A stretch of 64,000 bases of DNA from Paraburkholderia sp. BL23I1N1 (GTDB taxonomy: Bacteria; Pseudomonadota; Gammaproteobacteria; Burkholderiales; Burkholderiaceae): assembly GCF_003610295.1 (NCBI RefSeq), contig NZ_RAPV01000001.1, positions 4,340,001 through 4,404,000 on the forward strand, in the 5' to 3' direction. The notes beneath the pieces are model-generated. The model had not been told where the DNA came from and did no database searches. It worked only from the letters and a program-made list of their open reading frames with translations. Both the position numbers and the translations under genes were made by a program. Shown here in pieces: positions 1 to 64,000 of the stretch (positions within the stretch are counted from its first letter, which is position 1; every line of letters begins with the position of its first letter).

Positions 1-388
1 CGCTTTGTCCATAGCCGGACACGCGCAGCATCACGAGGCCAGGATTCAAGGCATGCAGTTCGTCCCAGCCGAGGCCCCATTTTTCGAGCGTGCCGGGACG
101 AAAGTTTTCGATCAGCACGTCGCTTTCTGCGACCAGTTGGCGAGCCACGTCCTGGCCTTCGGGCGAGCGGAGATCGAGCGTGACGGATTCCTTGTTGCGC
201 GATTGCGCCGCCCACCAGACGGACGTGCCCTCATGCAGCAGGCGCCATTTTCGCAGCGGGTCGCCCGTGCCGGGCGGTTCGATCTTGATGACATGCGCGC
301 CGAACTCGGCGAGCATTTTTCCAGCGAAGGGACCCGCGATGAGCTGGCCCATTTCGAGCACGCGAACGCCTTCTAGCGGCTTCGTCAT
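1..388 (-). CDS. CaiB/BaiF-family CoA transferase, 5' part only
   Basis: The minus strand is open from an ATG at 388 to the window edge, giving about 129 N-terminal residues. The start MTKPLEGVRVLEMGQLIAGP, followed by an EFGAHVIKIEPPGTGDPLR segment and later ENFRPG, is characteristic of family III CoA transferases (CaiB/BaiF, formyl-CoA transferase type), which move CoA between carboxylic acids. A good ribosome site (AAGGAGACAACC) precedes the ATG. The catalytic Asp region and C-terminus lie outside the window, so the substrate cannot be assigned. It lies 123 bp downstream of a LysR gene on the same strand, and a long palindrome (470-494) sits in that gap. Family assignment is firm; the specific reaction is not. 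Confidence 0.85.
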   Translation of the reverse strand, partial: MTKPLEGVRVLEMGQLIAGPFAGKMLAEFGAHVIKIEPPGTGDPLRKWRLLHEGTSVWWAAQSRNKESVTLDLRSPEGQDVARQLVAESDVLIENFRPGTLEKWGLGWDELHALNPGLVMLRVSGYGQS

Positions 389-469
389 GGTTGTCTCCTT
401 GCAAACGTCGTTCTCTTGACGCTCACTTTGCGACAACCCGCGCCTGCTGAAAATCAATCGATTCTCAAT

Positions 470-494
470 GACCCTTTCCATTTGGGAAAGGGTC
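470..494. promoter_or_regulatory. 25-bp perfect palindrome between a LysR gene and a CoA transferase gene
   Basis: Arms GACCCTTTCC and GGAAAGGGTC (10 bp each) flank a 5-base centre. It lies after the LysR stop (512) and about 80 bp before the CoA transferase ATG (388) on the minus strand. It could be the LysR gene's terminator stem, although no T-run follows it, or a LysR-type operator of the T-N11-A kind (TTTCCATTTGGGAAA) for the CoA transferase promoter. Confidence 0.5.
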
Positions 495-511
495 GGTGAG
501 CTTAACGGAGC

Positions 512-1417
512 TTAGCTATCGGTGCGGCCGGACATGAAGTCGAAGAGGCGCAGCGCATCGGGCGATAGCCTTTCGCGCGACAGCGTGCCGATCCGCAAGG
601 TGCGAGATGCCCATGAGTCGGTGAGTTTCACGGCGCGCAGGCCCGCCGCGAGAATGTCGGAACGTACCGCTCCCTCGGGCAAGATGCCGATGCCGAGCCC
701 GTGCTCGATCATCCGGCAGATACCGTCGAAGCTGCTCACCTGAATGCGCAGTTTGAGCGCCCGGTCCGCATTGAACGCGGCATCGAGCAGCCGCGCGAGC
801 AGTGAACTGCCTTCGGTCAGGCCGACGTACTCGAAGTCGAGCGTATCGGCGAAGGCCACTTCCTTGCGGGAGGCGAGCGGGTGGCCCTTCGGTACCAGCA
901 GAACGAGCTTGTCCTGACGGTACGCGGCCTTGTCGATATCCGGCGCCAGCACGTTGTCCGCAAAGATGCCGATGTCGGCGTCGCCGCTGCGGATCGCCGC
1001 AACGATAGCGTCGCTGAAGCGCTCCTCCAGCGATATCTTCACGCTGGGGTTGTCGGCGAGAAAGGCCTGCACATCGTGCGGCAAGAACTGGATGATCGCC
1101 GACGTGTTGGCCCAGACCCGCACGTGTCCGCGCACGCCGGCAGCGTAATCGCTCATCTCGTTGGCCATGCGGTTCACGCGATCGACGACTTGCCGGGCAT
1201 GCGCGAGCAGCCCCTTGCCTGCGGCTGTCAGCTCGATGCCGCGCGGCAGCCGCAGCATCAGGACGCAATCGATGCTGCGTTCCAGGTCCGTCATGCGCTT
1301 GCTGACCGCCGACAAGGTCAGGCAGGTGCGCTCGGCGGCCTTTGTCAGGCTGCCCAGTTCTGCTACGACGATGAAAACGCGCAGTGATTGCAGGTCGTAA
1401 TGTGAGGAGCGGGTCAT
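512..1417 (-). CDS. LysR-family transcriptional regulator
   Basis: A 301-residue LysR regulator: winged helix-turn-helix in the first 65 residues (LQSLRVFIVVAELGSLTKAA, then a SAVSKRMTDLE recognition region), followed by a two-lobe effector-binding domain ending in FDFMSGRTDS. The reading frame extends 47 codons upstream of this ATG, but that stretch is Arg-rich and unlike LysR N-termini, so the start at 1417 (MTRSSHYDLQ) is preferred. No strong ribosome site is visible. It lies on the same strand as the CoA transferase, which it may control. The effector is unknown. Confidence 0.88.
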   Translation of the reverse strand: MTRSSHYDLQSLRVFIVVAELGSLTKAAERTCLTLSAVSKRMTDLERSIDCVLMLRLPRGIELTAAGKGLLAHARQVVDRVNRMANEMSDYAAGVRGHVRVWANTSAIIQFLPHDVQAFLADNPSVKISLEERFSDAIVAAIRSGDADIGIFADNVLAPDIDKAAYRQDKLVLLVPKGHPLASRKEVAFADTLDFEYVGLTEGSSLLARLLDAAFNADRALKLRIQVSSFDGICRMIEHGLGIGILPEGAVRSDILAAGLRAVKLTDSWASRTLRIGTLSRERLSPDALRLFDFMSGRTDS

Positions 1418-1664
1418 GGGTGTGTTTCGTTTAGCGCGCGGGACTGGCTTCGGGTGAAGCATAGCAGGGAGAGGGCAGCCGCCGGCCGCGCGAATCGTGC
1501 TGCACGGGCGACCGCGCGCCCTTCGCCGCTTACCGGCTTCGAACGATTTGAGCGTCACCGCACAGACTCATTGAACCAACCGTATGATTCTGGAATCTCA
1601 ACGCTCTGTTGTCGCATGTCCTCGAGTTTTTCGGGCAATCCAACCGAGCGATCGCGCTACTACG

Positions 1665-2111
1665 ATGAAACCGTCCGTTCTCCGCATGCTGACCGCTCTT
1701 GCCTCGCTGGGGGTGGGATTCTCATCAGCCGTGTGCAATGCCTATGCACTCGACACACCGCTGAACTGTCAGTCGAACCCGCATGATTTCATTGCCCCGC
1801 TTCTGGACGAACAATCAATCGATTCAAAGCCAATGCGCATTGAAGCGAACTCGGTCAACGCCTTTCGTCCCGCGCGCGGCAGCAACCTGACGGCATTCGG
1901 CTTTCATGTCTATGCCGTCTTCGGATATCAGCAAAACGATCCGATCTTCAAACAAGGCAGCGGTCAGCCGGCCAATGCCGCAACCTATGGCGTGGTGGTG
2001 ACCGGCTCTGCCGCGTCGGTCGAGGCGAGCGTTCGACGGGCCGGCAGCGATGCGGCCATTCGCGAAGTCGTTCCATTCTTTCTTACCGCCATTTTTTGCG
2101 GCGGGCATTGA
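1665..2111 (+). CDS. Small exported protein of unknown function
   Basis: A 148-residue protein starting MKPSVLRMLTALASLGVGFS, with a basic n-region, a hydrophobic core and a likely signal-peptidase site near NAYA-LDT. The mature part is about 120 residues with a Cys in LNCQS and another in the C-terminal IFCGGH. I recognise no domain. The frame continues upstream to 1584, but the ATG at 1665 places the signal peptide at the N-terminus. It stands alone between the minus-strand LysR gene and the minus-strand reductase. Likely periplasmic or secreted; function unknown. Confidence 0.6.
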   Translation: MKPSVLRMLTALASLGVGFSSAVCNAYALDTPLNCQSNPHDFIAPLLDEQSIDSKPMRIEANSVNAFRPARGSNLTAFGFHVYAVFGYQQNDPIFKQGSGQPANAATYGVVVTGSAASVEASVRRAGSDAAIREVVPFFLTAIFCGGH

Positions 2112-2265
2112 GGCTCACGCGGCGACGCCAACGCGGCCAGTCTTCTCTCGATCGTTTCAGGCGTGACCGAACCTATGCATGCGTGCAAACGGGCGGGACT
2201 TTTCAGCCCTGCCCGTTTGCATGCGCGCAAATCTTTCGATAGCGCCTTTCAGTCATCCTGATCAA

Positions 2266-3144
2266 TTAGCTATTCGCCCACGTTGCGGCCGTGGCAGTCG
2301 CGAAGTCCCGGTAGGATCTTGGCTGCCGCCCGAGCAGCGCGGCCAGGCGATCGACTTCGGATTTCGAAGCGACTGCGCCGTCCTGTTGATACCGGCGCAT
2401 CATCAGGCGCATGTCGTAGGCGAGCCAACCCGGCGCGACCGCCTTGAGACGCTGTTCGAGGATGTCGAGATCGTCGCCCCCGTAGCGAACCGGACGTCCC
2501 AGCGCCTCGGCCCAGATCGCGGCGATGGTGTCCGAAGTCAGCGCGTCAGGACCGACGAGTTCGTACGTTTCACGCGGCAGCGGCCTGGCGGCGCGCTCGC
2601 GGCGCAGGAGTTCGCGTGCAGCGGCTTCGCCGATATCGCGGACATCGACCATGGAAATGCCCTTGCCGCCAATCGGCATGCCGTAGACGCCGTGCGTCAG
2701 CAGCGGGTCTTTCTGCCGGACGTCGTTCTGGATGAAATAGGCGGGACGCAACACCGTCGCCGGCAGGTCGCTGTGCTCGATCATGCGTTCGACGGTGTAC
2801 TTGCCGGTGAAGTGAGGCACGTCGACGTACTCCGCACCCTTGAAAACCGACAGATAAACGATGCCTTTCACCCCGGCTTCCCGTGCGACGCTCAGGGTCT
2901 GCAGGGCCTGTGTCAATTCGTCCGCGGCGTTGGGGGCCAGCAGGAACAACGTGCTGACACCGTTCATTGCGCGCCGCACGGCGTCGAGGTCGGACAGGTC
3001 GCCTTTGACCGCGGTGACGCCTTCCGGGAATTGGGCCTTTTCCGGCGAGCGGGTCAGTGCCCGCACTTCGGCGCCGCTGTCGTTCAAATGGTTGAGAACC
3101 TGCGTGCCGATCACGCCTGTGCTGCCCGTTACGAGGATTGCCAT
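2266..3144 (-). CDS. NmrA-like NAD(P)-binding oxidoreductase (atypical SDR)
   Basis: 292 residues beginning MAILVTGSTGVIGTQVLNHL, the Rossmann nucleotide-binding motif GxxGxxG of atypical short-chain dehydrogenases (NmrA/QorB group). VYLSVFKGAEYVDVPHFTGK and the VLRPAYFIQN segment match the family; the classical YxxxK catalytic pair is not obvious, as usual for NmrA-like members. Such proteins act as NAD(P)H-dependent quinone reductases or redox sensors. It is transcribed away from a LysR gene (start 3260) with 115 bp between starts, the usual LysR-target layout. The specific substrate is unknown. Confidence 0.85.
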   Translation of the reverse strand: MAILVTGSTGVIGTQVLNHLNDSGAEVRALTRSPEKAQFPEGVTAVKGDLSDLDAVRRAMNGVSTLFLLAPNAADELTQALQTLSVAREAGVKGIVYLSVFKGAEYVDVPHFTGKYTVERMIEHSDLPATVLRPAYFIQNDVRQKDPLLTHGVYGMPIGGKGISMVDVRDIGEAAARELLRRERAARPLPRETYELVGPDALTSDTIAAIWAEALGRPVRYGGDDLDILEQRLKAVAPGWLAYDMRLMMRRYQQDGAVASKSEVDRLAALLGRQPRSYRDFATATAATWANS

Positions 3145-3259
3145 GATTTTCTCCTGGGGTTGAATGGACTAGGTAAGTCCGTGAGATGAACAATATTCGT
3201 TCCATTGTTTGATCGAAAGTGCCAGAATCAAGACATCTCGTCTCGTATATGGAACGATC

Positions 3260-4141
3260 ATGGATTTGACGTCGCTGGCAGATTTCAATGCCGTCGCCTT
3301 GCATGGCGGGTTTGGGCCGGCCAGTCGCGCGCTCGACCGCCCCAAGGCCACGCTGTCGCGGCGTGTGGCCGAACTGGAGGAAGAACTCGGCGTGCGGCTG
3401 ATCGAGCGGGGCGCACGGAGGCTGCGCCTGACCGAGGAAGGTCTTGCACTCCACGAGCGCACGCGGGGGCTCATGACGGAGATTCAGGAGGCGGGCGAGG
3501 CGGTCGCGTCGCGCGCACCGGTGCCGCGCGGGCGCTTGCGCATCAGCGCGCCGGTCGTTTTCGCGCATGTGCAGCTATGCCAGATCGCTGCGCGCTTTGC
3601 GCTGGCCTATCCACAAGTCGAACTCGAAATCATTGCGGAGGACCGCGTCGCGGACCCTGTGGAGGACGGCTACGACCTGGTGATCCGGATCGATCCACCG
3701 CGTGACGAGCAACTTGTCGGTCGGCGGATTCTCGGTGACGAGCGCCTTGTGGTGGCGTCGCCAACGATGTCGGTTCCGAAGATGCCCGCAAGCGAAGCCG
3801 ATGCGCTTCAGGTACCGGCGGTCATGTCGTTAGCGGCGCCGCCTGGCGTCCTCTGGAATATGCGAAAGGAGGGCGGCGGCGTGAGCGTGATCGAGCCGAA
3901 GCCGGTGCTGCGGATGTCATCGTTGTTGATGGTGCGCGAGGCGGTGTTGCAAGGAGTAGGCGCGGCGCTCCTGCCTCGCTTGCTGGTCGAGCAGGATGTG
4001 CAAGCGGGACGGCTCGTTTGCTGGGGAGCGGAAGCGGGTTCGCCCGTGGAAATCTGGGCACTTTATAGTTCGCGCCGTTTGTTAAGCGCCAAGGTCCGCG
4101 CGTTCATGGATATGCTGAAACCGGACATAGCCACGTTCTGA
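3260..4141 (+). CDS. LysR-family regulator divergent from the NmrA-like gene
   Basis: 293 residues from ATG 3260: MDLTSLADFNAVALHGGFGP, then the helix-turn-helix (SRALDRPKATLSRRVAELEE) and a LysR effector domain. It resembles the CrgA/AaeR-like group of short LysR proteins that control neighbouring oxidoreductases. An upstream in-frame start at 3209 would add 17 residues not expected for the family. Divergent transcription from the reductase suggests control of that gene and of itself. Confidence 0.88.
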   Translation: MDLTSLADFNAVALHGGFGPASRALDRPKATLSRRVAELEEELGVRLIERGARRLRLTEEGLALHERTRGLMTEIQEAGEAVASRAPVPRGRLRISAPVVFAHVQLCQIAARFALAYPQVELEIIAEDRVADPVEDGYDLVIRIDPPRDEQLVGRRILGDERLVVASPTMSVPKMPASEADALQVPAVMSLAAPPGVLWNMRKEGGGVSVIEPKPVLRMSSLLMVREAVLQGVGAALLPRLLVEQDVQAGRLVCWGAEAGSPVEIWALYSSRRLLSAKVRAFMDMLKPDIATF

Positions 4142-4349
4142 CTTAGATTCAGACGGACCGCTCCATGAACAGGGCAGCGCGCAGAAGCTTGCCGCTCGAA
4201 ACACGCACGACACGCAATGGTAATAACTTGAGCGATACTCGCGAACTCGCGGATGGCCGGCAAAAATATGCTTGCCGAATATCCCACGTTTCACTCGATG
4301 ATTTTCGGTGGTTGATTATCGAGGGACGACTGTCAGGAGAGGATCACTC

Positions 4350-6275
4350 ATGGTTAAAAAACGAATTCGTGCCGCGCTGCTTGGCGCAGTGATCGCCGCG
4401 ATCACCCTGATTGCGCCAGCGTGTCAGGCGCAATACACCACCGACTGGCTGGCGAATACATTCGGAACGCTTGCCACCCACGTGGGCAATACCGCGCGCT
4501 CCATGTGGGTCGCGCCCGAAGGCGTGATCTATACGGCTTCCCTATGGGATGAAAACACGGGTGGTGTCGCGATCTACCAGAACGGCAAGAGCCTCGGCAC
4601 CATTGGCATCAATAGCGAATTTCAGGGTGGGGCCATCACGGGGAATGCCACGTCGATCTTCGCCGCGTTGCAGTACAGCACCGTGTACGGCAGCGGAGCG
4701 GTGGGACGATACAACCGCGCGACCCAGAAGCGTGATCTCCTCATTCCCGTGAGCACCTGGACCGCCGTCAGGCGGGCCGATGTCATCACCGGACTTGCAA
4801 CAACCGGCTCGCTCCTCTATGCAAGCGATTTTTTGGGTAATCGTGTTCGCGTCTTCACGACCGACGGCGCGTGGCAGCAGGACATCAACGTATCGAGTCC
4901 GGGCGCGCTCGCTTTGGATGGTGCGGGAAATCTTTGGGTAGCACAGCAAAGCGCGGCCACGATCGTGGAATTCAGTCCGGCCGGTGCAACGCTTAACACG
5001 ATCCAGATGCCCGCGGCCTCGCGGCCGTCCGCGCTGTACTTCGATGCATCGTCAGGACAGCTCATGGTGGGCGATCAGGGTCCCGACATGAATATCAAGC
5101 TCTACAACATTTCGGGTACGCCGACCCTGGTCGGCACGTTCGGCATTCAGGGCGGCTATCTCGACACCACCACCGGCATCAAAGGCCAGGTTGGCGACAA
5201 GCGCTTCACGCGTGTTGTCGGCATCGGCAAAGACACAGCCGGCAACCTGTATGTGCTCAACAACCCATGGGGCGGAGGCTGGGACCTCGGGCGCAATGGC
5301 GGCACCGACATTCACGCGTATGACAGCGCCGGTAATTTGCAATGGAAGCTTCAGTCTCTCAACTTCGAGGCAGTCGGAGCGCCTGACCCGGTTACGGACG
5401 GCGCCTATTTCTATGGCGGCGCTCACATTTACACCGGCACGGCTGGCGGCACCTTCGTCGCGAATACCGTCGACCCGTTCAGCTATCCTTCCGATCCACG
5501 CCTGAACATGAACGATACGCAGCGTGACGAGCATTTTGGTCAACTCGTCAGCGTCGGCGGAAACCGGATTCTTGTTGCGTCGGGCCAGAACCCGGGCATC
5601 TTTTACTTTTTCCATTTCAACGCGGCGAGCGGTTACATCGCCATTCCGGACGCGTCGATTCCAGGTCCCGCATTCAATACGACCCGGCAGGTCACGGGCG
5701 GATTTTGTATCGATAGCAGGGGAGACGTGTGGGCCGGTCTCGACAGAACGAATCACATCTACCACTACCCGCTAACCAGCTTCGATGGCGAAGGCAAACC
5801 GACATGGGGGCCGGGTGTCGCCATCTCCATTCCGCAGAGCATCCGGCCGTTGACACGCATCATCTACCTGCCTGAGAGCGACACCATGATTCTCGCGCAA
5901 GGCGTCGCCGGGAGCTGGGACTGGACCGCGATACAATCCAGGATCGAGGTGTATCACGGCTGGGGGGCGGGCAACACCACAAAGCCTAATCCGGTGATCA
6001 ACCTCACGAGCGTCAATCCCAAGTCGATCACGGCCGCAGGCAATTATCTTTTTGTCGGCTACGTGCATACGACGCCCAACATCGACGCCTTCAATCTCAC
6101 GACGGGTAACCTCGATACGACGCTGAACAACTCGAGTGCGGGTACGGTGGACGTGGGCAATGACGTGGATTCTATGTACGGCATCAGGGCATACCTTAGA
6201 TCGGCCGGTGAGTACGTGATCACGAAAGACAACTACAACGGTTCCAGCATGATTGTTTATCGCTGGACGCCTTGA
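4350..6275 (+). CDS. Exported beta-propeller-like (NHL/SMP-30-like) protein
   Basis: 641 residues from ATG 4350 with ribosome site AGGAGAG. Residues 1-27 form a signal peptide (MVKKRIRAALLGAVIAAITL, cleavage near ACQAQ). The mature protein has recurrent strands of the type 'G-D-x-x-G-N-L-Y/W-V' (ALDGAGNLWVAQQ, GKDTAGNLYVLNN, CIDSRGDVWAGLD), as in NHL or SMP-30-like propellers. No catalytic residues can be assigned. It is monocistronic, followed by 11-bp tandem repeats and a strong hairpin. Probably secreted or periplasmic; a binding or scaffold role is an inference. Confidence 0.7.
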   Translation: MVKKRIRAALLGAVIAAITLIAPACQAQYTTDWLANTFGTLATHVGNTARSMWVAPEGVIYTASLWDENTGGVAIYQNGKSLGTIGINSEFQGGAITGNATSIFAALQYSTVYGSGAVGRYNRATQKRDLLIPVSTWTAVRRADVITGLATTGSLLYASDFLGNRVRVFTTDGAWQQDINVSSPGALALDGAGNLWVAQQSAATIVEFSPAGATLNTIQMPAASRPSALYFDASSGQLMVGDQGPDMNIKLYNISGTPTLVGTFGIQGGYLDTTTGIKGQVGDKRFTRVVGIGKDTAGNLYVLNNPWGGGWDLGRNGGTDIHAYDSAGNLQWKLQSLNFEAVGAPDPVTDGAYFYGGAHIYTGTAGGTFVANTVDPFSYPSDPRLNMNDTQRDEHFGQLVSVGGNRILVASGQNPGIFYFFHFNAASGYIAIPDASIPGPAFNTTRQVTGGFCIDSRGDVWAGLDRTNHIYHYPLTSFDGEGKPTWGPGVAISIPQSIRPLTRIIYLPESDTMILAQGVAGSWDWTAIQSRIEVYHGWGAGNTTKPNPVINLTSVNPKSITAAGNYLFVGYVHTTPNIDAFNLTTGNLDTTLNNSSAGTVDVGNDVDSMYGIRAYLRSAGEYVITKDNYNGSSMIVYRWTP

Positions 6276-6280
6276 GCGGC

Positions 6281-6324
6281 TTATGTGCGGTGTATGTGCG
6301 GTTTATGTGCGGGTTATGTGCGGG
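6281..6324. repeat. Four 11-bp tandem repeats just after a stop codon
   Basis: Units TTATGTGCGGT, GTATGTGCGGT, TTATGTGCGGG and TTATGTGCGGG begin five bases after the stop of the propeller gene, with a partial fifth unit (TTATGG) following. The next feature is a transcription-terminator-like hairpin. Role unknown. Confidence 0.85.
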
Positions 6325-6346
6325 TTATGGTCAGACGAAAAAGGTT

Positions 6347-6381
6347 CGGTGCGCATTCCACGCTTCGTAGAATGCGCACCG
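6347..6381 (+). terminator. Strong hairpin downstream of the propeller gene
   Basis: A perfect 12-bp stem (CGGTGCGCATTC / GAATGCGCACCG) with an 11-nt loop lies about 70 bp after the stop codon at 6275. There is no clear T-run, so it may act as a terminator or as an RNA 3'-end stabiliser. Confidence 0.6.
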
Positions 6382-7243
6382 TTCAGTTCCCGATTCCTAC
6401 GCATCTACCGTTCACTCGTATTGATATTAATAATATAAAAACGCCGCGCCGTTCTTTACCACGGCTGATTTATTTTTCATCGAGGAAAGTCAAAGATTTG
6501 CGTTTTCCGCGCTCCCCTGAGGCAGAGATTTTCCGTTTCCCACCCTTTGGAAAATCGTCGGGAGCGTTTCCCGGAAAATTCTTTGAACTACTACTTATCA
6601 TCCGTGGTCGTGGTCACGTTACACAGATGAAACGTTTATAATTCGTCTGCCAAAAAACTTGCTGTAAGTAATGCCGAGCACGCACCGGAAACCGCATCGA
6701 GCAAGTAAAGCTTGCGTGGACCGGTGTTTCCGTGGCGCTGGATCGGCGTCTCTCACACGTACGGGTTGCGAATGAGTCGAGCGACTTTAACGCTACCTGT
6801 CACCGATTTTCACAGGCGTTGCATTGCCGGAATTGGGCTCGAAACCTAATTAGTTTCGAGTTACGAATACGCCTGCCCTGTTCTGGATTTACCTCGACAA
6901 AAATCGAGGCAGCCGGGTTCGCCGTAGATCATTGATAGAACTTCATCACGAAAATTTCATGGTTAATAGTAAGGATACCGTAATAGTTATCTGTTGACCA
7001 ATGATGGATCGGAATGTTGAGCGCGCTGTCGCCTGGTAGCGATCAGTGTGCGTTCGAATGCCTCGCGATGTCTGCCAGCGGAGATCGGCACATCGGAGGC
7101 GCCAGCTTCATCAGCAATGAGCGCAATCATCGCGTTCGCCGCTTCACCTCTCTCTGTACTCAAAAGAACGCCAAAGCGGACGGCTCAGATCGATCTTGCT
7201 CAATCCTCGGGGATAACCTGCTTTTTAGCGATACATACGGACA
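6382..7243. other. 860-bp intergenic region, AT-richer than its surroundings
   Basis: No credible coding frame on either strand. The segment around 6420-6660 is clearly AT-rich for this genome, and small inverted repeats occur near 6700 (GCAAG/CTTGC). It is presumably the promoter and 5' leader region of the exported hydrolase gene at 7244. No specific binding site was recognised. Confidence 0.5.
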
Positions 7244-9604
7244 ATGACGAGAAATCTCAAACTTCTTGGGGTTGCGGCAGCAACAGTCTTTGCATGGTTT
7301 GGCGCAGAAAACGCGCAGGCCGCAACGAGCACCATCACCGTCGCAGGACAGCAATACAAGTTGTGCGCACAAGAGAACGGCACCTGCAAATTCCTCGGAA
7401 CAGCCTCGGTGGTGTTTGGTTCGGTCCCGCCCAACTCGCCGTCGGTCATGCTGACGGCCCCCGCGACCTTTAGCAATGGCGTTGGATGCTATGTCGGCGC
7501 GGTCTCGCAGGTAGACCCCGCATTCGGCTATGGCAAATCGTGCTGGGTGAAAGCGGTTGCCGCTAGCCCGACGCCTGCGCCTGCGCCTGCGCCGACACCA
7601 ACGCCGACTCCGACTCCGACTCCGACTCCGACTCCGACTCCGACTCCGACTCCGACTCCGACTCCGACTCCGACTCCGACTCCGACTCCGACTCCGGCAC
7701 CGGCACCGGCACCGGCACCGGCACCGACTCCCACGCCGACGCCGACTCCGGCACCAACTCCGACGCCGACGCCGACGCCGACGCCAACTCCGACTCCCAC
7801 GCCGACACCGACGCCATCCCCAAGCAGCTCGACCCTCTCGTGCAGCACGCCCACCCACACGGCTGGCGGAAACGCCAACGGAGTGATCAGCGCCGACACC
7901 CCGACCACCGACGGCCTGCGCATTTTCCAGAACAACGCACCGTTCAAGCTGGTGATCACGACGAACGCGCCGAGCGCGGATACCGTCGTCTGGTCTGTCG
8001 CAGACTCGAATGGCGCGATCAAGACGCAGGGTAGTTTTGCAGTGAGCGCCGGTGTGCAAACCAACTCGATTCCGTGTACGTCGACGTGGTCAGGCTATGG
8101 CGCACTCACCGCGACGCTACGCTCGAACGGCGGCACGTTGCCGAACACCGGAACGCGTCCGGTGGGGATCGCGACGTTCGGCGTGTTGCCGAACCTGACG
8201 TCGGTGCTGGGCACCGTCACGTATGCGCATCAGGATCAGCACCGTTTCGGCATGCAGGGTTTCAACGGCAACATTGCCGCGCTGCATGATCTGGGCATCT
8301 CGTGGACTATCGACGACCGCGAAGTATCGGCCATGGAACCCAACGGTCCCAACACGTACACGCCGAACGTGAACGACCTCGATCCATTCTATAAGGCCAA
8401 TCCTGACCAGATGCGCATCGTGCGTCTCGATGGGCTGCCTGCATGGGATTCGAAAACGGGTCAATTCAACGACAGCTACTATGCGCCGTCGAACATGCCC
8501 GAGTTCCAGAGCTTTATGGCCAAGGTCGGTACCGATACGAGCCTGATCCGCGCTGCGAACTACCCGAACCAGCAAAAGAACTACTATCAGGTGACGTGGG
8601 AGCCGAGCCTCGGCTGGGCGGATAGCGACGCGAATTTCGTCGCCATGTATAAGGCCGCTTACCAGGGCATCCACTCGACCGATCCGAACGCTGTCGTGAT
8701 GGGTACTGGTAACCCGTTCCCTTCGAATTGCGACACTTGCACCACCGGCTATCTGCAGAAGTTCGGTGCGTTGGGCCTGTGGAATTACATCGACGCAGTG
8801 TCAACGCATGGCTACTGGAATGCCGGCACGTTTCCAGCTCATCCGCCTGAATTGCAGGACTCCGATCCGGATCCGGCGAATCAGGCAAACGCGCTCGACA
8901 ACCAGATGACGCAGTTGCGTTCGGTGATGCAGGCGGGCAAGCCGAACATGAAGCTGTTCTTCACCGAAGCCGGCACGAGCTACGACCCGGGTCTCAACTA
9001 CGGCCCCACGGTGCCGTCGCAGAACCAGTTGTTTGCTCATGCCGCGGTTGGCGTGCGCTCGCACATCATCGTGCTGGGCGGTGGCGCACAGTTGACGACG
9101 TTGTTCTATGGTCCTGACTATCCGGGCGAAGTGGGCTACGGCTCGTTCTTCGACCTGAATGACGCTCAAGGCGCGTTCGGTGCGTCGAACCTCTCGCCGA
9201 AGCCGGAAGCGATGGCCTTCGCCACAATGACGCGTGCGCTGGATGGCACGAACACATTGGGCCGGGTCACGGGTACGCCGTCCGGAACCTTCGCGTATGC
9301 GTTCCAGCAACTCGGTAACGGCAAGGTGGTGACTGCTGCCTGGGCGCATAGCAATGCGCAGTGGCCTGCAAGCAGCGGTCTTTATAGCCAGACCTACTCG
9401 ACGAGCTATTCGCTTCAGGTTGACGGCGCTGGTACGTCGGGCAATGTGACGAAGATCGACAGTTACGGCAATATCAGTACGCTTGCCTATACCAACGGCA
9501 AAGTCACGCTGACCCTCACCGAAGTGCCGCAGTACATCGTCTCGAACAACGCCACGGTTGCCAAAGCCAATGCGACTGTTCCGGTCGGGTATACCGGCCA
9601 ATAA
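7244..9604 (+). CDS. Exported putative glycoside hydrolase with a Pro-Thr linker
   Basis: 786 residues. Residues 1-26 are a signal peptide ([20 protein letters not shown], cleavage after AQA). Residues 27-105 form a small domain with four Cys. Residues about 108-192 are a Pro-Thr/Pro-Ala linker encoded by tandem hexamers. Residues about 195-310 look Ig-like. The rest resembles a TIM-barrel clan A glycosidase: VTWEPSLGW offers Glu453 as acid/base and FFTEAGTSY offers Glu575 as nucleophile, with a C-terminal beta domain. Substrate unknown; an exopolysaccharide or plant wall polymer is plausible. The modular build (binding domain, linker, catalytic domain) is typical of secreted polysaccharidases. 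It is monocistronic and followed by a hairpin. Confidence 0.72.
7604..7693. repeat. Fifteen perfect CCGACT hexamers (Pro-Thr linker)
   Basis: The hexamer CCGACT is repeated 15 times without a mismatch, in frame, encoding residues 121-150 of the putative glycosidase. Five CCGGCA hexamers (Pro-Ala) follow at 7694-7723, then degenerate variants to about 7820. The unit is a multiple of three, so slippage would change linker length without breaking the frame. Confidence 0.95.
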
Positions 9605-9626
9605 GGGGCCAATAAGAGCCAATAAG
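9598..9626. repeat. Three short direct repeats spanning a stop codon
   Basis: CCAATAAG starts at 9598, 9609 and 9619 (period 10-11 bp). The first copy contains the stop codon of the hydrolase gene. The arrangement resembles the 11-bp repeats after the stop of the upstream exported gene. Confidence 0.75.
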
Positions 9627-9636
9627 GCTGGGTAGT

Positions 9637-9673
9637 ATCGACGCGCCGCCGATGAGTGTGGCGGCGCGTCGAT
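9637..9673. terminator. 14-bp perfect stem between convergent genes
   Basis: ATCGACGCGCCGCC (9637-9650) pairs with GGCGGCGCGTCGAT (9660-9673) across a 9-nt loop. A short CCCTGTTTT follows on the plus strand. It separates the hydrolase gene (+) from the convergent regulator (stop at 9788, -) and may serve both. Confidence 0.75.
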
Positions 9674-9787
9674 CACCCTGTTTTAACCAGGAGCCAGTCA
9701 CTCGGGGCTCGTTGCAAATGCAACGACCTGGTGGCGCAACGGCACCGTCGCCACAATCAGAGGCTCGCAGCCTCAATCCACGCCTTC

Positions 9788-10432
9788 TCAGGCCGCTCCG
9801 TCTCGCAGATCTCTAATGTGCTGATAGACGGTTGCACGCCCCATCCCCAGCACGTTTGCCACATAATTTGCGGCACTTTTCCCCTTGAACGCGCCTTCTG
9901 CCCAAAGGGCTTCGACCAGTTCGCGACGATGGTCGCGGGTCAGCGAGTTCAGCGCCAGTTGACGCTCCTGAAGCCATGCATGAAGGAACGTGTTGATTCG
10001 TTCCTGCCAGTCGTCCTTGAACAATTCCTCGGGCTGCTTGACCACGCCAGCGCCCGAGATTACGCGGTCGATAACATGCTTCATGTCCTCGAAAACCGCA
10101 ATGTTGTAGTTCACGCACATCACGCCAACGGCAACGCCCGCGTCGTCGAAGAGAACCGTGCTGACGCAACGCATCCGCCGGCCGTCCCAGTTGATTTTCT
10201 CGTATGGACCGATCGTGCCTGACTCCACCGAATGGTCGATTTCTTCGAGTGCCGATTCGTCGCCCAGTTCGCGCTTGGAGAGGTTATTGGCTATGTAGGC
10301 AACAGTCTGGCTTTGCAGGTCATGAATGACGATTTCAACGTAGGGAAAAAAGAGCAGTGCGATACCATCCGCGACACGGCCGTATCGATCCAGAAGAAGT
10401 TTGCGTGCGGCCGTTGTTTTTGTCTTTCGCAT
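9788..10432 (-). CDS. dauR: YheO/DauR-family transcriptional regulator
   Basis: 214 residues. The N-terminal half is a PAS-like YheO domain (FFPYVEIVIHDLQSQTVAYI, RMRCVSTVLFDDAGVAVGVM); the C-terminal HTH_22-type helix-turn-helix contains SAANYVANVLGMGRATVYQH. This architecture matches DauR, the regulator of D-arginine catabolism in Pseudomonas. It lies 71 bp downstream of an ornithine cyclodeaminase-family gene on the same strand, with a binding protein and FAD dehydrogenase adjacent, the same gene set as dauBAR. The effector is probably a D-amino acid or derived metabolite (inference). The symbol rests on architecture and context, not on a search. Confidence 0.8.
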   Translation of the reverse strand: MRKTKTTAARKLLLDRYGRVADGIALLFFPYVEIVIHDLQSQTVAYIANNLSKRELGDESALEEIDHSVESGTIGPYEKINWDGRRMRCVSTVLFDDAGVAVGVMCVNYNIAVFEDMKHVIDRVISGAGVVKQPEELFKDDWQERINTFLHAWLQERQLALNSLTRDHRRELVEALWAEGAFKGKSAANYVANVLGMGRATVYQHIRDLRDGAA

Positions 10433-10464
10433 AGAGATGGGTGAAATTCCAGTTTTCGGGAAGT

Positions 10465-10480
10465 CTGCAACGTGTTGCAG
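10465..10480. promoter_or_regulatory. Dyad upstream of the DauR-like gene
   Basis: CTGCAAC and GTTGCAG arms with a 2-bp centre lie between the enzyme stop (10504) and the regulator start (10432). It could be an autoregulatory operator or a weak hairpin. No experimental motif is known to me for it. Confidence 0.35.
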
Positions 10481-10503
10481 CTACCGTGCTGCGAACCCGT
10501 ATC

Positions 10504-11475
10504 TTAATCGTTGCGCTGCCCGTCTATGTACCTGAATAGTCCGTTGGCGATCGCCACGTCTTCAAGTCCGAGTCCAATCGAGCGGAAAAAAACGTGCTTT
10601 TTCCAGGAGGGTTTTCTGGCTGTGCCGGACACCAGTTCAGGCAAATCGCCGAGTACGCTTTGCGGCGACCAGTCATGTAACTGCGCCGCCAATTTCATTT
10701 CCCCCGCGCTGGCAGGCGTGGTTTGCCGGTAGTCGCAATAGACATCCATGTCTCGAAGCCACGCGGGCGGAATTTCGTGAGCATTCGCGACGTTCGTGCT
10801 GATCGACGTAATGAGCGCCGGCTTCGTCAGCATGTTTTCCGACAGTACCGGCGTGCCTGAGGACGTGCACAACGCCACCACATCGGCATCGCGTACACAG
10901 TCTTCGAGCTTGCTGCAAACCAGCACGCGATCGTCTAGGGCACTGATCGCCGTGCGCATCGCCTCGTTCCCCGCAAGCTCGCGTGAGAACACGTTAATCG
11001 AATCCCACGGCCGTAGCGCGGCGAGGTGGCGCAAATGAGCCTGTCCCACCGCACCCGCGCCGACGATGGCGAGCCGGCGCGCGTCGGGCGCCGCAAGGCG
11101 ATCCACCGCCAGTGCAGTCGCGCCCGCGGTGCGCTCGATGGTGAGCAGACCCGCATCGCACCACATCAAAGGCTGCCCCGTTTCCATCGACATCAATGCG
11201 GTCCACGCCGTGATGACCGGTTTCGATTCGGTCACGATGTACGGCGACAACTTGGCCCCGAATACTTTGGCGTCCGCCATGACACCGAGATACGTAATGC
11301 AATCGCCGGCGCCTTGCGGAAACGGGGTGAGGGTTTGAGGCGGTTGCACTGCGGCGTCGTTCGCAAGCGCGCGAAACATGCGTGTCAGCGCACCGCGCAC
11401 ATCGAGATGGGGCAGTGCCTGACGCACCGCGTCCTGCTGGACGATCAACGGAAATACCTTGTCTGTGCTGCTCAT
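10504..11475 (-). CDS. dauB: Ornithine cyclodeaminase/mu-crystallin-family enzyme (DauB-like)
   Basis: 323 residues from ATG 11475, preceded by GGAGA. The NAD(P)-binding Rossmann motif is seen in LAIVGAGAVGQAHLRHLAAL, and the family's active-site region in FGAKLSPYIV...SMETGQPLMWCDAG. DauB of Pseudomonas, an anabolic NAD(P)H-dependent L-arginine dehydrogenase, belongs to this family and works with DauA, an FAD D-arginine dehydrogenase, to convert D- to L-arginine via the 2-keto acid. Neighbouring DauR-like, binding-protein and FAD dehydrogenase genes support that pairing. Family members also include ornithine cyclodeaminase and ketimine reductase, so substrate is inferred. An upstream extension of the frame to 11700 is rejected because it lacks family similarity. 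Confidence 0.8.
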   Translation of the reverse strand: MSSTDKVFPLIVQQDAVRQALPHLDVRGALTRMFRALANDAAVQPPQTLTPFPQGAGDCITYLGVMADAKVFGAKLSPYIVTESKPVITAWTALMSMETGQPLMWCDAGLLTIERTAGATALAVDRLAAPDARRLAIVGAGAVGQAHLRHLAALRPWDSINVFSRELAGNEAMRTAISALDDRVLVCSKLEDCVRDADVVALCTSSGTPVLSENMLTKPALITSISTNVANAHEIPPAWLRDMDVYCDYRQTTPASAGEMKLAAQLHDWSPQSVLGDLPELVSGTARKPSWKKHVFFRSIGLGLEDVAIANGLFRYIDGQRND

Positions 11476-11534
11476 GGGCCTGTTCTCCAGATCGTTGCCG
11501 GCTTGCGGCGTTAGCCCGATTCTAAAGTCAAAAA

Positions 11535-11593
11535 GTCCAGACTGGACGTTTATTTTTGAAAATCGCTTGCATTTGCGAATGTCCAGAATAGAC
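11535..11593. promoter_or_regulatory. Paired GTCCAGA-dyads in the divergent promoter region
   Basis: A perfect dyad GTCCAG-A-CTGGAC at 11535-11547 and a related copy GTCCAGAATAGAC at 11581-11593 start 46 bp apart, between the divergent DauB-like (minus) and binding-protein (plus) genes. Two similar sites here fit operators for the linked YheO/DauR-type regulator (inference). Confidence 0.6.
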
Positions 11594-11717
11594 TGTGGTT
11601 CCAGAGCGAGTGTGAGAGGCCGGTTTCCTGTGCGTCTCACGCGGCTTCTCGAGGTTGCGCCGTTAGCGACCGTCCGTGCCCTGAATTCGCGTCCCTTCAA
11701 CTACATTGGGAACCATC

Positions 11718-12506
11718 ATGTCTCTGAAGCTTTCACTCTCACTTTTCGTCGCTGCAGCGTTAATCGGGTCAGTCGGCACCGCCAGCGCAGAGACTCAAAG
11801 CACCTTGCGTTTCGGCATCGAGGCGGCGTATCCGCCGTTCGAAAGCAAGTCGCCGACAGGGCAGTTGCAGGGGTTCGACGTTGACGTCGGCAACGCGGTT
11901 TGCGCAAAGATGCGCGTGAAGTGCGAGTGGGTGGAGAATTCGTTCGACGGCTTGATTCCCGCGTTGCAGGCGCGCAAATTCGATGTCATCAATTCCGCGA
12001 TGAACATCACGGACAAGCGCAAACAGTCCATCGATTTCACGCCGCCGATCTACGTGGTGCCGATCGTGATGGTGGCGAAGCGTGGCTCGCCCTTGCTGCC
12101 GGACGTGAAGAGCCTGCAGGGCAAACGCGTCGGCGTGCTGCAGGGATCGACGCAGGAAGATTTCCTCAAGCAGCACTGGGCGAATGCCGGCGTATCGATC
12201 GTCTCGTACCAGGACCAGGATCAGGTGTATGCCGACCTCGTTGCCGGTCGCCTCGATGCCGCAGTCCAGGAAGCGCAGACTGTTGAGGATGGTTTCCTGA
12301 ACAAACCGTCTGGCCATGACTATGCGATTGTCGGCCAGCCGCTCAGCGATCCGGCAACGCTGGGCGAAGGGACCGGCTTTGGCATGCGCAAAGGCGACAA
12401 GGCGCTGGCTGGAAAGATCGATGCCGCGCTCGACGCTTTGAAAAAAGACGGTACGCTCAGCAGTCTTTCGCAGAAGTACTTCAAGCGCGACATCATCTCG
12501 AAGTAA
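11718..12506 (+). CDS. Periplasmic amino-acid-binding protein of an ABC transporter
   Basis: 262 residues from ATG 11718. Signal peptide MSLKLSLSLFVAAALIGSVG with cleavage near ASA-ET. LRFGIEAAYPPFESKSPTGQ and QGFDVDVGNAVCAKMRVKCEW are the hallmark of family 3 binding proteins of the HisJ/ArgT type, for basic or polar amino acids. The mature protein delivers ligand to an ABC permease; no permease or ATPase gene is adjacent, so it must use components encoded elsewhere. Divergent from the DauB-like gene and upstream of an FAD dehydrogenase, it probably supplies the substrate (a basic D-amino acid is the best guess). A hairpin follows. Confidence 0.9.
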   Translation: MSLKLSLSLFVAAALIGSVGTASAETQSTLRFGIEAAYPPFESKSPTGQLQGFDVDVGNAVCAKMRVKCEWVENSFDGLIPALQARKFDVINSAMNITDKRKQSIDFTPPIYVVPIVMVAKRGSPLLPDVKSLQGKRVGVLQGSTQEDFLKQHWANAGVSIVSYQDQDQVYADLVAGRLDAAVQEAQTVEDGFLNKPSGHDYAIVGQPLSDPATLGEGTGFGMRKGDKALAGKIDAALDALKKDGTLSSLSQKYFKRDIISK

Positions 12507-12517
12507 AGCGGTCATGA

Positions 12518-12545
12518 CCCGGTGCGAGCGGAATTGCACCGGGTG
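12518..12545 (+). terminator. Hairpin after the binding-protein gene
   Basis: ACCCGGTGC and GCACCGGGT form a 9-bp stem with a 10-nt loop 12 bp after the stop codon. No T-run follows, so partial read-through into the FAD dehydrogenase gene (12645) is possible. Confidence 0.5.
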
Positions 12546-12644
12546 TTCACACCTTGTAGCGAGTTTTTCCGGGCCCGGGCGCGCGTTGTCGAATGCAGGC
12601 TCGTGAGTCAGTCATGAGCCAGATAAGGGCATTCGAGCGAGCTT

Positions 12645-13886
12645 ATGGATTTCGATGTGGTCGTGCTGGGAGCCGGGATCGTCGGCGTGTCGTCGGCGCT
12701 GCATCTGCAGGATCGCGGACGCCGTGTGGCGCTTGTCGATCGGCGCGGTCCCGGTGAAGAGACCAGTTTCGGCAACGCAGGTCTGATCGAACGGTCGTCA
12801 GTAGTCCCTTACGCTTTTCCACGCGATCTCGGTACGCTGCTGCGTTACATGCGCAATCAATCGACCGACCTGTACTGGGACTACAAGGCGTTGCCGTCTT
12901 TCGCCACGTGGCTCGCGCGGTTCTGGTGGGCGTCGTCTCCGGAGCGGCTCGAGGCCGCAGCGCGCGACATGCTCCCGTTGATCCGCGAAAGCGTCGCCGA
13001 GCACGACATGCTGATCGCGCGTGCGGGTCTCGACAGGCTCGTCCATGACGGTGGATGGCTCGAGGCATTTCGCACGCAGGCGGAATTTGAACAGCAATCG
13101 GCCGCCGCCGAAGTCACAGCACGTCAATATGGATTACGCGCAACACCACTCGACGCCGCGCGACTTCTGGCGCGCGAACCTGGCTTGGCGGCTGGATTTT
13201 GTGGCGCCCTGCATTGGCGGGACCCGAAAAGTATTTCCAATCCGGGGGCGTTGACGAAGGGATATGCGCGACTGTTCGAGGACGGCGGTGGCACGTTTCT
13301 GAACGGAGAGGCGACCACGATACGTCTCGAAGCCAGCGCATGGACCGTGCAGACGTCGCAAGGCAGGATCAGCGCCAAAGAGGTGGTCGTGGCGCTCGGC
13401 CCGTGGTCCGACAAGGTTTTTGCGCCGCTTGGATATCGCATCCCGCTGCGCGCGAAACGCGGCTATCACATGCACTACGAGGCCACGCAGGCGATGCTCT
13501 CAGTGCCGCTCGTCGACACGGAGCGAGGGTACGTTGTGGCGCCGATGGAGGGCCGCTTGCGCTTGACGACAGGCGTTGAAATCGCCCGGCGCGATGCCCC
13601 GCCGACGGGCATTCAACTCGCGCGCGCGGAGCGCATCGCCCGGCCAGTTTTCGGGCTGGGCCGCCGGTTGGACGACGCGCCATGGCTCGGGTTGCGTCCT
13701 TGTACGCCAGACATGCGGCCCGTCATTGGGCGCGCGCCTCGCCATCGAGGACTCTGGTTCGCGTTCGGCCACAATCATCACGGATTGACGCTCGGTCCCG
13801 TGACGGGCCGGCTGCTGGCGGAAATGATGACGGGCGCCGCGCCTTTCACCGATCCTCATCCGTTTCGTCCTGAGCGGTTCCGGTAA
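12645..13886 (+). CDS. FAD-dependent D-amino-acid dehydrogenase (DadA/DauA type)
   Basis: 413 residues. The start MDFDVVVLGAGIVGVSSALH carries the GxGxxG FAD-binding motif, and RRVALVDRRGPGEETSFGNA is the DadA/DAAO-family signature; the C-terminal PVIGRAPRHRGLWFAFGHNH region closes the FAD site. The enzyme is expected to oxidise a D-amino acid to the 2-oxo acid, passing electrons to the respiratory chain. It follows the binding-protein gene by 138 bp and belongs with the DauR/DauB-like genes. At 413 residues it is nearer DadA in length than Pseudomonas DauA, so substrate range is uncertain. Confidence 0.87.
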   Translation: MDFDVVVLGAGIVGVSSALHLQDRGRRVALVDRRGPGEETSFGNAGLIERSSVVPYAFPRDLGTLLRYMRNQSTDLYWDYKALPSFATWLARFWWASSPERLEAAARDMLPLIRESVAEHDMLIARAGLDRLVHDGGWLEAFRTQAEFEQQSAAAEVTARQYGLRATPLDAARLLAREPGLAAGFCGALHWRDPKSISNPGALTKGYARLFEDGGGTFLNGEATTIRLEASAWTVQTSQGRISAKEVVVALGPWSDKVFAPLGYRIPLRAKRGYHMHYEATQAMLSVPLVDTERGYVVAPMEGRLRLTTGVEIARRDAPPTGIQLARAERIARPVFGLGRRLDDAPWLGLRPCTPDMRPVIGRAPRHRGLWFAFGHNHHGLTLGPVTGRLLAEMMTGAAPFTDPHPFRPERFR

Positions 13887-13977
13887 GAAACCGCATCACC
13901 GCTGTAGGCCGGGCCGAAGCGACATCGCCCGTTCTGACAACTCAAGAACGTGGCCATCGTTCCCCGACAAAACCACC

Positions 13978-14273
13978 ATGACCAACCTCGATGACATCGA
14001 CAGGCAGCTCATTTCGCTGTTGCGTGACAACGCACGAATGTCGGTGGTGATACTTGCGAAGCAACTGCGCGTGGTGCGCGCGACGGTGCACAACCGGCTC
14101 ACGCGCATTGAGGAAAGTGGTGTGATCGTGGGCTATGCGGTGCGGCAGAAACCGGCGGTCGAGGCGCACCGGATTCGTTGGAGAATTTTGATTGGGTGCT
14201 CGGCGCGATCCGCTTGATTGACGGAATCGCGAGCACTGAAACCAGTATCTTTCTATCGACGCACAAGATGTGA
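13978..14273 (+). pseudogene. Decayed Lrp/AsnC-family regulator gene
   Basis: Codons 1-67 encode a typical Lrp/AsnC DNA-binding domain (MTNLDDIDRQLISLLRDNAR, then RATVHNRLTRIEESGVIVGY) up to VEAHRIR. The frame then runs into TGA at 14215-14217. In another frame, 14178-14273 encodes the normal C-terminus of the same family (LENFDWVLGAIRLIDGIAST, then ETSIFLSTHKM and stop). The two parts join without the middle of the ligand-binding domain, about 50-55 codons, and with a frame change. This is an internal deletion plus frameshift, not a short natural protein. The intact gene probably controlled the adjacent FAD dehydrogenase, as Lrp-type proteins often do. Confidence 0.85.
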
Positions 14274-14295
14274 GGCGGCAGGACGAATCTGGCCT

Positions 14296-14619
14296 TTATT
14301 CGCCATCCCAATAGCCCGCGCTTTTGCCGCCGAGGCCGATCGCGTTGAAGCCGTCAGGACCATCGACCATCGCCGAATATTTGTTCGAATCCGGGTACTC
14401 GCAGATCTCCGGCGACTGCTGCGTGCTGATTGCGAGGTAGCGCAGTTCCTGATCGCCCGAATTCACGATCTGGTGTGCTGTCGTTGTGTCGCCGGCTGGG
14501 CAGGCGATCACATCACCGGCACGTATCGGATGAAGCGTGTCGCCAATCCGCACCTCGCCCTGTCCACTCAACACGAAAAACATTTCTTCATTCACGCGGT
14601 GTTTCCGGATGCGGCGCAC
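14296..14619 (-). CDS. Cupin-domain protein, probably N-terminally truncated
   Basis: 107 residues with a GTG start. HRVNEEMFFVLSGQGEVRIG, RAGDVIACPAGDTTTAHQIV and YLAISTQQSPEICEYPDSNK match a family of small single-cupin proteins, but those usually have 40-60 further residues before this motif and a fuller His-rich first metal motif. Here the upstream sequence has no ATG and loses similarity, so the gene looks truncated or decayed, like the adjacent Lrp remnant. Function unknown; listed as CDS because the remaining frame is intact. Confidence 0.55.
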   Translation of the reverse strand: MRRIRKHRVNEEMFFVLSGQGEVRIGDTLHPIRAGDVIACPAGDTTTAHQIVNSGDQELRYLAISTQQSPEICEYPDSNKYSAMVDGPDGFNAIGLGGKSAGYWDGE

Positions 14620-14833
14620 GTTCCCGCGAAAGTTCGACGCTTTGTCGATTTCATGCGCGAGTTCCCGGCGCGAAACGAGTAAGCGAGCTGATGATCGCCG
14701 CGGGTGGTTTGAAAGGTCGACGCGGGAACGTTTCAGGGAATTTTGGCGAGATAATCTCGCTCAGTTTTGAGCCGCCCGGCGAAGGCCTCACTTTTCGCGC
14801 AGCGGTACGACAAACGTCAATTCAAACCTCTCC

Positions 14834-16411
14834 ATGCAACGACGCAGATTCTTCAAATCATTCGGCTTGTTAGCCGCTGGCTTGTTGTCGAAAGGCGCAG
14901 GCGCCACTTCGCCGGCAGCGGCACCTGTCGAACATCGTCCATTTATGCTGGGCGGTGAGATGAGCGCTACGCAGGCAACGCGTCACTATCTAGGCCGCAT
15001 CGAAACGATCGACCGGCGTGGCCCGCGGTTGTGCAGCATGATCGAGCTGAATCCCGATGCCATGCGGATCGCGGCCGCGATGGACGGCGAGCTCAGCGAC
15101 GGCAAGCGCCGCGGCCCCTTGCATGGCGTGCCCGTCGCCATCAAGGACAACATCGCGACTGGCGACAAGATGGCAACAACGGCAGGTTCGCTTGCCCTCG
15201 ACGGCGTTCGTGCAACCCGTGATGCCGACCTCGTGCGCCGCCTGCGTGAGGCGGGCGCGGTCATCATCGGCAAGACGAATTTGAGCGAATGGGCGAACAT
15301 CCGCTCCACGCGCTCCACTAGCGGCTGGAGCGCACGTGGCGGTCTGACGCGCAATCCCTATGCGCTGGACCGGAGTACGAGCGGATCGAGCTCCGGCTCC
15401 GCGGCTGCCGTCGCCGCGGGGTTGGCTGCAATGGCGATCGGTACGGAAACAGACGGGTCGATTGTGTCTCCTGCTTCCATCTGCGGAGTGGTCGGTCTCA
15501 AGCCAACCGTCGGGCGGATCAGTCGTGACGGCATCATTCCGATTTCACACACGCAGGACACGCCCGGCCCGATTACCCGATCGGTCCGCGACGCGGCGTT
15601 GCTGCTTTCGGCGATTGCCGGAATGGACCCGCGTGACCCGCAAACGTCGGCAGCACCCGCGCCGAGCGACTATGTGCAAGCGTTGAACAAGGGCGCGTTG
15701 AAGGGTGCCCGGATTGGCGTCGCGCGCGAGTATTTCACGGGCCACGATGAAGTCGATCAGCAGATCGAACTGGCGATCGCGCGACTGCGGCTGCTCGGCG
15801 CAGAAGTGATTGATCCGGTCGATTTGCCGCGAGTCAGTTACGACAAGGAGGAGCTCTCCGTATTGCTGTATGAATTCAAACACGATCTGCCGTTGTGGCT
15901 CGACACGTTCGCGCCGCATGCTCAGGTTCGCAATCTCGCCGATGTGATGGCTTTCAATCACGCGCATCGCGATCTCGAGCGGCCATACTTCGGCCAGGAA
16001 CTCTTCGTTCAGGCCGAAGCCCTGGGCGATCTCGATAGCGATGCGTATAAGCGTGCGTTGGCAACCTGCCGCACGCAATCTCGCGATGAAGGATTGGACC
16101 GTGTGCTCCGTCAGCATGGTCTGGATGCAATCGTCGCGCCGACTGGCGGGACCGCATGGCTGACCGATTTCATCAATGGCGACAGCAATAATGGCGGCTT
16201 TTCAACGCCAGCCGCAGTGGCCGGCTATCCACACCTGACGGTGCCGACCGGGCAAGTGCGTGGTTTGCCGGTCGGTTTGTCGTTTGTCGGGCCCGCCTGG
16301 AGCGAGGCGCGGTTACTGGCATTGGGGTATGCGTTCGAGCAGGCGACCCAGTGGCGCAGGGAGCCGCAATTTCTGTCGCGTACCGATGTGCCTCCAATGG
16401 TCCGCGATTGA
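14834..16411 (+). CDS. Exported amidase of the amidase-signature family
   Basis: 525 residues. The start MQRRRFFKSFGLLAAGLLSK has a twin-arginine-like motif (RRRFF), pointing to export. The amidase-signature core follows: Lys104 in VAIKDN, the Ser-rich loop SGSSSGSAAAV (cis-Ser near 185-186), and nucleophile Ser209 in GTETDGSIVSPAS. The Ser-cisSer-Lys triad is thus complete. Such enzymes hydrolyse carboxylic amides or peptide amides; the exported ones are poorly characterised. The gene stands alone between a minus-strand cupin gene and a long intergenic region. Function beyond amide hydrolysis cannot be given. Confidence 0.88.
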   Translation: MQRRRFFKSFGLLAAGLLSKGAGATSPAAAPVEHRPFMLGGEMSATQATRHYLGRIETIDRRGPRLCSMIELNPDAMRIAAAMDGELSDGKRRGPLHGVPVAIKDNIATGDKMATTAGSLALDGVRATRDADLVRRLREAGAVIIGKTNLSEWANIRSTRSTSGWSARGGLTRNPYALDRSTSGSSSGSAAAVAAGLAAMAIGTETDGSIVSPASICGVVGLKPTVGRISRDGIIPISHTQDTPGPITRSVRDAALLLSAIAGMDPRDPQTSAAPAPSDYVQALNKGALKGARIGVAREYFTGHDEVDQQIELAIARLRLLGAEVIDPVDLPRVSYDKEELSVLLYEFKHDLPLWLDTFAPHAQVRNLADVMAFNHAHRDLERPYFGQELFVQAEALGDLDSDAYKRALATCRTQSRDEGLDRVLRQHGLDAIVAPTGGTAWLTDFINGDSNNGGFSTPAAVAGYPHLTVPTGQVRGLPVGLSFVGPAWSEARLLALGYAFEQATQWRREPQFLSRTDVPPMVRD

Positions 16412-16766
16412 GCAGACCGCAGCGATAGGACGTACAACGTACGGCCAGTGCTTTGAAGACGTCTGCTACTGATCTAAAGCCGCAAGCACGGGGAGAAGCA
16501 TCAAGCTTCGCCTTAGTCGCCATCAGCCTATTATTCATACAAATAGATGGGCGATATCTTATTCAGAGAAATTAATCGATCCCTTTCTCTCGATTTCGAC
16601 ACGCCGGTTTGTCGGTCGTGACAGTACCCGCCATCAAACCCATATAACGGTATTTATCCGAAGACAATTTAATCTCGCAAAGGTTTGCGGAAGATCTAAT
16701 TGTTCTATTGAGCTAATTTCTTTAAAAATCAAACGGATGAACGTTCTGCTTCCACAGGTAATCGGC
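16412..16766. other. Intergenic DNA of low G+C, first part
   Basis: No coding frame of credible composition on either strand. This is the start of a roughly 950-bp gap before the hydrolase gene at 17366. The stretch 16500-16740 is notably AT-rich compared with neighbouring genes. The gap also contains a minus-strand terminator and a large inverted repeat, listed separately. Confidence 0.5.
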
Positions 16767-16887
16767 AAAAAAAAGCCGACACATTGTGTCGGCTGAAAAG
16801 ACTCTGGCGTCCGAGGATTGCATGCCAGAACCTGAGAGACGGTGATCAGTCAATTTTACGGATGCCATTACGGGAAGCGGGCATTTT
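16767..16887 (-). ncRNA. Candidate small RNA with a rho-independent terminator
   Basis: On the minus strand a TAGTAT hexamer at 16899-16894 could be a -10 element with a start near 16887. The transcript would fold a TCTGGC/GCCAGA stem around 16800-16835 and end at a classic terminator (16774-16794) followed by eight T. A 62-codon minus-strand frame overlaps it but has no family similarity, and the terminator lies inside that frame, favouring an RNA over a protein. No -35 element is obvious and no known RNA family is recognised. Confidence 0.4.
16774..16794 (-). terminator. Rho-independent terminator, minus strand
   Basis: AGCCGACAC / GTGTCGGCT forms a 9-bp stem with a 3-nt loop, followed on the minus strand by a run of eight T (plus-strand A-run 16767-16774). 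No protein gene on the minus strand ends here. Confidence 0.85.
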
Positions 16888-16891
16888 TGTC

Positions 16892-16954
16892 GCATACTAA
16901 AAATTAACACTTTGGCTGCATCGTTTCGCAGAACTGGGTTATCTTTTAGTATGC
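16892..16954. promoter_or_regulatory. Large inverted repeat with outward-facing -10-like hexamers
   Basis: Arms at 16892-16908 and 16938-16954 match at 15 of 17 positions (GCATACTAAAA... and its complement), separated by 29 bp. Each arm carries TAGTAT reading outward, so the dyad could be a divergent promoter/operator. The minus-strand direction leads to the candidate small RNA. Confidence 0.5.
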
Positions 16955-17365
16955 TTACTTCGCTGCGGAGAGATCATAAACTAAAAGCATCCACGGAGCA
17001 TAAATCCGTCAAAAAAATTTGTCGGTCGGGTGCCACCGAATTCAAAGTCGGGGAATCCTCAAGTCGATGTAGGGATTTCCTTAATTGAATTTAATCTCGT
17101 CCCAATCTGATGCACTGATCGCAGTGTAAATCTATTCGTCATTATTGCTGATCCGGCTTTCAACAAATGACTGCCGCCTCCAACGACTTCCTCCCATGGC
17201 AAGCGCATGATCAAGAAGAAAGCCCGGGTCGAACGACAAAGAACACCCAGGTACGCGTGAAAACAGCGCACGGGATATCGACCGGTCCGAAGCAAAACTT
17301 GAGCTCTGCAGAGTGAGGCCCTCTGGCGCTATGCTAGCGGCTTCGCCTACCTCGAGGAGCAACTG
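16955..17365. other. Intergenic DNA before the dienelactone hydrolase gene
   Basis: AT-rich to about 17130, then of normal composition. Nothing coding was recognised. The last 60 bp (CTCGAGGAGCAACTG before the ATG) hold the ribosome site of the hydrolase gene. Confidence 0.4.
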
Positions 17366-18073
17366 ATGAAACGGACTACAGGATCGATGATCTCGTTTAA
17401 CCGCCCTGACGGCAAAGACGTGCAGGGTTATCTGGCGAAGCCGCACAAGCCAGAGGGCGCGCCGGCTATCGTCGTGATTCAGGAGTGGTGGGGTTTGAAT
17501 GACCAGATTCGCGGCGTGGCGGACCGGCTCGCGCAAGCCGGCTATCTGGCGCTGGTGCCCGATCTCTTTCGCGGTAAATCGACCGTGGAGGAAGAAGAGG
17601 CGCACCATCTGTTGGACGGGCTCGACTTCGGCGACGCTGCCACTCAGGACGTGCGTGGCGCCGTCCAGTATCTGAAGCAGCATGCGGCGAATGTCGGTGT
17701 GACCGGTTATTGCATGGGTGGTGCGCTCACCTTGCTCGCGCTATGCAATATTCCTGAAGTGTCGGCCGGCGTGGTGTGGTACGGCTTCCCTCCGCTCGAG
17801 TACATCGACGCATCGAAAATCAAGGTGCCCGTTCTCGGTCACTGGGCGACCCAAGACGAATTCTTCCCGGCAGAGACGGTCGATGCTTTGGAAGCGAAGC
17901 TCACCGCCGCCGATGTCGACGTGGAGTTTCATCGCTATCTTGCGCGCCATGCGTTCGCGAATGAAACGGCAGTTGGGCCGGGCCGTATCGCCAGGACCCA
18001 GTTCGATCCGGTGTGGTCGCAGCAGGCCTGGGACCGCACGCTGACGTTCTTCGGCCGCACGCTCTGGAAGTAA
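17366..18073 (+). CDS. Dienelactone hydrolase-family protein
   Basis: 235 residues, a cytoplasmic alpha/beta hydrolase of the dienelactone hydrolase family. The catalytic triad is visible: Cys116 in GYCMGGA, Asp164 in ATQDEFF and His195 in ARHAFAN. The start of the family fold is seen in GYLAKPHKPEGAPAIVVIQE. Members hydrolyse dienelactone in chlorocatechol breakdown or act on other lactones and esters; no chlorocatechol genes are nearby, so the substrate is open. The ribosome site GAGGAGCAACTG precedes the ATG. Confidence 0.9.
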   Translation: MKRTTGSMISFNRPDGKDVQGYLAKPHKPEGAPAIVVIQEWWGLNDQIRGVADRLAQAGYLALVPDLFRGKSTVEEEEAHHLLDGLDFGDAATQDVRGAVQYLKQHAANVGVTGYCMGGALTLLALCNIPEVSAGVVWYGFPPLEYIDASKIKVPVLGHWATQDEFFPAETVDALEAKLTAADVDVEFHRYLARHAFANETAVGPGRIARTQFDPVWSQQAWDRTLTFFGRTLWK

Positions 18074-18324
18074 CGGGTAAGCGCAGGGTAAGCACGAAGC
18101 CGCCGCCGCGGGCGAGGCCTTCCTCGACTAGGGGCGGCTCGCGCTGACTCAAATCGACGCCGACACAGAGACTGCGCGCCGAAGCCTCATGAAGCTTTCA
18201 TTACACAACCCATGAAAGATTGGGCTGGCGGCGCGCCAATCTGTTTACCTATACTCTTTTCACTCTGAAGGCAGCCCAATCGCCGTAACTAATACAAACA
18301 AGAACCAATAAGACGGAGCCTCAC

Positions 18325-19911
18325 ATGCCTGTAGCGATGCGAAACGCGGCCCTCGTGCTGCTGACATGTTTGACGTTGGGCACCAGTGTTTATGCGCAAG
18401 CCGGCTCCGGTTGCGACAAGGGTTGCAACACCCGCGGCCAGCTACTCAATCATCGCGTCACGTTACGGCTCAGTGCCGCGGCGTTTTCGAAATTGCTGGC
18501 GTCGAACGCATCCGGTCAGCAACTTGCGCAGATTGCCGGCGCGCCCGCATGCGGCGTGGAGATCGTGACCTTCCGCTACCGGACCATCGGCGGCGCGGGC
18601 GAGCCCACTAATGCGAGCGGCGCACTGATGATTCCGGGTGGGCGGTCGGCATCATGTAGCGGGCCGCGTCCGCTGATGCTCTACGCGCACGGTACGACCG
18701 CATACCGCAACTACAACATCGCCGATATCACGCAAACTGATCCGGGCAATGGCGACGGTGCCGGGGAGGGCATCAGCGTTGCCGCCATGTATGCGGCCCA
18801 GGGCTATATCGTGGTCGCGACCAATTACGCGGGCTATGCCGGCTCCGATCTCACGTACCACCCCTACCTGAACGCCGATCAACAATCCGCCGATGTGATC
18901 GACTCGCTTCGGGCGGCGCGGGCCGCACTGAGTGAAGTGAAGCCGGAAAGAAGGACGCGCGAGAACGGCAAGCTCTTCGTCACCGGCTATTCGCAGGGCG
19001 GCTTCGTGGCATTGGCGACGCATCGCGCTTTGCAGGCGGCCGGCGTCAAGGTCACGGCATCCGCGCCGGGATCGGGTCCGTACGCGCTTGCCGCCACGGC
19101 CGACGCGCTCATCGAAGGCGAGGTGAATCTGGGTTCGACGCTATTCACGACCTTGATCGTGACGGGCTTCCAGCGCGCCTACGAGAACATCTATCGCAAG
19201 CCAGGCGACTTCTATGAATCGGCCTATGCCCCGGGCATCGAGAATCTCCTGCCGAGCCTGCAGCCGCTCGATAAGCTATTTGCAAAGGGGAAACTACCCT
19301 CGACACAACTCTTCAACAGCGTTCCTCCCGCGCCGGAATATGCGTCGATGACGCCGCCGACTTCGCCGCCTCTCGCACCGCCTTCGCTCACACCTTTGTT
19401 TGCTGCCGGATTCGGCAACGCCAATCTCGTGCGCAACGCCTATCGCCTGAGTCTTCTGGAGGACGCCGCGGCCAATCCCGATGGCGCGTTCCCCAACACC
19501 ACGGTTGCCATGACGCCGGCTGCGAGTCCGATGCACCCGCTGCGCCAGGCGTTCAAGCGCAATGACTTGCGCAACTGGTCGCCGCGAGCGCCGGTTCTGC
19601 TGTGCGGCGGCGGTTCGGATCCCACCGTGTTTTTCTTCAACGCACGCATCGAACAGGCTTACTGGCAGAACGCCAAGGTGCCGGCAGGGCTCACGTCCGT
19701 GCTGGATGTGGACTCTCCGGTCGCCGGGCCCAACGATCCGTACGCGCCGATCAAGCAGGGTTTTGCCAATGCGAAAGCGACGCTCGCGAATCAGGCTGTT
19801 GCGGGTGGTGCAACCGACGGCGGCGCCTCAGCTGTGCTCCAGGCCTATCACGGTGAACTGGTGGCGTCGTTCTGCATGGTTGCCGCCCGGGCCTTCTTCA
19901 CGAATTTCTGA
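18325..19911 (+). CDS. Exported alpha/beta serine hydrolase (lipase-like)
   Basis: 528 residues. Signal peptide MPVAMRNAALVLLTCLTLGT with cleavage after VYA-QA; the mature N-terminus contains CDKGCNTRG (possible disulfide). The lipase signature is TGYSQGGFVA with nucleophile Ser223, preceded by the strand-turn LYAHGTTAYRNYN. FRYRTIGGAGEPTNASGALM resembles secretory lipase-like families. A C-terminal Asp (SDPTVFF region) and His (AYHGELVASF) could complete the triad. Predicted periplasmic or secreted esterase; substrate unknown. No operon partners. Confidence 0.82.
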   Translation: MPVAMRNAALVLLTCLTLGTSVYAQAGSGCDKGCNTRGQLLNHRVTLRLSAAAFSKLLASNASGQQLAQIAGAPACGVEIVTFRYRTIGGAGEPTNASGALMIPGGRSASCSGPRPLMLYAHGTTAYRNYNIADITQTDPGNGDGAGEGISVAAMYAAQGYIVVATNYAGYAGSDLTYHPYLNADQQSADVIDSLRAARAALSEVKPERRTRENGKLFVTGYSQGGFVALATHRALQAAGVKVTASAPGSGPYALAATADALIEGEVNLGSTLFTTLIVTGFQRAYENIYRKPGDFYESAYAPGIENLLPSLQPLDKLFAKGKLPSTQLFNSVPPAPEYASMTPPTSPPLAPPSLTPLFAAGFGNANLVRNAYRLSLLEDAAANPDGAFPNTTVAMTPAASPMHPLRQAFKRNDLRNWSPRAPVLLCGGGSDPTVFFFNARIEQAYWQNAKVPAGLTSVLDVDSPVAGPNDPYAPIKQGFANAKATLANQAVAGGATDGGASAVLQAYHGELVASFCMVAARAFFTNF

Positions 19912-20013
19912 GTACTGCTGCAGCGCTTGGCGATGCTCGCGGACGCCCGTGCGAATCGCTTAGGGCGTGGGCTTTAATATCGCGTCGGATTTCAACCGCG
20001 CGTTCACAGCGGC

Positions 20014-20616
20014 CTATGAGGACAACCAGCCACGCCCGATCGGCCACGCCAGCAGCTTGCGGTACACCGTGACCAGGCCGCGCGTTACCACGCTGCCGCC
20101 TAACTGCCACAACGGTGTGATCAGTAGGTATGCGACACATGCCATGCCGAGGGCGCCCACCATGTCGAGCGGAAAATGGACGCCGACAAACACGCGTGCC
20201 CATGCCACCGCGAGACCGGACAGCAGGATCGGCATGCCGTACCGTCTCACGCCCCCCAGCAACAAGCTCAGTGCGATGCAGGCGAATATCGTCCCATGGT
20301 CGCTTGGGAACGACGAGTCGGGCGCGTGCTCCAGAAATGTATGGCCGATTCCCATCACGAACGGCCGGGGATGTGGCCAGATCATACCGAGAATCTGATT
20401 GAGACCGAGGGCGAGCAGGGTCACGCAAAACGCGCGCACTGCGACTTCACGTTGATGCTCGTTGCCGAAGAGCCATATCGCGATCAGCGAAAGCGGTACG
20501 AGATAAATGACGTAATCGGCAATCATTCGCGCCATGTCGATTTGCCAGGCCGGCGTCGACGGCGTTGCGTTGATCATCAGAAAGAGCGCCTGATTGAACG
20601 CTTCAAGTGTATTCAT
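20014..20616 (-). CDS. PAP2-family undecaprenyl-diphosphatase (BcrC-like)
   Basis: 200 residues with several membrane segments. The three acid-phosphatase motifs are present: a first in IWPHPRPFVM, a second in SSFPSDHGTI, and a third in ARVFVGVHFPLD. This order and the length match BcrC/YbjG-type undecaprenyl pyrophosphate phosphatases, which recycle the lipid carrier for peptidoglycan at the outer face of the inner membrane and can give bacitracin resistance. Other lipid phosphate phosphatases share the motifs, so substrate is inferred from overall similarity. Confidence 0.85.
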   Translation of the reverse strand: MNTLEAFNQALFLMINATPSTPAWQIDMARMIADYVIYLVPLSLIAIWLFGNEHQREVAVRAFCVTLLALGLNQILGMIWPHPRPFVMGIGHTFLEHAPDSSFPSDHGTIFACIALSLLLGGVRRYGMPILLSGLAVAWARVFVGVHFPLDMVGALGMACVAYLLITPLWQLGGSVVTRGLVTVYRKLLAWPIGRGWLSS

Positions 20617-20676
20617 GCAGTGGGATTTTTTGAGGGACGTGTGATGAATTGCGTCCTCGATCTTAGCAGGACCAGC

Positions 20677-20862
20677 TTAGGTGAAGCTTAGGCCCAGTCC
20701 GAAACGATTGACGGGATCGTCCGGCGCGGGCGGTGTAATCTGTCTATGCATGTCGGCCAACATGGCGGCAAATATGGTGGCCAACGTGGTGGTGACATAG
20801 GCAAACATCAACGGAGACCGGAACGTCGTGGAGATCGATCCGGACCGGTTACCGAGGGGCAT
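20677..20862 (-). CDS. Possible small hypothetical protein
   Basis: A 61-codon frame with third-position G+C like real genes here and a short hydrophobic stretch (MFAYVTTTLATIFAAMLADM). No recognised family and no clear ribosome site. It lies between the minus-strand phosphatase and the plus-strand acetyltransferase. It may be a chance frame. Confidence 0.28.
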   Translation of the reverse strand: MPLGNRSGSISTTFRSPLMFAYVTTTLATIFAAMLADMHRQITPPAPDDPVNRFGLGLSFT

Positions 20863-20924
20863 AGCGTCCTTGGCTGCCGGGTGATGGTCGTTATTCTTCA
20901 GGAGCAGTGGGCGAGGCGATTGCG

Positions 20925-21788
20925 ATGAACCCGGAAAAACGTGCTGATTTTATCGTGCGCAACATGTCGGCCGACGACGTAGCGTTGTCGGTCGAATGGG
21001 CTGCGGTAGAAGGATGGAACCCCGGTCTGCACGATGCCGGGTGCTTTCGTGCCGCGGACCCTAACGGGTTTTTTATCGGGGAGTGGCGCGGCGAACCGGC
21101 TGCCTGCCTATCCGCGGTCGCGTACAGCGAGCACTTCGGTTTTATCGGTCTGTATATCGTGAAGCCGGCGTTTCGCGGCAGAGGTTTGGGCATGCGCATC
21201 TGGCAGCACGGCATGGACTATTTGCGCAACCGCAATGTCGGATTGGACGGTGTCGTCGCTCAACAGGCGAATTACAGAAAATCCGGCTTTCAGCTTGCGT
21301 ATCGCAACATTCGCTTTCAGGGTGTCGTTCAAGCCCGCCCCCAGGGCGCGACGTCTTCGACTATTTTGAATACGCCGGCACTGCCGTTCGAGCCGCTGTT
21401 TGAATACGATCGCCAGTGCTTTCCCGCCGCGCGTGAACGCTTTCTTGCCACGTGGCTCGGCCAACCTGGCGCCATTGCGCAGGTCGCAGTTCGTGACGGC
21501 CAGGTTGCAGGCTATGGCGTATTGCGTCGTTGCAGAACGGGATGCAAGATCGGCCCACTCTTCGCCGATAGTAACGGGATCGCTAGCGATCTGTTCGATG
21601 CGTTGGTGGCGCGCATGCCGGGCGAGAGCATTGTCCTCGATGTGCCGGAGACCAACCCCGCAGCTGTCGCGCTGGCCGAGCGGCATGGCATGACGAGCGT
21701 GTTTGAAACGGCGCGGATGTATACGCTGGAAACGCCCGCTATGCACATTGAACGTGTGTTTGGCGTGACGTCATTCGAGCTCGGATGA
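20925..21788 (+). CDS. GNAT-family N-acetyltransferase
   Basis: 287 residues from ATG 20925. The acetyl-CoA-binding region is FIGLYIVKPAFRGRGLGMRI (R/Q-x-x-G-x-G/A motif as RGRGLG). A second half (residues about 150-287) resembles the C-terminal domain of YitH/HolE-type double GNAT proteins (YGVLRRCRTGCKIGPLFADS). The acceptor substrate is unknown. A GTG at 20907 has AGGAG two bases upstream, too close, so the later ATG with GAGG at proper distance is preferred. Confidence 0.85.
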   Translation: MNPEKRADFIVRNMSADDVALSVEWAAVEGWNPGLHDAGCFRAADPNGFFIGEWRGEPAACLSAVAYSEHFGFIGLYIVKPAFRGRGLGMRIWQHGMDYLRNRNVGLDGVVAQQANYRKSGFQLAYRNIRFQGVVQARPQGATSSTILNTPALPFEPLFEYDRQCFPAARERFLATWLGQPGAIAQVAVRDGQVAGYGVLRRCRTGCKIGPLFADSNGIASDLFDALVARMPGESIVLDVPETNPAAVALAERHGMTSVFETARMYTLETPAMHIERVFGVTSFELG

Positions 21789-21894
21789 TTGAAGCGCAGG
21801 TTTGCGCCTTTTGCGACTTTTGCGTGTATTGCCGTCGGCGGTGCATCTCATGAACCGCAGGCGGCAAACACATCGTTTGATACACACGTATGCG

Positions 21895-22200
21895 CTATTT
21901 CCATTTTGAGCCGAGATTCGCCAGCCCGGCTTTCATGAGGTCTTGCGGCAACATGACGACGCGAAATTCGCAGTCGGCGTTGAACTTCAGAAAAAATGGT
22001 TCTGCGAGTGCGGGAATTCCCGATGGATCGTCGAGGTTCACGATGAGCACTGCGCCGCGTGTTCCGTTCTGCTCGGTGAAGTAGGCGGCTTCCGGTTTTA
22101 TTTCTTCAAGTATTTTCCCTATCACTTCGCCGGCAGTGCCATCGCGCACCAGCGTGTTGAACGGTTCGTGCGGAATTCGTATGTTGAGTAGCATGCGCAT
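21895..22200 (-). CDS. Small conserved protein downstream of the ars operon
   Basis: 101 residues from ATG 22200, preceded by GGGAGG at good spacing. It starts MRMLLNIRIPHEPFNTLVRD and contains KPEAAYFTEQNGTRGAVLIV; it resembles small DUF3303-like ferredoxin-fold proteins, but I cannot name it with certainty. It lies 50 bp after the arsH stop on the same strand, so co-transcription with the arsenic operon is possible. Function unknown. Confidence 0.65.
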   Translation of the reverse strand: MRMLLNIRIPHEPFNTLVRDGTAGEVIGKILEEIKPEAAYFTEQNGTRGAVLIVNLDDPSGIPALAEPFFLKFNADCEFRVVMLPQDLMKAGLANLGSKWK

Positions 22201-22249
22201 GTCATCCTCCCTGGTTGATGCCCAAAAGGGCATCTTAAGGATAGGAGTT

Positions 22250-23002
22250 TTATGCGGTGGTGTTGGAGTTTGTGTTGCTCGTCTCCTGATCCATCGCGGC
22301 GGCCGCCAGCGCGCTGGCCAGTTCCGGATGCGCTTCCTTGCGTTCGCTGTAGCGATCGGTCAGGTAGTCCGAACGGTCGCGCACCAGCAACGTGAACTTG
22401 TACAGTTCCTCCATCACGTCCACGAGGCGATCGTAATAGGCGGAGGGTTTCATCCGGCCGCCGGCGTCGAATTCCTGGTATGCCTTCGGCACCGACGACT
22501 GATTGGGGATCGTCACCATCCGCATCCAGCGGCCCAGCACGCGTAACGCGTTGACGGCATTAAACGATTGCGAGCCGCCGCATACCTGCATCACCGCGAG
22601 CGTGCGTCCTTGCGTGGGGCGCACGCCGCCGCTTTCGAGCGGCAGCCAGTCGATCTGATTCTTGAACACGGCCGTGAGCGTGCCGTGACGCTCCGGGCTG
22701 CACCATACCTGCCCCTCCGACCATTCCGACAATGTGCGCAGTTCGACGACCTTCGGATGATCCGCCGCGACGCTGTCCGTAATCGGCAGGCCGTGCGGAT
22801 CGAAGACCCGTGTTTCAGCGCCGAACTGGCGCAGGATGCGTTCGGCTTCGAGGGCGAGCAGTTTGCTGAACGAAGTGGGACGCAACGATCCGTATAACAG
22901 CAGAATTCGCGGGGCGTGTTGCGAGACCGCGTGCGGTTCGAGTTTTTGCAGATCCGGCGTGTGGAAATGTGGACCGCTAACGTTGGGCAGATTCCCGGTC
23001 AT
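22250..23002 (-). CDS. arsH: ArsH NADPH-dependent FMN oxidoreductase (organoarsenical resistance)
   Basis: 250 residues from ATG 23002. [20 protein letters not shown] is the flavodoxin-like FMN site of ArsH, and [20 protein letters not shown] and [20 protein letters not shown] are ArsH signatures. ArsH oxidises trivalent methylated or aromatic arsenicals to the less toxic pentavalent form. The ATG overlaps the arsC stop (TAATG). Last gene of arsR-acr3-arsC-arsH. The frame extends 37 codons upstream inside arsC, which is not used. Confidence 0.95.
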
Positions 23003-23424
23003 TACCGAACCCTCCGACCCGCGCTGTCGATCACTTGCTCGCCGTCTTCTTTTGTAAATGCTCCTTGCTGAGCGGCGGGCAGGATATCGAGCACGACCTC
23101 GGAGGGTCTGCATAGACGCACACCGAGCGGGGTGACCACAATCGGCCGATTGATAAGGACCGGATGCGCCAGCATCGCATCGAGCAATTGCTCATCGCTC
23201 AAGGACGCGTCCGCGAGGCCGAGTTCGGCATACGGTGTGCCCTTCTCACGCAGCGTGGCGCGCGCGGTGAGACCCGCGCGTGCGATCAGGTCCTTCAGCG
23301 TGGCTCGATCGGGCGGGTTCTTCAGATACTCGATGACTTCCGGCTCGATGCCGGCATTGCGGATCATGGCCAGCGTATTGCGCGAGGTGCCGCACGCCGG
23401 GTTGTGATAGATCGTGACGCTCAT
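23002..23424 (-). CDS. arsC: Arsenate reductase, glutaredoxin-dependent
   Basis: 140 residues with the ArsC catalytic motif [14 protein letters not shown] (Cys11) and the arsenate-binding region in [18 protein letters not shown] (Arg triad). It reduces arsenate to arsenite with glutathione/glutaredoxin, feeding the Acr3 exporter. It overlaps the acr3 stop by 4 bp and the arsH start, indicating translational coupling. Confidence 0.96.
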
Positions 23425-24506
23425 ACCCGCTCTCCTTTAATGCTGTGAGTTGCCTCGTACCAGTGCTGCGATCGATTGACGACGCCGACCACCAGCAGCA
23501 TCACGGGGACTTCGATCAGCACGCCGACCACGGTGGCAAGCGCCGCGCCCGAATGAAATCCAAACAGGCTGATCGCCGTGGCCACCGCAAGCTCGAAGAA
23601 ATTACTTGCGCCGATCAGACTCGACGGACCCGCGACGCAATGCGCGACACCAAGCCGGCGATTGAGCAGATAGGCGAGGCCGGAATTGAAGAACACCTGA
23701 ATCAGAATCGGCACCGCAAGTATCGCGATGACCAGCGGTTCCTTGACGATGGCCTGCCCCTGGAAGGCGAACAGCAGTACTAGGGTCGCCAGCAACGCGC
23801 TGATCGAATAAGGCGCGAGATGGGCGACTGCCTGTTGAAAATGCGCGTCACCCCTGGCGAGCAAACGGCGGCGTAACACCTGCGCGAGGATGACGGGGAC
23901 GACGATGTACAACCCGACTGAGATGATCAGCGTGTCCCACGGCACCGAAATTGCCGACAAACCCAACAGGAGGGCGACGAGCGGCGCGAACGCCACGATC
24001 ATGATGGCGTCGTTGAGCGCCACTTGCGATAGCGTGAAATACGGATCGCCTTTGCAGAGTTGCGACCAGACGAATACCATCGCCGTGCACGGCGCGGCGG
24101 CAAGCAGAATGAGGCCCGCAATATAGCTGTCGAGCTGGCTAGCCGGAAGCCATGGCGTGAACACATGCCGAATGAAAATCCAGCCGAGCAGCGCCATCGA
24201 AAACGGTTTGACGAACCAGTTCACAAACAAGGTCACGCCGATACCGCGCCACTGGTTTTTCACCTGCGTCATCGCGGCAAAATCGATCTTGACCAGCATT
24301 GGAATGATCATCACCCAGATCAATACGCCAACCGGAAGATTGACCTGCGCCACTTCCATGCGGCCAATCGCCTGAAAGAGTGGCGGCAGCAGTTGCCCGA
24401 GCAGGATGCCGCATACGATGCACAGCGCCACCCAGACAGTCAGATACCGCTCGAAGAATCCAATCGCCGGCCGTGCGCCACGCGCCGTGGTGTTGGCGGT
24501 ACTCAT
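23421..24506 (-). CDS. acr3: Arsenite efflux permease Acr3
   Basis: 361 residues from ATG 24506, a polytopic inner-membrane protein of about ten segments. The conserved Acr3 motif AAPCTAMVFVWSQLCKGDPY contains the essential Cys. GLAYLLNRRLGVAHCVAGPS and IGASNFFELAVATAIS are also typical. It exports arsenite driven by the proton gradient. It overlaps arsR and arsC by 4 bp each. The frame runs 12 codons further upstream into arsR; the ATG at 24506 is the natural start. Confidence 0.95.
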   Translation of the reverse strand: MSTANTTARGARPAIGFFERYLTVWVALCIVCGILLGQLLPPLFQAIGRMEVAQVNLPVGVLIWVMIIPMLVKIDFAAMTQVKNQWRGIGVTLFVNWFVKPFSMALLGWIFIRHVFTPWLPASQLDSYIAGLILLAAAPCTAMVFVWSQLCKGDPYFTLSQVALNDAIMIVAFAPLVALLLGLSAISVPWDTLIISVGLYIVVPVILAQVLRRRLLARGDAHFQQAVAHLAPYSISALLATLVLLFAFQGQAIVKEPLVIAILAVPILIQVFFNSGLAYLLNRRLGVAHCVAGPSSLIGASNFFELAVATAISLFGFHSGAALATVVGVLIEVPVMLLVVGVVNRSQHWYEATHSIKGERV

Positions 24507-24829
24507 TTGTCGCAGCAGCCAGAGAGGTCGCTCGCGGCGCATGTTTCGCCAGCGCAGCAGTTTTCGGTCAGGAAAGCGATCAGGCCCGTCATCGCTTCGA
24601 AATTCGCCGAATAGATGATGAAGCGCCCGTCTTGCCGCGGCTTCACCAGTTCGGCATGCGACAGGTCCTTGAGGTGGAACGAGAGGCTTGATGGCGAAAG
24701 CCCGAGCTGCTGGGCGATTTCACCGGCGGCCATGCCGTCCGGCCCGGCGACGACCAGCAAACGGAAGACTGCCAGCCGCGATTCATGAGCGAGCGCGCCA
24801 AGGGCGCGTACAACGAGGTTCGAGTCCAT
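24503..24829 (-). CDS. arsR: ArsR-family arsenite-responsive repressor
   Basis: 108 residues with the ArsR winged helix (ESRLAVFRLLVVAGPDGMAA, SPSSLSFHLKDLSHAELVKP). The arsenic-binding Cys are not in the classical helix-3 ELCVCDL position; they cluster at the C-terminus (ENCCAGETCAASDLSGCCDK), as in the second ArsR type. It is the first gene of the operon and is preceded by a TTCAA-N6-TTGAA dyad 29 bp upstream of its ATG. Confidence 0.95.
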   Translation of the reverse strand: MDSNLVVRALGALAHESRLAVFRLLVVAGPDGMAAGEIAQQLGLSPSSLSFHLKDLSHAELVKPRQDGRFIIYSANFEAMTGLIAFLTENCCAGETCAASDLSGCCDK

Positions 24830-24857
24830 GCCCGAACGATACGCCGATCGTTTTCAC

Positions 24858-24877
24858 ATTTCAAGTATTGTTGAAAT
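24858..24877 (-). promoter_or_regulatory. Candidate ArsR operator
   Basis: ATTTCAA and TTGAAAT arms with a 6-bp centre lie 29 bp upstream of the arsR start. ArsR-family repressors commonly bind TTCAA/TTGAA dyads near the promoter of their own operon. The site probably shuts arsR-acr3-arsC-arsH in the absence of arsenite. Confidence 0.7.
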
Positions 24878-24922
24878 AATGGGGCTGGCATGATCTGTCA
24901 GGAGGCATTCAACCCCGCCACC

Positions 24923-24944
24923 CGAGGCCACCGCGGTGGCCTCG
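24923..24944 (-). terminator. 22-bp perfect palindrome after the alkyltransferase gene
   Basis: CGAGGCCACC-GC-GGTGGCCTCG lies just past the stop of the minus-strand alkyltransferase gene (24952). There is no T-run, but the stem is very stable and sits where a terminator is expected. Confidence 0.6.
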
Positions 24945-24951
24945 AACCGCC

Positions 24952-25566
24952 TCAGTTGCCGAACAACGAGGCCTGCGTCCCGCGACTCGGCGTCGGACGC
25001 GCCGGTTTCACCGACGGTTTCCGGTCGGCAGTATCTGGAGGAGTGGTTGAAGCCGCCACCGAATCCGCCGCCGCTTCCAGCGAAGTCTGCCCGGCCTCGA
25101 GCGAAAGGAGAAACATCTTGTTCGCCAGTCCGCCGGCAAAGCCGGTCAGATCGCCGGATGCGCCGATCACGCGATGACAGGGCGCTACGATCGAGATCGG
25201 ATTTCTACCATTCGCCGCGCCTACCGCCCGCACCGCGTTAATGTTTCCGATTTGCGTGGCGATGTCCGAGTAGCTGCGCGTCTCGCCGAATGGGATCGTG
25301 AGAAGCGCCGCCCAAACTTTCTTCTGGAACTCAGTTCCCTGGAAGTCGAGTTCGAGGTCGAACCGGTCTCTCGTACCGGCGAAATATTCGTTCAATTGGC
25401 GCTCGGTTTCGATCAGGATCGGGCGGTCATTCGCTTCGACGAGTTCCGGCAGACGCACCCGATTCGGCTTGTCGTTCTCCCACAGAATGGCGACAAGCCG
25501 GTTGGCGTTTGCAGCGAGCTTTAGTTCACCGACGGGCGAGTTCATTAACCTGTATGCGTATGTCAC
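24952..25566 (-). CDS. ogt: Methylated-DNA-[protein]-cysteine S-methyltransferase
   Basis: 204 residues. The suicide-acceptor motif is IVAPCHRVIG with Cys130, and the DNA-binding arginine helix is NAVRAVGAANGRNP. It removes alkyl groups from O6-alkylguanine in DNA. The first about 165 residues cover the full Ogt fold; the remaining about 40 (AADSVAASTTPPDTADRKPS and on) form a Pro/Thr-rich tail not usual in Ogt, perhaps disordered. It is transcribed alone. Confidence 0.93.
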   Translation of the reverse strand: MTYAYRLMNSPVGELKLAANANRLVAILWENDKPNRVRLPELVEANDRPILIETERQLNEYFAGTRDRFDLELDFQGTEFQKKVWAALLTIPFGETRSYSDIATQIGNINAVRAVGAANGRNPISIVAPCHRVIGASGDLTGFAGGLANKMFLLSLEAGQTSLEAAADSVAASTTPPDTADRKPSVKPARPTPSRGTQASLFGN

Positions 25567-25780
25567 TTTGCTGGATTCCTGGCTAGCGGGAGGCTGAGAT
25601 GGCTTGCTGCGAGATTGCGAACTCGCTGTGCCACGGCTCCAATACGTAACAGCTTAAACCTCGTCATCACTGAGGTCACGCCGGATCTTGCTACCCAATT
25701 CTGCGCGCGGTCTGGGATTCAGTAGAATTGATACCCTCGGCATATCGCTCACCGGCAATCGGATATTTTTTTCTACTACT

Positions 25781-27115
25781 GTGACAACCCCCCTCGAACA
25801 ACTGCGGGCTGGACAACTGGCGGGTACTCGCCGACTCAAACTCTCGTGCGGCCTGAGCGAATTTCCACGCGAAATTTTCGATCTGGCCGACACGCTGGAA
25901 ATTCTCGATCTATCGGGCAATGCACTCTCGACGTTGCCCGATGATTTGCCGCGGTTGAGCAAGCTGCGCATCATCTTTGCGTCTGACAATCCGTTCACCG
26001 AATTGCCGGAAGTTCTCGGGCAGTGTTCGCAACTGAGCATGATCGGCTTCAAGGCCAACCGCATCCGCGAAGTCTCGGGCAAATCGCTGCCGCCGTTGTT
26101 GCGCTGGCTGACCCTCACCGACAACGAGATCGAAGCACTACCGCCAGAAATCGGTGCCTGCACGCAACTGCAGAAGTTGATGCTTGCCGGTAACCGGTTG
26201 CGGGCGCTGCCCGAGGAATTGGCCGCCTGCTCGCGCCTCGAACTGTTGCGTCTCGCCGCGAATCAACTCAGCGAACTGCCGGCCTGGTTGCTGCGCCTGC
26301 CGCGGCTTTGCTGGTTGGCGTACGCCGGCAATACGTTCAGCGAAGCACTGGAGACGGTGGCCCTGACCGATACGCCGATTGCGGATATTCGATGGGATGC
26401 GTTGAAACTCGACGCGCAGTTAGGCGAGGGCGCGTCCGGCGTCATTTATCGTGGGGCGCTTGCTGCTCGCCACGACGATGCGAGCAGACCTGTGGCCGTC
26501 AAGTTGTTCAAGGGCGCGGTAACGAGCGATGGATTGCCCGACTGCGAGATGGCTGCCTGCATTCGTACCGGCGATCATCCGAATCTGATTCCCGTGGTGG
26601 GCAAGGTGAAGGACCATCCGGCGGACACCCATGGCCTCGTGATGGAACTGATCGATCCGCAATTCAGGAATCTTGCCGGGCCGCCGAGCCTCGAGTCATG
26701 CACGCGCGACGTCTATGATGCCGGCACGCGCTTCGAGTTGGCATCGGCATTACGTATTGCATACGGCATCGCGTCTGCAGCGTGTCATCTGCATCGGCAA
26801 GGCGTGATGCATGGCGATCTGTACGCACACAATATTCTGCACGCTGGATGTGGGCGCGCGTTGCTGGGGGATTTTGGCGCAGCGTCTTTCTATGTTGCTG
26901 ATGATCGAGACTTCAGTGCCGCGCTGCAACGCCTCGAAGTCAGGGCGTATGGTTGTCTGCTCGAGGAGTTGATCGATCGTTGCGAATGGCTGGATGCGGA
27001 AGCGGACGTCGCAGCGAAATTGATGGCGTTGAAAGAGCGTTGCTTGAGCGAGGATATCGACGGCCGGCCGTTGTTCGACGAAATCGCTTCCGCTTTGCGG
27101 CAGCTAACAAGCTAA
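25781..27115 (+). CDS. Leucine-rich-repeat protein with a C-terminal protein kinase domain
   Basis: 444 residues from GTG 25781 (VTTPLEQLRAGQLAGTRRLK). Residues about 15-195 hold seven or so LRR units of the 'L-x-x-L-x-L-x-x-N-x-L-x-x-L-P' type (LEILDLSGNALSTLPDDLPR, LMLAGNRLRALPEELA). Residues about 205-444 are a kinase: glycine loop LGEGASGVIYRG, Lys241 in PVAVKLFK, catalytic loop HGDLYAHNIL with Asp346 (HGD instead of HRD), and Asp364 in GDFGAA. All key residues are present, so it should be active. Signal and substrate are unknown. LRR-kinase fusions are common in eukaryotes and sparse in bacteria. It has no signal peptide or membrane segment, so it is cytoplasmic. Monocistronic. Confidence 0.85.
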   Translation: MTTPLEQLRAGQLAGTRRLKLSCGLSEFPREIFDLADTLEILDLSGNALSTLPDDLPRLSKLRIIFASDNPFTELPEVLGQCSQLSMIGFKANRIREVSGKSLPPLLRWLTLTDNEIEALPPEIGACTQLQKLMLAGNRLRALPEELAACSRLELLRLAANQLSELPAWLLRLPRLCWLAYAGNTFSEALETVALTDTPIADIRWDALKLDAQLGEGASGVIYRGALAARHDDASRPVAVKLFKGAVTSDGLPDCEMAACIRTGDHPNLIPVVGKVKDHPADTHGLVMELIDPQFRNLAGPPSLESCTRDVYDAGTRFELASALRIAYGIASAACHLHRQGVMHGDLYAHNILHAGCGRALLGDFGAASFYVADDRDFSAALQRLEVRAYGCLLEELIDRCEWLDAEADVAAKLMALKERCLSEDIDGRPLFDEIASALRQLTS

Positions 27116-27228
27116 GCAGCTAGCTGGCACCGGCGATCGGGACGCAGCCGCGCTGGCGACACTTTGATCCGATTTTTGTACGAACGCAAAGCAACCATTC
27201 GTCCGTGTAGTCCAAGGAGAGCATATCA

Positions 27229-28191
27229 ATGACGCAGAGGATGCGCCGCCGCGTGCTGCTTGCCGGCACGCTTGCTGCGGCAGGCCTGACAGGTACGGCT
27301 CATGTCGATGCAATGCAGGGCGGCAATCGGAAAGTCGCCCTCGTATTGAAGTCGATGACCGATCCGTTCACGGTAGCAATGGCGAACGCTGCGCAGAATT
27401 ATCAGAAGCATTTCGCGTCGCAGTTCAGCCTGGTCATTCGCGGAACGGCAACGGAGAGCGACACGGCCGCGCAGATCCGAATGGTGGACGAGCTAATCAA
27501 AGCCAGGATGAACGCGATCGTCATCGCGCCGACCGACTCGAAGGTGCTGACCGCTGTCGTGGCGCGGGCGATCAAGGTCGGCATCATCATGGTCACCATC
27601 GATAACCCGCTTGACGACGCCTCGCAGGACGCCGCCCACATCTCCGTGCCGTTCGTTGGCCCGAATAACCGCAACGGCGCGAAGCAGGTCGGCGATTATC
27701 TTGCGGAGCGGTTGAAGGCGGGCGATCAGGTCGGGGTCATTGAAGGCATTTCCGCCGACCGGAATGCGCAGCAACGCACGGCTGGCTGCAAGGACGCGAT
27801 GAACGCGGCCGGCATGAAGATCGTCGCCATCCAGGCGGGCGACTGGGACTATGGGAAAGGACGCGACGTGGCGTCCAGGATGTTAGGGGACTACCCGCAA
27901 ATCCGTGCGTTGGTGTGCGGTAACGACAACATGGCCATGGGCGCGGTGGATGCCGTTCGCGATGCCGGGCGAACCGGCGGTGTGTACATCACCGGATATA
28001 ACGACAGCGATGCAATCAAGCCACTGCTCGCCGACGGCCGCGTGCTCGCGACGATGAATCAGTTCGCCGATCGGCAAGCGGTGTTCGGCCTCGACGTGGC
28101 GTTGAAGGCGATCACTGAACAGAGAAAGCAGAGTGAATTGTCGCGTGTCATTGAAACACCGCTGCAACTGGTGACGGGCGCGAGTCACTGA
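27229..28191 (+). CDS. Sugar-type periplasmic binding protein (RbsB-like), orphan
   Basis: 320 residues. The N-terminus MTQRMRRRVLLAGTLAAAGL is basic then hydrophobic and looks like an export signal. Family 1 binding-protein features follow: KVALVLKSMTDPFTVAMANA, VDELIKARMNAIVIAPTDSK, and ALVCGNDNMAMGAVDAVRDA. It would bind a sugar or related ligand for an ABC importer. No permease or ATPase genes are adjacent, so it is an orphan component or acts as a sensor ligand-binder. Its ribosome site is AAGGAGA. Confidence 0.87.
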   Translation: MTQRMRRRVLLAGTLAAAGLTGTAHVDAMQGGNRKVALVLKSMTDPFTVAMANAAQNYQKHFASQFSLVIRGTATESDTAAQIRMVDELIKARMNAIVIAPTDSKVLTAVVARAIKVGIIMVTIDNPLDDASQDAAHISVPFVGPNNRNGAKQVGDYLAERLKAGDQVGVIEGISADRNAQQRTAGCKDAMNAAGMKIVAIQAGDWDYGKGRDVASRMLGDYPQIRALVCGNDNMAMGAVDAVRDAGRTGGVYITGYNDSDAIKPLLADGRVLATMNQFADRQAVFGLDVALKAITEQRKQSELSRVIETPLQLVTGASH

Positions 28192-28203
28192 CTCACTGAG
28201 TCA
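28189..28203. other. 15-bp palindrome overlapping a stop codon
   Basis: TGACTCA-C-TGAGTCA begins at the TGA stop of the binding-protein gene. It might be a weak terminator stem. Confidence 0.3.
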
Positions 28204-28782
28204 CGCCTTGTCGAATAAAGCGAAATCTGGAAAAAATAAAGGAAAAGATGAACGGTAACCTGCGGCTAGATCTTTGCTTTGGTTTGTTTAAACCAGAATC
28301 TGCCTACAAACCGCTCGCGCACGCCGGCCAAGGGTAAGAAGACCCCTGAAAACCTCGCGAGAGAGACGGTCAGCGACTTTTTCAACAGTATCGGCCATAA
28401 ACGGACTCCCACATCTCGAACATGAATGGCCGCTTGGCCCGCCCAACACGCACGTTCGCAGTTCGGTTCAGCAGCAATTGTCGGCGCTCTCCAACGTCGG
28501 CCAATGGGCGCCTTGGCCAGCACCATGCGCAATAGCCGGTGTACTACATAGAGGACGGCCTCTGGGCGTCAACTTCGACCTGAATGAATTGCAGGCGTTT
28601 CAGCCGTCGTATAGTTGGGCGCTTCCGAAACGCCGTCGAGGCGATCAACGTCTTGTGGCCGGTTCTGAGCCACCCTATCGACAAGGCCCGCGCCGGTAAT
28701 ACTCGCGCTCAGGCACGAAGCGGCACTGGGACGTGGGCGTGCGCGCGTCCCGATTTCGTCCGCGGTTGCCTTGCGCGACTCG
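28204..28782. other. Intergenic DNA with degenerate composition
   Basis: No credible gene. Frames here (for example minus strand 28266-28532, 88 codons) lack a family match and are rich in Arg and Trp, as in out-of-frame Burkholderiaceae sequence. It lies between the binding-protein gene and the convergent tcuC gene and may be the remains of deleted genes. Confidence 0.45.
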
Positions 28783-30099
28783 TCAAGCGACGGTCGCCGA
28801 TCGCTCCGCTGCACCGCCTCGTCGATAGAGCACAAGCGTCGCGACGAGGCTACATACGGCTGCGAAACTCAACCAATAACCGGGCGCCGCCTTGTCGCCG
28901 GTCACTTGAATGAGATATGTCGACACGGCGGGAGTAAATCCGCCAAAGACGGCGGTTGCAAGGCTGAAAGCGAGCGAGAAACCAGCGACGCGCACGTTGA
29001 CCGGCATAACTTCAGTCAGAGCCGCGACCATCGCGCCGTTATACATCCCGAAAAAGAACGACAACCACAGAAGCACCGCGAGCATTCGGCCAAAGCTTGG
29101 CGCGGCCGCCAACCAGGAAAGAGCGGGGTATGACGAGCATATGGCAAGCAGTGTGATCGCGATCAGGATCGGCCGGCGCCCAATGCGATCCGACAGCGCA
29201 CCGCCGATCGGCAGCCAGATAAAGTTGGATATGCCAACACAAATAGTGACCAGCAGGCTGTCCGCCGTCGTGAGCTTCAACACCGCCTTGCCGAAAGTCG
29301 GGGTGTACACGGTGATCAGGTAGAACGTGGTGGTCGTCATCGCGACGAGCAGCATGCCTGCAAAGACGGTGCGCCAGTTCGCCAGCATCGTTCGAAACAC
29401 CTCGCCGACGCGCGGATGATGGCGCTGCTTCTTGAACTCCTCCGTCTCCTGCAATGAGCGCCGCAGGACGAAAATGAACGGCACGATCGCACAGCCGATA
29501 AAGAACGGAATACGCCAACCCCACGCGCCGATCTCGTGTGCCGTCATCCAGCTATTCAGCAAGTAGCCGAGCGCTGCTGCGACCACGATGGCGACCTGCT
29601 GGCTCGCCGATTGCCAGCTCGTATAAAAGCCCTTGCGGCCAGGGGACGCCATTTCAGCAAGGTACACCGAGACGCCGCCGAGTTCGGCGCCGGCCGAAAA
29701 GCCCTGCAGAAGTCGTCCCGCCAGAACCAGTGCAGGCGCGAGCATCCCGATCGTCGCATACCCCGGCACGCATGCAATGAGGATCGTGCCGCTCGCCATG
29801 ATCGACAACGTCACGATGAGGCCCTTGCGGCGGCCGACTTCGTCGATGTACGCCCCAAGCACAATGGCGCCGAGTGGGCGCATCAGGAACCCCGCCCCAA
29901 AGGCCGAAAACGTCAACATCAGCGATGCGAACTCGCTGCTGGACGGGAAGAACACCCTCGCGATCTGCGTAGCGTAAAAGCCGAAAAGAAAAAAGTCGAA
30001 CTGTTCCAGGAAGTTGCCGCTGGTGACGCGCAGGACTGCGCTGAACTTTGATGTGCGAGCGCCAAGCGGGTCTTGCACCGCCAACGATGAGGGATTCAT
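28783..30099 (-). CDS. tcuC: MFS tricarballylate/citrate transporter TcuC
   Basis: 438 residues with twelve predicted membrane segments. The start region ([20 protein letters not shown]) and [13 protein letters not shown] are signatures of the metabolite:H+ symporter (MHS) branch of the MFS, which includes CitA and Tcu[10 protein letters not shown] appears mid-protein as the repeated loop. Located directly after tcuB and tcuA on the same strand, it is expected to import tricarballylate or a similar tricarboxylate with protons. Substrate is inferred from context. Confidence 0.88.
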
Positions 30100-30165
30100 G
30101 ATTTGTCTCCATGGATGTATTTTTATGGCATGACGGCCGGTCGACAGCGTTCGACCGGTTTGCGG

Positions 30166-31392
30166 TCAGTCGGACCCGGTTTGCAGGGTATTAGCTTGTC
30201 GCTTTTCTATCGACGACTTCAGGAGTGCGGCCGATCGATAGACTCCGTGGGCAAATTTGCCGTACGGCAGCGTGGCGAAGAGGGCCATGACGACGCCCAG
30301 GTGTGCCGCGAGCAACCATGCCATTTGAGCGGTGTCGCGCCAGGCCAGAAGCGCCAGCCCGGTTGCACTGGTGAGCAGGAGCAGCGCAATGAAGCCTCTG
30401 TCCATGGGTCGCTGCTTCGGATCGCCGTGATTCGGGTGGCGGCGCAGGTTGAGCCATAGCAGCCCCGCCGGGCCAATGAGCAGGCCAATCCCGCCCGCGG
30501 TGCCGAGGAGCACAGGCAGGGTGAACAATGCGTAGGGAGCGTGTAGTCCGAGCGCGTAGTGATAGAAGGTCGCGACGACGGTGGCCGCGAAGCACAGCAT
30601 GAAGCCGTAGAACGTGAAATGGTGAAAGCGGCGACGTGCGAGTGTGAACGCGTCGTTCGATTCATTGCAGCCATCTCCATGCCCGCCGTCGAGGTAAGTG
30701 AGTCCAAGCACATGCTTCGTCGCCTCGGCGACGGCGGGAACCGAGGCCGCCGTCCCGGCGGACACATCACGCCAGAATCGCGTCACGCCGGCTCCGAGTG
30801 CAAGGATCGCAAAGCCGAATACCGCTCCAAAAAGCGCAGCCAGCAGGTTGTGCGGGAACACAGCATAGAAGTTTCCGCCCATGCGCTCGCCGGTGAGTGA
30901 CCCTTTCAGCCAGACACCGAGAATGAGGAAAAACGCGAGACCGGCTGCAAGCGCGAGCGAGACGGTCAGGCCGTTGCGCTTGTAAAGCGCGCCCATAAAG
31001 GACGGCCATGCGTATTCGGCGTAGGTCTCTATCCGAACCTGAGCCATCGCCTTTGGTACATTGACCGCGAACTCATGCGGCGGAGCGTACTGGCATGCGT
31101 GGTAACACGCGCCGCAGTTGTGGCAGAGGTTCGCCAGATAGTTGACGTCGGCCTTTCCAAACTCAAGTCGACGTGTCATGGCCGGAAAGACGGCGCAGAA
31201 CCCTTCGCAATAGCGACAGGCATTGCATATCTGCATCTGTCTTGCGACTTCAGCTTCGTTGTCGGTCAACGGAAGAACGCGAATGACCGGAGACGGCAGC
31301 TCGCTCATGGAGCGATGGATACCGGAGGGAGCCGACGCGAGTTCCTGAGCCTCGCGAGCCAGTGCTTCAAGCTTGTGCACGGTGAACTCCAT
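30166..31392 (-). CDS. tcuB: TcuB iron-sulfur/heme membrane protein (tricarballylate utilisation)
   Basis: 408 residues from ATG 31392. Two 4Fe-4S cluster motifs ([11 protein letters not shown] and [12 protein letters not shown]) occupy the first 100 residues; five or more membrane helices follow, with His residues ([11 protein letters not shown]) that can bind heme. TcuB reoxidises the FADH2 of TcuA and passes electrons to the quinone pool, needed because TcuA turns tricarballylate into cis-aconitate. The start overlaps the end of tcuA by 26 bp. Confidence 0.92.
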
Positions 31393-32776
31393 TGTGTTGG
31401 GTAGCGGCCTCTGCCGCTTCAGCGCCCGCAATGCGTCCAAAAGCGGTGCCGATTGACATGCCGACGCCCGCCGTATAACCCTTGCCGAGCACATTGCCGG
31501 CCATCATTTCGCCTGCTACGAAAAGGTTGTCGCTTGGCCGGCCGCCGAAATGCACCTGCGCTTTGTCGTTGACCTTGAGCCCGAGGTACGTGAACGTGAT
31601 GCCGGGCCGCAATGCATAGCCATAGAAGGGTGGCGTATCGATCGGACGTGCCCAGTGAGTCTTCGGTGGCTGCAGGTTTTCGGTGTGACAGTCATCGAGC
31701 GCAGTATGGTCAAACGTTCCGATCCTGCACGCGGCGTTGTACGCGTCGATCGTCTTGACGAAGGTTGACTCGGGCAGCTTCAGTTTTCGGGCGAGTTCTG
31801 GAAGCGTGTCGGATCTTTCACCCGGGAAGACCGGCGGCATGAATCGCCCGATGGCCTTGGCATCGATAATCGAGTAGCCGATCTGGTCGGGCTGCTGCGC
31901 CACAAGGCGGCCCCAGATCGCGTACCGCTTTGGCCAGAAGTCTTCGCCCTCGTCATAGAAGCGCTTCGCGTCGCGGTTAAGGACTACGCCGAGCGATACA
32001 CAATCGATCCGGGTGCAGATTCCACCGTCATACAAAGGCGCGCGCGCGTCGATTGCCACACAATGCGATTGCGAGGGGTCGCCGATTGCATCCGCGCCCG
32101 CATCGATCATGAATTTCAGCAAGACGCCCTTGTTGAAGCGGGTGCCGCGAATCAGGAAGTTGTCCGCGGGCCACTCGCCGCGTTCATTCTGGCCCCAGGC
32201 CTCTCGCAACCATTCGCGATTGGATTCGAAGCCGCCGGCTGCCAGCACGCACGCGCGTGCTTCAAAACGTTGTTTGCCGCTTCTCGCTGCGACGAACCGG
32301 TCGCCATCGAGCTCGATCGCGTCGACCGGGGTGTCATAGCGAATCTGGACGCCTCGCGCTTCAGCGCTGCGGTAATACGCATTGACCAGCGCCTTGCCGC
32401 CGCCCATGAAAAACGCGTTGGTCCGGGCCACATGCAACGCACCTGACAGGGGTGGCTGGAACCGCACGCCGTGCTTCTGCATCCACGGCCGGCAACTGGA
32501 CGACGCACGGATGACGAGACGCGCCAGATGCTCGTTCGTCAGCCCGCCAGTGACCTTGAGCAGGTCCTGCCAGTATTCTTCTTCGGGATAGGCGTCGACC
32601 AGCACATCCTGGGGCGCATCGTGCATGCAGCGCAGATTGCGTGTGTGCTGGGAGTTGCCGCCGCGCCATTCTCGGGGTGCCGATTCGAGCAGTTGCACGG
32701 AGGCGCCGGCTTCGCGTGCCATGAGGGCGGCGCATAGCGCTGCATTGCCGCCGCCTATGATGAGAACGTCGATCAT
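31367..32776 (-). CDS. tcuA: FAD-dependent tricarballylate dehydrogenase TcuA
   Basis: 469 residues starting [20 protein letters not shown], the FAD-binding GGGxAAxxAA motif of the fumarate reductase/succinate dehydrogenase flavoprotein family. [21 protein letters not shown]-like [14 protein letters not shown] and [20 protein letters not shown] are TcuA features. It oxidises tricarballylate to cis-aconitate, which enters the TCA cycle. Ribosome site AAGGAGA. First gene of tcuABC, with a LysR gene 94 bp upstream on the same strand. Confidence 0.93.
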
Positions 32777-32870
32777 CTCAGTTGTCTCCTTTGAGATGAA
32801 CTGTAGGAGGCAACGACACCCGCCGCCATCAGCAAAGCGGCAAGGGGGCTTCAGGTTTCGTGAAGGGTGT

Positions 32871-33791
32871 CTAGCGGAGCGTCGCGCCAGGCCAGCGGTC
32901 TTCGGCTACGACCGCCCGGGCGACATCGGCAAGCACGACCCGCGCAGCGAGCCCAGCGGGAGACAACTCGTCATCGGACACGCTGACGATCAGATTCGGT
33001 CTTCTCGCGTCGGCATCCGCGATCTGGACGCTCGCGAGAGCCGCGTTCTCGGGGCGCGCCAGCGCCGCGCCGGGTTGGATCGTTGCCCCCAGCCCGGCGC
33101 GTACCGCGTCCATCAGCATGGCAAGGCCATCGACTTCGGCGACGATACGCGGCTCGTACCTTGCGCGCTTGAATGAGGCGGCTAGCAGCGCGCGCAGGCC
33201 GTGTGATCCGCTCGGCAGAATGAGCGGCAGTTCGCCGAGCTTCGCGATGTGGACTTGTGATCCGGCAGGCATGCCGTGAAGCGTGCTGGCTCCGATGACG
33301 AACAGCCGCTCGTCAAGCAACGGTATGACGCTCCAATGCTGGGCCGGCTCCTCGTGGAACAGTATCGCGAGATCGATCTGTCGCGCGCCAAGCATGGAAG
33401 CAAGATACCCCGACAAACTCTCGACCATGCGCAGCCGGACGTCGGGGTAGCGCTTGCGCATCGCCTGCATGAAGGCTAGGCCCAGTACGCCTGTCGTGCT
33501 CGGTGCGAGGCCTACGCTCACATGGCCCGAAAGACGGGCCTGGCGGGCGGCGAGCGCTGCATCGTCGACATGACGCAGTGCAAGCTGCGCTTGCCGCCAG
33601 AACGCGAGCCCAGCGTCGGTTGGGACAACGCCGCTAGACGTGCGCTGCAGCAGACGGGTCGATAGCTCACTCTCCAGCCGGCTGATCTGCTGGCTCAGCG
33701 CGGATGTGACCACGCCGAGTTCGAGCGCCGCCTTGCCCATGCTTCCGTGCTCCACGACGCTGACGAAATATCGTAACTGTCGCAATTCCAT
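32871..33791 (-). CDS. tcuR: LysR-family regulator of the tcu cluster
   Basis: 306 residues: MELRQLRYFVSVVEHGSMGK, then helix-turn-helix SALSQQISRLESELSTRLLQ, then a LysR effector domain with MVESLSGYLASMLGARQIDL. It is immediately upstream of tcuABC on the same strand, as tcuR is in Salmonella, where it activates tcuABC with tricarballylate. The symbol is given from context and general similarity to the nitrogen-assimilation/NAC branch of LysR. Confidence 0.8.
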   Translation of the reverse strand: MELRQLRYFVSVVEHGSMGKAALELGVVTSALSQQISRLESELSTRLLQRTSSGVVPTDAGLAFWRQAQLALRHVDDAALAARQARLSGHVSVGLAPSTTGVLGLAFMQAMRKRYPDVRLRMVESLSGYLASMLGARQIDLAILFHEEPAQHWSVIPLLDERLFVIGASTLHGMPAGSQVHIAKLGELPLILPSGSHGLRALLAASFKRARYEPRIVAEVDGLAMLMDAVRAGLGATIQPGAALARPENAALASVQIADADARRPNLIVSVSDDELSPAGLAARVVLADVARAVVAEDRWPGATLR

Positions 33792-34070
33792 GCGATCTCC
33801 GGAGAGTGGGCATGGGGTGCATTCTGGCAGGGCAGCGGGAAAAGGCCAAATATGCGGGTCCCGGAGCGTAACTTTCTCATGTTAGGGCGCCGCTAGCTCA
33901 GAATCCTGACTGTCCCTGGCGTCGAGCGTCTGCCCGTCCTCATGAAGCGGAAATTGCATCTAAACGCGATAGCTTTGACGACGTGATCGACTCCTCATCA
34001 CGCTGGCTGCGCCGGGGCAGTACACTACCCGTCTAGAAAGACAGCTAATCCCATCCACGTCAGACAGTCC

Positions 34071-35033
34071 ATGGACTACTTCGCCGCAGTACGGGCCTTC
34101 GTTTGCGCAGCGGAACTGCAGAGCTTCAGCAAGACGGCCAATGCACTATCCGTCAAAACCTCGACTGTCTCCCGCTACGTGAGCGAACTCGAAAGAGATC
34201 TGGGCATCGCCCTGTTCAACCGGTCGACGCGCGGCCTGGTCCTGACAGAAGGCGGCCGGCTGTTTCGTGAACATGCATTGTTAGCGTTGCAAGCACTCGA
34301 TGACGCGCGCGAAGTGACGTCTTCGCTAAATCGCACGCCACAAGGCGTGCTGCGCGTGACAATGCCACCGGCATTCGGCCGCCTGCACATCGTGCCGCAT
34401 CTGCCGGCCTTCATGGCGCGCTATCCTGATATCGACCTCGACATCGTCTCTACGGACGAAACGCTCAACATGATCGACGCGGGCATTGATGTGGCGATCC
34501 GTACCGGAGTGCTGCCCGATTCGTCATTGATGGCGAGGCGCCTGGCACCGCATCGTCGTATCGTCTGTGGCAGCCCGGCGTATTTCGCGCGTAGCGGCAC
34601 ACCACGTGTCCCTGGTGATCTGGCCGCGCACGATGCGCTTCGCGTACCCCTGGTACCGGACGACAAATGGTATTTCACGTCGGTCACCGCGGACGCGCGG
34701 GCGCTGCAAGAACAGGAACAGGTGTTGGTGGAATTGCAGGGGCGCTTGCGCGCTGACGACTCCGAAGCCGTGCTCGCGCTCGCCGTGGCCGGTTGTGGCG
34801 TGGCGCTGCTGCCGACATGGCTCACCTCTACGGCCCTGCGCGAAGGGCGCCTGCAGCACGTGCTGCCGGAATGGGAAGCACGCACCGGACGAGCCGAACC
34901 CGCGGTCTGGGCGGTCTACCCACCGAAGAAGATCGTCTCGTCGAAGGTGCGCGCCTTCGTGGATTTCTATGCCGAGGCGTTTGGCGAGCCGCCGTACTGG
35001 GACGACGGACTCGCACTGGAACCTCAGCCTTAG
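34071..35033 (+). CDS. LysR-family regulator
   Basis: 320 residues with MDYFAAVRAFVCAAELQSFS, helix-turn-helix KTSTVSRYVSELERDLGIAL and the short effector domain of the AaeR/CrgA group (VRTGVLPDSSLMARRL). It converges with the cupin dioxygenase-like gene, the two overlapping by 3 bp at their stops, so it is not a simple divergent regulator. Its target is not clear. Confidence 0.87.
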   Translation: MDYFAAVRAFVCAAELQSFSKTANALSVKTSTVSRYVSELERDLGIALFNRSTRGLVLTEGGRLFREHALLALQALDDAREVTSSLNRTPQGVLRVTMPPAFGRLHIVPHLPAFMARYPDIDLDIVSTDETLNMIDAGIDVAIRTGVLPDSSLMARRLAPHRRIVCGSPAYFARSGTPRVPGDLAAHDALRVPLVPDDKWYFTSVTADARALQEQEQVLVELQGRLRADDSEAVLALAVAGCGVALLPTWLTSTALREGRLQHVLPEWEARTGRAEPAVWAVYPPKKIVSSKVRAFVDFYAEAFGEPPYWDDGLALEPQP

Positions 35034-35974
35034 TGGGCGAAGCGGATGTCTAGCGTGCGCAGGTAAGTCTGCAAACCTGCATCCTGGATCGGAATCACAT
35101 AGGCGTTTTCGTTCGTTTCATTGAAATGTGCATGCCAGTGTCCCGGCGGCGTGACGAATGCCATTCCCGCTTCCCAGTCGACGCGCGTCGGATTCACGAT
35201 ATTGCCATCGCAGTCCAGTTCGGTTCCGACCAGCGTATAGACACCCGGCTTGCCGCCGGCGATGAAGTCTAGTGCAACCGACTGGTGCCGGTGGGGCTTC
35301 TGCACCGAGTTGGGTGGCACGATACCGAACATCGCCCACAACACATGCGTGACCGTGCGCGTCTGCGGAAAGTTGGTGTTGCCCATTAGTACGCTAATTC
35401 GGTTGCGACGACCCGCGTTCGCTTGTTCCGCGACCGCGCGCAAAGCTGCCTGCGCCTCGGCGGCCGGATAGCGTGTCGGCGCAAAGCGCGCATGTACTCC
35501 GGTGGTACCAAGATAGGTCAGCAGCGGCGCGTCATTGACGTAATACAGCGTGGTCGTCGCAGCAGCGGACAGCACCGTGGCATGGCCGCCCGGGAACGTG
35601 AAGAAATCGCCCATCGAAAACGGGAAGTTCGTTTCCGACTGCTTCACGCTACCCGATCCGCTAATGACGTAGCAGACCTGCGAGGTCGCATTCGGATCGA
35701 GTGTCAACGCATCGCCCGCATTGATGCGCAGGAAGCTGGCGCTCAGACCGGGGCTGGTCGCGGGACCGGGGCAACCCAGCTCCGCAGACAGGTCGAGCGG
35801 CACGACCCGGGTTACGCCGTCTGCATAAAGCGAAGGCGGAAAGTTACGGAACGGCACACGCGAAATGAGCTTCGCACCAATCGGATTGGCGGACGAGGTG
35901 TATTCGAAGTATTGCGCGTCTTCCGTGGCGACATGTGGTTCAGTGCGAACCGCGGGGGATGTCCTGGTCAGCAT
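35030..35974 (-). CDS. Gentisate 1,2-dioxygenase-like cupin protein
   Basis: 314 residues from ATG 35974 (ribosome site AAGGAG). Two cupin halves: the first around CYVISGSGSVKQSETNFPFS-MGDFFTFPGG, the second with metal ligands in QKPHRHQSVALDF and PPGHWHAHFNE. The bicupin layout is that of gentisate dioxygenase relatives, which cleave aromatic rings with Fe(II). The first half lacks the His pair, as in that family where only one half binds metal. No other aromatic-pathway genes are adjacent, so ring cleavage is not proven. Convergent overlap with the LysR gene. Confidence 0.72.
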   Translation of the reverse strand: MLTRTSPAVRTEPHVATEDAQYFEYTSSANPIGAKLISRVPFRNFPPSLYADGVTRVVPLDLSAELGCPGPATSPGLSASFLRINAGDALTLDPNATSQVCYVISGSGSVKQSETNFPFSMGDFFTFPGGHATVLSAAATTTLYYVNDAPLLTYLGTTGVHARFAPTRYPAAEAQAALRAVAEQANAGRRNRISVLMGNTNFPQTRTVTHVLWAMFGIVPPNSVQKPHRHQSVALDFIAGGKPGVYTLVGTELDCDGNIVNPTRVDWEAGMAFVTPPGHWHAHFNETNENAYVIPIQDAGLQTYLRTLDIRFAH

Positions 35975-36604
35975 GGTTTTGCTCCTTTCGACTTTTGAGG
36001 AGGCTTCGCGCGGGTCCATTTATGAGGACCCGCGTCCGAAGGCTGACCTGACTTTAGGCGCGCGGCGTTTGCGCCAGAAGTGCCGGACATCGAAATCACC
36101 TTTGCGCAAAAGGAACAACGTGCGACGGTTTCGAGGCGCGGCGGGTTATTCGTGCCAGGCCGCTATGCGGTTCATCATCGGCCAAGGTTCGACCAAGGGG
36201 CAATGTTGAACGAGGTTGTGTTGACAGTACACCTCAATGGTACCGACAGCGGACGTTTGATTTCGGACGCTGATCGACCGCTCCGGGTCGCGTGCCGCCG
36301 ATCGCGACCGCCCGAAATTCGGGAGGTCCATGCCGTTTGCATGAGACGGCGATCGGCCAACAGCCGCCCTTGCCACAGAGCGCGAGAACGTCGGCTTACG
36401 CCTCGGACAGCGACGTTCAATTTCCGTGCGTGGCGATGCGTAAAAACCACGCATTTGTCGCTCGTCGCCACGGCGCAGCATCATTTCACATTGCCGAGCG
36501 CATCGAGCATCATTGACCAGATACAAACGTCCGCCGGGTGCCCGAACCGTTGCAGCCCGCGTTCTCAAGTCTTGCGATCGATTTCGCGCGGCCTGCAAGC
36601 GTCA
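35975..36604. other. 630-bp intergenic region, no gene recognised
   Basis: A long plus-strand frame (36080-36997) crosses it, but its second half is antisense to the PCuAC gene and its residues are Arg/His-rich, so it is not accepted. The composition looks like decayed sequence. No repeats or binding sites were recognised. Confidence 0.5.
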
Positions 36605-37051
36605 TTACTTGCCTGTTGCGCTCTTCACCGCGCATTGCCCGACGATACTCTCCCCGTCACTGAACGTGAACGTGACGGGAACCGTCGAACCGACCGTCAG
36701 CGGCTTCTTTTCCTTCTCGAACATCACGTGATACCCCCCCGGCGCGAATGCGAGTGTCCCGTTGGCCGGGACGGTCACCTTGTCGACCATGACCATCTTC
36801 GACGTGCTCCCGGTAGTCTGCGTCTGATGCAGCATGGACATGCCGAACGCTTCCGTGCTGACACCTTCGAGATCGACGGGCTTGTCACCCATGTTCATCA
36901 GTTTGAAGTAGCCGCCGGACGGCACGTCGCCCGGCATCGAGCGGATCCAGCAGTCGGACACCATCATGGCGCTCGACGAAGCGGCGAAAGCGGTTAGCGA
37001 AGCAGCCGCGAGCGGCAGCGCGATAGCCAGACGGAAGAAGGGGTGGTGCAT
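36605..37051 (-). CDS. PCu(A)C-type periplasmic copper chaperone
   Basis: 148 residues with a signal peptide (MHHPFFRLAIALPLAAASLT, cleavage near FAA-SS). The PCuAC Cu(I) motif H(M)x10Mx21HxM is visible as MSMLHQTQ, then MVMVDKVTV, then GGYHVMFEKEKKPL. It carries copper in the periplasm to cytochrome oxidase or other acceptors. Last gene of a minus-strand copper cluster, 115 bp after copD. Confidence 0.9.
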   Translation of the reverse strand: MHHPFFRLAIALPLAAASLTAFAASSSAMMVSDCWIRSMPGDVPSGGYFKLMNMGDKPVDLEGVSTEAFGMSMLHQTQTTGSTSKMVMVDKVTVPANGTLAFAPGGYHVMFEKEKKPLTVGSTVPVTFTFSDGESIVGQCAVKSATGK

Positions 37052-37166
37052 GGCATAACCTCCTGTTCTACGTTAAGGAAAATGTGATGGGTTGGCGGAA
37101 CGTACGTCGCCGCACCGGGGCACGGCTCGATCGTCATACCGGTCGCGTGTCCACATGGCCGCTCCG

Positions 37167-38072
37167 CTATCCGCCCGTCGGCGACATATGGCCCAGCACC
37201 GCAGCCAGCGCAAGTACGGCTAGCATGACGAGCGCTTCGACAGAGAGAACGCCGTCGAAGCGGCGTTGCGCGGCGGGGGAATCCGGATCGTTCCGCTCGG
37301 CAAGCACCAGCAGATCGGGCAGAATCGCCATCCGGTTCCAGCCGCCGAGCAATGTCACCAGGACCACACATGCAAGCTTTGCGGCGAGCAACCGGCCCCA
37401 GTGTGTGCGCAACAGCGGCGCGCTGGCCTGCGCCGTGTCCTGAACGGCGTTGTAGAAACCGGTGACGAGAACAAACACGAGCGCAGCCGTCGCCAGATGA
37501 GACAGCGCCGAGCAGAACGCAGCCCTCTGGCCGGGCGGACGGCTTGGTTCGCGTCCGAGCCCGCGCGACAGGATCGCGGCGACGATGACACTGCCGGCCC
37601 AAAGCGCAGTCGCGGAAAGGTGGACGACGTGGATCGCCTCACGCCACGAGAAGTCGCCGGAGTCGGCCGCATGGCTCGCGGCTGCCTTGCTCGCGACCCA
37701 CAGGACGAACCCCGCAGCAAAGAGCGCTGAGCCGCGCTCTTTCTTGAGGCCACTCAACGCCGCGAGCAGCGCGCCGGCAAGGCCGATCGACCATGCCTTA
37801 CCGAAGTGGGACTGCGTCAGCACTGGGGTGATAGCCGAACCAGCTTCACCGAGCGGCGAACCGCTCATGATTGCGGCCTGAAGCCAGAGGTACGCCAGGG
37901 CGGTGAGAGCGAGTGCGACTGACGCGACGGTCCGCCAGACTCGCGTCGTGTCTTGCCCAGGCAATCCGCTACGCGCGCCCAGGACGCCGCATGCAAGAGC
38001 GCCGGTAGCGACGGCAAACAGAATGTCCTGCATCGCGGCCAGTGCAATCTGGGCGACGACGAGCGGATCCAC
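37167..38072 (-). CDS. copD: CopD-family copper transport membrane protein
   Basis: 301 residues from a GTG at 38072 (VDPLVVAQIALAAMQDILFA), two bases after the copC stop. About eight membrane helices; the CopD-domain region includes HFGKAWSIGLAGALLAALSG and REAIHVVHLSATALWAGSVI (paired His typical of CopD) and FYNAVQDT. CopD works with CopC in copper uptake or handling across the inner membrane. The frame continues upstream over copC and is not used. Confidence 0.9.
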   Translation of the reverse strand: MDPLVVAQIALAAMQDILFAVATGALACGVLGARSGLPGQDTTRVWRTVASVALALTALAYLWLQAAIMSGSPLGEAGSAITPVLTQSHFGKAWSIGLAGALLAALSGLKKERGSALFAAGFVLWVASKAAASHAADSGDFSWREAIHVVHLSATALWAGSVIVAAILSRGLGREPSRPPGQRAAFCSALSHLATAALVFVLVTGFYNAVQDTAQASAPLLRTHWGRLLAAKLACVVLVTLLGGWNRMAILPDLLVLAERNDPDSPAAQRRFDGVLSVEALVMLAVLALAAVLGHMSPTGG

Positions 38073-38074
38073 CG

Positions 38075-38440
38075 TTACTTCACCGTGAACGTGTAATGCC
38101 CCTGGGTGCGATGGCCGTCGTTGGCAACGGCGACCCACGAGACGGTATAGGCACCCGGCACGAGGGGATTTAGCCCTACCGACATGTGCTTCCTGTTCGA
38201 CGGGTCAACCGCAGCTTTGCCGCTCGTCACGGACTTGCCTCGGGAGTCGGTGACGGCGATCGAGCTGAATGCGGGCTCCAGACCATCGTCGAAGTCGATC
38301 GCCACGTCCTTCTGCGAGGTCGTGACGGTCGCACCGGCCCCCGGCGCCTCTTGGGTCGGGTAGGCGTGCGCCTGTGCGAGATTGCAGCCGGCGATCATCA
38401 GCGCGGCGATGGCCGCGCGTGCAATCGTGTGCAGTTTCAT
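38075..38440 (-). CDS. copC: CopC periplasmic copper-binding protein
   Basis: 121 residues. Signal peptide MKLHTIARAAIAALMIAGCN with cleavage before HAYPTQEAP, so the mature N-terminus begins with His, the usual Cu(II) ligand of CopC. Further ligands: Asp/His in VAIDFDDGLEPAF and DGHRTQGHYTF. Binds Cu(II) in the periplasm and pairs with CopD, encoded immediately downstream. Confidence 0.93.
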   Translation of the reverse strand: MKLHTIARAAIAALMIAGCNLAQAHAYPTQEAPGAGATVTTSQKDVAIDFDDGLEPAFSSIAVTDSRGKSVTSGKAAVDPSNRKHMSVGLNPLVPGAYTVSWVAVANDGHRTQGHYTFTVK

Positions 38441-38458
38441 GAGAGGACTCCTTACACG

Positions 38459-39352
38459 TCAGAACAGCGGCTTGCCGAGCGTTTTCGGCGCAATATCGTC
38501 GAAGAAAAGATGGGCCTGTACCAGAATGCCCACATGCGAACCGCTCGCGCTGTTGATTGGTATCTGGGCTTCGACACCGAACTGGCCATAGCGGTTGATC
38601 CAGATGAACCCTGGATTGATTGTGCCAGTGGTTTGGCCCTGACTTCTCGACAGCGGAACCTCGACGATGGGAACAATGTTCGAGAGCGGCTGCGGCAAGC
38701 CGAAATCATGCACCTGTTGCTGCAGATAGGACAGGCTGTACTGGACCGTGAAACCGTAGTCGAAAGAATTGGGCTGACCGGCCCCGGTGGTCAACGAAGG
38801 CCCAGCTTCGGCGGTAATGGCAACGGGTCGGAGATAGGCCAGTGAGTCAGGCAGATCGCCCATGCCCTTGCCCACGTAGATCGTCGGCGAGATGGCCGAA
38901 AAGCTGTTCGCAATCGCGTGGCTGCCGGTTCCACCCAATTCCGCATGCACCCCGACTGAAGTCATGAATTCATGCGGGGCGTTCACATACAGCAGATACT
39001 TCAGGCCGACCCCAAAGTTATCGAACCCGTGCGCAGTCGGATTGTTCTGCATCACGTAAGCGCCGTCGACGGACAGGGCAAGCCTTGACGTGATCAGCTT
39101 GTCGTACTCGAAGCTGAACGTATTGATGCTTTGATCGCCGTTGTCTCCAGGAACACGCTGATGCCCGTATTCGAAGTTAGCTTCATCGCCGACACCTGGA
39201 TCATCGACAGCCATCGTTGACGGAAAGACGCGGTCGCCCGCGATGGCATGGGCAGCGGCTGACGATGAGGCGAGCAGGAGCGCAGTTGCGGCGAACGAGA
39301 TCGTTGCCGTGGCGAAGAAGGGTTTGCCATGGCGCAAGGTATTGGTATTCAT
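38459..39352 (-). CDS. Exported beta-barrel-like protein in the copper cluster
   Basis: 297 residues with a signal peptide (ISFAATALLLASSSAAAHA). The mature sequence has alternating amphipathic strands (TFSFEYDKLITSRLALSVDG, FDYGFTVQYSLSYLQQQV) and ends in an aromatic residue (GKPLF), as outer-membrane barrels do. It resembles the MetA-pathway/phenol-degradation porin-like proteins, but the match is only at fold level. It lies 18 bp upstream of copC, so is likely co-transcribed and may be the outer-membrane part of copper handling (inference). Confidence 0.65.
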   Translation of the reverse strand: MNTNTLRHGKPFFATATISFAATALLLASSSAAAHAIAGDRVFPSTMAVDDPGVGDEANFEYGHQRVPGDNGDQSINTFSFEYDKLITSRLALSVDGAYVMQNNPTAHGFDNFGVGLKYLLYVNAPHEFMTSVGVHAELGGTGSHAIANSFSAISPTIYVGKGMGDLPDSLAYLRPVAITAEAGPSLTTGAGQPNSFDYGFTVQYSLSYLQQQVHDFGLPQPLSNIVPIVEVPLSRSQGQTTGTINPGFIWINRYGQFGVEAQIPINSASGSHVGILVQAHLFFDDIAPKTLGKPLF

Positions 39353-39458
39353 GTTTCATCCATTGATTGAGGTCGTCATCGCGCCGCCGCGAGTCTGTGA
39401 AGAGACACGACGACGCCTGGCGATGCGTTCGTGCACGGCATCGCCACCAAGGCTCAAT

Positions 39459-39839
39459 TCAGGATGAAACGGGGGGCGCGCGCGGCTGGGCGGATGCCAG
39501 CGGTTCGACGCGACGGATGCTCTCGAACCGCGTCGCAACGCGATGCTGGATGGCCCAGACCGTGACCGCAAATTCAGGCTGGACACTCGGCAGCACGGGC
39601 ATGTGCGCAATCAGGTTGCAGTAGCCGCAAGCATGCCAGTGAGCAGCCAGCGAGTGGGAGGTGTCCTCGTTGCCCGATGGATTGCCGGGCGTCGAATCTG
39701 CGGAGCAGATCGAAGCTGGAGGGAGCCCAGCTTCATTGCGGTCAGCCAGTGCGTGCGAAACCGTCGGCGCAAGCGTCGCCATCAGGATTGCCAGCAATCC
39801 CAGATAGGAGCCCAATTTCCGGCAGAAACAGCTCAGCAT
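39459..39839 (-). CDS. DUF2946-family copper-associated protein
   Basis: 126 residues from ATG 39839. The N-terminus is an export signal (LGSYLGLLAILMATLAPTVS). The mature part has the DUF2946 motif HWHACGYCNLIAHMP with a CxxC pair. Such small proteins are found beside copper transport genes and TonB receptors for copper; their function is unknown. First gene of the cluster. The frame extends 124 codons upstream, which is rejected as unlike the family. Confidence 0.78.
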   Translation of the reverse strand: MLSCFCRKLGSYLGLLAILMATLAPTVSHALADRNEAGLPPASICSADSTPGNPSGNEDTSHSLAAHWHACGYCNLIAHMPVLPSVQPEFAVTVWAIQHRVATRFESIRRVEPLASAQPRAPPVSS

Positions 39840-40140
39840 AAGGCCGACGATTCGATATTGGTGTGGTGCAGATGAATGCGGCGCATTATGCCACGTGTTA
39901 CTTGCAGGCCTCGACCTGTGACAGCTTGCCACGTTGCCGGAAGTCTCAAGTCGCCCAGTAATGAGACGCTCGCAGGCCCCGCCTGACTGACTCCGGAGGG
40001 TCGGCTTACGCCTCCCGGATTTCTGAAAGCCAACGAACGCAAACCGCGTAATCAAGGAGCACCTCGCAACGCCGTATCGACGCTGCTCCTTCAACGTGCG
40101 ATCATCGGCGACCCGTCTCCAGAGGTGCCCCATTTTGCAT

Positions 40141-40686
40141 ATGCCGACCCGAAACGCCTTGTCCACCTGCCTGCTGGCGACCTTCCTCGCCACGCACGGC
40201 CCGGGTTGCATGGCAGCCGCAACATCCGGCCCGCAGGCGAAGCTTTCGATTCAGCAGCGCAATCAGGTCGACGAACACGTCGCGACCTACGGGAACGTAC
40301 GCTACCAGTATACGATCGATTATCCTGGCGACCTGCTGGTTCCTGGCCAGGAAGCCGATGACAGCGACGGTCTCGTCTTTTCAGCAAAATCGGGTATGGC
40401 TCGAGTCGCCGTCTGGGGCAGGTTCAACGCGAACGAGGACACGTCCGCTCAGATCCTGCATGGCGAAGAACAGGGCCCATGTGCGGGTATGCCGGCGAGC
40501 TACGAAGTGAGCAAGCGGGATCTCGTAGCCTTTTCCTGCCAGACGCCGAAGAACGAAATCGTCTATGAAAAGATGATTATTCACGGCGATACGCTTGTTG
40601 CCGTGCAGTTCATCTATCCCGCCGCGGAGCAGGCGATGTGGTCGCCCGTAATCAAGCAAATGTCGAGTTCGCTGCATATCGAGTGA
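40141..40686 (+). CDS. Exported hypothetical protein
   Basis: 181 residues from ATG 40141. Signal-like N-terminus (MPTRNALSTCLLATFLATHG, cleavage near CMAAA). The mature part (YQYTIDYPGDLLVPGQEADD, YPAAEQAMWSPVIKQMSSSL) has the look of a small secreted lipid- or envelope-associated domain that I do not recognise. Divergent from the copper cluster, 302 bp between starts. No function assigned. Confidence 0.65.
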   Translation: MPTRNALSTCLLATFLATHGPGCMAAATSGPQAKLSIQQRNQVDEHVATYGNVRYQYTIDYPGDLLVPGQEADDSDGLVFSAKSGMARVAVWGRFNANEDTSAQILHGEEQGPCAGMPASYEVSKRDLVAFSCQTPKNEIVYEKMIIHGDTLVAVQFIYPAAEQAMWSPVIKQMSSSLHIE

Positions 40687-41019
40687 TCGAAAGCGCTTGT
40701 GCAACGGCCTCGTCTTCCGCTTTGCACTGGTGCGCCGTAACGTCAGCGACGCGCTATTCTGCGCTCATTCGCGCTTGGCCCTGGACAAAACGACTGGGGC
40801 CGGTCGTATGCCGCCAGCCGTGTCGGGCGATAGCCGGCCACGAGCGGTCGTTCGACATCAGGCACAGGATCGCTAGCAATCGACCAGTCCCTCATCCGGC
40901 TCCCGTTCATCCAGCCGAAAGGTAGTAAGCGATCGGTAAAGGGCGCCCATCGGTCATCGAACGTGTAAGAGCGCTCTGCTATCCTTCGCCTCTAATTCCG
41001 GCTGGCCAGGAGTAGTGAC
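40687..41019. other. Intergenic DNA, no gene recognised
   Basis: Contains only out-of-frame-like short open frames. The composition resembles decayed Burkholderiaceae intergenic sequence (rich in CGGCC and GTCG). The promoter of the exported hydrolase gene at 41020 is presumably at its right end; no hexamers were clear. Confidence 0.4.
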
Positions 41020-42027
41020 ATGCGTTGGATAGTAACCTTTGTGCTGGCGATCTTATGCACGCGTTCTACGCTGGCTGCCCCGGCCACTTTTAACGTAGGG
41101 GTAATCCGGCTGACGGTGGCGGGCGCCGCTCCTTCCGACACGGTCGTCTTTTACCCCACGCATGAGCGAGAGGTCCCGTGGCAAGCGGGTCCGTTCACTG
41201 TCGAGGCGACGCGCAATGCTCCGCCTGTACCGGATAACCGCTTCCCGGTTGTATTGATTTCGCACGGACGGGGTGGCGGCCCCTTGAGCCACCGTGAATT
41301 GGCTACCGCTCTGGCTCGCGCCGGATTTATCGCCGTCTTGCCGACGCACGTTGGAGACGCTTCAGGCTATCCCCGAGCTCCGTCCCAAGCCCAGATTCTT
41401 ATTGATCGCCCCCGGCAGGCAGAGGCCGCGCTCAACGCCGTCCTCGCAGATCCGCGTTTTTCCGCGAGCGCGGATGTCAGCCGAATTGGCATGATTGGAT
41501 ACTCGGCCGGTGGCTACACTGCGCTGATTCTGGCGGGAGCGAAACCCGACTTTGCGTATGCCAGTGCGTACTGCGCAAATCACGATGATCCGGGATCGTG
41601 TCCGCGTTCAGCAACCAGCAATAGTGCTCACGGCGCCCAGGTTAAAGCGGCCGTACCTGCTGATCTGATAGCCTGGCAACCGCCTGCTGATCGCCGCCTG
41701 AAGGCCTTGGTGCTGATGGATCCACTGGCCATGATGTTCGGGGCACCTGGCTTGTCCGCTGTGCGCGTACCGACCATGCTCTATCGTCCTCAGGACGACA
41801 GCTATCTTGGGTCTGCGAGAAACTCTCTTGCTGTTGCGTCCGGCTTGCCTACACCGCCTTTGCTGCACATCGTGCCAGGCAATCACTTCGTTTTCATCGA
41901 TCCTTGTCCGGCCTCGGTTGCGGCCAATGTGGCACTGATCTGTCAGGATGCGCCCGGGATTGATCGTGTGGAGATTCATCGCCAGATCGACCAGGAGGTC
42001 GTGGACTTCCTGCGCGCAAATCTATGA
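41020..42027 (+). CDS. Exported alpha/beta hydrolase (predicted dienelactone hydrolase type)
   Basis: 335 residues. Signal peptide MRWIVTFVLAILCTRSTLAA. The hydrolase core: VVLISHGRGGGPLSHRELAT (oxyanion turn HGRGG), nucleophile in MIGYSAGGYTALILAG, late Asp in LYRPQDDSYLG and His in VPGNHFVFIDPC. This pattern is that of a family of exported hydrolases of unknown substrate related to platelet-activating-factor acetylhydrolase. A small membrane protein gene may follow. Confidence 0.85.
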   Translation: MRWIVTFVLAILCTRSTLAAPATFNVGVIRLTVAGAAPSDTVVFYPTHEREVPWQAGPFTVEATRNAPPVPDNRFPVVLISHGRGGGPLSHRELATALARAGFIAVLPTHVGDASGYPRAPSQAQILIDRPRQAEAALNAVLADPRFSASADVSRIGMIGYSAGGYTALILAGAKPDFAYASAYCANHDDPGSCPRSATSNSAHGAQVKAAVPADLIAWQPPADRRLKALVLMDPLAMMFGAPGLSAVRVPTMLYRPQDDSYLGSARNSLAVASGLPTPPLLHIVPGNHFVFIDPCPASVAANVALICQDAPGIDRVEIHRQIDQEVVDFLRANL

Positions 42028-42164
42028 TTTACCGGGCATGAACTGACATGCTCCGGGGACGCAGCGCAACGTACTCGTCGACAGTCTTTGCTAGAGGTAA
42101 TTGCTGGAATAGCAAGGTGGGTACGTTCGTCCGCTTCGTGCTGTCCGTGACCGGCAACAGCGAT

Positions 42165-42296
42165 ATGGCGAACCCCGACGACATGGAAATGCTCGCGCTA
42201 CTTCTCTACTGGGGAGTGTCCACGCTGCTGGTCGGCGGACTGATCTTTGCCGGCTACCGGGCGCTGCGGCATTACCGGAAACAGCGAACCGCATAG
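42165..42296 (+). CDS. Possible small membrane protein
   Basis: A 43-residue frame MANPDDMEMLALLLYWGVST with one clear hydrophobic helix (LALLLYWGVSTLLVGGLIFA) and a basic tail (RALRHYRKQRTA). Third-codon-position composition is like real genes. Its start is uncertain; the frame opens at 42048. Function unknown. Confidence 0.45.
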   Translation: MANPDDMEMLALLLYWGVSTLLVGGLIFAGYRALRHYRKQRTA

Positions 42297-42447
42297 ACAA
42301 AAAAGCTTGTTACGGGCGGGCTTCGGTGCAATCGAAGGTCCTGCGGCGCTGTTCGGCCAACAACGGCCGGTTGTGAAGGGCCGCTTCGGAGTAGCCTGCA
42401 CGGAACCCTAGATACTATGAGGGCAGCGAAGGCGAAGGCGGTGGAGT

Positions 42448-42470
42448 AAAACGGAGTCGTCATCCGTTTT
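42448..42470. other. Hairpin just upstream of the IS110-type gene
   Basis: AAAACGGA and TCCGTTTT form an 8-bp stem with a 7-nt loop, 18 bp before the transposase ATG. In intact IS110 elements the structured leader next to the transposase encodes the bridge RNA; this hairpin could be a remnant of it. Confidence 0.35.
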
Positions 42471-42488
42471 CTTCGTAGGAGCACGCAA

Positions 42489-43451
42489 ATGAACGCACCG
42501 GACATGGCCCGTGGTGGGCAGGATTCAAAGGTGATCGGCTCGCTGTATGTCGCCTTCGAGTTAGGCGATAGAAGCTGGAGGCTTGCACTGGGAGATGGAG
42601 TTCGCGCCCCGAGCCAGTGTACTGTGAGCGCAGGCGATACCGAGGCAGTCCTGAAGGCAATTGCCAAAGCAAAGGCGCGCTGCCATCTGTGCAACGATGC
42701 GCCGGTGCGCAGTTGTTATGAGGCGGGGCGTGATGGTTTCTGGCTGCACCGCTGGGCGAGTGCACATGGGATTGCCAATCTGGTGGTGGACCCTGCAAGC
42801 ATCGAGGTTAGCCGGCGGGCACGGCGTGCCAAGACCGACCGGCTTGACGCTGAGAGGTTGCTGTCGATGCTCATGCGCTACTACGCTGGCGAAAGGCGGC
42901 TGTGGGCGATCGCGCGCATCCCAAGCCCCGAGCAGGAAGATGAGCGCCGCGTACACCGTGAGCTCGGAAGGCTGCGGCAGGAGCGCACCGCTCACAGCAA
43001 CCGGATCCGCTCGCTGCTGGTGCTGCACAATTTGCGCACGGAACACATTGGTGGGCGCACGTGGGTGGACTGGTGGGCAGCGCACGCCGCGCAGCTGCAG
43101 CCAGGTTTGCGCGCCGAAATTGAACGTGAGCTCGAGCGGCTCTCTCTTGTCGCCAGGCAGATCAGGTCGCTTGAGACAATGCAGGCTCATCAGGTGCGCG
43201 ACGGCGACCAACCGGCCATCGCAGTGCTGGCACGACTGGCGGGCATCGGCACAGGCAGCGCATGGACTCTGGTCAAGGAGCTGTTCGGATGGCGGCAGTT
43301 TCGCAATCGCCGCGAACTCGCCGAACGGATGGCCCGGGAACGGTTCAGGTCGACATGCGACCGACGCGACATGCTGCAGCCGGCCAACCGGTCATCCTGC
43401 CTCAAGCTGTCAGCAGAAGTGATTTCAGTCTCCGGAAGGGTAATGGCGTAA
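42489..43451 (+). pseudogene. IS110-family transposase, C-terminally truncated
   Basis: 320 codons. The N-terminal RuvC-like DEDD half is recognisable (SLYVAFELGDRSWRLALGDG, CYEAGRDGFWLHRWA, KTDRLDAERLLSMLM), as is the start of the Transposase_20 domain (LARLAGIGTGSAWTLVKELF-GWRQFRNRRELA). Similarity then stops; the expected 'GLAP...SAGN' block with the catalytic serine is missing and replaced by unrelated sequence (ERMARERFRSTCDRRD). The first acidic residue is Glu, not Asp. No second end or target duplication could be defined. A dead fragment. Confidence 0.8.
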
Positions 43452-43573
43452 GGACTTGGGTTAAAGGCACAGAGGACCGGGCGGCATGATCTTGTATTAT
43501 GCGGGTCGAAAACAGCGGCTTGATGCACATCAAGTCGGATATTGTCGGCACTATTGAAGGTATGGGGAGGACC

Positions 43574-45094
43574 GTGAGCAAAACCGATAGTCGACTTTCC
43601 CGGTTTGCAGACAGCCAGAAGCTACGCCGGCTAACAGCACCCTATGCCGTTATGTATGGCGGGGTTATCGTTGCGCTCGTCATGATCGGGCTCTGCGCTA
43701 CGGTGCTGTATCAGGGGCGGGTCGACGCACTCGATCGTGCCCGCGAAACTTCGCACAATCTGGCGCTGATAGCACAGCGGGACATTGAGCGGAATTTCGA
43801 GCTGTATGCTCTGTCGTTACAGGCGGTCGTCGACGGCATGAGCCAGCCGGACGTTCTGGCGTTGCCGCCGCATCTGCGCCGCGAAGTACTGTTTGATCGT
43901 GCCGCCACCGCGAAGTATCTCGGCTCGATGCTCGTCCTCGACGCATCGGGCAATATCGTCATTGACTCTGCCAGTGATATTCCGCGCAAAGGGAATTTCG
44001 CCGACCGCAGCTATTTCACGATCCAGCGCGACAGGCCAAACGCAGGCTTATATATCAGTGCCCCGTTCAAATCCCGTTTGCGCAATGGGGTCCCCAGCAT
44101 TGCGTTGAGCCGGCGGCTTTCGCATCCCGACGGTTCGTTCGCCGGAATCGTGCTGATAGCCATCAATCTTGAGTATTTCCACAATCTGTTTGCCGGACTC
44201 TCACTTGGATCGCACGGATCAGTCGCCCTGATCGGCAAGGACGGCGTGATGATCATGCGCCAGCCGTATGACGTGCATATCATTGGCCGCGATATCAGCC
44301 AGGCAAGTACGTTCCGGCATTTCGTGTCGGCCCCGGAAGGCAGTTTCGGCGAAACTGCCTCGATCGATGGCGTGCGTCGACTCTACTCCTTCAAGAACTT
44401 TCCGGATCTGCCACTGATCGTTATGGTCGCTGAGGCGGACCAGGACATTTACGCAGCATGGCGGGAGCGGGCGCTTACGATCGGCTCGCTGATGGTCGCA
44501 TTCGGCCTGGGGTTTGTCGCCTTGTCTTTTGTGCTGGGTGCGCAGTTGCGTCGCCGGATGCGTGCGGAATCAGAACTTGAGATGCTCGCGCGCACCGACG
44601 GTCTGACTGGCTTGCACAATCGGCGCACTCTTGGCGAGATTCTTGAAGAGGAGTGGCGCAGGGCCAGGCGAACGCGCAATGTGTTCTCCCTGCTGTTTGT
44701 CGATATCGATCGGTTCAAGGCCTACAACGATACTTACGGTCATCAGGCGGGTGACGACGCGCTAGCGGCAGTGGCGAGGTGCATCAGCGAGAACATCCGG
44801 CGGCCAGCTGACAGCGCGGCGCGTTATGGTGGAGAGGAATTCATCGTGGTGCTTCCAGACACGCCGCCTGCCGGTGCCTCTCTGATCGCCGAAAAAATCA
44901 GATTGGCGATCAGCGAACTGGGCATCGAGCACGCGGGGAGCGAGTATGGTCGGGTCACGGCCAGCATCGGCACGGCGAGCTGGGCGCCGGAGCAGGATGG
45001 CAGCGTGACCGCTGTGATCAAGGCTGCCGATGAGGCCTTGTACAACGCGAAGGCGACTGGCAGAAACAAGGTCTCACGGTCTCGTCCGGCATGA
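43574..45094 (+). CDS. Membrane diguanylate cyclase with a periplasmic Cache-type sensor
   Basis: 506 residues from GTG 43574 (VSKTDSRLSRFADSQKLRRL); ATGs at 43499 and 43562 are alternatives. A helix at about residues 24-46, a periplasmic double-Cache-like domain (LVLDASGNIVIDSASDIPRK, DRSYFTIQRDRPNAGLYIS), a second helix near 310-330 (IGSLMVAFGLGFVALSFVLG), then a GGDEF domain with RYGGEEF and DIDRFKAYNDTYGH. The active-site loop GGEEF is intact, so it should make cyclic-di-GMP when the sensor binds a small molecule. Part of the post-IS110 region; no operon partner. Confidence 0.9.
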   Translation: MSKTDSRLSRFADSQKLRRLTAPYAVMYGGVIVALVMIGLCATVLYQGRVDALDRARETSHNLALIAQRDIERNFELYALSLQAVVDGMSQPDVLALPPHLRREVLFDRAATAKYLGSMLVLDASGNIVIDSASDIPRKGNFADRSYFTIQRDRPNAGLYISAPFKSRLRNGVPSIALSRRLSHPDGSFAGIVLIAINLEYFHNLFAGLSLGSHGSVALIGKDGVMIMRQPYDVHIIGRDISQASTFRHFVSAPEGSFGETASIDGVRRLYSFKNFPDLPLIVMVAEADQDIYAAWRERALTIGSLMVAFGLGFVALSFVLGAQLRRRMRAESELEMLARTDGLTGLHNRRTLGEILEEEWRRARRTRNVFSLLFVDIDRFKAYNDTYGHQAGDDALAAVARCISENIRRPADSAARYGGEEFIVVLPDTPPAGASLIAEKIRLAISELGIEHAGSEYGRVTASIGTASWAPEQDGSVTAVIKAADEALYNAKATGRNKVSRSRPA

Positions 45095-45559
45095 TAGGCC
45101 TAGGTGCCAGTGGGCCCGTACGGTGCACAACGACGCGAAACTATGGCTGGCGAGATTTCTGGCGGCCCGGGTCCTTGCTACGGCGATATACAATAAAGGA
45201 AGCAGGACAGATCTTAGGCAAAACATTTATTCGATCTCTACTCGGCGGCCCCCTGTCGAAGTCGACCGAGGTTGCGCCGGGAGAAGATATTTTCCCGGCG
45301 CTTTACCCTCATATTCCCTCGTCGTGGGCTCTCGATGTCCGATGCTGCGTGCCTGCAAGGCGGATATTCAGGAGCCTTGTCTCAATGCCGCCTGTGGGGC
45401 GAGCAGCAGCATCCTGACCGCAAGCACCGGACGCATTCGGCATGGCGCCTTCAATTGCCGCCGTTGAAACCGAAAATTGAAAATCTCCCTATAACCCGCG
45501 CCAGAACAGGCTCCCAACGCGGTTCCCGGGTATGGACACCGCGTTCTAGCGGCACTGCT
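45095..45559. other. Gap between the convergent GGDEF genes
   Basis: Apart from the hairpin at 45274-45301, I see no coding sequence. Small frames here have no conserved feature. Confidence 0.45.
45274..45301 (+). terminator. Terminator hairpin between the two GGDEF genes
   Basis: GCGCCGGGA pairs with TCCCGGCGC; three further pairs (G-T, A-T, A-T) give a 12-bp stem with a 4-nt loop, followed by CTTTAC. It lies about 180 bp after the stop at 45094. Confidence 0.6.
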
Positions 45560-47134
45560 CTACCTGGTGACCGCGTCCATAGTCCAAAAACGAAATACTC
45601 CTTTGCCCGCTTTCTTCGCGTCGTACAAGGCTTCATCAGCTCGCTTCTTCAACAGTTCAAGAGACTCATATTTCGTTGCGAAGGCAATGCCGATGCTTGC
45701 GCCGATTTTCACCGTCGCGCCCGCTGATAGCGGATAGGGTTCGGATAGCCGCTGGATAATACGCTGCGCAAGTGCGGCGGCGGAGGAAGTGGTTGAGTTC
45801 TCAAGAACAACGGCGAATTCGTCGCCGCCGATCCGCGCCACCAGCTTCCCTTGCCGCAATGTCCTGCGCAAGCGCTCCCCGACCATTTTCAGTACCTCGT
45901 CGCCCGCCGGGTGGCCAAAGCCGTCATTCACCTGTTTGAAGCCGTCCAGATCGAGATACATCACCGCCAATGCCGGGTCCTGATTGTCTGCGCACCGGGA
46001 AAGTAACCACTCCAGTTGTTCGCGCAGGTAGCGGCGGTTCGGCAGATCCGTTAGCACGTCGTGACGGGCCCACTCGAGCATTCTGGCCTCGGCGGTCCTG
46101 CGCTGCGTCACGTCCTCGATAATGATGACAGCACTTCCGTCAGGCACCGGGTTGCGGGTCATCTCGAGCTGGCGGCCGTCGTCGAATTTCAGATTGAGCG
46201 GACCGTGTTCCTCAGACAGCCATGCGGTGCATCGCTCGACAAGCTCCTTTCGGAGCGCTTCGCCATACTTCGCCAGCGCTACCTGACCGATCAACTGCGG
46301 GAGTGGGACATTAAGCTGCAGCATCTCGACGGGGGCGCCGAAAAGCTCTGCGGTTCGGCGATTGGCAATGATCACCTTCGCGGCGCTGTCGATGGTGCAC
46401 AGCCCGTGCGGCATATAGGCCAACGCCGCATCGAATTGGGCCGCAAGTTCAGCGTGCCTTTGTTCGGCCGTCATCAGGGCGACAAGCATCGCATAGTGGC
46501 GCCTGACCACCGAAGTCATCGCCGCAACGTACAGGCAAAGCGGTGGCACCAGAATCCACATCGCGCTACGGGAGGCGATCAGCCCGGCCAGTCCAATGGG
46601 AATCGCCCCCAGGCAAATCTGCGCGATCGCCAGGCGGGGCAACGCCGCGTTTCTTGACGCTATTCCGCCTAGAATCCCGGCCGTCACCATGACGGCGAGC
46701 GCTGCCAGTTCGCCGTCATGGGACAGGATGCAACCCATCGTACCGAGGCCGAGCAGCAAGCAGGCCAGTAGCGAAGCCGGCACGTATCGGACAGCCCAGG
46801 GGGCAGGGTGAACCGTACCCGTACGGCTGCGCACGATGTAAGCACGAACGATCCCGAGCCGTGTTAGCAGGAGGCCAATATCCGTCACGAGCCATAGCTC
46901 GGCCCACGTCTGATGCAGACGGATCGCGGCTACGAGCGCAATGAAACCGCTTGCGACACCCGACATGACGAGCGGCCGTATGTTTTCAAAGAGCGTCGAC
47001 AGCAGTGACGAACGAACGGCGACCGTGACGTCGCCGTTGTGCGGCGCCGGCGTCGCAAGAATTGAAGCGAGAATGAATATCTTGCCGGGCATGTTATGAC
47101 CACATCTGAAATTTTCTGCCAGGCCGCGTCGCAT
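45560..47134 (-). CDS. Membrane diguanylate cyclase with MASE-like and PAS domains
   Basis: 524 residues (ATG 47134; a second ATG at 47092 is possible). Residues about 50-225 are a run of membrane helices (VMSGVASGFIALVAAIRL, ALAVMVTAGILGGIASRNAA); about 235-355 a PAS domain (YMPHGLCTIDSAAKVIIANR); about 360-520 a GGDEF domain with ARIGGDEFAVVLEN. The RxGD and GGDEF residues are intact. It makes cyclic-di-GMP in response to a membrane or PAS signal. An FNR-type box and a -10 TATAGT at the right distance lie upstream (47288-47301), suggesting control by oxygen. Confidence 0.9.
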   Translation of the reverse strand: MRRGLAENFRCGHNMPGKIFILASILATPAPHNGDVTVAVRSSLLSTLFENIRPLVMSGVASGFIALVAAIRLHQTWAELWLVTDIGLLLTRLGIVRAYIVRSRTGTVHPAPWAVRYVPASLLACLLLGLGTMGCILSHDGELAALAVMVTAGILGGIASRNAALPRLAIAQICLGAIPIGLAGLIASRSAMWILVPPLCLYVAAMTSVVRRHYAMLVALMTAEQRHAELAAQFDAALAYMPHGLCTIDSAAKVIIANRRTAELFGAPVEMLQLNVPLPQLIGQVALAKYGEALRKELVERCTAWLSEEHGPLNLKFDDGRQLEMTRNPVPDGSAVIIIEDVTQRRTAEARMLEWARHDVLTDLPNRRYLREQLEWLLSRCADNQDPALAVMYLDLDGFKQVNDGFGHPAGDEVLKMVGERLRRTLRQGKLVARIGGDEFAVVLENSTTSSAAALAQRIIQRLSEPYPLSAGATVKIGASIGIAFATKYESLELLKKRADEALYDAKKAGKGVFRFWTMDAVTR

Positions 47135-47287
47135 GAAGACCGTTCCCCGCGTTTGCGGAGAAAGCAGTGCGCTTACCGGGCGCTCAATGCCACTTTTCGT
47201 TAGAGAGCGTTGAACTGAGGAACTCTCGCCTTAACCGGTTCGTCTCCCGTATTCGCGTTGACTATAAACACCCAATGGGCAACACCG

Positions 47288-47301
47288 TTGATTTAAGTCA
47301 A
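47288..47301 (-). promoter_or_regulatory. FNR/Anr box in a class II promoter position
   Basis: TTGAT-TTAA-GTCAA is an FNR/Anr/Dnr-type dyad. On the minus strand TATAGT (47266-47261) could be the -10 with a start near 47254; the box centre is then at about -40.5, the usual class II activator position. The gene controlled would be the GGDEF gene starting at 47134. Confidence 0.7.
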
Positions 47302-47339
47302 AGGCATGAAAGGGGCATGAAGCGCGGGATCGCGCCACG

Positions 47340-47762
47340 TCAATTCCGTGGCACCGCGTTCGCCGTTACGACTGCGACATGCGCGATGCCCGCATGACCG
47401 ATTCTGGCGAGCAGGTTCGCAACAGCGCCGAATGGTTGGCTTTGATCGGAACGCAGCTTCACCACGGTCCGTTCATCCTGCGCTGCGATGCGCCTGAGCG
47501 TCGGCTCCAGTTGGTCCGCGGCGATGTCGCGACCGTCGATCGTGAGCTTGCCGTGTGCATCGAGGCTGACTGTCACCGCGTGATCGCGCGCTTCGGGCGC
47601 GCTGGCTGCAACCCTTGGCAGATCGATATGCAGCGTTCTGGTCAACATCGGCGCCATGACCAGAAGAATCACGACGAGTACCAGCATGACGTCGACAAGC
47701 GGTGTGATGTTGATTTCAGCGAGCGGTTGGTCCGTGTCTTTTGCGTTCGAACGGGAAATCAT
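47340..47762 (-). CDS. exbD: ExbD/TolR-family protein
   Basis: 140 residues: short cytoplasmic N-terminus, one membrane helix (PLVDVMLVLVVILLVMAPML) containing the conserved Asp, and a periplasmic domain. The segment AEINITPLVDVMLVLVVIL is the ExbD/TolR signature. With ExbB and TonB it converts the proton gradient into force for TonB-dependent receptors. The start overlaps the exbB stop by 4 bp. Confidence 0.93.
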   Translation of the reverse strand: MISRSNAKDTDQPLAEINITPLVDVMLVLVVILLVMAPMLTRTLHIDLPRVAASAPEARDHAVTVSLDAHGKLTIDGRDIAADQLEPTLRRIAAQDERTVVKLRSDQSQPFGAVANLLARIGHAGIAHVAVVTANAVPRN

Positions 47763-48469
47763 GTGAGTACCTCCGCCCGATGAGCGCCCGTCACCGCGCG
47801 AAAACCGTTGCGTTGCGCAACGTTGACGAGATCCGCGGCGTAGTCCTCGAGATCGGCAATCGAGATGTGAACGCGGCGCACGAAGAGGTTATAGGCCAGT
47901 GCCGCGGGGATGGCGACGGCGATCCCGATTCCCGTCGCAGTCAGTGCTTGCCCGACCGGGCCGGCAACCCCTTCGATCCCGCTCGCGCTGCCCACAGCGA
48001 CTGCGTGCAGTGCATGGATAATGCCGAACACCGTGCCGAACAGGCCGATAAACGGCGCGGTGCTGGCAATCGATGCAAGCAGCGTCAAGCCGCGCTCAAG
48101 CGCGCGCCTTTCTCTCTGGATCTGCTGGTTCAGGAAGCGATCGAGCAATTCGTGGCGGTCCCAGGCCACGAATTCTGCATTGGCAGCTGTCATCTCCACT
48201 GGAGTGGTGCCCGACCACGCGGCGAAGCCGGCGCGCGCCACGCGCGCCTTCGGACACTCCGAAGCGTGCGTCGGGCTGCCTGGCATGCCCGACGGATCGC
48301 GCTCGGCGGCGCTCCAGAAAAGTGCCGTGAAGCGCCGGTTCTCAGAAGCAAGATGCCAGTACGCGCAGCCTTTGTACAAAATCAGCCACCACGTCAGCAG
48401 CGAACAGGCCGCGAGCAAGCAAAGCGAAGCGTCGACAATGAGCTGGGTGGCGAAGTCAGACATGTTCAT
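47759..48469 (-). CDS. exbB: ExbB/TolQ-family proton channel protein
   Basis: 236 residues from ATG 48469. Three membrane helices: about 10-30 (QLIVDASLCLLAACSLLTWW), about 130-155 (LASIASTAPFIGLFGTVFGI), and about 165-195 (GIGIAVAIPAALAYNLFVRR). TAPFIGLFGTVFGIIHAL and ATGIGIAVAIPAALAYN are the MotA/TolQ/ExbB signature. Two bases after the tonB stop; tonB-exbB-exbD form one transcription unit. Confidence 0.93.
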   Translation of the reverse strand: MNMSDFATQLIVDASLCLLAACSLLTWWLILYKGCAYWHLASENRRFTALFWSAAERDPSGMPGSPTHASECPKARVARAGFAAWSGTTPVEMTAANAEFVAWDRHELLDRFLNQQIQRERRALERGLTLLASIASTAPFIGLFGTVFGIIHALHAVAVGSASGIEGVAGPVGQALTATGIGIAVAIPAALAYNLFVRRVHISIADLEDYAADLVNVAQRNGFRAVTGAHRAEVLT

Positions 48470-48471
48470 GG

Positions 48472-49347
48472 TCAGGTTCCAAGTTTGAATTCGATGGGTA
48501 CCTGGACCCATCCATCGACCGGCAGAGCGCCACGGCGAGCCGGCGCAAAACGCCAGTTGGTGACGGCTTCGAGTGCCGCCTCATCGAGCGACTCGTGGCC
48601 GCTCGACGACGCGAGTCCGACGTGGTCTGGCCGGCCGCTGGCCAGCACGTGAACCTTGAGCATGACGGTGCCTTGCCAGCCGCGCTGTTGAGCCACGCCG
48701 GGGTAGGCCGGCGCAGGATTGCGCAGGTAAGCCGCGCCGAAGCTGGGTTCGGTGAGCGGTTCGGACGTCGGCTGGGCGTCCGGTGATGTTGCGGCCGATG
48801 CATTGCGTGGTTCGGGACCGGCGTCAGTCACCGTGGGCTGTGAAGTCGTAGCGGCGGGCGCGGGCTGCGGTTTCGATGCGTTGTTCGGCGCGATCTTCGC
48901 GAGCGGTTTCGATGGGGAAGCCTGAGTAGTGTTTCTCGGGGCAGCCATGTCTCTTGCACGGCGCGTCGAGGCCGAGGGCGCTGGCACGGGCGATGTCATA
49001 GCGGACGGCAGCTTGGCGGCGCGGTTTGCGGATTGCGTTGAAATCGCGGCCGGTAGCGCTACGGCAGCCGCTATGTCGAATTGCAGGTCGAGCACATGCG
49101 GCGCCGCGTATTCCTGCTTTTCCACCGACATACGCCAAACCTTGAGCGCTACCGTGCAATGGACAGCAAGCACGACTAGCGCGATGGCATGCGCGCGCGC
49201 TCCCCGAAGGTCGTTGAAAGCGCCCGTGGTGTACGGCGGCAGGCGGCTCGCTGCGACGCGCACCGGCGGGTTCGCCGCGGCGGCGCATTGCAGGCTGCGC
49301 AGCCTGCGCCGCGCCGCGTTTGCACCTTTCAGCGTTGAAGTGATCAT
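48472..49347 (-). CDS. tonB: TonB energy-transducing protein
   Basis: 291 residues from ATG 49347 (a GTG nine bases earlier is possible). One N-terminal membrane anchor (IALVVLAVHCTVALKVW), a Pro/Ala/Ser/Thr-rich spacer (residues about 90-210), and the C-terminal TonB domain with YPGVAQQRGWQGTVMLKVHV and NWRFAPARRGALPVDGWVQV. The order tonB-exbB-exbD faces away from a TonB-dependent receptor gene 318 bp off, suggesting a dedicated energising complex for that receptor. Confidence 0.9.
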   Translation of the reverse strand: MITSTLKGANAARRRLRSLQCAAAANPPVRVAASRLPPYTTGAFNDLRGARAHAIALVVLAVHCTVALKVWRMSVEKQEYAAPHVLDLQFDIAAAVALPAAISTQSANRAAKLPSAMTSPVPAPSASTRRARDMAAPRNTTQASPSKPLAKIAPNNASKPQPAPAATTSQPTVTDAGPEPRNASAATSPDAQPTSEPLTEPSFGAAYLRNPAPAYPGVAQQRGWQGTVMLKVHVLASGRPDHVGLASSSGHESLDEAALEAVTNWRFAPARRGALPVDGWVQVPIEFKLGT

Positions 49348-49665
49348 GCGCGCCACCCCCAGATTCTGATTGCCATTCGGATCGCAACATGCGTGCCGGT
49401 CGTGGCGACGAGCGTGCGGCGTTTGTGTGGATCGGGCGCGCTCCGAGGGTGTGTCTTAGGTGTCCCCGTTCGGAACACCGCCTGTACCAAATCGACACAG
49501 GTGTCACGTGAGCGAAGACAAGCGCGGTACAGCGTTCGACATGGCATCGCACTGCGTCGATGTCCGGCATCGATGTTGCTTGGAAGTGGGCACATCGGAA
49601 ATCGCGATCAAAGAACATACCGCGTACGGCCATGAAGCCGATGCGCGTCAGGACGGAGGAGACAC
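49348..49665. other. Divergent promoter region of tonB and the receptor
   Basis: No gene. A hairpin-like GGTGTCCC...CGGAACACC occurs near 49459-49479. No Fur-type AT-rich box was seen. The right end contains the receptor's GGAGGAG ribosome site. Confidence 0.45.
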
Positions 49666-51951
49666 ATGAAGTCGCATCGCGACGATTGGCGGCGCACGCG
49701 CATCGCCGCCGCCATAGCGGGCATGCTTGCTATGGCCCACGGTACTTGCGCAGTGGCGCAAGACGAACCCGCGCCGTCGCCTTCCCAGGTGATGCCGGTC
49801 GTAACCGTGGTGGGTACGGCGCCGCTTACCGGACTCGGTATGGCGCTCAATGAGGTGCCTGCCGCCGTGCAGATCGTCGAGGCGAAGGACATCGAGGCGC
49901 AACACCCGAATTCCATCACGGCCTACCTGGAGCAGAACGTCACCAGCGTGACGCTCAATTCGAGTCAGGGCAATCCGTATCAGCCGGACGTCAACTATCG
50001 GGGCTTCACCGCTTCGCCGCTCCTCGGCACACCCCAAGGCCTGTCGGTGTTCCAGGACGGCGTGCGGATCAATGAGCCGTTCGGTGACGTAGTCAACTGG
50101 GATCTGCTCGCACAATCGGCGATCGAGCGCATCGAGGTGATGCCCGGGTCCAATCCGCTATTCGGTTTGAACACGCTAGGCGGCGCTATCGCAATCACCA
50201 CAAAAAATGGCCGCGACAACCCCGGTGGCAGCGTTGAAGTGGAGGGCGGCTCGTTCGGACGCAGGAGTGTGGTCTTCACGCAAGGCGGCCAAATGGGACA
50301 CTTCGACTATTTCGTCACCGCCAACGATGAAGCCGATCAGGGTTGGGCCGACCACAATCCCAGCCGCGTGAAGCAGCTGTTCGGCAAGGTGGGCTATACG
50401 GACGCGCGCACCACCGTCGAACTGAGCCTCACCGCGGCCGACAATCAGTTGCAGGGTACCCAGACCATTCCGCGCTCGTTTCTCGGCAATCCACGCCAGG
50501 CCTACACGTATCCCGACGAAAACCAGAATCGCGCGGTCATGCTGACTTTGTCAGGCAAGCATGATTTCAGCGATGCGTTGCAGCTCTCCGGCGATGTGTA
50601 CTACCGGCACTACAACAACGACAATTTGAGTAGCAACGTCAATGGAGATTACGGCTCTATCGATCCGGCGGCCGGCGCGATCGACACCGTCCCCGCGCAA
50701 AACTCGCACTCCGTGATCTCGCAGGACAGTTATGGATTCGCATTGCAATTGAGCGTCACCGGCAAAGTCGCGGGGATGGACAACCAGTTGATGGCAGGTG
50801 TCAGCGGCGATTTTGCCAACACCGGCTTCACGCAGTACTCGCAGGATGCGCAGTTCGCCGCGGATCGCCAGACCGTCGGGACCGACGGCTACACCCTGCA
50901 AACCGATGCATCCACACGCAACGGCAACCTCGGAGTATTCGTCACCGACACGCTTTCGTTGACCCGCTCGATTGCGCTGACGGCCTCCGCGCGCTACAAC
51001 CACGCTAGCGTCGATATCGAGGATCGCAGCGGTATGCAGCCCTTGTTGAACGGCTCGCACAGTTTTTCGCGGATCAATCCGGCGCTCGGCGTGACCTATA
51101 ACCCGCTCCCCTGGCTGACGGCTTATGCCAATTACAGCGAGGGCGCGCGTACGCCGACCGCTATTGAGCTGGCCTGCGCCGATCCGGCCGCGCCCTGTTC
51201 GCTGCCGAACGACTTTATTGCCGACCCTGCGTTAAAGCCGGTCGTATCGCGCACGTTTGAGGCGGGCGCCCGTGGAACGCTATCGTCGGCAATTCATTGG
51301 AGTGTGGCATTGTTCCGCACCGATCTCCACGATGACATATCTTTTGTCAGCAGCAACGGGGCGGCGACCTCGACCGGGTATTTCCAGAACGTCGGCACCA
51401 CGCGGCGGCAGGGGTTCGAAATCAACACACGTGCACAGACCGGTCCGCTTACCGTGAACGCAGGCTATACCTATCTGCGCGCAACCTATCAAAGCAGCTT
51501 TGTCGAGCAAAGTGCGAGCAACTCGAGCGCCAACGGCCAAGGCAACATTACGGTACACCCGGGCGACCGTATTCCCGGCATGCCGGAAAATACGCTGAAG
51601 CTGCGTCTGGACTATGCGGCTACCGCGAAATGGAATGTGGGTGCAAATATTCTGTATCGCAGCTCGATATTTGCCCGTGGCGACGAGAACAATCAGGACA
51701 GCAATGGGCGTATCGCGGGCTACGCAATCATCGATCTCGACACGACCTATCAGGTCACGAAGCAACTGCAGCTATTCGCGCATGTGAACAATCTGTTCGA
51801 CAAACGCTACGCCGACTTCGGCATCCTCGGGCAGAATTTTTTCAATGGCCCCGGTCATTCGTTCTCGCCCGATACGGCGACCAACGAACAGTTTCTCGGT
51901 ATGGGCGCGCCGCGTGGCGTATGGGTTGGTTTGCGCTATGCGTGGAATTAA
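49666..51951 (+). CDS. TonB-dependent outer-membrane receptor
   Basis: 761 residues. Signal peptide [20 protein letters not shown] with cleavage near AVA-QD; TonB-box-like [11 protein letters not shown]; plug domain with [40 protein letters not shown]; then a long barrel ending in [10 protein letters not shown]. No extra N-terminal signalling domain, so it is a plain transporter. The ligand is not evident. Its place between a private TonB system and a PQQ/lanthanide-type alcohol oxidation cluster suggests PQQ, a lanthanophore or another metal chelate (inference). Its stop at 51951 overlaps the abnormal 3' extension of the convergent aldehyde dehydrogenase gene. Confidence 0.9.
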
Positions 51952-53548
51952 AGCGGGGATGTGGGCGGCTTGGAAAAACTACTTGTCTGGAGCGGGTCTC
52001 ACACCGCTCCAGATCCGTACGTAGTGGGTTAGAAGAAACCAGAGGCTGCTCGCTATAGCTGACGAGCAGATTCTTGGTCTGCTGATAGTGGTCGAGCATC
52101 ATCTTGTGGGTTTCGCGACCAATACCGGACTGCTTGTAGCCACCGAATGCCGCATGCGCCGGATAAGCATGGTAACAATTCGTCCACACGCGGCCTGCCT
52201 GAATCTGACGGCCGAAGCGATAGGCGCGCGTGCCGTCGCGCGTCCACACGCCGGCGCCGAGACCGTAGAGCGTATCGTTGGCGATTTCGAGCGCTTCCTC
52301 TTCGTTCTTGAATGTCGTCACCGACACGACCGGACCGAAGATTTCTTCCTGGAAGATGCGCATCTTGTTGTGGCCACGGAAGACGGTCGGCTTCATGTAG
52401 TAGCCTTTGCTCAGTTCGCCGCCCAGCGTATTTCGTTCGCCGCCGATCAGGCACTCAGCGCCTTCCTGCTTGCCGAGATCGACGTACGAGAGGATCTTTT
52501 CGAGCTGTTCCTGCGAAGCCTGCGCGCCGATCATCGTCTGCGTGTCGAGTGGATGTCCCTGCCTGATTGCGGCGACGCGCTTCAGGGCACGTTCCATGAA
52601 GCGATCGTAGATTTTTTCATCGATCAGTACACGCGATGGGCACGTGCACACTTCACCCTGATTTAGCGCAAACATAGCGAAACCTTCGAGCGCTTTGTCG
52701 AAATAGCCGTCGTCGCGATCCATCACGTCGGCGAAGAAAATGTTCGGGCTCTTGCCACCGAGTTCGAGCGTCACCGGGATGATGTTCTGACTCGCATACT
52801 GCATGATCAGGCGCCCTGTGGAGGTCTCGCCGGTGAAGGCAATCTTCGCGATGCGCTTGCTCGACGCGAGCGGCTTGCCGGCTTCGAGGCCAAAACCGTT
52901 GACTACGTTCAGCACACCCGGCGGCAGCAGGTCCTGGATCAGTTCCATCAACACCAGGATCGACGCAGGAGTTTGCTCGGCAGGCTTGAGCACGATGCAG
53001 TTCCCCGCGGCCAGCGCGGGCGCCACCTTCCATACTGCCATCAGGATCGGGAAGTTCCACGGAATGATCTGACCGACCACACCAAGCGGCTCGTGGAAAT
53101 GATAAGCCACGGTATCGGCATCGATCTCGGAGAGCGTTCCTTCCTGTGCGCGAATGCAACCGGCGAAATAGCGAAAGTGGTCGATCGCAAGGGGGATGTC
53201 GGCGGCGAGCGTTTCGCGGATCGGCTTGCCATTGTCGATCGATTCGGCGAACGCGATGCGCGAGAGGTTCTGCTCCATGCGGTCCGCAATACGGTTCAGG
53301 ATCGTCGCGCGCACGGCCGGCGCGGTATCGGCCCAGGCTTTGCGGGCGCGATGGGCGGCATCGAGGGCGAGTTCGATATCTTCTTCTGTCGAGCGTGGGA
53401 TCGACGTGAAGGCTTCGCCGGTGATGGGCGATACGTTGTCGAAGTATTCGCCGCGTACCGGCGCAATCCATTGGCCGCCAATGAAATTGGCGTACTGCCG
53501 CGCGTACGGAAATTCGACGTCGAGAAACTGCATATCTGCGTGGTTCAT
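51842..53548 (-). CDS. exaC: ExaC-type NAD-dependent aldehyde dehydrogenase, frameshifted at its end
   Basis: From ATG 53548 (GGAGGA upstream). The catalytic Glu262 is in LELGGK and Cys301 in [11 protein letters not shown]; the family fold is complete. It oxidises acetaldehyde or similar aldehydes made by the adjacent alcohol dehydrogenase. Family members are 506 residues and end in GFF. Here codon 503 is followed by GGTTTCTTCTAA read one base out of frame, so the protein continues to 568 residues, running antisense over the receptor gene. Restoring one G gives exactly 506 residues ending PLGFF with stop at 52029-52031. A sigma-54 promoter lies 102 bp upstream. Confidence 0.9.
52029..52050 (-). 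other. Frameshift site at the end of the aldehyde dehydrogenase gene
   Basis: On the minus strand the reading is CCT CTG GTT TCT TCT AAC; one additional G gives CCT CTG GGT TTC TTC TAA. The change is in a short G run (GG versus expected GGG). It could be a real mutation or a sequencing error. Confidence 0.8.
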
Positions 53549-53649
53549 GCCTGACTCCTCCAATGATTGTGTGACTGGTGTCGATGGAGACCGCCCGCGT
53601 TGGCTCGACGTATCCGCCGTGCTGACACCCTTCATCGTGCGGGGCATTC

Positions 53650-53665
53650 AGCGAGAAGCGTGCCA
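53650..53665 (-). promoter_or_regulatory. Sigma-54 promoter of the aldehyde dehydrogenase gene
   Basis: Minus strand TGGCACGCTTCTCGCT: consensus TGGCACG-N4-TTGC with one mismatch (TCGC) and the invariant GG and GC exactly ten bases apart. It lies 102 bp upstream of the ATG at 53548, giving a leader of about 90 nt. Confidence 0.8.
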
Positions 53666-53827
53666 TTTGGTCCTGTTTGCGTCGCGGCAGGCGTCAGGCG
53701 ACCTCAGATGTCGACCACCACGCGCGACGCATACGTCGCAGCGAGTGGATCGCCTCCACGTGCCGCTTGCTACGTCCGTGAGGTAACTGTCATTTTTAGC
53801 AACACATCTTCGCTCGACTGCGCCAGC

Positions 53828-53846
53828 GTGCAACACCGGTTGTCAC
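53828..53846. promoter_or_regulatory. Candidate activator site between two sigma-54 promoters
   Basis: GTGCAACACCGGTTGTCAC is an imperfect dyad (TG-AACA / TTGTCA). It lies about 77 bp upstream of the alcohol dehydrogenase -24 element and about 160 bp from that of the aldehyde dehydrogenase, distances usual for sigma-54 activators. A related dyad occurs upstream of pqqA (60601-60619). Tentative. Confidence 0.35.
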
Positions 53847-53922
53847 TCCGCGATGACCGTGTAATCGCGTAGCAGCGCCCCTCCTTATGATCCGCGACGG
53901 TTCGCGGCAGCGCCACTGCCAA

Positions 53923-53938
53923 TGGCACGCGACTTGCC
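53923..53938 (+). promoter_or_regulatory. Sigma-54 promoter of the PQQ alcohol dehydrogenase gene
   Basis: TGGCACGCGACTTGCC matches the full -24/-12 consensus (TGGCACG-N4-TTGC). The expected start is near 53949, giving a leader of about 74 nt to the ATG at 54023. Confidence 0.9.
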
Positions 53939-54022
53939 TTGAATGGTCAGCAGCCAGTCTGCGTTCACTAGACGATGGCGCCGCCGCACGGCCTCGCGTC
54001 GACAACTCAACAGGAGACAAGG

Positions 54023-55750
54023 ATGAAAGCACGTTTAACTTCGGCGACGCGGCCCAAGGCGCTTGCGATGGGTGTGGCCGCCGCCGTCAGTCTGATACTG
54101 GGGTCGGCCGCAGTAGCCGACGACTATCCCGCCGTCACCTACGAGCGTTTGACGGACGCACAAAGCGACCCGGGTTGGCTCACGTATTACCGTACCTATA
54201 ACGGTCAGGCGCATTCGCCGCTCAAGCAGATCGACGCAGCCAACGTCAAGAACCTCAAACAGGTATGGAGCTACAAGTTTCCGGCGGACCTGCAGCAGGG
54301 CTTCGAAGCGACACCAATTGTGAATGGCCGCTACCTGTTCGTCACCACGCCGAAGGACAACGTGTATGCATTCGACGCCGTAACAGGCAAACAACTCTGG
54401 AAATTCGAGCCCAAGCTCGGCGCGGAATCGTTCAAGACCGCGTGTTGTGACGTGATTAACCGCGGCGTGGCGTTGTACGGCAAGAACGTCTATGTCGCGA
54501 TGCTGAGCGGTGACGTCGTCGCGCTCGACGCAAAGACAGGTGCGCTCGTTTGGCGCAAGCAGATGTTCGAGCCGGGTCTGGGTTACGCGTTCTCCCTTGC
54601 GCCGCTCGCGCTCGACGGTGCGTTGGTGGTGGGCAGTGCGGGCGGAGAGTACGGCGCGCGCGGCTTCATCGCGGCATTGAATCCTGACGATGGCAACGTG
54701 ATCTGGAAGCGCTTTACGGTACCCGCTGCCGGCGAGAAGGGTGGCGATTCATGGCCGAACGGCATGCAGGAACATGGCGGTGCACCGGCCTGGCTGACGG
54801 GCACCTATGACGCCGCATCGAAAACGCTTTACTGGGGCGTCGGCAACCCAGGGCCATGGCTTGCCGATCTGCGGCCGGGAGACAACCTGTATTCCGACTC
54901 GCTTCTCGCACTCGACCCCAAGACCGGCAATCTCAAATGGCATTACCAGTACACGAAACATGACACATGGGACTACGACGGCGTCAATACGCCGGTGCTT
55001 GCCAAGATCAAGTACCAGGACAAGGATTACGACGCGATTATCCATGCGGACCGCAACGGCTTTTTCCACGCGATCGACCGCACGACCGGCAAGCTGATCT
55101 ACGCGAAACCCTTTGTCACGGCGTCGTCGGTCACAGGCTATACGGCGGACGGCTCGCCGATCCAGGACGCGTCGAAATATCCAAAGGCCGGCACCACGAT
55201 CGAAACCTGTCCGAGTTTCCTCGGTGGCAAGAACTGGTGGTCGGTTTCGTACGATCCGGACAAGCATCTCGCGATCGTTCCCGCTCTGCATGCGTGCATG
55301 TCGCTCTCCGGCAAGTCGGTGAACTACATGGAAGGCCTGCCGTACCTTGGCGAAGGGTTCGAGATCAAACCGGAGCCCGGCAGCAAGGGTTATGGCGAGC
55401 TGCAGGCGATCGACGTCGACACCGGCAAGAAAGTCTGGAGTCACTGGAGCAAGCTGCCGTGGAATGGCGGCGTAGCGACGACGGCGGGCGGCCTCGCGTT
55501 TAGCGGTTCGCTCGACGGCCACCTGTATGCATTCGATGAGGCGACCGGCAAGGTGTTATGGCAGAGCCCGAAACTGGCCAGCGGGATCGTTGCTCAACCG
55601 TCGGTGTTCGAAGTCGACGGCCAGGAGTACGTCGCCATTCTTGCCGGTTACGGCGGTGCCAACCCGATCTGGGGTGGTCCGATGGCGAAGGCTGCGGAGA
55701 AGGTCCCACGCGGCGGCACGCTGTACGTGTTTGCGCTCAACCACGGCTGA
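54023..55750 (+). CDS. PQQ-dependent alcohol dehydrogenase, lanthanide type by signature
   Basis: 575 residues from ATG 54023 (AGGAGA). Signal peptide to about residue 32 (GSAAVA-DD). An eight-bladed quinoprotein with tryptophan-docking repeats such as VYAFDAVTGKQLWKFEP and LYAFDEATGKVLWQSPK; vicinal Cys141-Cys142 in KTACCDVI. Metal ligands Glu209 (GGEYG), Asn275 (VGNPGPW) and catalytic Asp317, with the extra Asp319 in TWDYDG that marks lanthanide-dependent enzymes (XoxF, PedH/ExaF), where calcium enzymes have Ala or Ser. It oxidises methanol, ethanol or other primary alcohols in the periplasm, passing electrons to the cytochrome encoded next. Which alcohol is preferred cannot be told. Confidence 0.9.
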   Translation: MKARLTSATRPKALAMGVAAAVSLILGSAAVADDYPAVTYERLTDAQSDPGWLTYYRTYNGQAHSPLKQIDAANVKNLKQVWSYKFPADLQQGFEATPIVNGRYLFVTTPKDNVYAFDAVTGKQLWKFEPKLGAESFKTACCDVINRGVALYGKNVYVAMLSGDVVALDAKTGALVWRKQMFEPGLGYAFSLAPLALDGALVVGSAGGEYGARGFIAALNPDDGNVIWKRFTVPAAGEKGGDSWPNGMQEHGGAPAWLTGTYDAASKTLYWGVGNPGPWLADLRPGDNLYSDSLLALDPKTGNLKWHYQYTKHDTWDYDGVNTPVLAKIKYQDKDYDAIIHADRNGFFHAIDRTTGKLIYAKPFVTASSVTGYTADGSPIQDASKYPKAGTTIETCPSFLGGKNWWSVSYDPDKHLAIVPALHACMSLSGKSVNYMEGLPYLGEGFEIKPEPGSKGYGELQAIDVDTGKKVWSHWSKLPWNGGVATTAGGLAFSGSLDGHLYAFDEATGKVLWQSPKLASGIVAQPSVFEVDGQEYVAILAGYGGANPIWGGPMAKAAEKVPRGGTLYVFALNHG

Positions 55751-55841
55751 TGTTTACCAGACTGCCACGACGGTCTGCCCAGCGCGACATTTGCGCAGGA
55801 CGTCCAGCCGTGGTGGCCTGGTCTTTCCCGGAAGCATGATC

Positions 55842-57074
55842 ATGAAAACCCGACTCAATTCGTTCGCTCTCGCCGGTATGCTGCTGGCTACGGGCACACT
55901 TACACCAGGTCTCGCTAACGCGGGTGTGCGCGTTTGCACGTTTCCCGGCAGTCCATCGACCGCGCTTGACGAAGCTGTGACGCGCGAAGCGTTTCGCACG
56001 GCGGGTATTGCGTTGTCGCTCGCGCCCGGAGGATTCGACGGGAGCGACGACGATGGCGTATCCCTGAAGGAACTCAACAAGGCGCTTGCGCGTAAATGCG
56101 ACGTCATTGCCGGCTTTCCGCGCTCGAGCGTCGCCGATGGATCCGGCAGCAAGCTGACTTTCTCACGCGGCTATCTGCACTCCGGCTACGTGAGCGTCAC
56201 TACCCGAGAATCGTCAACGCCGTCCAGCGGCGAGGAGGTCGTCGCGGCAACTTATGCGAGCCCCGCGCAGCTTATCGCCGTGCAGCAACCCAATGTCAGA
56301 CTCGATCTGGAGAACACGGCGGCGCTCACCGTCGATGCCCTGGCCAGCGGACATGCGCAACGCGCAATCGTCTGGTATCCGGCGGTGGTGGCATATACGA
56401 TCACACATCCGCAGCAGCACTTCCAGATTACGGGCACGGTTTCGCCGTATGCGGACTGGCAACTGGTATTCGCTTTTGGCAAGAACGGCGCGGCGTTGCA
56501 ACCGCGCGTCGACGCAGCGCTGGAGAAGATGGCGTCGAACGGCAGGCTCGCAGCGTTGACCCGCAACTGGACGCTGCCCGAGGCGGCTCAGGCAGCCCGT
56601 TCGCCCGCGGCCGCATTTGCCTATCGAGAGGGCCCCGGCCGCAGCGATACGATGTGGCGAATGATGCTGGCAGGCAGTCGCGGGTCACAGCAGGGCCGCT
56701 TCATCAAGGTCGATGCAAGCGCAGCGGGCGACGCCCCTGGCTTCGACCGCACGCAGGTGGCGCACGGCAAAACCCTGTACTCGAGTGCGTGCGCAAAATG
56801 CCACGGTCCCGGCCTGCAAGGTTTGAATGCGCCGGCGTTGCGTGGTCCTGCCTTTGCTCCGGCGGCAAACGCGAAACTGACCATTGGCGGGGTGTACGGA
56901 TACATGGCGAACAATATGCCGGCGGACCGCCCCGGCAAGATGAAACCGCAGGACTACGCTGACATTATGGCATTCCTGCTGTATTCGAACGGCTATAGCG
57001 CCGGCGCCACCAAGCTGACGGACGACAACGCCAAGGCGTCGAAGACGCCGCTCAACGCGGGCACTTCGCAATAG
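55842..57074 (+). CDS. XoxJ/MxaJ-like binding protein fused to a c-type cytochrome
   Basis: 410 residues from ATG 55842 (GGAAG seven bases before). Signal peptide (LNSFALAGMLLATGTLTPGL-ANA). Residues about 30-265 are a periplasmic-binding-protein domain like the MxaJ/XoxJ family (RVCTFPGSPSTALDEAVTRE, KCDVIAGFPRS). Residues about 300-395 are a class I cytochrome c with SSACAKCHGPGLQG (Cys317, Cys320, His321) and a Met ligand probably in NNMPADRPG. In methanol-oxidising bacteria the binding protein (J) and cytochrome (G) are separate; here they are one chain. It would activate and then accept electrons from the dehydrogenase. 91 bp after the dehydrogenase gene, same strand. Confidence 0.85.
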   Translation: MKTRLNSFALAGMLLATGTLTPGLANAGVRVCTFPGSPSTALDEAVTREAFRTAGIALSLAPGGFDGSDDDGVSLKELNKALARKCDVIAGFPRSSVADGSGSKLTFSRGYLHSGYVSVTTRESSTPSSGEEVVAATYASPAQLIAVQQPNVRLDLENTAALTVDALASGHAQRAIVWYPAVVAYTITHPQQHFQITGTVSPYADWQLVFAFGKNGAALQPRVDAALEKMASNGRLAALTRNWTLPEAAQAARSPAAAFAYREGPGRSDTMWRMMLAGSRGSQQGRFIKVDASAAGDAPGFDRTQVAHGKTLYSSACAKCHGPGLQGLNAPALRGPAFAPAANAKLTIGGVYGYMANNMPADRPGKMKPQDYADIMAFLLYSNGYSAGATKLTDDNAKASKTPLNAGTSQ

Positions 57075-57114
57075 TCTCGAGAGCTTCAACGGTCTTGATT
57101 GGCGCCATAAAAAT

Positions 57115-57154
57115 AGCCCGGTGAGTCTCCGTTGTTCACGGGAATCACCGGGCT
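57115..57154. terminator. Bidirectional terminator
   Basis: AGCCCGGTGA and TCACCGGGCT form a 10-bp stem with a 20-nt loop. TTTCTC follows on the plus strand, and on the minus strand a T-rich ATTTTTAT follows. It separates the dehydrogenase unit (+) from the pqq operon (-). Confidence 0.8.
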
Positions 57155-57189
57155 TTCTCGAAGTCTCAAAGCCGCAACTTCCTCCGAAA

Positions 57190-58326
57190 TTATCCCAAAC
57201 GCAGCGAGTTATCCCTGCTGCGGAAAATCAGCGGCTGGACCTGGTCGTCACGTGCCGTTCGCCGCGCCAGCGTGACCACCTGCTCGATTTGCCCGTGATG
57301 CGCTGACTTCGCGCACACCGGGTCCGTGGCCGCGGCGTCTCCGGTCAGCAGATACGCCTGGCAGCGGCAGCCGCCATGATCGGTTTCGCGCTCGTCGCAG
57401 CTCCTGCATGGCTCGCGCATCCAGCCATCACCACGAAACGCATTGAACGCATGACTGTGGTACCAGATATCCGCCAGCGAAGCGTCCTGCACGCGGGGCA
57501 GATCCAGACCCGGCAGCGAGCGTGCCGCATGGCATGGCAGCGCGGTGCCGTCCGGCGCGATGCCGAGAAACACTGAACCCCACCCGTTCATGCAGGCCTT
57601 GGGTCGTACTTCGAAATAATCAGGGACCACGAACAGGATCCTGCAACGATCGCCGACGCGTTCGCGGTACCGGTTGACTGTCGCCTCGGCCTCCTTCAAC
57701 TGTTCGCTGGTCGGCATCAACTGGTCGCGATTGAGCATCGCCCAACCGTAGTACTGTGTGTTCGCCAGTTCGAGATAGTCGGCGCCCATCTCGAGCGCCA
57801 TGTCGATAATCTGTCCGACGTGCGGCAGGTTATAACGATGCAGCACGCAATTGAGCACCATCGGGTAGCCGTATGCCTTGATCAGGCGCGCTACGCGGTG
57901 TTTCAGCTCGAAGGTCTTCGTGCTGGACACGAAATCGTTCAGTTCACGCGTCGAGTCCTGGAAGGAGAGCTGGATATGGTCCAGCCCCGCCTCTTTCAGA
58001 CGGGCGATGCGTGTCTCGTTGAGCCCGACACCTGAGGTAATCAGATTCGTATAGAAGCCCAATTCACGCGCATGCTCGACCAGCGTTTCGAGATCGTCAC
58101 GCACGAGTGGCTCGCCGCCGGAGAAGCCAATCTGCGCTGCGCCCATGCGGCGCGCCTGCGTGATCACGTCTTGCCAGGTGTCGGTATCGAGCTCTGCGCC
58201 GTGACTGGCGAAGTCGACGGGGTTGTAGCAGAACGCGCAGTGCAACGGGCAGCGGTACGTGAGTTCCGCCAGCAACCACAATGGAGGGGAAGGGCGAGTG
58301 CCTGAAAAGTCGATTGTCGTATCCAT
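57190..58326 (-). CDS. pqqE: PqqE radical-SAM peptide cross-linking enzyme
   Basis: 378 residues from ATG 58326. Radical-SAM motif CPLHCAFC (Cys26, Cys30, Cys33) and a SPASM-type auxiliary cluster region near the end ([36 protein letters not shown]). PqqE links Glu and Tyr of PqqA, the first committed step in PQQ synthesis, with PqqD as peptide chaperone. It follows pqqD by 1 bp. The upstream extension of the frame to 58524 overlaps pqqD and is not used. Confidence 0.97.
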
Positions 58327-58327
58327 G

Positions 58328-58609
58328 TCAATCCAGCCAGCCGCGTTGCCGCGCATGGTCGATAAAGCGGTATACATCGGCAGCAAGATTCGACACGCTG
58401 AACAGGTCTTCCAGTTCGTCGATGATGTCGTCCAGTTCCCGGGTTCCGTCGCAGCGCGCGAGAATTTCTCCCGCACTCGGATTGAGTTTGACCATGCCTT
58501 CCGGATACAGCAATACGTAGGCATCCTGTGCGTCTTCCCATTGCAGGCGAAACATCGCGCGCAGATGCGGCCGCAGGTTGACGTAGTGATCGGGGTGTGG
58601 GGCGTTCAT
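58328..58609 (-). CDS. pqqD: PqqD peptide-binding chaperone
   Basis: 93 residues from ATG 58609, overlapping the pqqC stop (ATGA). [20 protein letters not shown] and [20 protein letters not shown] are PqqD (RiPP recognition element) signatures. It binds PqqA and presents it to PqqE. Confidence 0.95.
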
Positions 58610-59325
58610 GCCGGGTACGCCTTTTCGATGGCATCGAGCATCGACCAGAGAATGTCTAGCTTGAAGCGCAGGATGTTGAGGGCACGCTGTTGGGCGTCGG
58701 GGGTCTTGAAGTGACTGAGCGTGACGTCGAGCCCATGCTCGACATCGCGCTGGGCAAGCGGAATGCGGCTGCGGAAGTACTGCAATCCCTGCGCGTCGAT
58801 CCATGGATACAGGTCGGGCCAGCCGGCCAGACGGTCGCGGTGAATCTGCGGCGCGAACATCTCCGTGAGCGAAGAGCAGACCGCCTCCTGCCACGGCGCC
58901 CGGCGGGCGAAATTGACATAGGCGTCCACTGCGAAGCGCACGCCGGGCTGCACGTGCTCGAGCGACCACAATGCCTTGCGCTCGATGCCGACCGCGTCGG
59001 CGAGATGCGCCCATGCTTCAATGCCGCCGGGATTGTCGCCGTAGCCGTCGTGGTCGTGCAGCCGCTCGATCCAGAGGCGGCGCGTCTGCCGGTCCTCGCA
59101 ATTGGACAGGATCGCGGCATCTTTCAGGGGGATGTTGATCTGGTAATAGAAGCGGTTGGCGACCCAGCCACGAATCTGCTCAGGCGAGCACTGGCCACTA
59201 TTCATCCGTAGATTGAACGGATGATGAATATGATAGTGTGCGCCGAGCGCGCGTAGACGCGCTTCGAATTCGTCCGGCGACCAGGGGACGGCGTGGGTAA
59301 CAGCGTTAGGCAGCGGGGCGTTCAT
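58606..59325 (-). CDS. pqqC: PqqC, final oxidase of PQQ synthesis
   Basis: 239 residues from ATG 59325. [40 protein letters not shown] and [20 protein letters not shown] are PqqC signatures with the substrate-binding His, Tyr and Arg. The cofactorless enzyme performs the last ring closure and eight-electron oxidation to PQQ. Overlaps pqqD by 4 bp. The upstream part of the open frame (to 59511) overlaps pqqB and is not coding. Confidence 0.97.
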
Positions 59326-59327
59326 GG

Positions 59328-60251
59328 CTATACCTGGAATTGCATGCCGTCGCGTGCCACTTCGATACCGCGTGCGCGTATCACGGCATGTTCGGGGGAA
59401 TGCGGGTCGAGAATCGGATTGGTGTTGTTGATGTGAATCAGCACCTTGCGCGTCGCAGTCGGCAGCGCGTCCAGCAGCTGAACCATCCCTGACAAACCGC
59501 GATGCCCGCACTGTGCGAGATGGCCCATGTCGGCCGCGAGGTGGGTCGACAGGCCAAGCTCGATCATCTCGGTTGCAGACCAGAACGTGCCGTCGACCAG
59601 AACGAGTTGCGCAGAACGCATCGCGGCGAGCACAGGTTCCGGCGCGTTCGCGAGCCCCGGCGCATAGAAAACGCGTGCACCGGTAGCAAGGTTCTCGATC
59701 ACGAGTGCGATATTGTCGCCAGGTGCGGCTTGGGCGCGGCGCGGCGAGTAGGGCGGTGCCTTGCTCTCGATCGGCAACGCGGTGAAGCGGATGCCCTCAA
59801 CCGGCGCGACCGTGAATGGTTGATCGAGCACGATCTCGTGACGTTCGACGCCGCAGTAATGGTCGAGCAGCGGAACCAGCGGCAAACCCGTGGAGAGATC
59901 GGCGAACACCGGTGCGCAGGCATACAGCGGCAGGGGCGTGGTGCGTTCGCGCAGCATCAGCAGACCGGTGACGTGATCGATCTGCGCGTCAATCAGCACG
60001 ACCGCGGCAATGCCGCTGTCACGAATCGAGCGGCCGGGTTGCAGTTCTGGATTTGCGCGCAACTGTGCGAGCAGATCCGGTGAGGCATTGATCAGAATCC
60101 AGTCGACGCCGTTCTCGCTTACCGCTATCGAAGATTGGGTGCGCGGCAACACGTCACCAGTCTGGTAACGGGCCCGGTTACAGTTCAGACAGTTGCAGTT
60201 CCATTGCGGCAGTCCGCCGCCTGCACCCGAACCTAGAATTTTGATCTTCAT
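59328..60251 (-). CDS. pqqB: PqqB metallo-beta-lactamase-fold oxygenase
   Basis: 307 residues from ATG 60251 ([20 protein letters not shown]). The zinc-type Cys cluster [10 protein letters not shown], the metal site region [11 protein letters not shown] and [19 protein letters not shown] are present. PqqB hydroxylates the Tyr part of the intermediate. Two bases before the pqqC start. A 12-codon upstream extension is not used. Confidence 0.96.
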
Positions 60252-60265
60252 GAGCCATGCTCCGG

Positions 60266-60308
60266 GCGCCGCCGCGCACACTGACATACTGCGATGGGCG
60301 GGCGGCGC
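60266..60308 (-). other. Hairpin between pqqA and pqqB
   Basis: GCGCCGCC (60266-60273) pairs with GGCGGCGC (60301-60308). In pqq operons the short pqqA message is typically more abundant than the rest; a stem here could stabilise the pqqA 3' end or attenuate read-through. Confidence 0.5.
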
Positions 60309-60320
60309 TTCATCGTTGCT

Positions 60321-60395
60321 TCAGCGATTGGCGATATACATCGTGATTTCAAAACCGAAGCGCAGATCGGTATAGGCGGGGGTGGTCCATTGCAT
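60321..60395 (-). CDS. pqqA: PqqA, precursor peptide of PQQ
   Basis: 24 codons, [20 protein letters not shown] and four more residues. The Glu16-xxx-Tyr20 pair that becomes the PQQ skeleton is present. Ribosome site AAGGAGACAATC precedes the ATG at 60395. First gene of pqqABCDE; transcribed from the sigma-54 promoter 66 bp upstream. Confidence 0.97.
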
Positions 60396-60460
60396 GATTG
60401 TCTCCTTGGATACGACATGTGATTGAGGAACCGCATCGAGGAAGCGGTCATATTGATCAA

Positions 60461-60477
60461 ATGCAAGGTCTATGCCG
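60461..60477 (-). promoter_or_regulatory. Sigma-54 promoter of pqqABCDE
   Basis: Minus strand CGGCATAGACCTTGCAT: invariant GG and GC ten bases apart and a perfect TTGCA half, with three mismatches in the -24 half. It is 66 bp upstream of the pqqA ATG, giving a leader of about 55 nt. Confidence 0.75.
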
Positions 60478-60600
60478 GGCTGGTCACGTGCTGCGATCGA
60501 TACCGCTGACGCACGAGTAGCGTTTTGTGCCCCGAACGAAAGCGTCGTTGGACATTGACTCACGTTTTGATGAGGAAAACTGACTAACCAGTCCGGCGCG

Positions 60601-60619
60601 TGAAACAACGCACTGTTCA
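60601..60619. promoter_or_regulatory. Candidate activator site upstream of pqqA
   Basis: TGAAACAACGCACTGTTCA is an imperfect dyad (TGAAACA/TGTTCA), about 125 bp upstream of the pqqA -24 element. It resembles the dyad at 53828-53846. Tentative binding site for the adjacent sigma-54 activator. Confidence 0.35.
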
Positions 60620-60667
60620 GTTCGAGGACACCGCTGTTGCAAATTGGAGCACCTGTGACGCAACCGG

Positions 60668-62641
60668 TCAGACGGCGTCGTCGGCGTTGTCCATACCTTG
60701 CTGCGGTAGTTTGCGATAGATCGTATTGCGCGAGACGCCTAGTGCGCGGGCGGCAGCCGACACGTTGCCGCCATGCTGCGCGACCGCCTTGGCGATGGCG
60801 TTGGCGGCGACGTCCTCCAGCCGCCCGCTTGATAGCGGTAAGGTTTCCATGATGCTCACAGGCGCGGCGGCAGTGCCGCGCACGTCGTCGAAGAAATCGT
60901 CGGGCAAATGCTCGCGCCGGAGCTGGCCGTCCGCATCGACCATGGCGGCGGCGGTTCGCAGGAGATTGCTGAGCTGGCGAAAATTACCGGGCCACGCGCA
61001 TTGCTCGAACAGCGCCATCACCTCGTCGGCGACGCTCAGTCGCTGCCCGTCAGCGCTTTCGGAGGATGCGGATTGCAGCATCTTTTGAATGACGGCGGAT
61101 AGATCCGTGCGCTCGCGCAGCGGCGGCAATTTCACCACCAGTCCGTTCAGGCGGTAATACAGGTCCTCGCGAAACCGGTTCTGCACGATCATGTCGCGCA
61201 GGTCGCGGTGAGTTGCGCAAATGATGGCGATATCGACCGGTATCGACTTCGAGGAACCAAGCGGATTGATGAGGCGCTCCTGCAGCACGCGCAGCAAGCG
61301 CACTTGCAGCGGATAGGGCATGTCGCCGATTTCGTCGAGAAATAGCGTGCCGCCGTTGGCCTGAAGCAGTTTGCCGACGGCGCCTTTGCGCCGCGCACCG
61401 GTGAAGGCGCCTTCTTCATAGCCGAACAACTCGGATTCGATCAGCGTTTCCGGTATCGACGCGCAGTTAACCGCAACGAACGCCCCCGAGCGGCGCGGCG
61501 AGTCGTTGTGGATCGCCTGGGCCAGCAGTTCCTTGCCGGTACCGGTCTCACCGGTGATCAGGATCGGGATGTCCTTGCCGATTACCTTGCGGACTTTGGC
61601 GATGACGGCTGCGATCTGAGGGTCCCCGGTGTCCAGATAGCTGAGTCTCGATAGCACGCTCGCGGCGGGGGGAGAGGACGCCACGCGTTGTGAGGGGCGT
61701 GACTCACGATGCCCCTCCGGCGGCCAGGCATCATTGGTGCGCGTGGCACGCCGGAATTCGACGTGAGCGCATACCACTGCGCCGTTGTTCAGGTTCAGCG
61801 ACAGATGCTGGTCCCGGCTGACGCGCAGACGGTCGATCAGTTGCGCGCTGGTGAGGCCGAATAGCGAGGACAGGGTATGCGCGCGCAAGCTGGTGAGCGG
61901 CAATCCCAGTTGAAATTGCGCACTACGATTGGCCGACAGGAAACGGCCATCGCAGGTAAACGCGACGATGCCTTCCATCAAGGTGCCGAGAAATTCGGGC
62001 CGGCCGTGAAAGGCAATTTGCAGTGTCTCGCGAAAGGTATTGGTAAACAGATGATTCTCGATCATCTGGACGGACATCTTTGCCAGCGCCAGGGTGTGCT
62101 GGTGATAGCTGCGATGGTCGCCGGTGACGTCGAGCACGCCGATCAGATCGCCGTACGGATCCAGGATCGGCACGCTGGAACAGGTGAGAAAGCGATTGGC
62201 AGCCAGATAGTGCTGTTCGCCATGCACGACTGTCGGACAGCGCTCGGCGAGCGCCGTGCCGATTGCGTTGGTGCCTTGCCGGTCTTCCGCCCAGTTCGCG
62301 CCCGGACGCAGCGCGACTTTTTCGGCTCGCCGGAGAAAATCGTCGTCACCGATCGAGTGAAGAATCAACCCTTCAGCGTCGGTCAGCACAATCATGCTCT
62401 GCGTGTTGACGATCTGCTCGTGCAGCGTTTCCATCACGGGCGTGGCATGCGCACACAGGACGCGGCTTTGCTCTAGTTTCAAGGTGAGTTCGGCTGCCGG
62501 CAGCACGTCGTAATCCGGCCGCATCGCGGCGCTCAATCCGAACGTTTCGGAGCGTTCGTGAGATTTCTGAATCGACGGCGTGAGCCAGCCGGCCTCACGA
62601 GTCGCCATTGGCGTTACGGCGTGACCGACATCATCGCGCAT
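60668..62641 (-). CDS. Sigma-54-dependent activator, AcoR type
   Basis: 657 residues from ATG 62641 (AGGAGGAGACA). N-terminal GAF-like sensor (residues about 60-205; [20 protein letters not shown] is an AcoR-family signature) and a PAS-like segment; AAA+ domain with Walker A GETGTGKE (364-371), sigma-54 contact loop GAFTGA (411-416) and Walker [13 protein letters not shown]-terminal Fis-type helix-turn-helix ([20 protein letters not shown]). AcoR-type activators respond to small alcohol/aldehyde-related signals such as acetoin. Next to pqqA and with sigma-54 promoters in front of three neighbouring units, it is the evident activator of the cluster. Confidence 0.93.
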
Positions 62642-62871
62642 TGTCTCCTCCTGCTGGTCTGCCCCGGTCGCTTCGCCGGAGTCGTGCGGGTACAACTGTG
62701 GGTACAACTATAAGCAAATCCTGCGCCAGATCGACTGTAATCGCGCACCGGCAGAACGTCTTCGCCTTTGTTTCGCCGTGACGGGGCGCTCGGATCGAGC
62801 CGCTTAGCCGCAGCCGCAGCCGCTCTGGCGATGCGCGATTACGCATATTCATCCCGATACGCGTAGGCGGC
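62642..62871. other. Upstream region of the activator gene
   Basis: No coding frame accepted. It probably holds the promoter of the activator gene. A weak -10-like GAATAT on the minus strand lies near 62850, about 28 bp from the centre of the FNR box at 62872-62885. Confidence 0.4.
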
Positions 62872-62885
62872 TTGATTTGAATCAA
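62872..62885. promoter_or_regulatory. Perfect FNR/Anr box (distal)
   Basis: TTGAT-TTGA-ATCAA, an exact match to TTGAT-N4-ATCAA. It is 90 bp from the second box and could serve the uspA gene from a distance or the divergent activator gene. Confidence 0.8.
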
Positions 62886-62961
62886 TGCTGCTGAAATGCG
62901 CTGCCGCATCCGCGAAACGTCGGGTTCGCAACCAGGTACGCCAGCGACGGCGTGTACGCCA

Positions 62962-62975
62962 TTGATACAAATCAA
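62962..62975 (+). promoter_or_regulatory. Perfect FNR/Anr box upstream of uspA
   Basis: TTGAT-ACAA-ATCAA, an exact match. With a -10-like GATGAT at 62998-63003, the start would be near 63010 and the box centre at -41.5, the class II position. Confidence 0.85.
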
Positions 62976-63116
62976 TCCAGGCGCGAGGGGAAACGCAGAT
63001 GATGAATTTGTGATCGCTTTCAGTCCAGGTGGGGCGCGTATTCGCGTAGTTCCCGGCAGCGCGATTGATTCGCCATCGGGGGCGAACTCGTAATCGACTT
63101 ACCAGAGAGGATGGTC

Positions 63117-63575
63117 ATGTACAAAGTTATCCTGGCGGCACTGGATGGCAGCAACGCGTCGAAGGGTGCGTTAAAGGAAGCTATCCGCATGGCGAAGCTG
63201 GTCGACGGCACGATGACAGTGGTGTACGTGCTCGACCGTTTCGCGATGTTTGCCTATTCAGCCAATTACGACCAGTTTGCGATGGTCGAGGCACTACGAG
63301 CTGAAGGCGATCGAATCCTGGCGAATGCGCATAAAGACGCGACGGAGGGCAACGTGGCGTGCAAGGTCGCTATCGCCGAGACGGACAACATCAGCGAAGA
63401 CGTCGCCGGCTGCTTGCTGCGTTACGTACAGGGGCACGACGTGGACCTTGTCGTGATGGGCACCCACGGACGTCGCGCAATGCAACGCATGAAGCTAGGT
63501 AGCGTCGCCGAGCGATTCCTTCGGTTCTCGACCTGCCCGGTGCTGCTGGTTCGTGATACGGCCGTTGCAACTTGA
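63117..63575 (+). CDS. Universal stress protein UspA family
   Basis: 152 residues from ATG 63117 (AGAGAGG six bases before; an ATG at 63111 is too close). MYKVILAALDGSNASKGALK and GHDVDLVVMGTHGRRAMQRM...GSVAERFLRFSTCPVLLVRD contain the ATP-binding G-2x-G-9x-G(S/T) motif. Two perfect FNR/Anr boxes upstream suggest induction under low oxygen, as for Usp proteins in Pseudomonas. Confidence 0.92.
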   Translation: MYKVILAALDGSNASKGALKEAIRMAKLVDGTMTVVYVLDRFAMFAYSANYDQFAMVEALRAEGDRILANAHKDATEGNVACKVAIAETDNISEDVAGCLLRYVQGHDVDLVVMGTHGRRAMQRMKLGSVAERFLRFSTCPVLLVRDTAVAT

Positions 63576-63770
63576 GCGACATGGAGTTGCCGCCGCGCAG
63601 GTACTTCAGTTCGGGCGGAGTGTGCGCATTAAGGATTTCGTAAGTCGATAAGCAACGTGTGTGCGCATGAAGCGACAGTCTCGCCGCTGCGAAGAACAAC
63701 AGTAGACACCCCACGGGATACTATGCGGATATTCACTCACGAGGTACGCATTTCCCACGAGGACTCCTTC

Positions 63771-64000
63771 ATGCGCTTTCCCCAAAGACGAGCTTTCGCA
63801 TCCATCATTTTGCTCATCGCCACGCAGACTGTTTTTGCGCAAACCCCGAAAACCGTCTTCCTTGAGGACCTGACCTGGACCGAACTGCGCGACCAGATCC
63901 AGACGGGCAAGACCACCATCATCATCCCCATTGGCGGAACCGAGCAAAGCGGCCCCGACGTCGCACTCGGCAAACACAATGCACGCGTCAAGGTGCTGTC
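63771..64000 (+). CDS. Exported creatininase-family protein, 5' part only
   Basis: Runs off the window end; 76 complete codons visible. Signal peptide MRFPQRRAFASIILLIATQT with cleavage near FAQ-TP. FLEDLTWTELRDQIQTGKTT and IIIPIGGTEQSGPDVALGKH are the N-terminal metal-site motif of the creatininase family (IGSxEQHGPHLP), with Ser and Asp at usual His positions. The family contains creatinine amidohydrolase and MftE, a peptidase that matures mycofactocin. Exported members are poorly known. Confidence 0.8.
   Translation, partial: MRFPQRRAFASIILLIATQTVFAQTPKTVFLEDLTWTELRDQIQTGKTTIIIPIGGTEQSGPDVALGKHNARVKVL

Follow-up and report, generated by a model that had tools for sequence, protein, structure and literature searches.

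The closest described systems are known from several bacteria. According to the account in PMC12997753, the Pseudomonas putida ped cluster holds PedH, PedE, PedI and pqqD-II together with the ABC transporter PedA1A2BC, and its REE response runs through the PedS2-PedR2 two-component system. For exaA of Azospirillum, control by sigma-54 and a regulator of the LuxR type is reported (Singh et al. 2017, as cited in PMC12826043). Methylacidiphilum has XoxGJ (cytochrome cGJ), the partner of a lanthanide enzyme, in which a XoxG-like cytochrome is fused to a XoxJ-like binding protein (PMC8498564, PMC6688271), and TonB-dependent uptake has been tied to lanthanide or PQQ enzymes through LutH/LanA and PqqU (PMC12482762, PMC12124388).

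We analyzed a 64,000-nucleotide stretch of the genome of the soil bacterium Paraburkholderia sp. BL23I1N1 (hereafter the window). Set beside the ped cluster as outlined in that account, the cluster in the window has in common a PQQ-dependent alcohol dehydrogenase (ADH; 40-42% identical to homologues in genomes taken as Pseudomonas) with the lanthanide Asp, an ExaC-type aldehyde dehydrogenase (ALDH), pqq genes that are co-regulated in ped and apparently so here, and a solute-binding protein; ped has PedS2-PedR2 and PedA1A2BC, whereas BL23I1N1 has an AcoR-type sigma-54 activator, a fused binding protein/cytochrome and a TonB system. Azospirillum as cited likewise has a quinoprotein alcohol dehydrogenase controlled by sigma-54, as is predicted here, but the regulator named there is LuxR-type; that of BL23I1N1 is a GAF/AAA+/Fis-HTH activator with a site class of its own. 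The original prediction set sigma-54 control against the two-component control of Pseudomonas; the difference from ped as described stands, but control by sigma-54 is in itself no novelty, given Azospirillum. The genes are as follows.

47340..47762, minus strand: exbD (PF02472, 91 bits)
47759..48511, minus strand: exbB (PF01618, 102 bits)
48472..49347, minus strand: tonB (PF03544, 82 bits, scored for an ORF read from GTG 49356 further upstream; the ATG start at 49347 was picked by eye)
49666..51951, plus strand: TonB-dependent receptor, TBDR (PF00593, PF07715)
51842..53548, minus strand: exaC-type ALDH (NF050026, 946 bits, cut-off 900)
54023..55750, plus strand: PQQ-dependent ADH, PedH-like, D-Y-D (TIGR03075)
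55842..57074, plus strand: fused XoxJ/MoxJ-like binding protein and cytochrome c, JG (PF13442; weak TIGR03871 match below cut-off; structure model)
57190..58326, minus strand: pqqE (TIGR02109, 543 bits)
58328..58609, minus strand: pqqD (TIGR03859, 118 bits)
58606..59325, minus strand: pqqC (TIGR02111, 335 bits)
59328..60251, minus strand: pqqB (TIGR02108, 386 bits)
60321..60395, minus strand: pqqA, 24 aa, with E-x3-Y
60668..62641, minus strand: AcoR-type sigma-54 activator (GAF, AAA+ and Fis HTH domains)

The ExaC-type ALDH, PQQ-ADH, pqqABCDE and sigma-54 activator originally claimed were all recovered, by profile matches (pqqB, C, D and E all exceeding NCBIfam cut-offs) except for pqqA, which was located at 60321-60395. 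In BL23I1N1 the ALDH frame shifts in its last codons and the ORF continues. Two kinds of element lie upstream of these genes: -24/-12 sites, for which the sigma-54 consensus is GG-N10-GC in TGGCAY/TTGC context, and a candidate 17-bp activator site, TGTnCC-N5-GCAACA, found upstream of the ADH, ALDH and pqqA and also of the TBDR and tonB-exbBD.

49383..49398, minus strand: -24/-12 site before tonB, CGGCACGCATGTTGCG
49461..49477, plus strand: candidate activator site between tonB and TBDR, TGTCCCCGTTCGGAACA (score 15.8)
49565..49580, plus strand: -24/-12 site before TBDR, CGGCATCGATGTTGCT, 87 bp past the activator site
53650..53665, minus strand: -24/-12 site before ALDH, TGGCACGCTTCTCGCT
53788..53804, plus strand: candidate activator site 1 between ALDH and ADH, TGTCATTTTTAGCAACA
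53819..53835, plus strand: candidate activator site 2 between ALDH and ADH, TGCGCCAGCGTGCAACA
53923..53938, plus strand: -24/-12 site before ADH, TGGCACGCGACTTGCC
60462..60477, minus strand: -24/-12 site before pqqA, CGGCATAGACCTTGCA
60614..60630, minus strand: weaker candidate activator site before pqqA (score 9.5)
60635..60651, minus strand: candidate activator site before pqqA, TGCTCCAATTTGCAACA (score 18.6)
62713..62728, minus strand: -24/-12-like site upstream of the activator gene, TGGCGCAGGATTTGCT, no activator site near

The set bearing both kinds of element reaches left to the TBDR and tonB-exbB-exbD (47340-51951), and the cluster is larger than first described.

The ADH scored 551.8 bits against TIGR03075 (curated cut-off 480), placing it in the PQQ methanol/ethanol dehydrogenase family. 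Its best PDB match was 6zcw, labelled quinoprotein ethanol dehydrogenase, which we take to be PedH. The segment HDTWDYDGVN aligns with HDGWDFDGVN of 6zcw, and 1flg (ExaA) reads DAWDFSGNN; an extra Asp thus stands two residues past the catalytic Asp, as in enzymes of the PedH/ExaF/XoxF type. The lanthanide-type label given at the outset holds as a signature, D-Y-D resembling the D-F-D of PedH rather than the D-F-S of ExaA. By pattern, D-x-D was found in 117 of 120 homologues; the pattern missed three proteins of the 120 and three loci of 80, and by eye P0043 and P0116 have D-Y-D and P0027 has G-Y-D. We infer that the ADH is probably lanthanide-dependent. The strongest alternative is that the signature comes without this dependence, the enzyme using calcium and the TBDR importing an iron chelate that has nothing to do with the ADH. 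Lanthanide use is backed by sequence only, several receptor homologues bear iron-complex receptor names in their sources, and unlinked receptor copies lack the sites; even so we consider this reading unlikely, as D-Y-D is the very residue change by which, in the account of PMC5487730, PedH differs from PedE and ExaA of the calcium type, and in window-type loci the linked TBDR is preceded by a conserved site and promoter of its own.

The cytochrome/binding-protein partner originally predicted is indeed present beside the ADH, but as one fused polypeptide rather than two proteins. In the structure model (mean pLDDT 72, the cytochrome part weak to moderate and the binding-protein part better), a fold search gave the N-terminal part an amino-acid-binding-protein fold. 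Of 80 loci, 77 showed matches to both parts following the ADH; the exceptions have the two parts separate (L026), the cytochrome part only (L082) or a contig edge (L078). This arrangement, in which a single chain encoded next to a lanthanide-type ADH combines a binding-protein fold with a c-type cytochrome, is of the XoxGJ type, with a predicted role as acceptor, and a similar fusion is already known in Verrucomicrobia. As Methylacidiphilum XoxGJ is described, it likewise joins binding protein and cytochrome beside a lanthanide-type enzyme, but its partner is the XoxF methanol dehydrogenase of Verrucomicrobia and its order is XoxG:J, whereas here the partner is a PedH-like ADH and the binding-protein part comes first, the cytochrome second.

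Like LutH/LanA and PqqU as reported, the TBDR is a TonB receptor putatively tied to a lanthanide-type/PQQ enzyme. PqqU ranked third for it in NCBIfam (145 bits, cut-off 1200), which led us to align 30 receptors with the PqqU of E. coli. The signature given for PqqU in PMC12124388 (Y/F/W99, R304 and R365, E. coli numbering) was found in 0/30, and identification of the TBDR as PqqU was rejected: unlike PqqU so defined, the cluster receptor is without the signature residues. Position 99 is L or V, position 304 carries one of I, V, T, L, A and P or else is a gap, and position 365 is a gap in 30/30; an Arg lies within three columns of 304 in two receptors and of 365 in one, the loop columns being uncertain because identity is 24-25%.

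To measure co-occurrence we used 200 genomes of the family, 53 with the ADH and 147 without. The receptor is present in 49/53 ADH genomes and 15/147 ADH-free genomes, within 20 kb of the ADH in 30/53, but these counts overstate the link because remote receptors lack the paired sites. In ADH genomes, receptors remote from the ADH were predicted to be preceded by paired sites, and 0/19 were (the scan covered 900 bp for the 17-bp site and, for the promoter, the final 450 bp); one of the 19 had the 17-bp site alone (L194) and one a -24/-12 site scoring 12.5 alone. Before the receptors of ADH-free genomes, the 17-bp site occurred in 0/15 and a -24/-12 score of at least 12.5 in 4/15. Among TBDR regions of the window type, the site scored at least 14 in 9/9, and CGGCACRCATGTTGCG was found before tonB in 9/9 such regions (window counted). 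Import of a lanthanide chelate through the TBDR is possible.

The activator matches PF00158 (228 bits) and PF02954 (41 bits), the sigma-54 AAA+ and Fis HTH domains of a bEBP. "AcoR" is the label of the original prediction and was assigned by no profile library. GAF, AAA+ and Fis-type HTH domains are common to this protein and the AcoR acetoin activators, unlike which it adjoins an alcohol-oxidation set; a second copy, 54% identical, lies elsewhere in the BL23I1N1 genome. A threshold of E 1e-180 retrieves an AcoR relative of some kind from half of these 200 genomes. At an identity of at least 73%, a relative is present in 51/53 ADH genomes vs 3/147 ADH-free genomes, and at a threshold of 64% in 53/53 vs 5/147 (G508 has a second AcoR row at 64%). 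The remaining two ADH genomes (G438, G460) have a relative of ~65-66% near the ADH, about as close as the 65% relatives in ADH-free G442 and G428. AcoR lies within 20 kb of the ADH in 50/53 genomes and on other contigs in the remaining three.

The score model for the 17-bp site was trained on ADH regions, so that the pqqA and TBDR regions lie outside its training. Of 34 pqqA regions, 19 scored at least 10, vs 0/34 in one shuffle; the other 15 scored below 10, five of them below 8. Self-activation of AcoR through the site was considered but found no support, a score of at least 10 occurring before AcoR in 6/74 regions vs 3/74 shuffled. Across the BL23I1N1 genome the site pattern, which is stricter than the score model and which the first ADH site escapes, was at chance level (23 matches vs 21 with a reverse-pattern control). 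Three of the 23 fall inside the cluster; their distances to a -24/-12 site are 87, 87 and 157 bp. A search for a wider regulon among the 20 non-cluster matches gave one with a -24/-12 score of 13 within 200 bp (L120) and two with 12.5 (L136, L138).

It could be that, functional as the -24/-12 sites are, a different regulator binds the 17-bp sites and only part of the set is under AcoR. The AcoR gene itself is without the 17-bp site, and three genomes of one genus (G436, G467, G476) keep AcoR (at least 74%) with no ADH, and no ADH, JG or TBDR match in the 17-kb stretches around it. The tracking of ADH by AcoR across genomes, and their proximity where both occur, make this a still less likely reading than the use of calcium.

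The -24/-12 sites recur in relatives. They were kept before the ADH in 80/81 regions (shuffle mean 7.5), before the ALDH in 16/16 (1.9) and before pqqA in 33/34 (2.45), the window counted in each case, so the three promoters first claimed recur far above shuffle means, as GG-N10-GC in context at orthologous sites. Conservation upstream of the TBDR is also far above shuffles, and a -24/-12-like site precedes the activator gene in 69/74 regions. Below shuffles were the JG gene downstream of the ADH (2/80 vs 5.7) and the Usp gene (0/7 vs 0.45), and one locus (L017) has neither a -24/-12 nor a 17-bp site before its ADH. Single-sequence promoter calls are weak evidence because the window holds 16 matches scoring at least 13. 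Such matches might suggest that the promoters are chance occurrences in GC-rich intergenic DNA, an explanation that is extremely improbable and already contradicted by conservation at orthologous places down to ~77% ADH identity, with shuffles far lower.

With good confidence, we read the cluster as a predicted sigma-54 regulon, locally wired, that would serve the periplasmic oxidation of alcohols in Burkholderiaceae. Local sigma-54/AcoR control appears well supported because the promoters are conserved, the candidate site is common to them and AcoR co-occurs with the ADH. The AcoR-type protein would use its GAF domain to sense an alcohol or aldehyde, bind the 17-bp sites and, with sigma-54 RNA polymerase, turn on the promoters of ADH plus fusion, exaC and pqqA-E; in the window's clade, the TBDR and tonB-exbB-exbD promoters would likewise be activated. 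PQQ would be made by PqqA-E, the putatively lanthanide-dependent PedH-like enzyme would oxidize alcohol in the periplasm and may hand electrons on to the fusion protein's cytochrome half, ExaC would oxidize the aldehyde, and the TonB system may bring in something the system needs. Only tentatively do we extend this to a single alcohol-responsive sigma-54 activator that jointly switches on PQQ synthesis, a lanthanide ADH with its fused acceptor and dedicated TonB uptake of lanthanide, probably as a chelate. If true, the enzyme's substrate, rather than the metal, would command metal acquisition. With one activator, one 17-bp site and five to six promoters, the cluster offers a testable map of how lanthanide-type alcohol oxidation may be regulated in Burkholderiaceae. 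We met no account of such a map in the literature searched. The cluster also makes the TBDR a candidate for the receptor by which non-methylotrophs take up lanthanides.

Across the family the set recurs and its layout varies, which leaves "island" unsupported as stated. Nor does "self-contained" find support as stated: here the set includes a TonB system that carries the same sites, and pqq or ALDH genes are not nearby in many relatives. The more distant layout of G438 and G460 (ADH 77%) keeps the TBDR, ADH, JG, pqqB-E, AcoR and ALDH, with -24/-12 sites before the ADH, ALDH and TBDR and 17-bp sites before the ADH and ALDH.

The genes and coordinates of the original prediction, which had described this region as a self-contained alcohol-oxidation island, were correct, and every gene it listed is present, but it omitted a TonB system and counted one fused protein as two. 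From left to right, the gene order in the window, which belongs to a 9.1-Mb genome, is as follows:

exbD, exbB and tonB, minus strand
TonB-dependent receptor (TBDR), plus strand
ExaC-type aldehyde dehydrogenase (ALDH), minus strand
PQQ-dependent alcohol dehydrogenase (ADH) and a fused binding-protein/cytochrome, plus strand
pqqEDCBA, minus strand, with pqqA first in the reading direction
AcoR-type sigma-54 activator (AcoR), minus strand
Usp gene, beyond the activator

Paraburkholderia madseniana was the nearest among the named loci listed (ADH 98%), though records very near the window were perhaps left out. The ALDH frame shifts in its last codons (51842-52060, minus strand), and the open reading frame continues past its usual end to overlap the TBDR 3' end. 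ALDH ended in PLGFF-stop in 13/13 relatives examined; the frame change here is either a sequencing error or a recent change. Elsewhere in the window, 42489-43451 gave a weak match to an IS110-type transposase that fell short of the Pfam threshold; GGDEF proteins lie close by (43499-45094 and 45560-47134).

ADH (E value 1e-200) was found in 53 of 200 genomes of the family. An AcoR relative of at least 73% identity occurred in 51 of these 53, versus 3 of the 147 genomes lacking ADH; the two exceptions, G438 and G460, had a linked AcoR relative at 66%. Since 65% relatives were present in two ADH-free genomes (G442 and G428), a 64% cut gave 53/53 versus 5/147, and some AcoR relative was detected at an E value of 1e-180 in 100 of the 200 genomes. 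AcoR lay within 20 kb of ADH in 50 of the 53 genomes and on another contig in the other three. This co-occurrence and proximity, drawn from genome comparison, is the best evidence that AcoR would serve ADH. The fetched stretches of 80 ADH loci, some of which end at contig ends, held AcoR (at least 60%) in 73, pqqB in 34, TBDR (at least 55%) in 31 and ALDH (at least 70%) in 15. Three genomes of one genus (L169, L170 and L171) had AcoR at 74-76% without ADH at an E value of 1e-200. Many Caballeronia and Paraburkholderia loci (L031, L033, L037 and similar) showed a pqqD match, a putative gene, between AcoR and ADH, with no other pqq genes seen in the stretch.

The original prediction had also read -24/-12 promoters before ALDH, ADH and pqqA. 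For each orthologue, the window's genes included, we scored the preceding DNA (300 bp at most) against a -24/-12 consensus, with 20 shuffles each and a threshold of at least 12.5. Candidate sites were found in 80/81 ADH regions (shuffle mean 7.5), 16/16 ALDH regions (1.9), 33/34 pqqA regions (2.45), 69/74 AcoR regions (5.7) and 25/31 TBDR regions (3.65), versus 2/80 for the fusion gene (5.7) and 0/7 for Usp (0.45) as comparison genes; the species scored are kin, so these counts are not independent events. On the tonB side, CGGCACRCATGTTGCG was present in 9/9 regions sharing the window's layout. G438 and G460, which have a more distant layout (ADH 77%, AcoR 65%), had such sites upstream of ADH, ALDH and TBDR; their pqq genes had no site of score 13.5 at the expected place. 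The earlier observation is confirmed and extended, and its interpretation is partly supported. A -24/-12-like site, TGGCGC-N5-TTGC, lies upstream of the activator gene (62713-62728, minus strand), without a 17-bp site of the kind described below.

A 17-bp model built from ADH upstream regions yielded a candidate activator site, TGTnCC-N5-GCAACA. It was found in 80/81 ADH regions, with two sites in 76/81, counts that are circular as these regions were the training set, and in 15/16 ALDH regions, whose DNA is largely the same as that of the ADH regions. pqqA regions scored at least 10 in 19/34 versus 0/34 in one shuffle, and at least 8 in 29 versus 3. Receptor regions with the window's layout scored at least 14 in 9/9. 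Many further loci of Burkholderia and Paraburkholderia have the receptor divergent from ADH, sharing the ADH sites and having its own promoter (TGGCACGGTTCTCGC or similar); L034 has it at another place in the locus, with separate 17-bp sites. Scores fell below 8 in 5/31 receptor regions (L048, L056, L057, L060 and L063). Site-to-promoter spacing in the window was 87 bp for ADH and the receptor and 157 bp for pqqA. Across the whole genome the pattern occurred at chance (23 matches versus 21 for the control), with 3 of the 23 inside the cluster.

ADH scored above the TIGR03075 cut-off, and its closest solved structure was 6zcw, which we take to be PedH of Pseudomonas putida. The active-site stretch reads D-Y-D in ADH, D-F-D in 6zcw and D-F-S in the calcium-type ExaA (1flg). 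According to PMC5487730, PedE has serine at this position and PedH has aspartate, which is tied there to lanthanide binding. A D-x-D pattern matched 117 of the 120 homologues listed; on visual inspection, the remaining three had D-Y-D in two cases and G-Y-D in one (P0027). A D-Y-D-containing pattern was matched in 77/80 loci and not in 3/80. Lanthanide dependence of ADH is predicted from these residues.

The receptor was within 20 kb of ADH in 30 of the 53 ADH genomes; 19 had a homologue elsewhere and 4 had none at an E value of 1e-200. A homologue also occurred in 15 of 147 ADH-free genomes. Paired sites were absent upstream of the remote copies in ADH genomes (0/19) and of the homologues in ADH-free genomes (0/15), so only linked copies appear to belong to the regulon. 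We rejected the receptor as PqqU: the signature published in PMC12124388 was found in 0/30 receptors, and the genome itself has pqqA-E. The same paper reports PqqU adjoining pqq genes in four Burkholderiales genomes, from which the receptor here differs by this signature. LutH and LanA are described in PMC12482762 as TonB receptors critical for lanthanum uptake in methanotrophs, and a lanthanide chelate is the most natural guess for the cargo.

In Pseudomonas, the metal switch is PedS2-PedR2 and lanthanide uptake is by an ABC transporter (PMC12997753). A quinoprotein ADH of Azospirillum is reported to be under sigma-54 control. In P. putida, AcoR adjoins butanediol/acetoin genes, and (2S,3S)-butanediol is oxidised by PedE and PedH (PMC8427195); we infer that AcoR ligands here may be diols or acetoin. 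The boldest reading, that the substrate commands lanthanide uptake, is conceivable but less likely than not. The listings from searches of an open-licence paper library showed no account of the present regulon.

The partner of ADH is a 410-aa protein with a C-terminal cytochrome c domain (PF13442). Its N-terminal part resembles amino-acid-binding proteins (AlphaFold2 model from 47 sequences, pLDDT 72; Foldseek E value ~1e-12), in agreement with a weak, sub-threshold match to the MoxJ-type profile. Both parts were matched after ADH in 77/80 loci; of the exceptions, L026 has the parts separate, L082 matched the cytochrome part alone and L078 stops at a contig end. Among 399 genomes of the order, with four candidates scored per genome, a full-length match occurred in two (G000 and G285), and places in G153, G023 and G114 matched fusion residues 41-367 with internal stops. 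G1249, from another order of the same class (ADH 51%), has a 490-aa open frame with both parts after ADH, and its 19.9-kb stretch gave no match to the other query proteins, AcoR included, at an E value of 1e-4. The ADH-fusion pair may therefore be older than the AcoR link, a reading that rests on this one genome. Verrucomicrobial XoxGJ is a known parallel to the fusion (PMC8498564 and PMC6688271). The separate parts in L026 (263-1015 and 6878-7330) are a binding-protein part that precedes pqqB and has a -24/-12 site to itself (TGGCACACGACTTGCC), and a cytochrome part that follows ADH, possibly an unfused state or a rearrangement.
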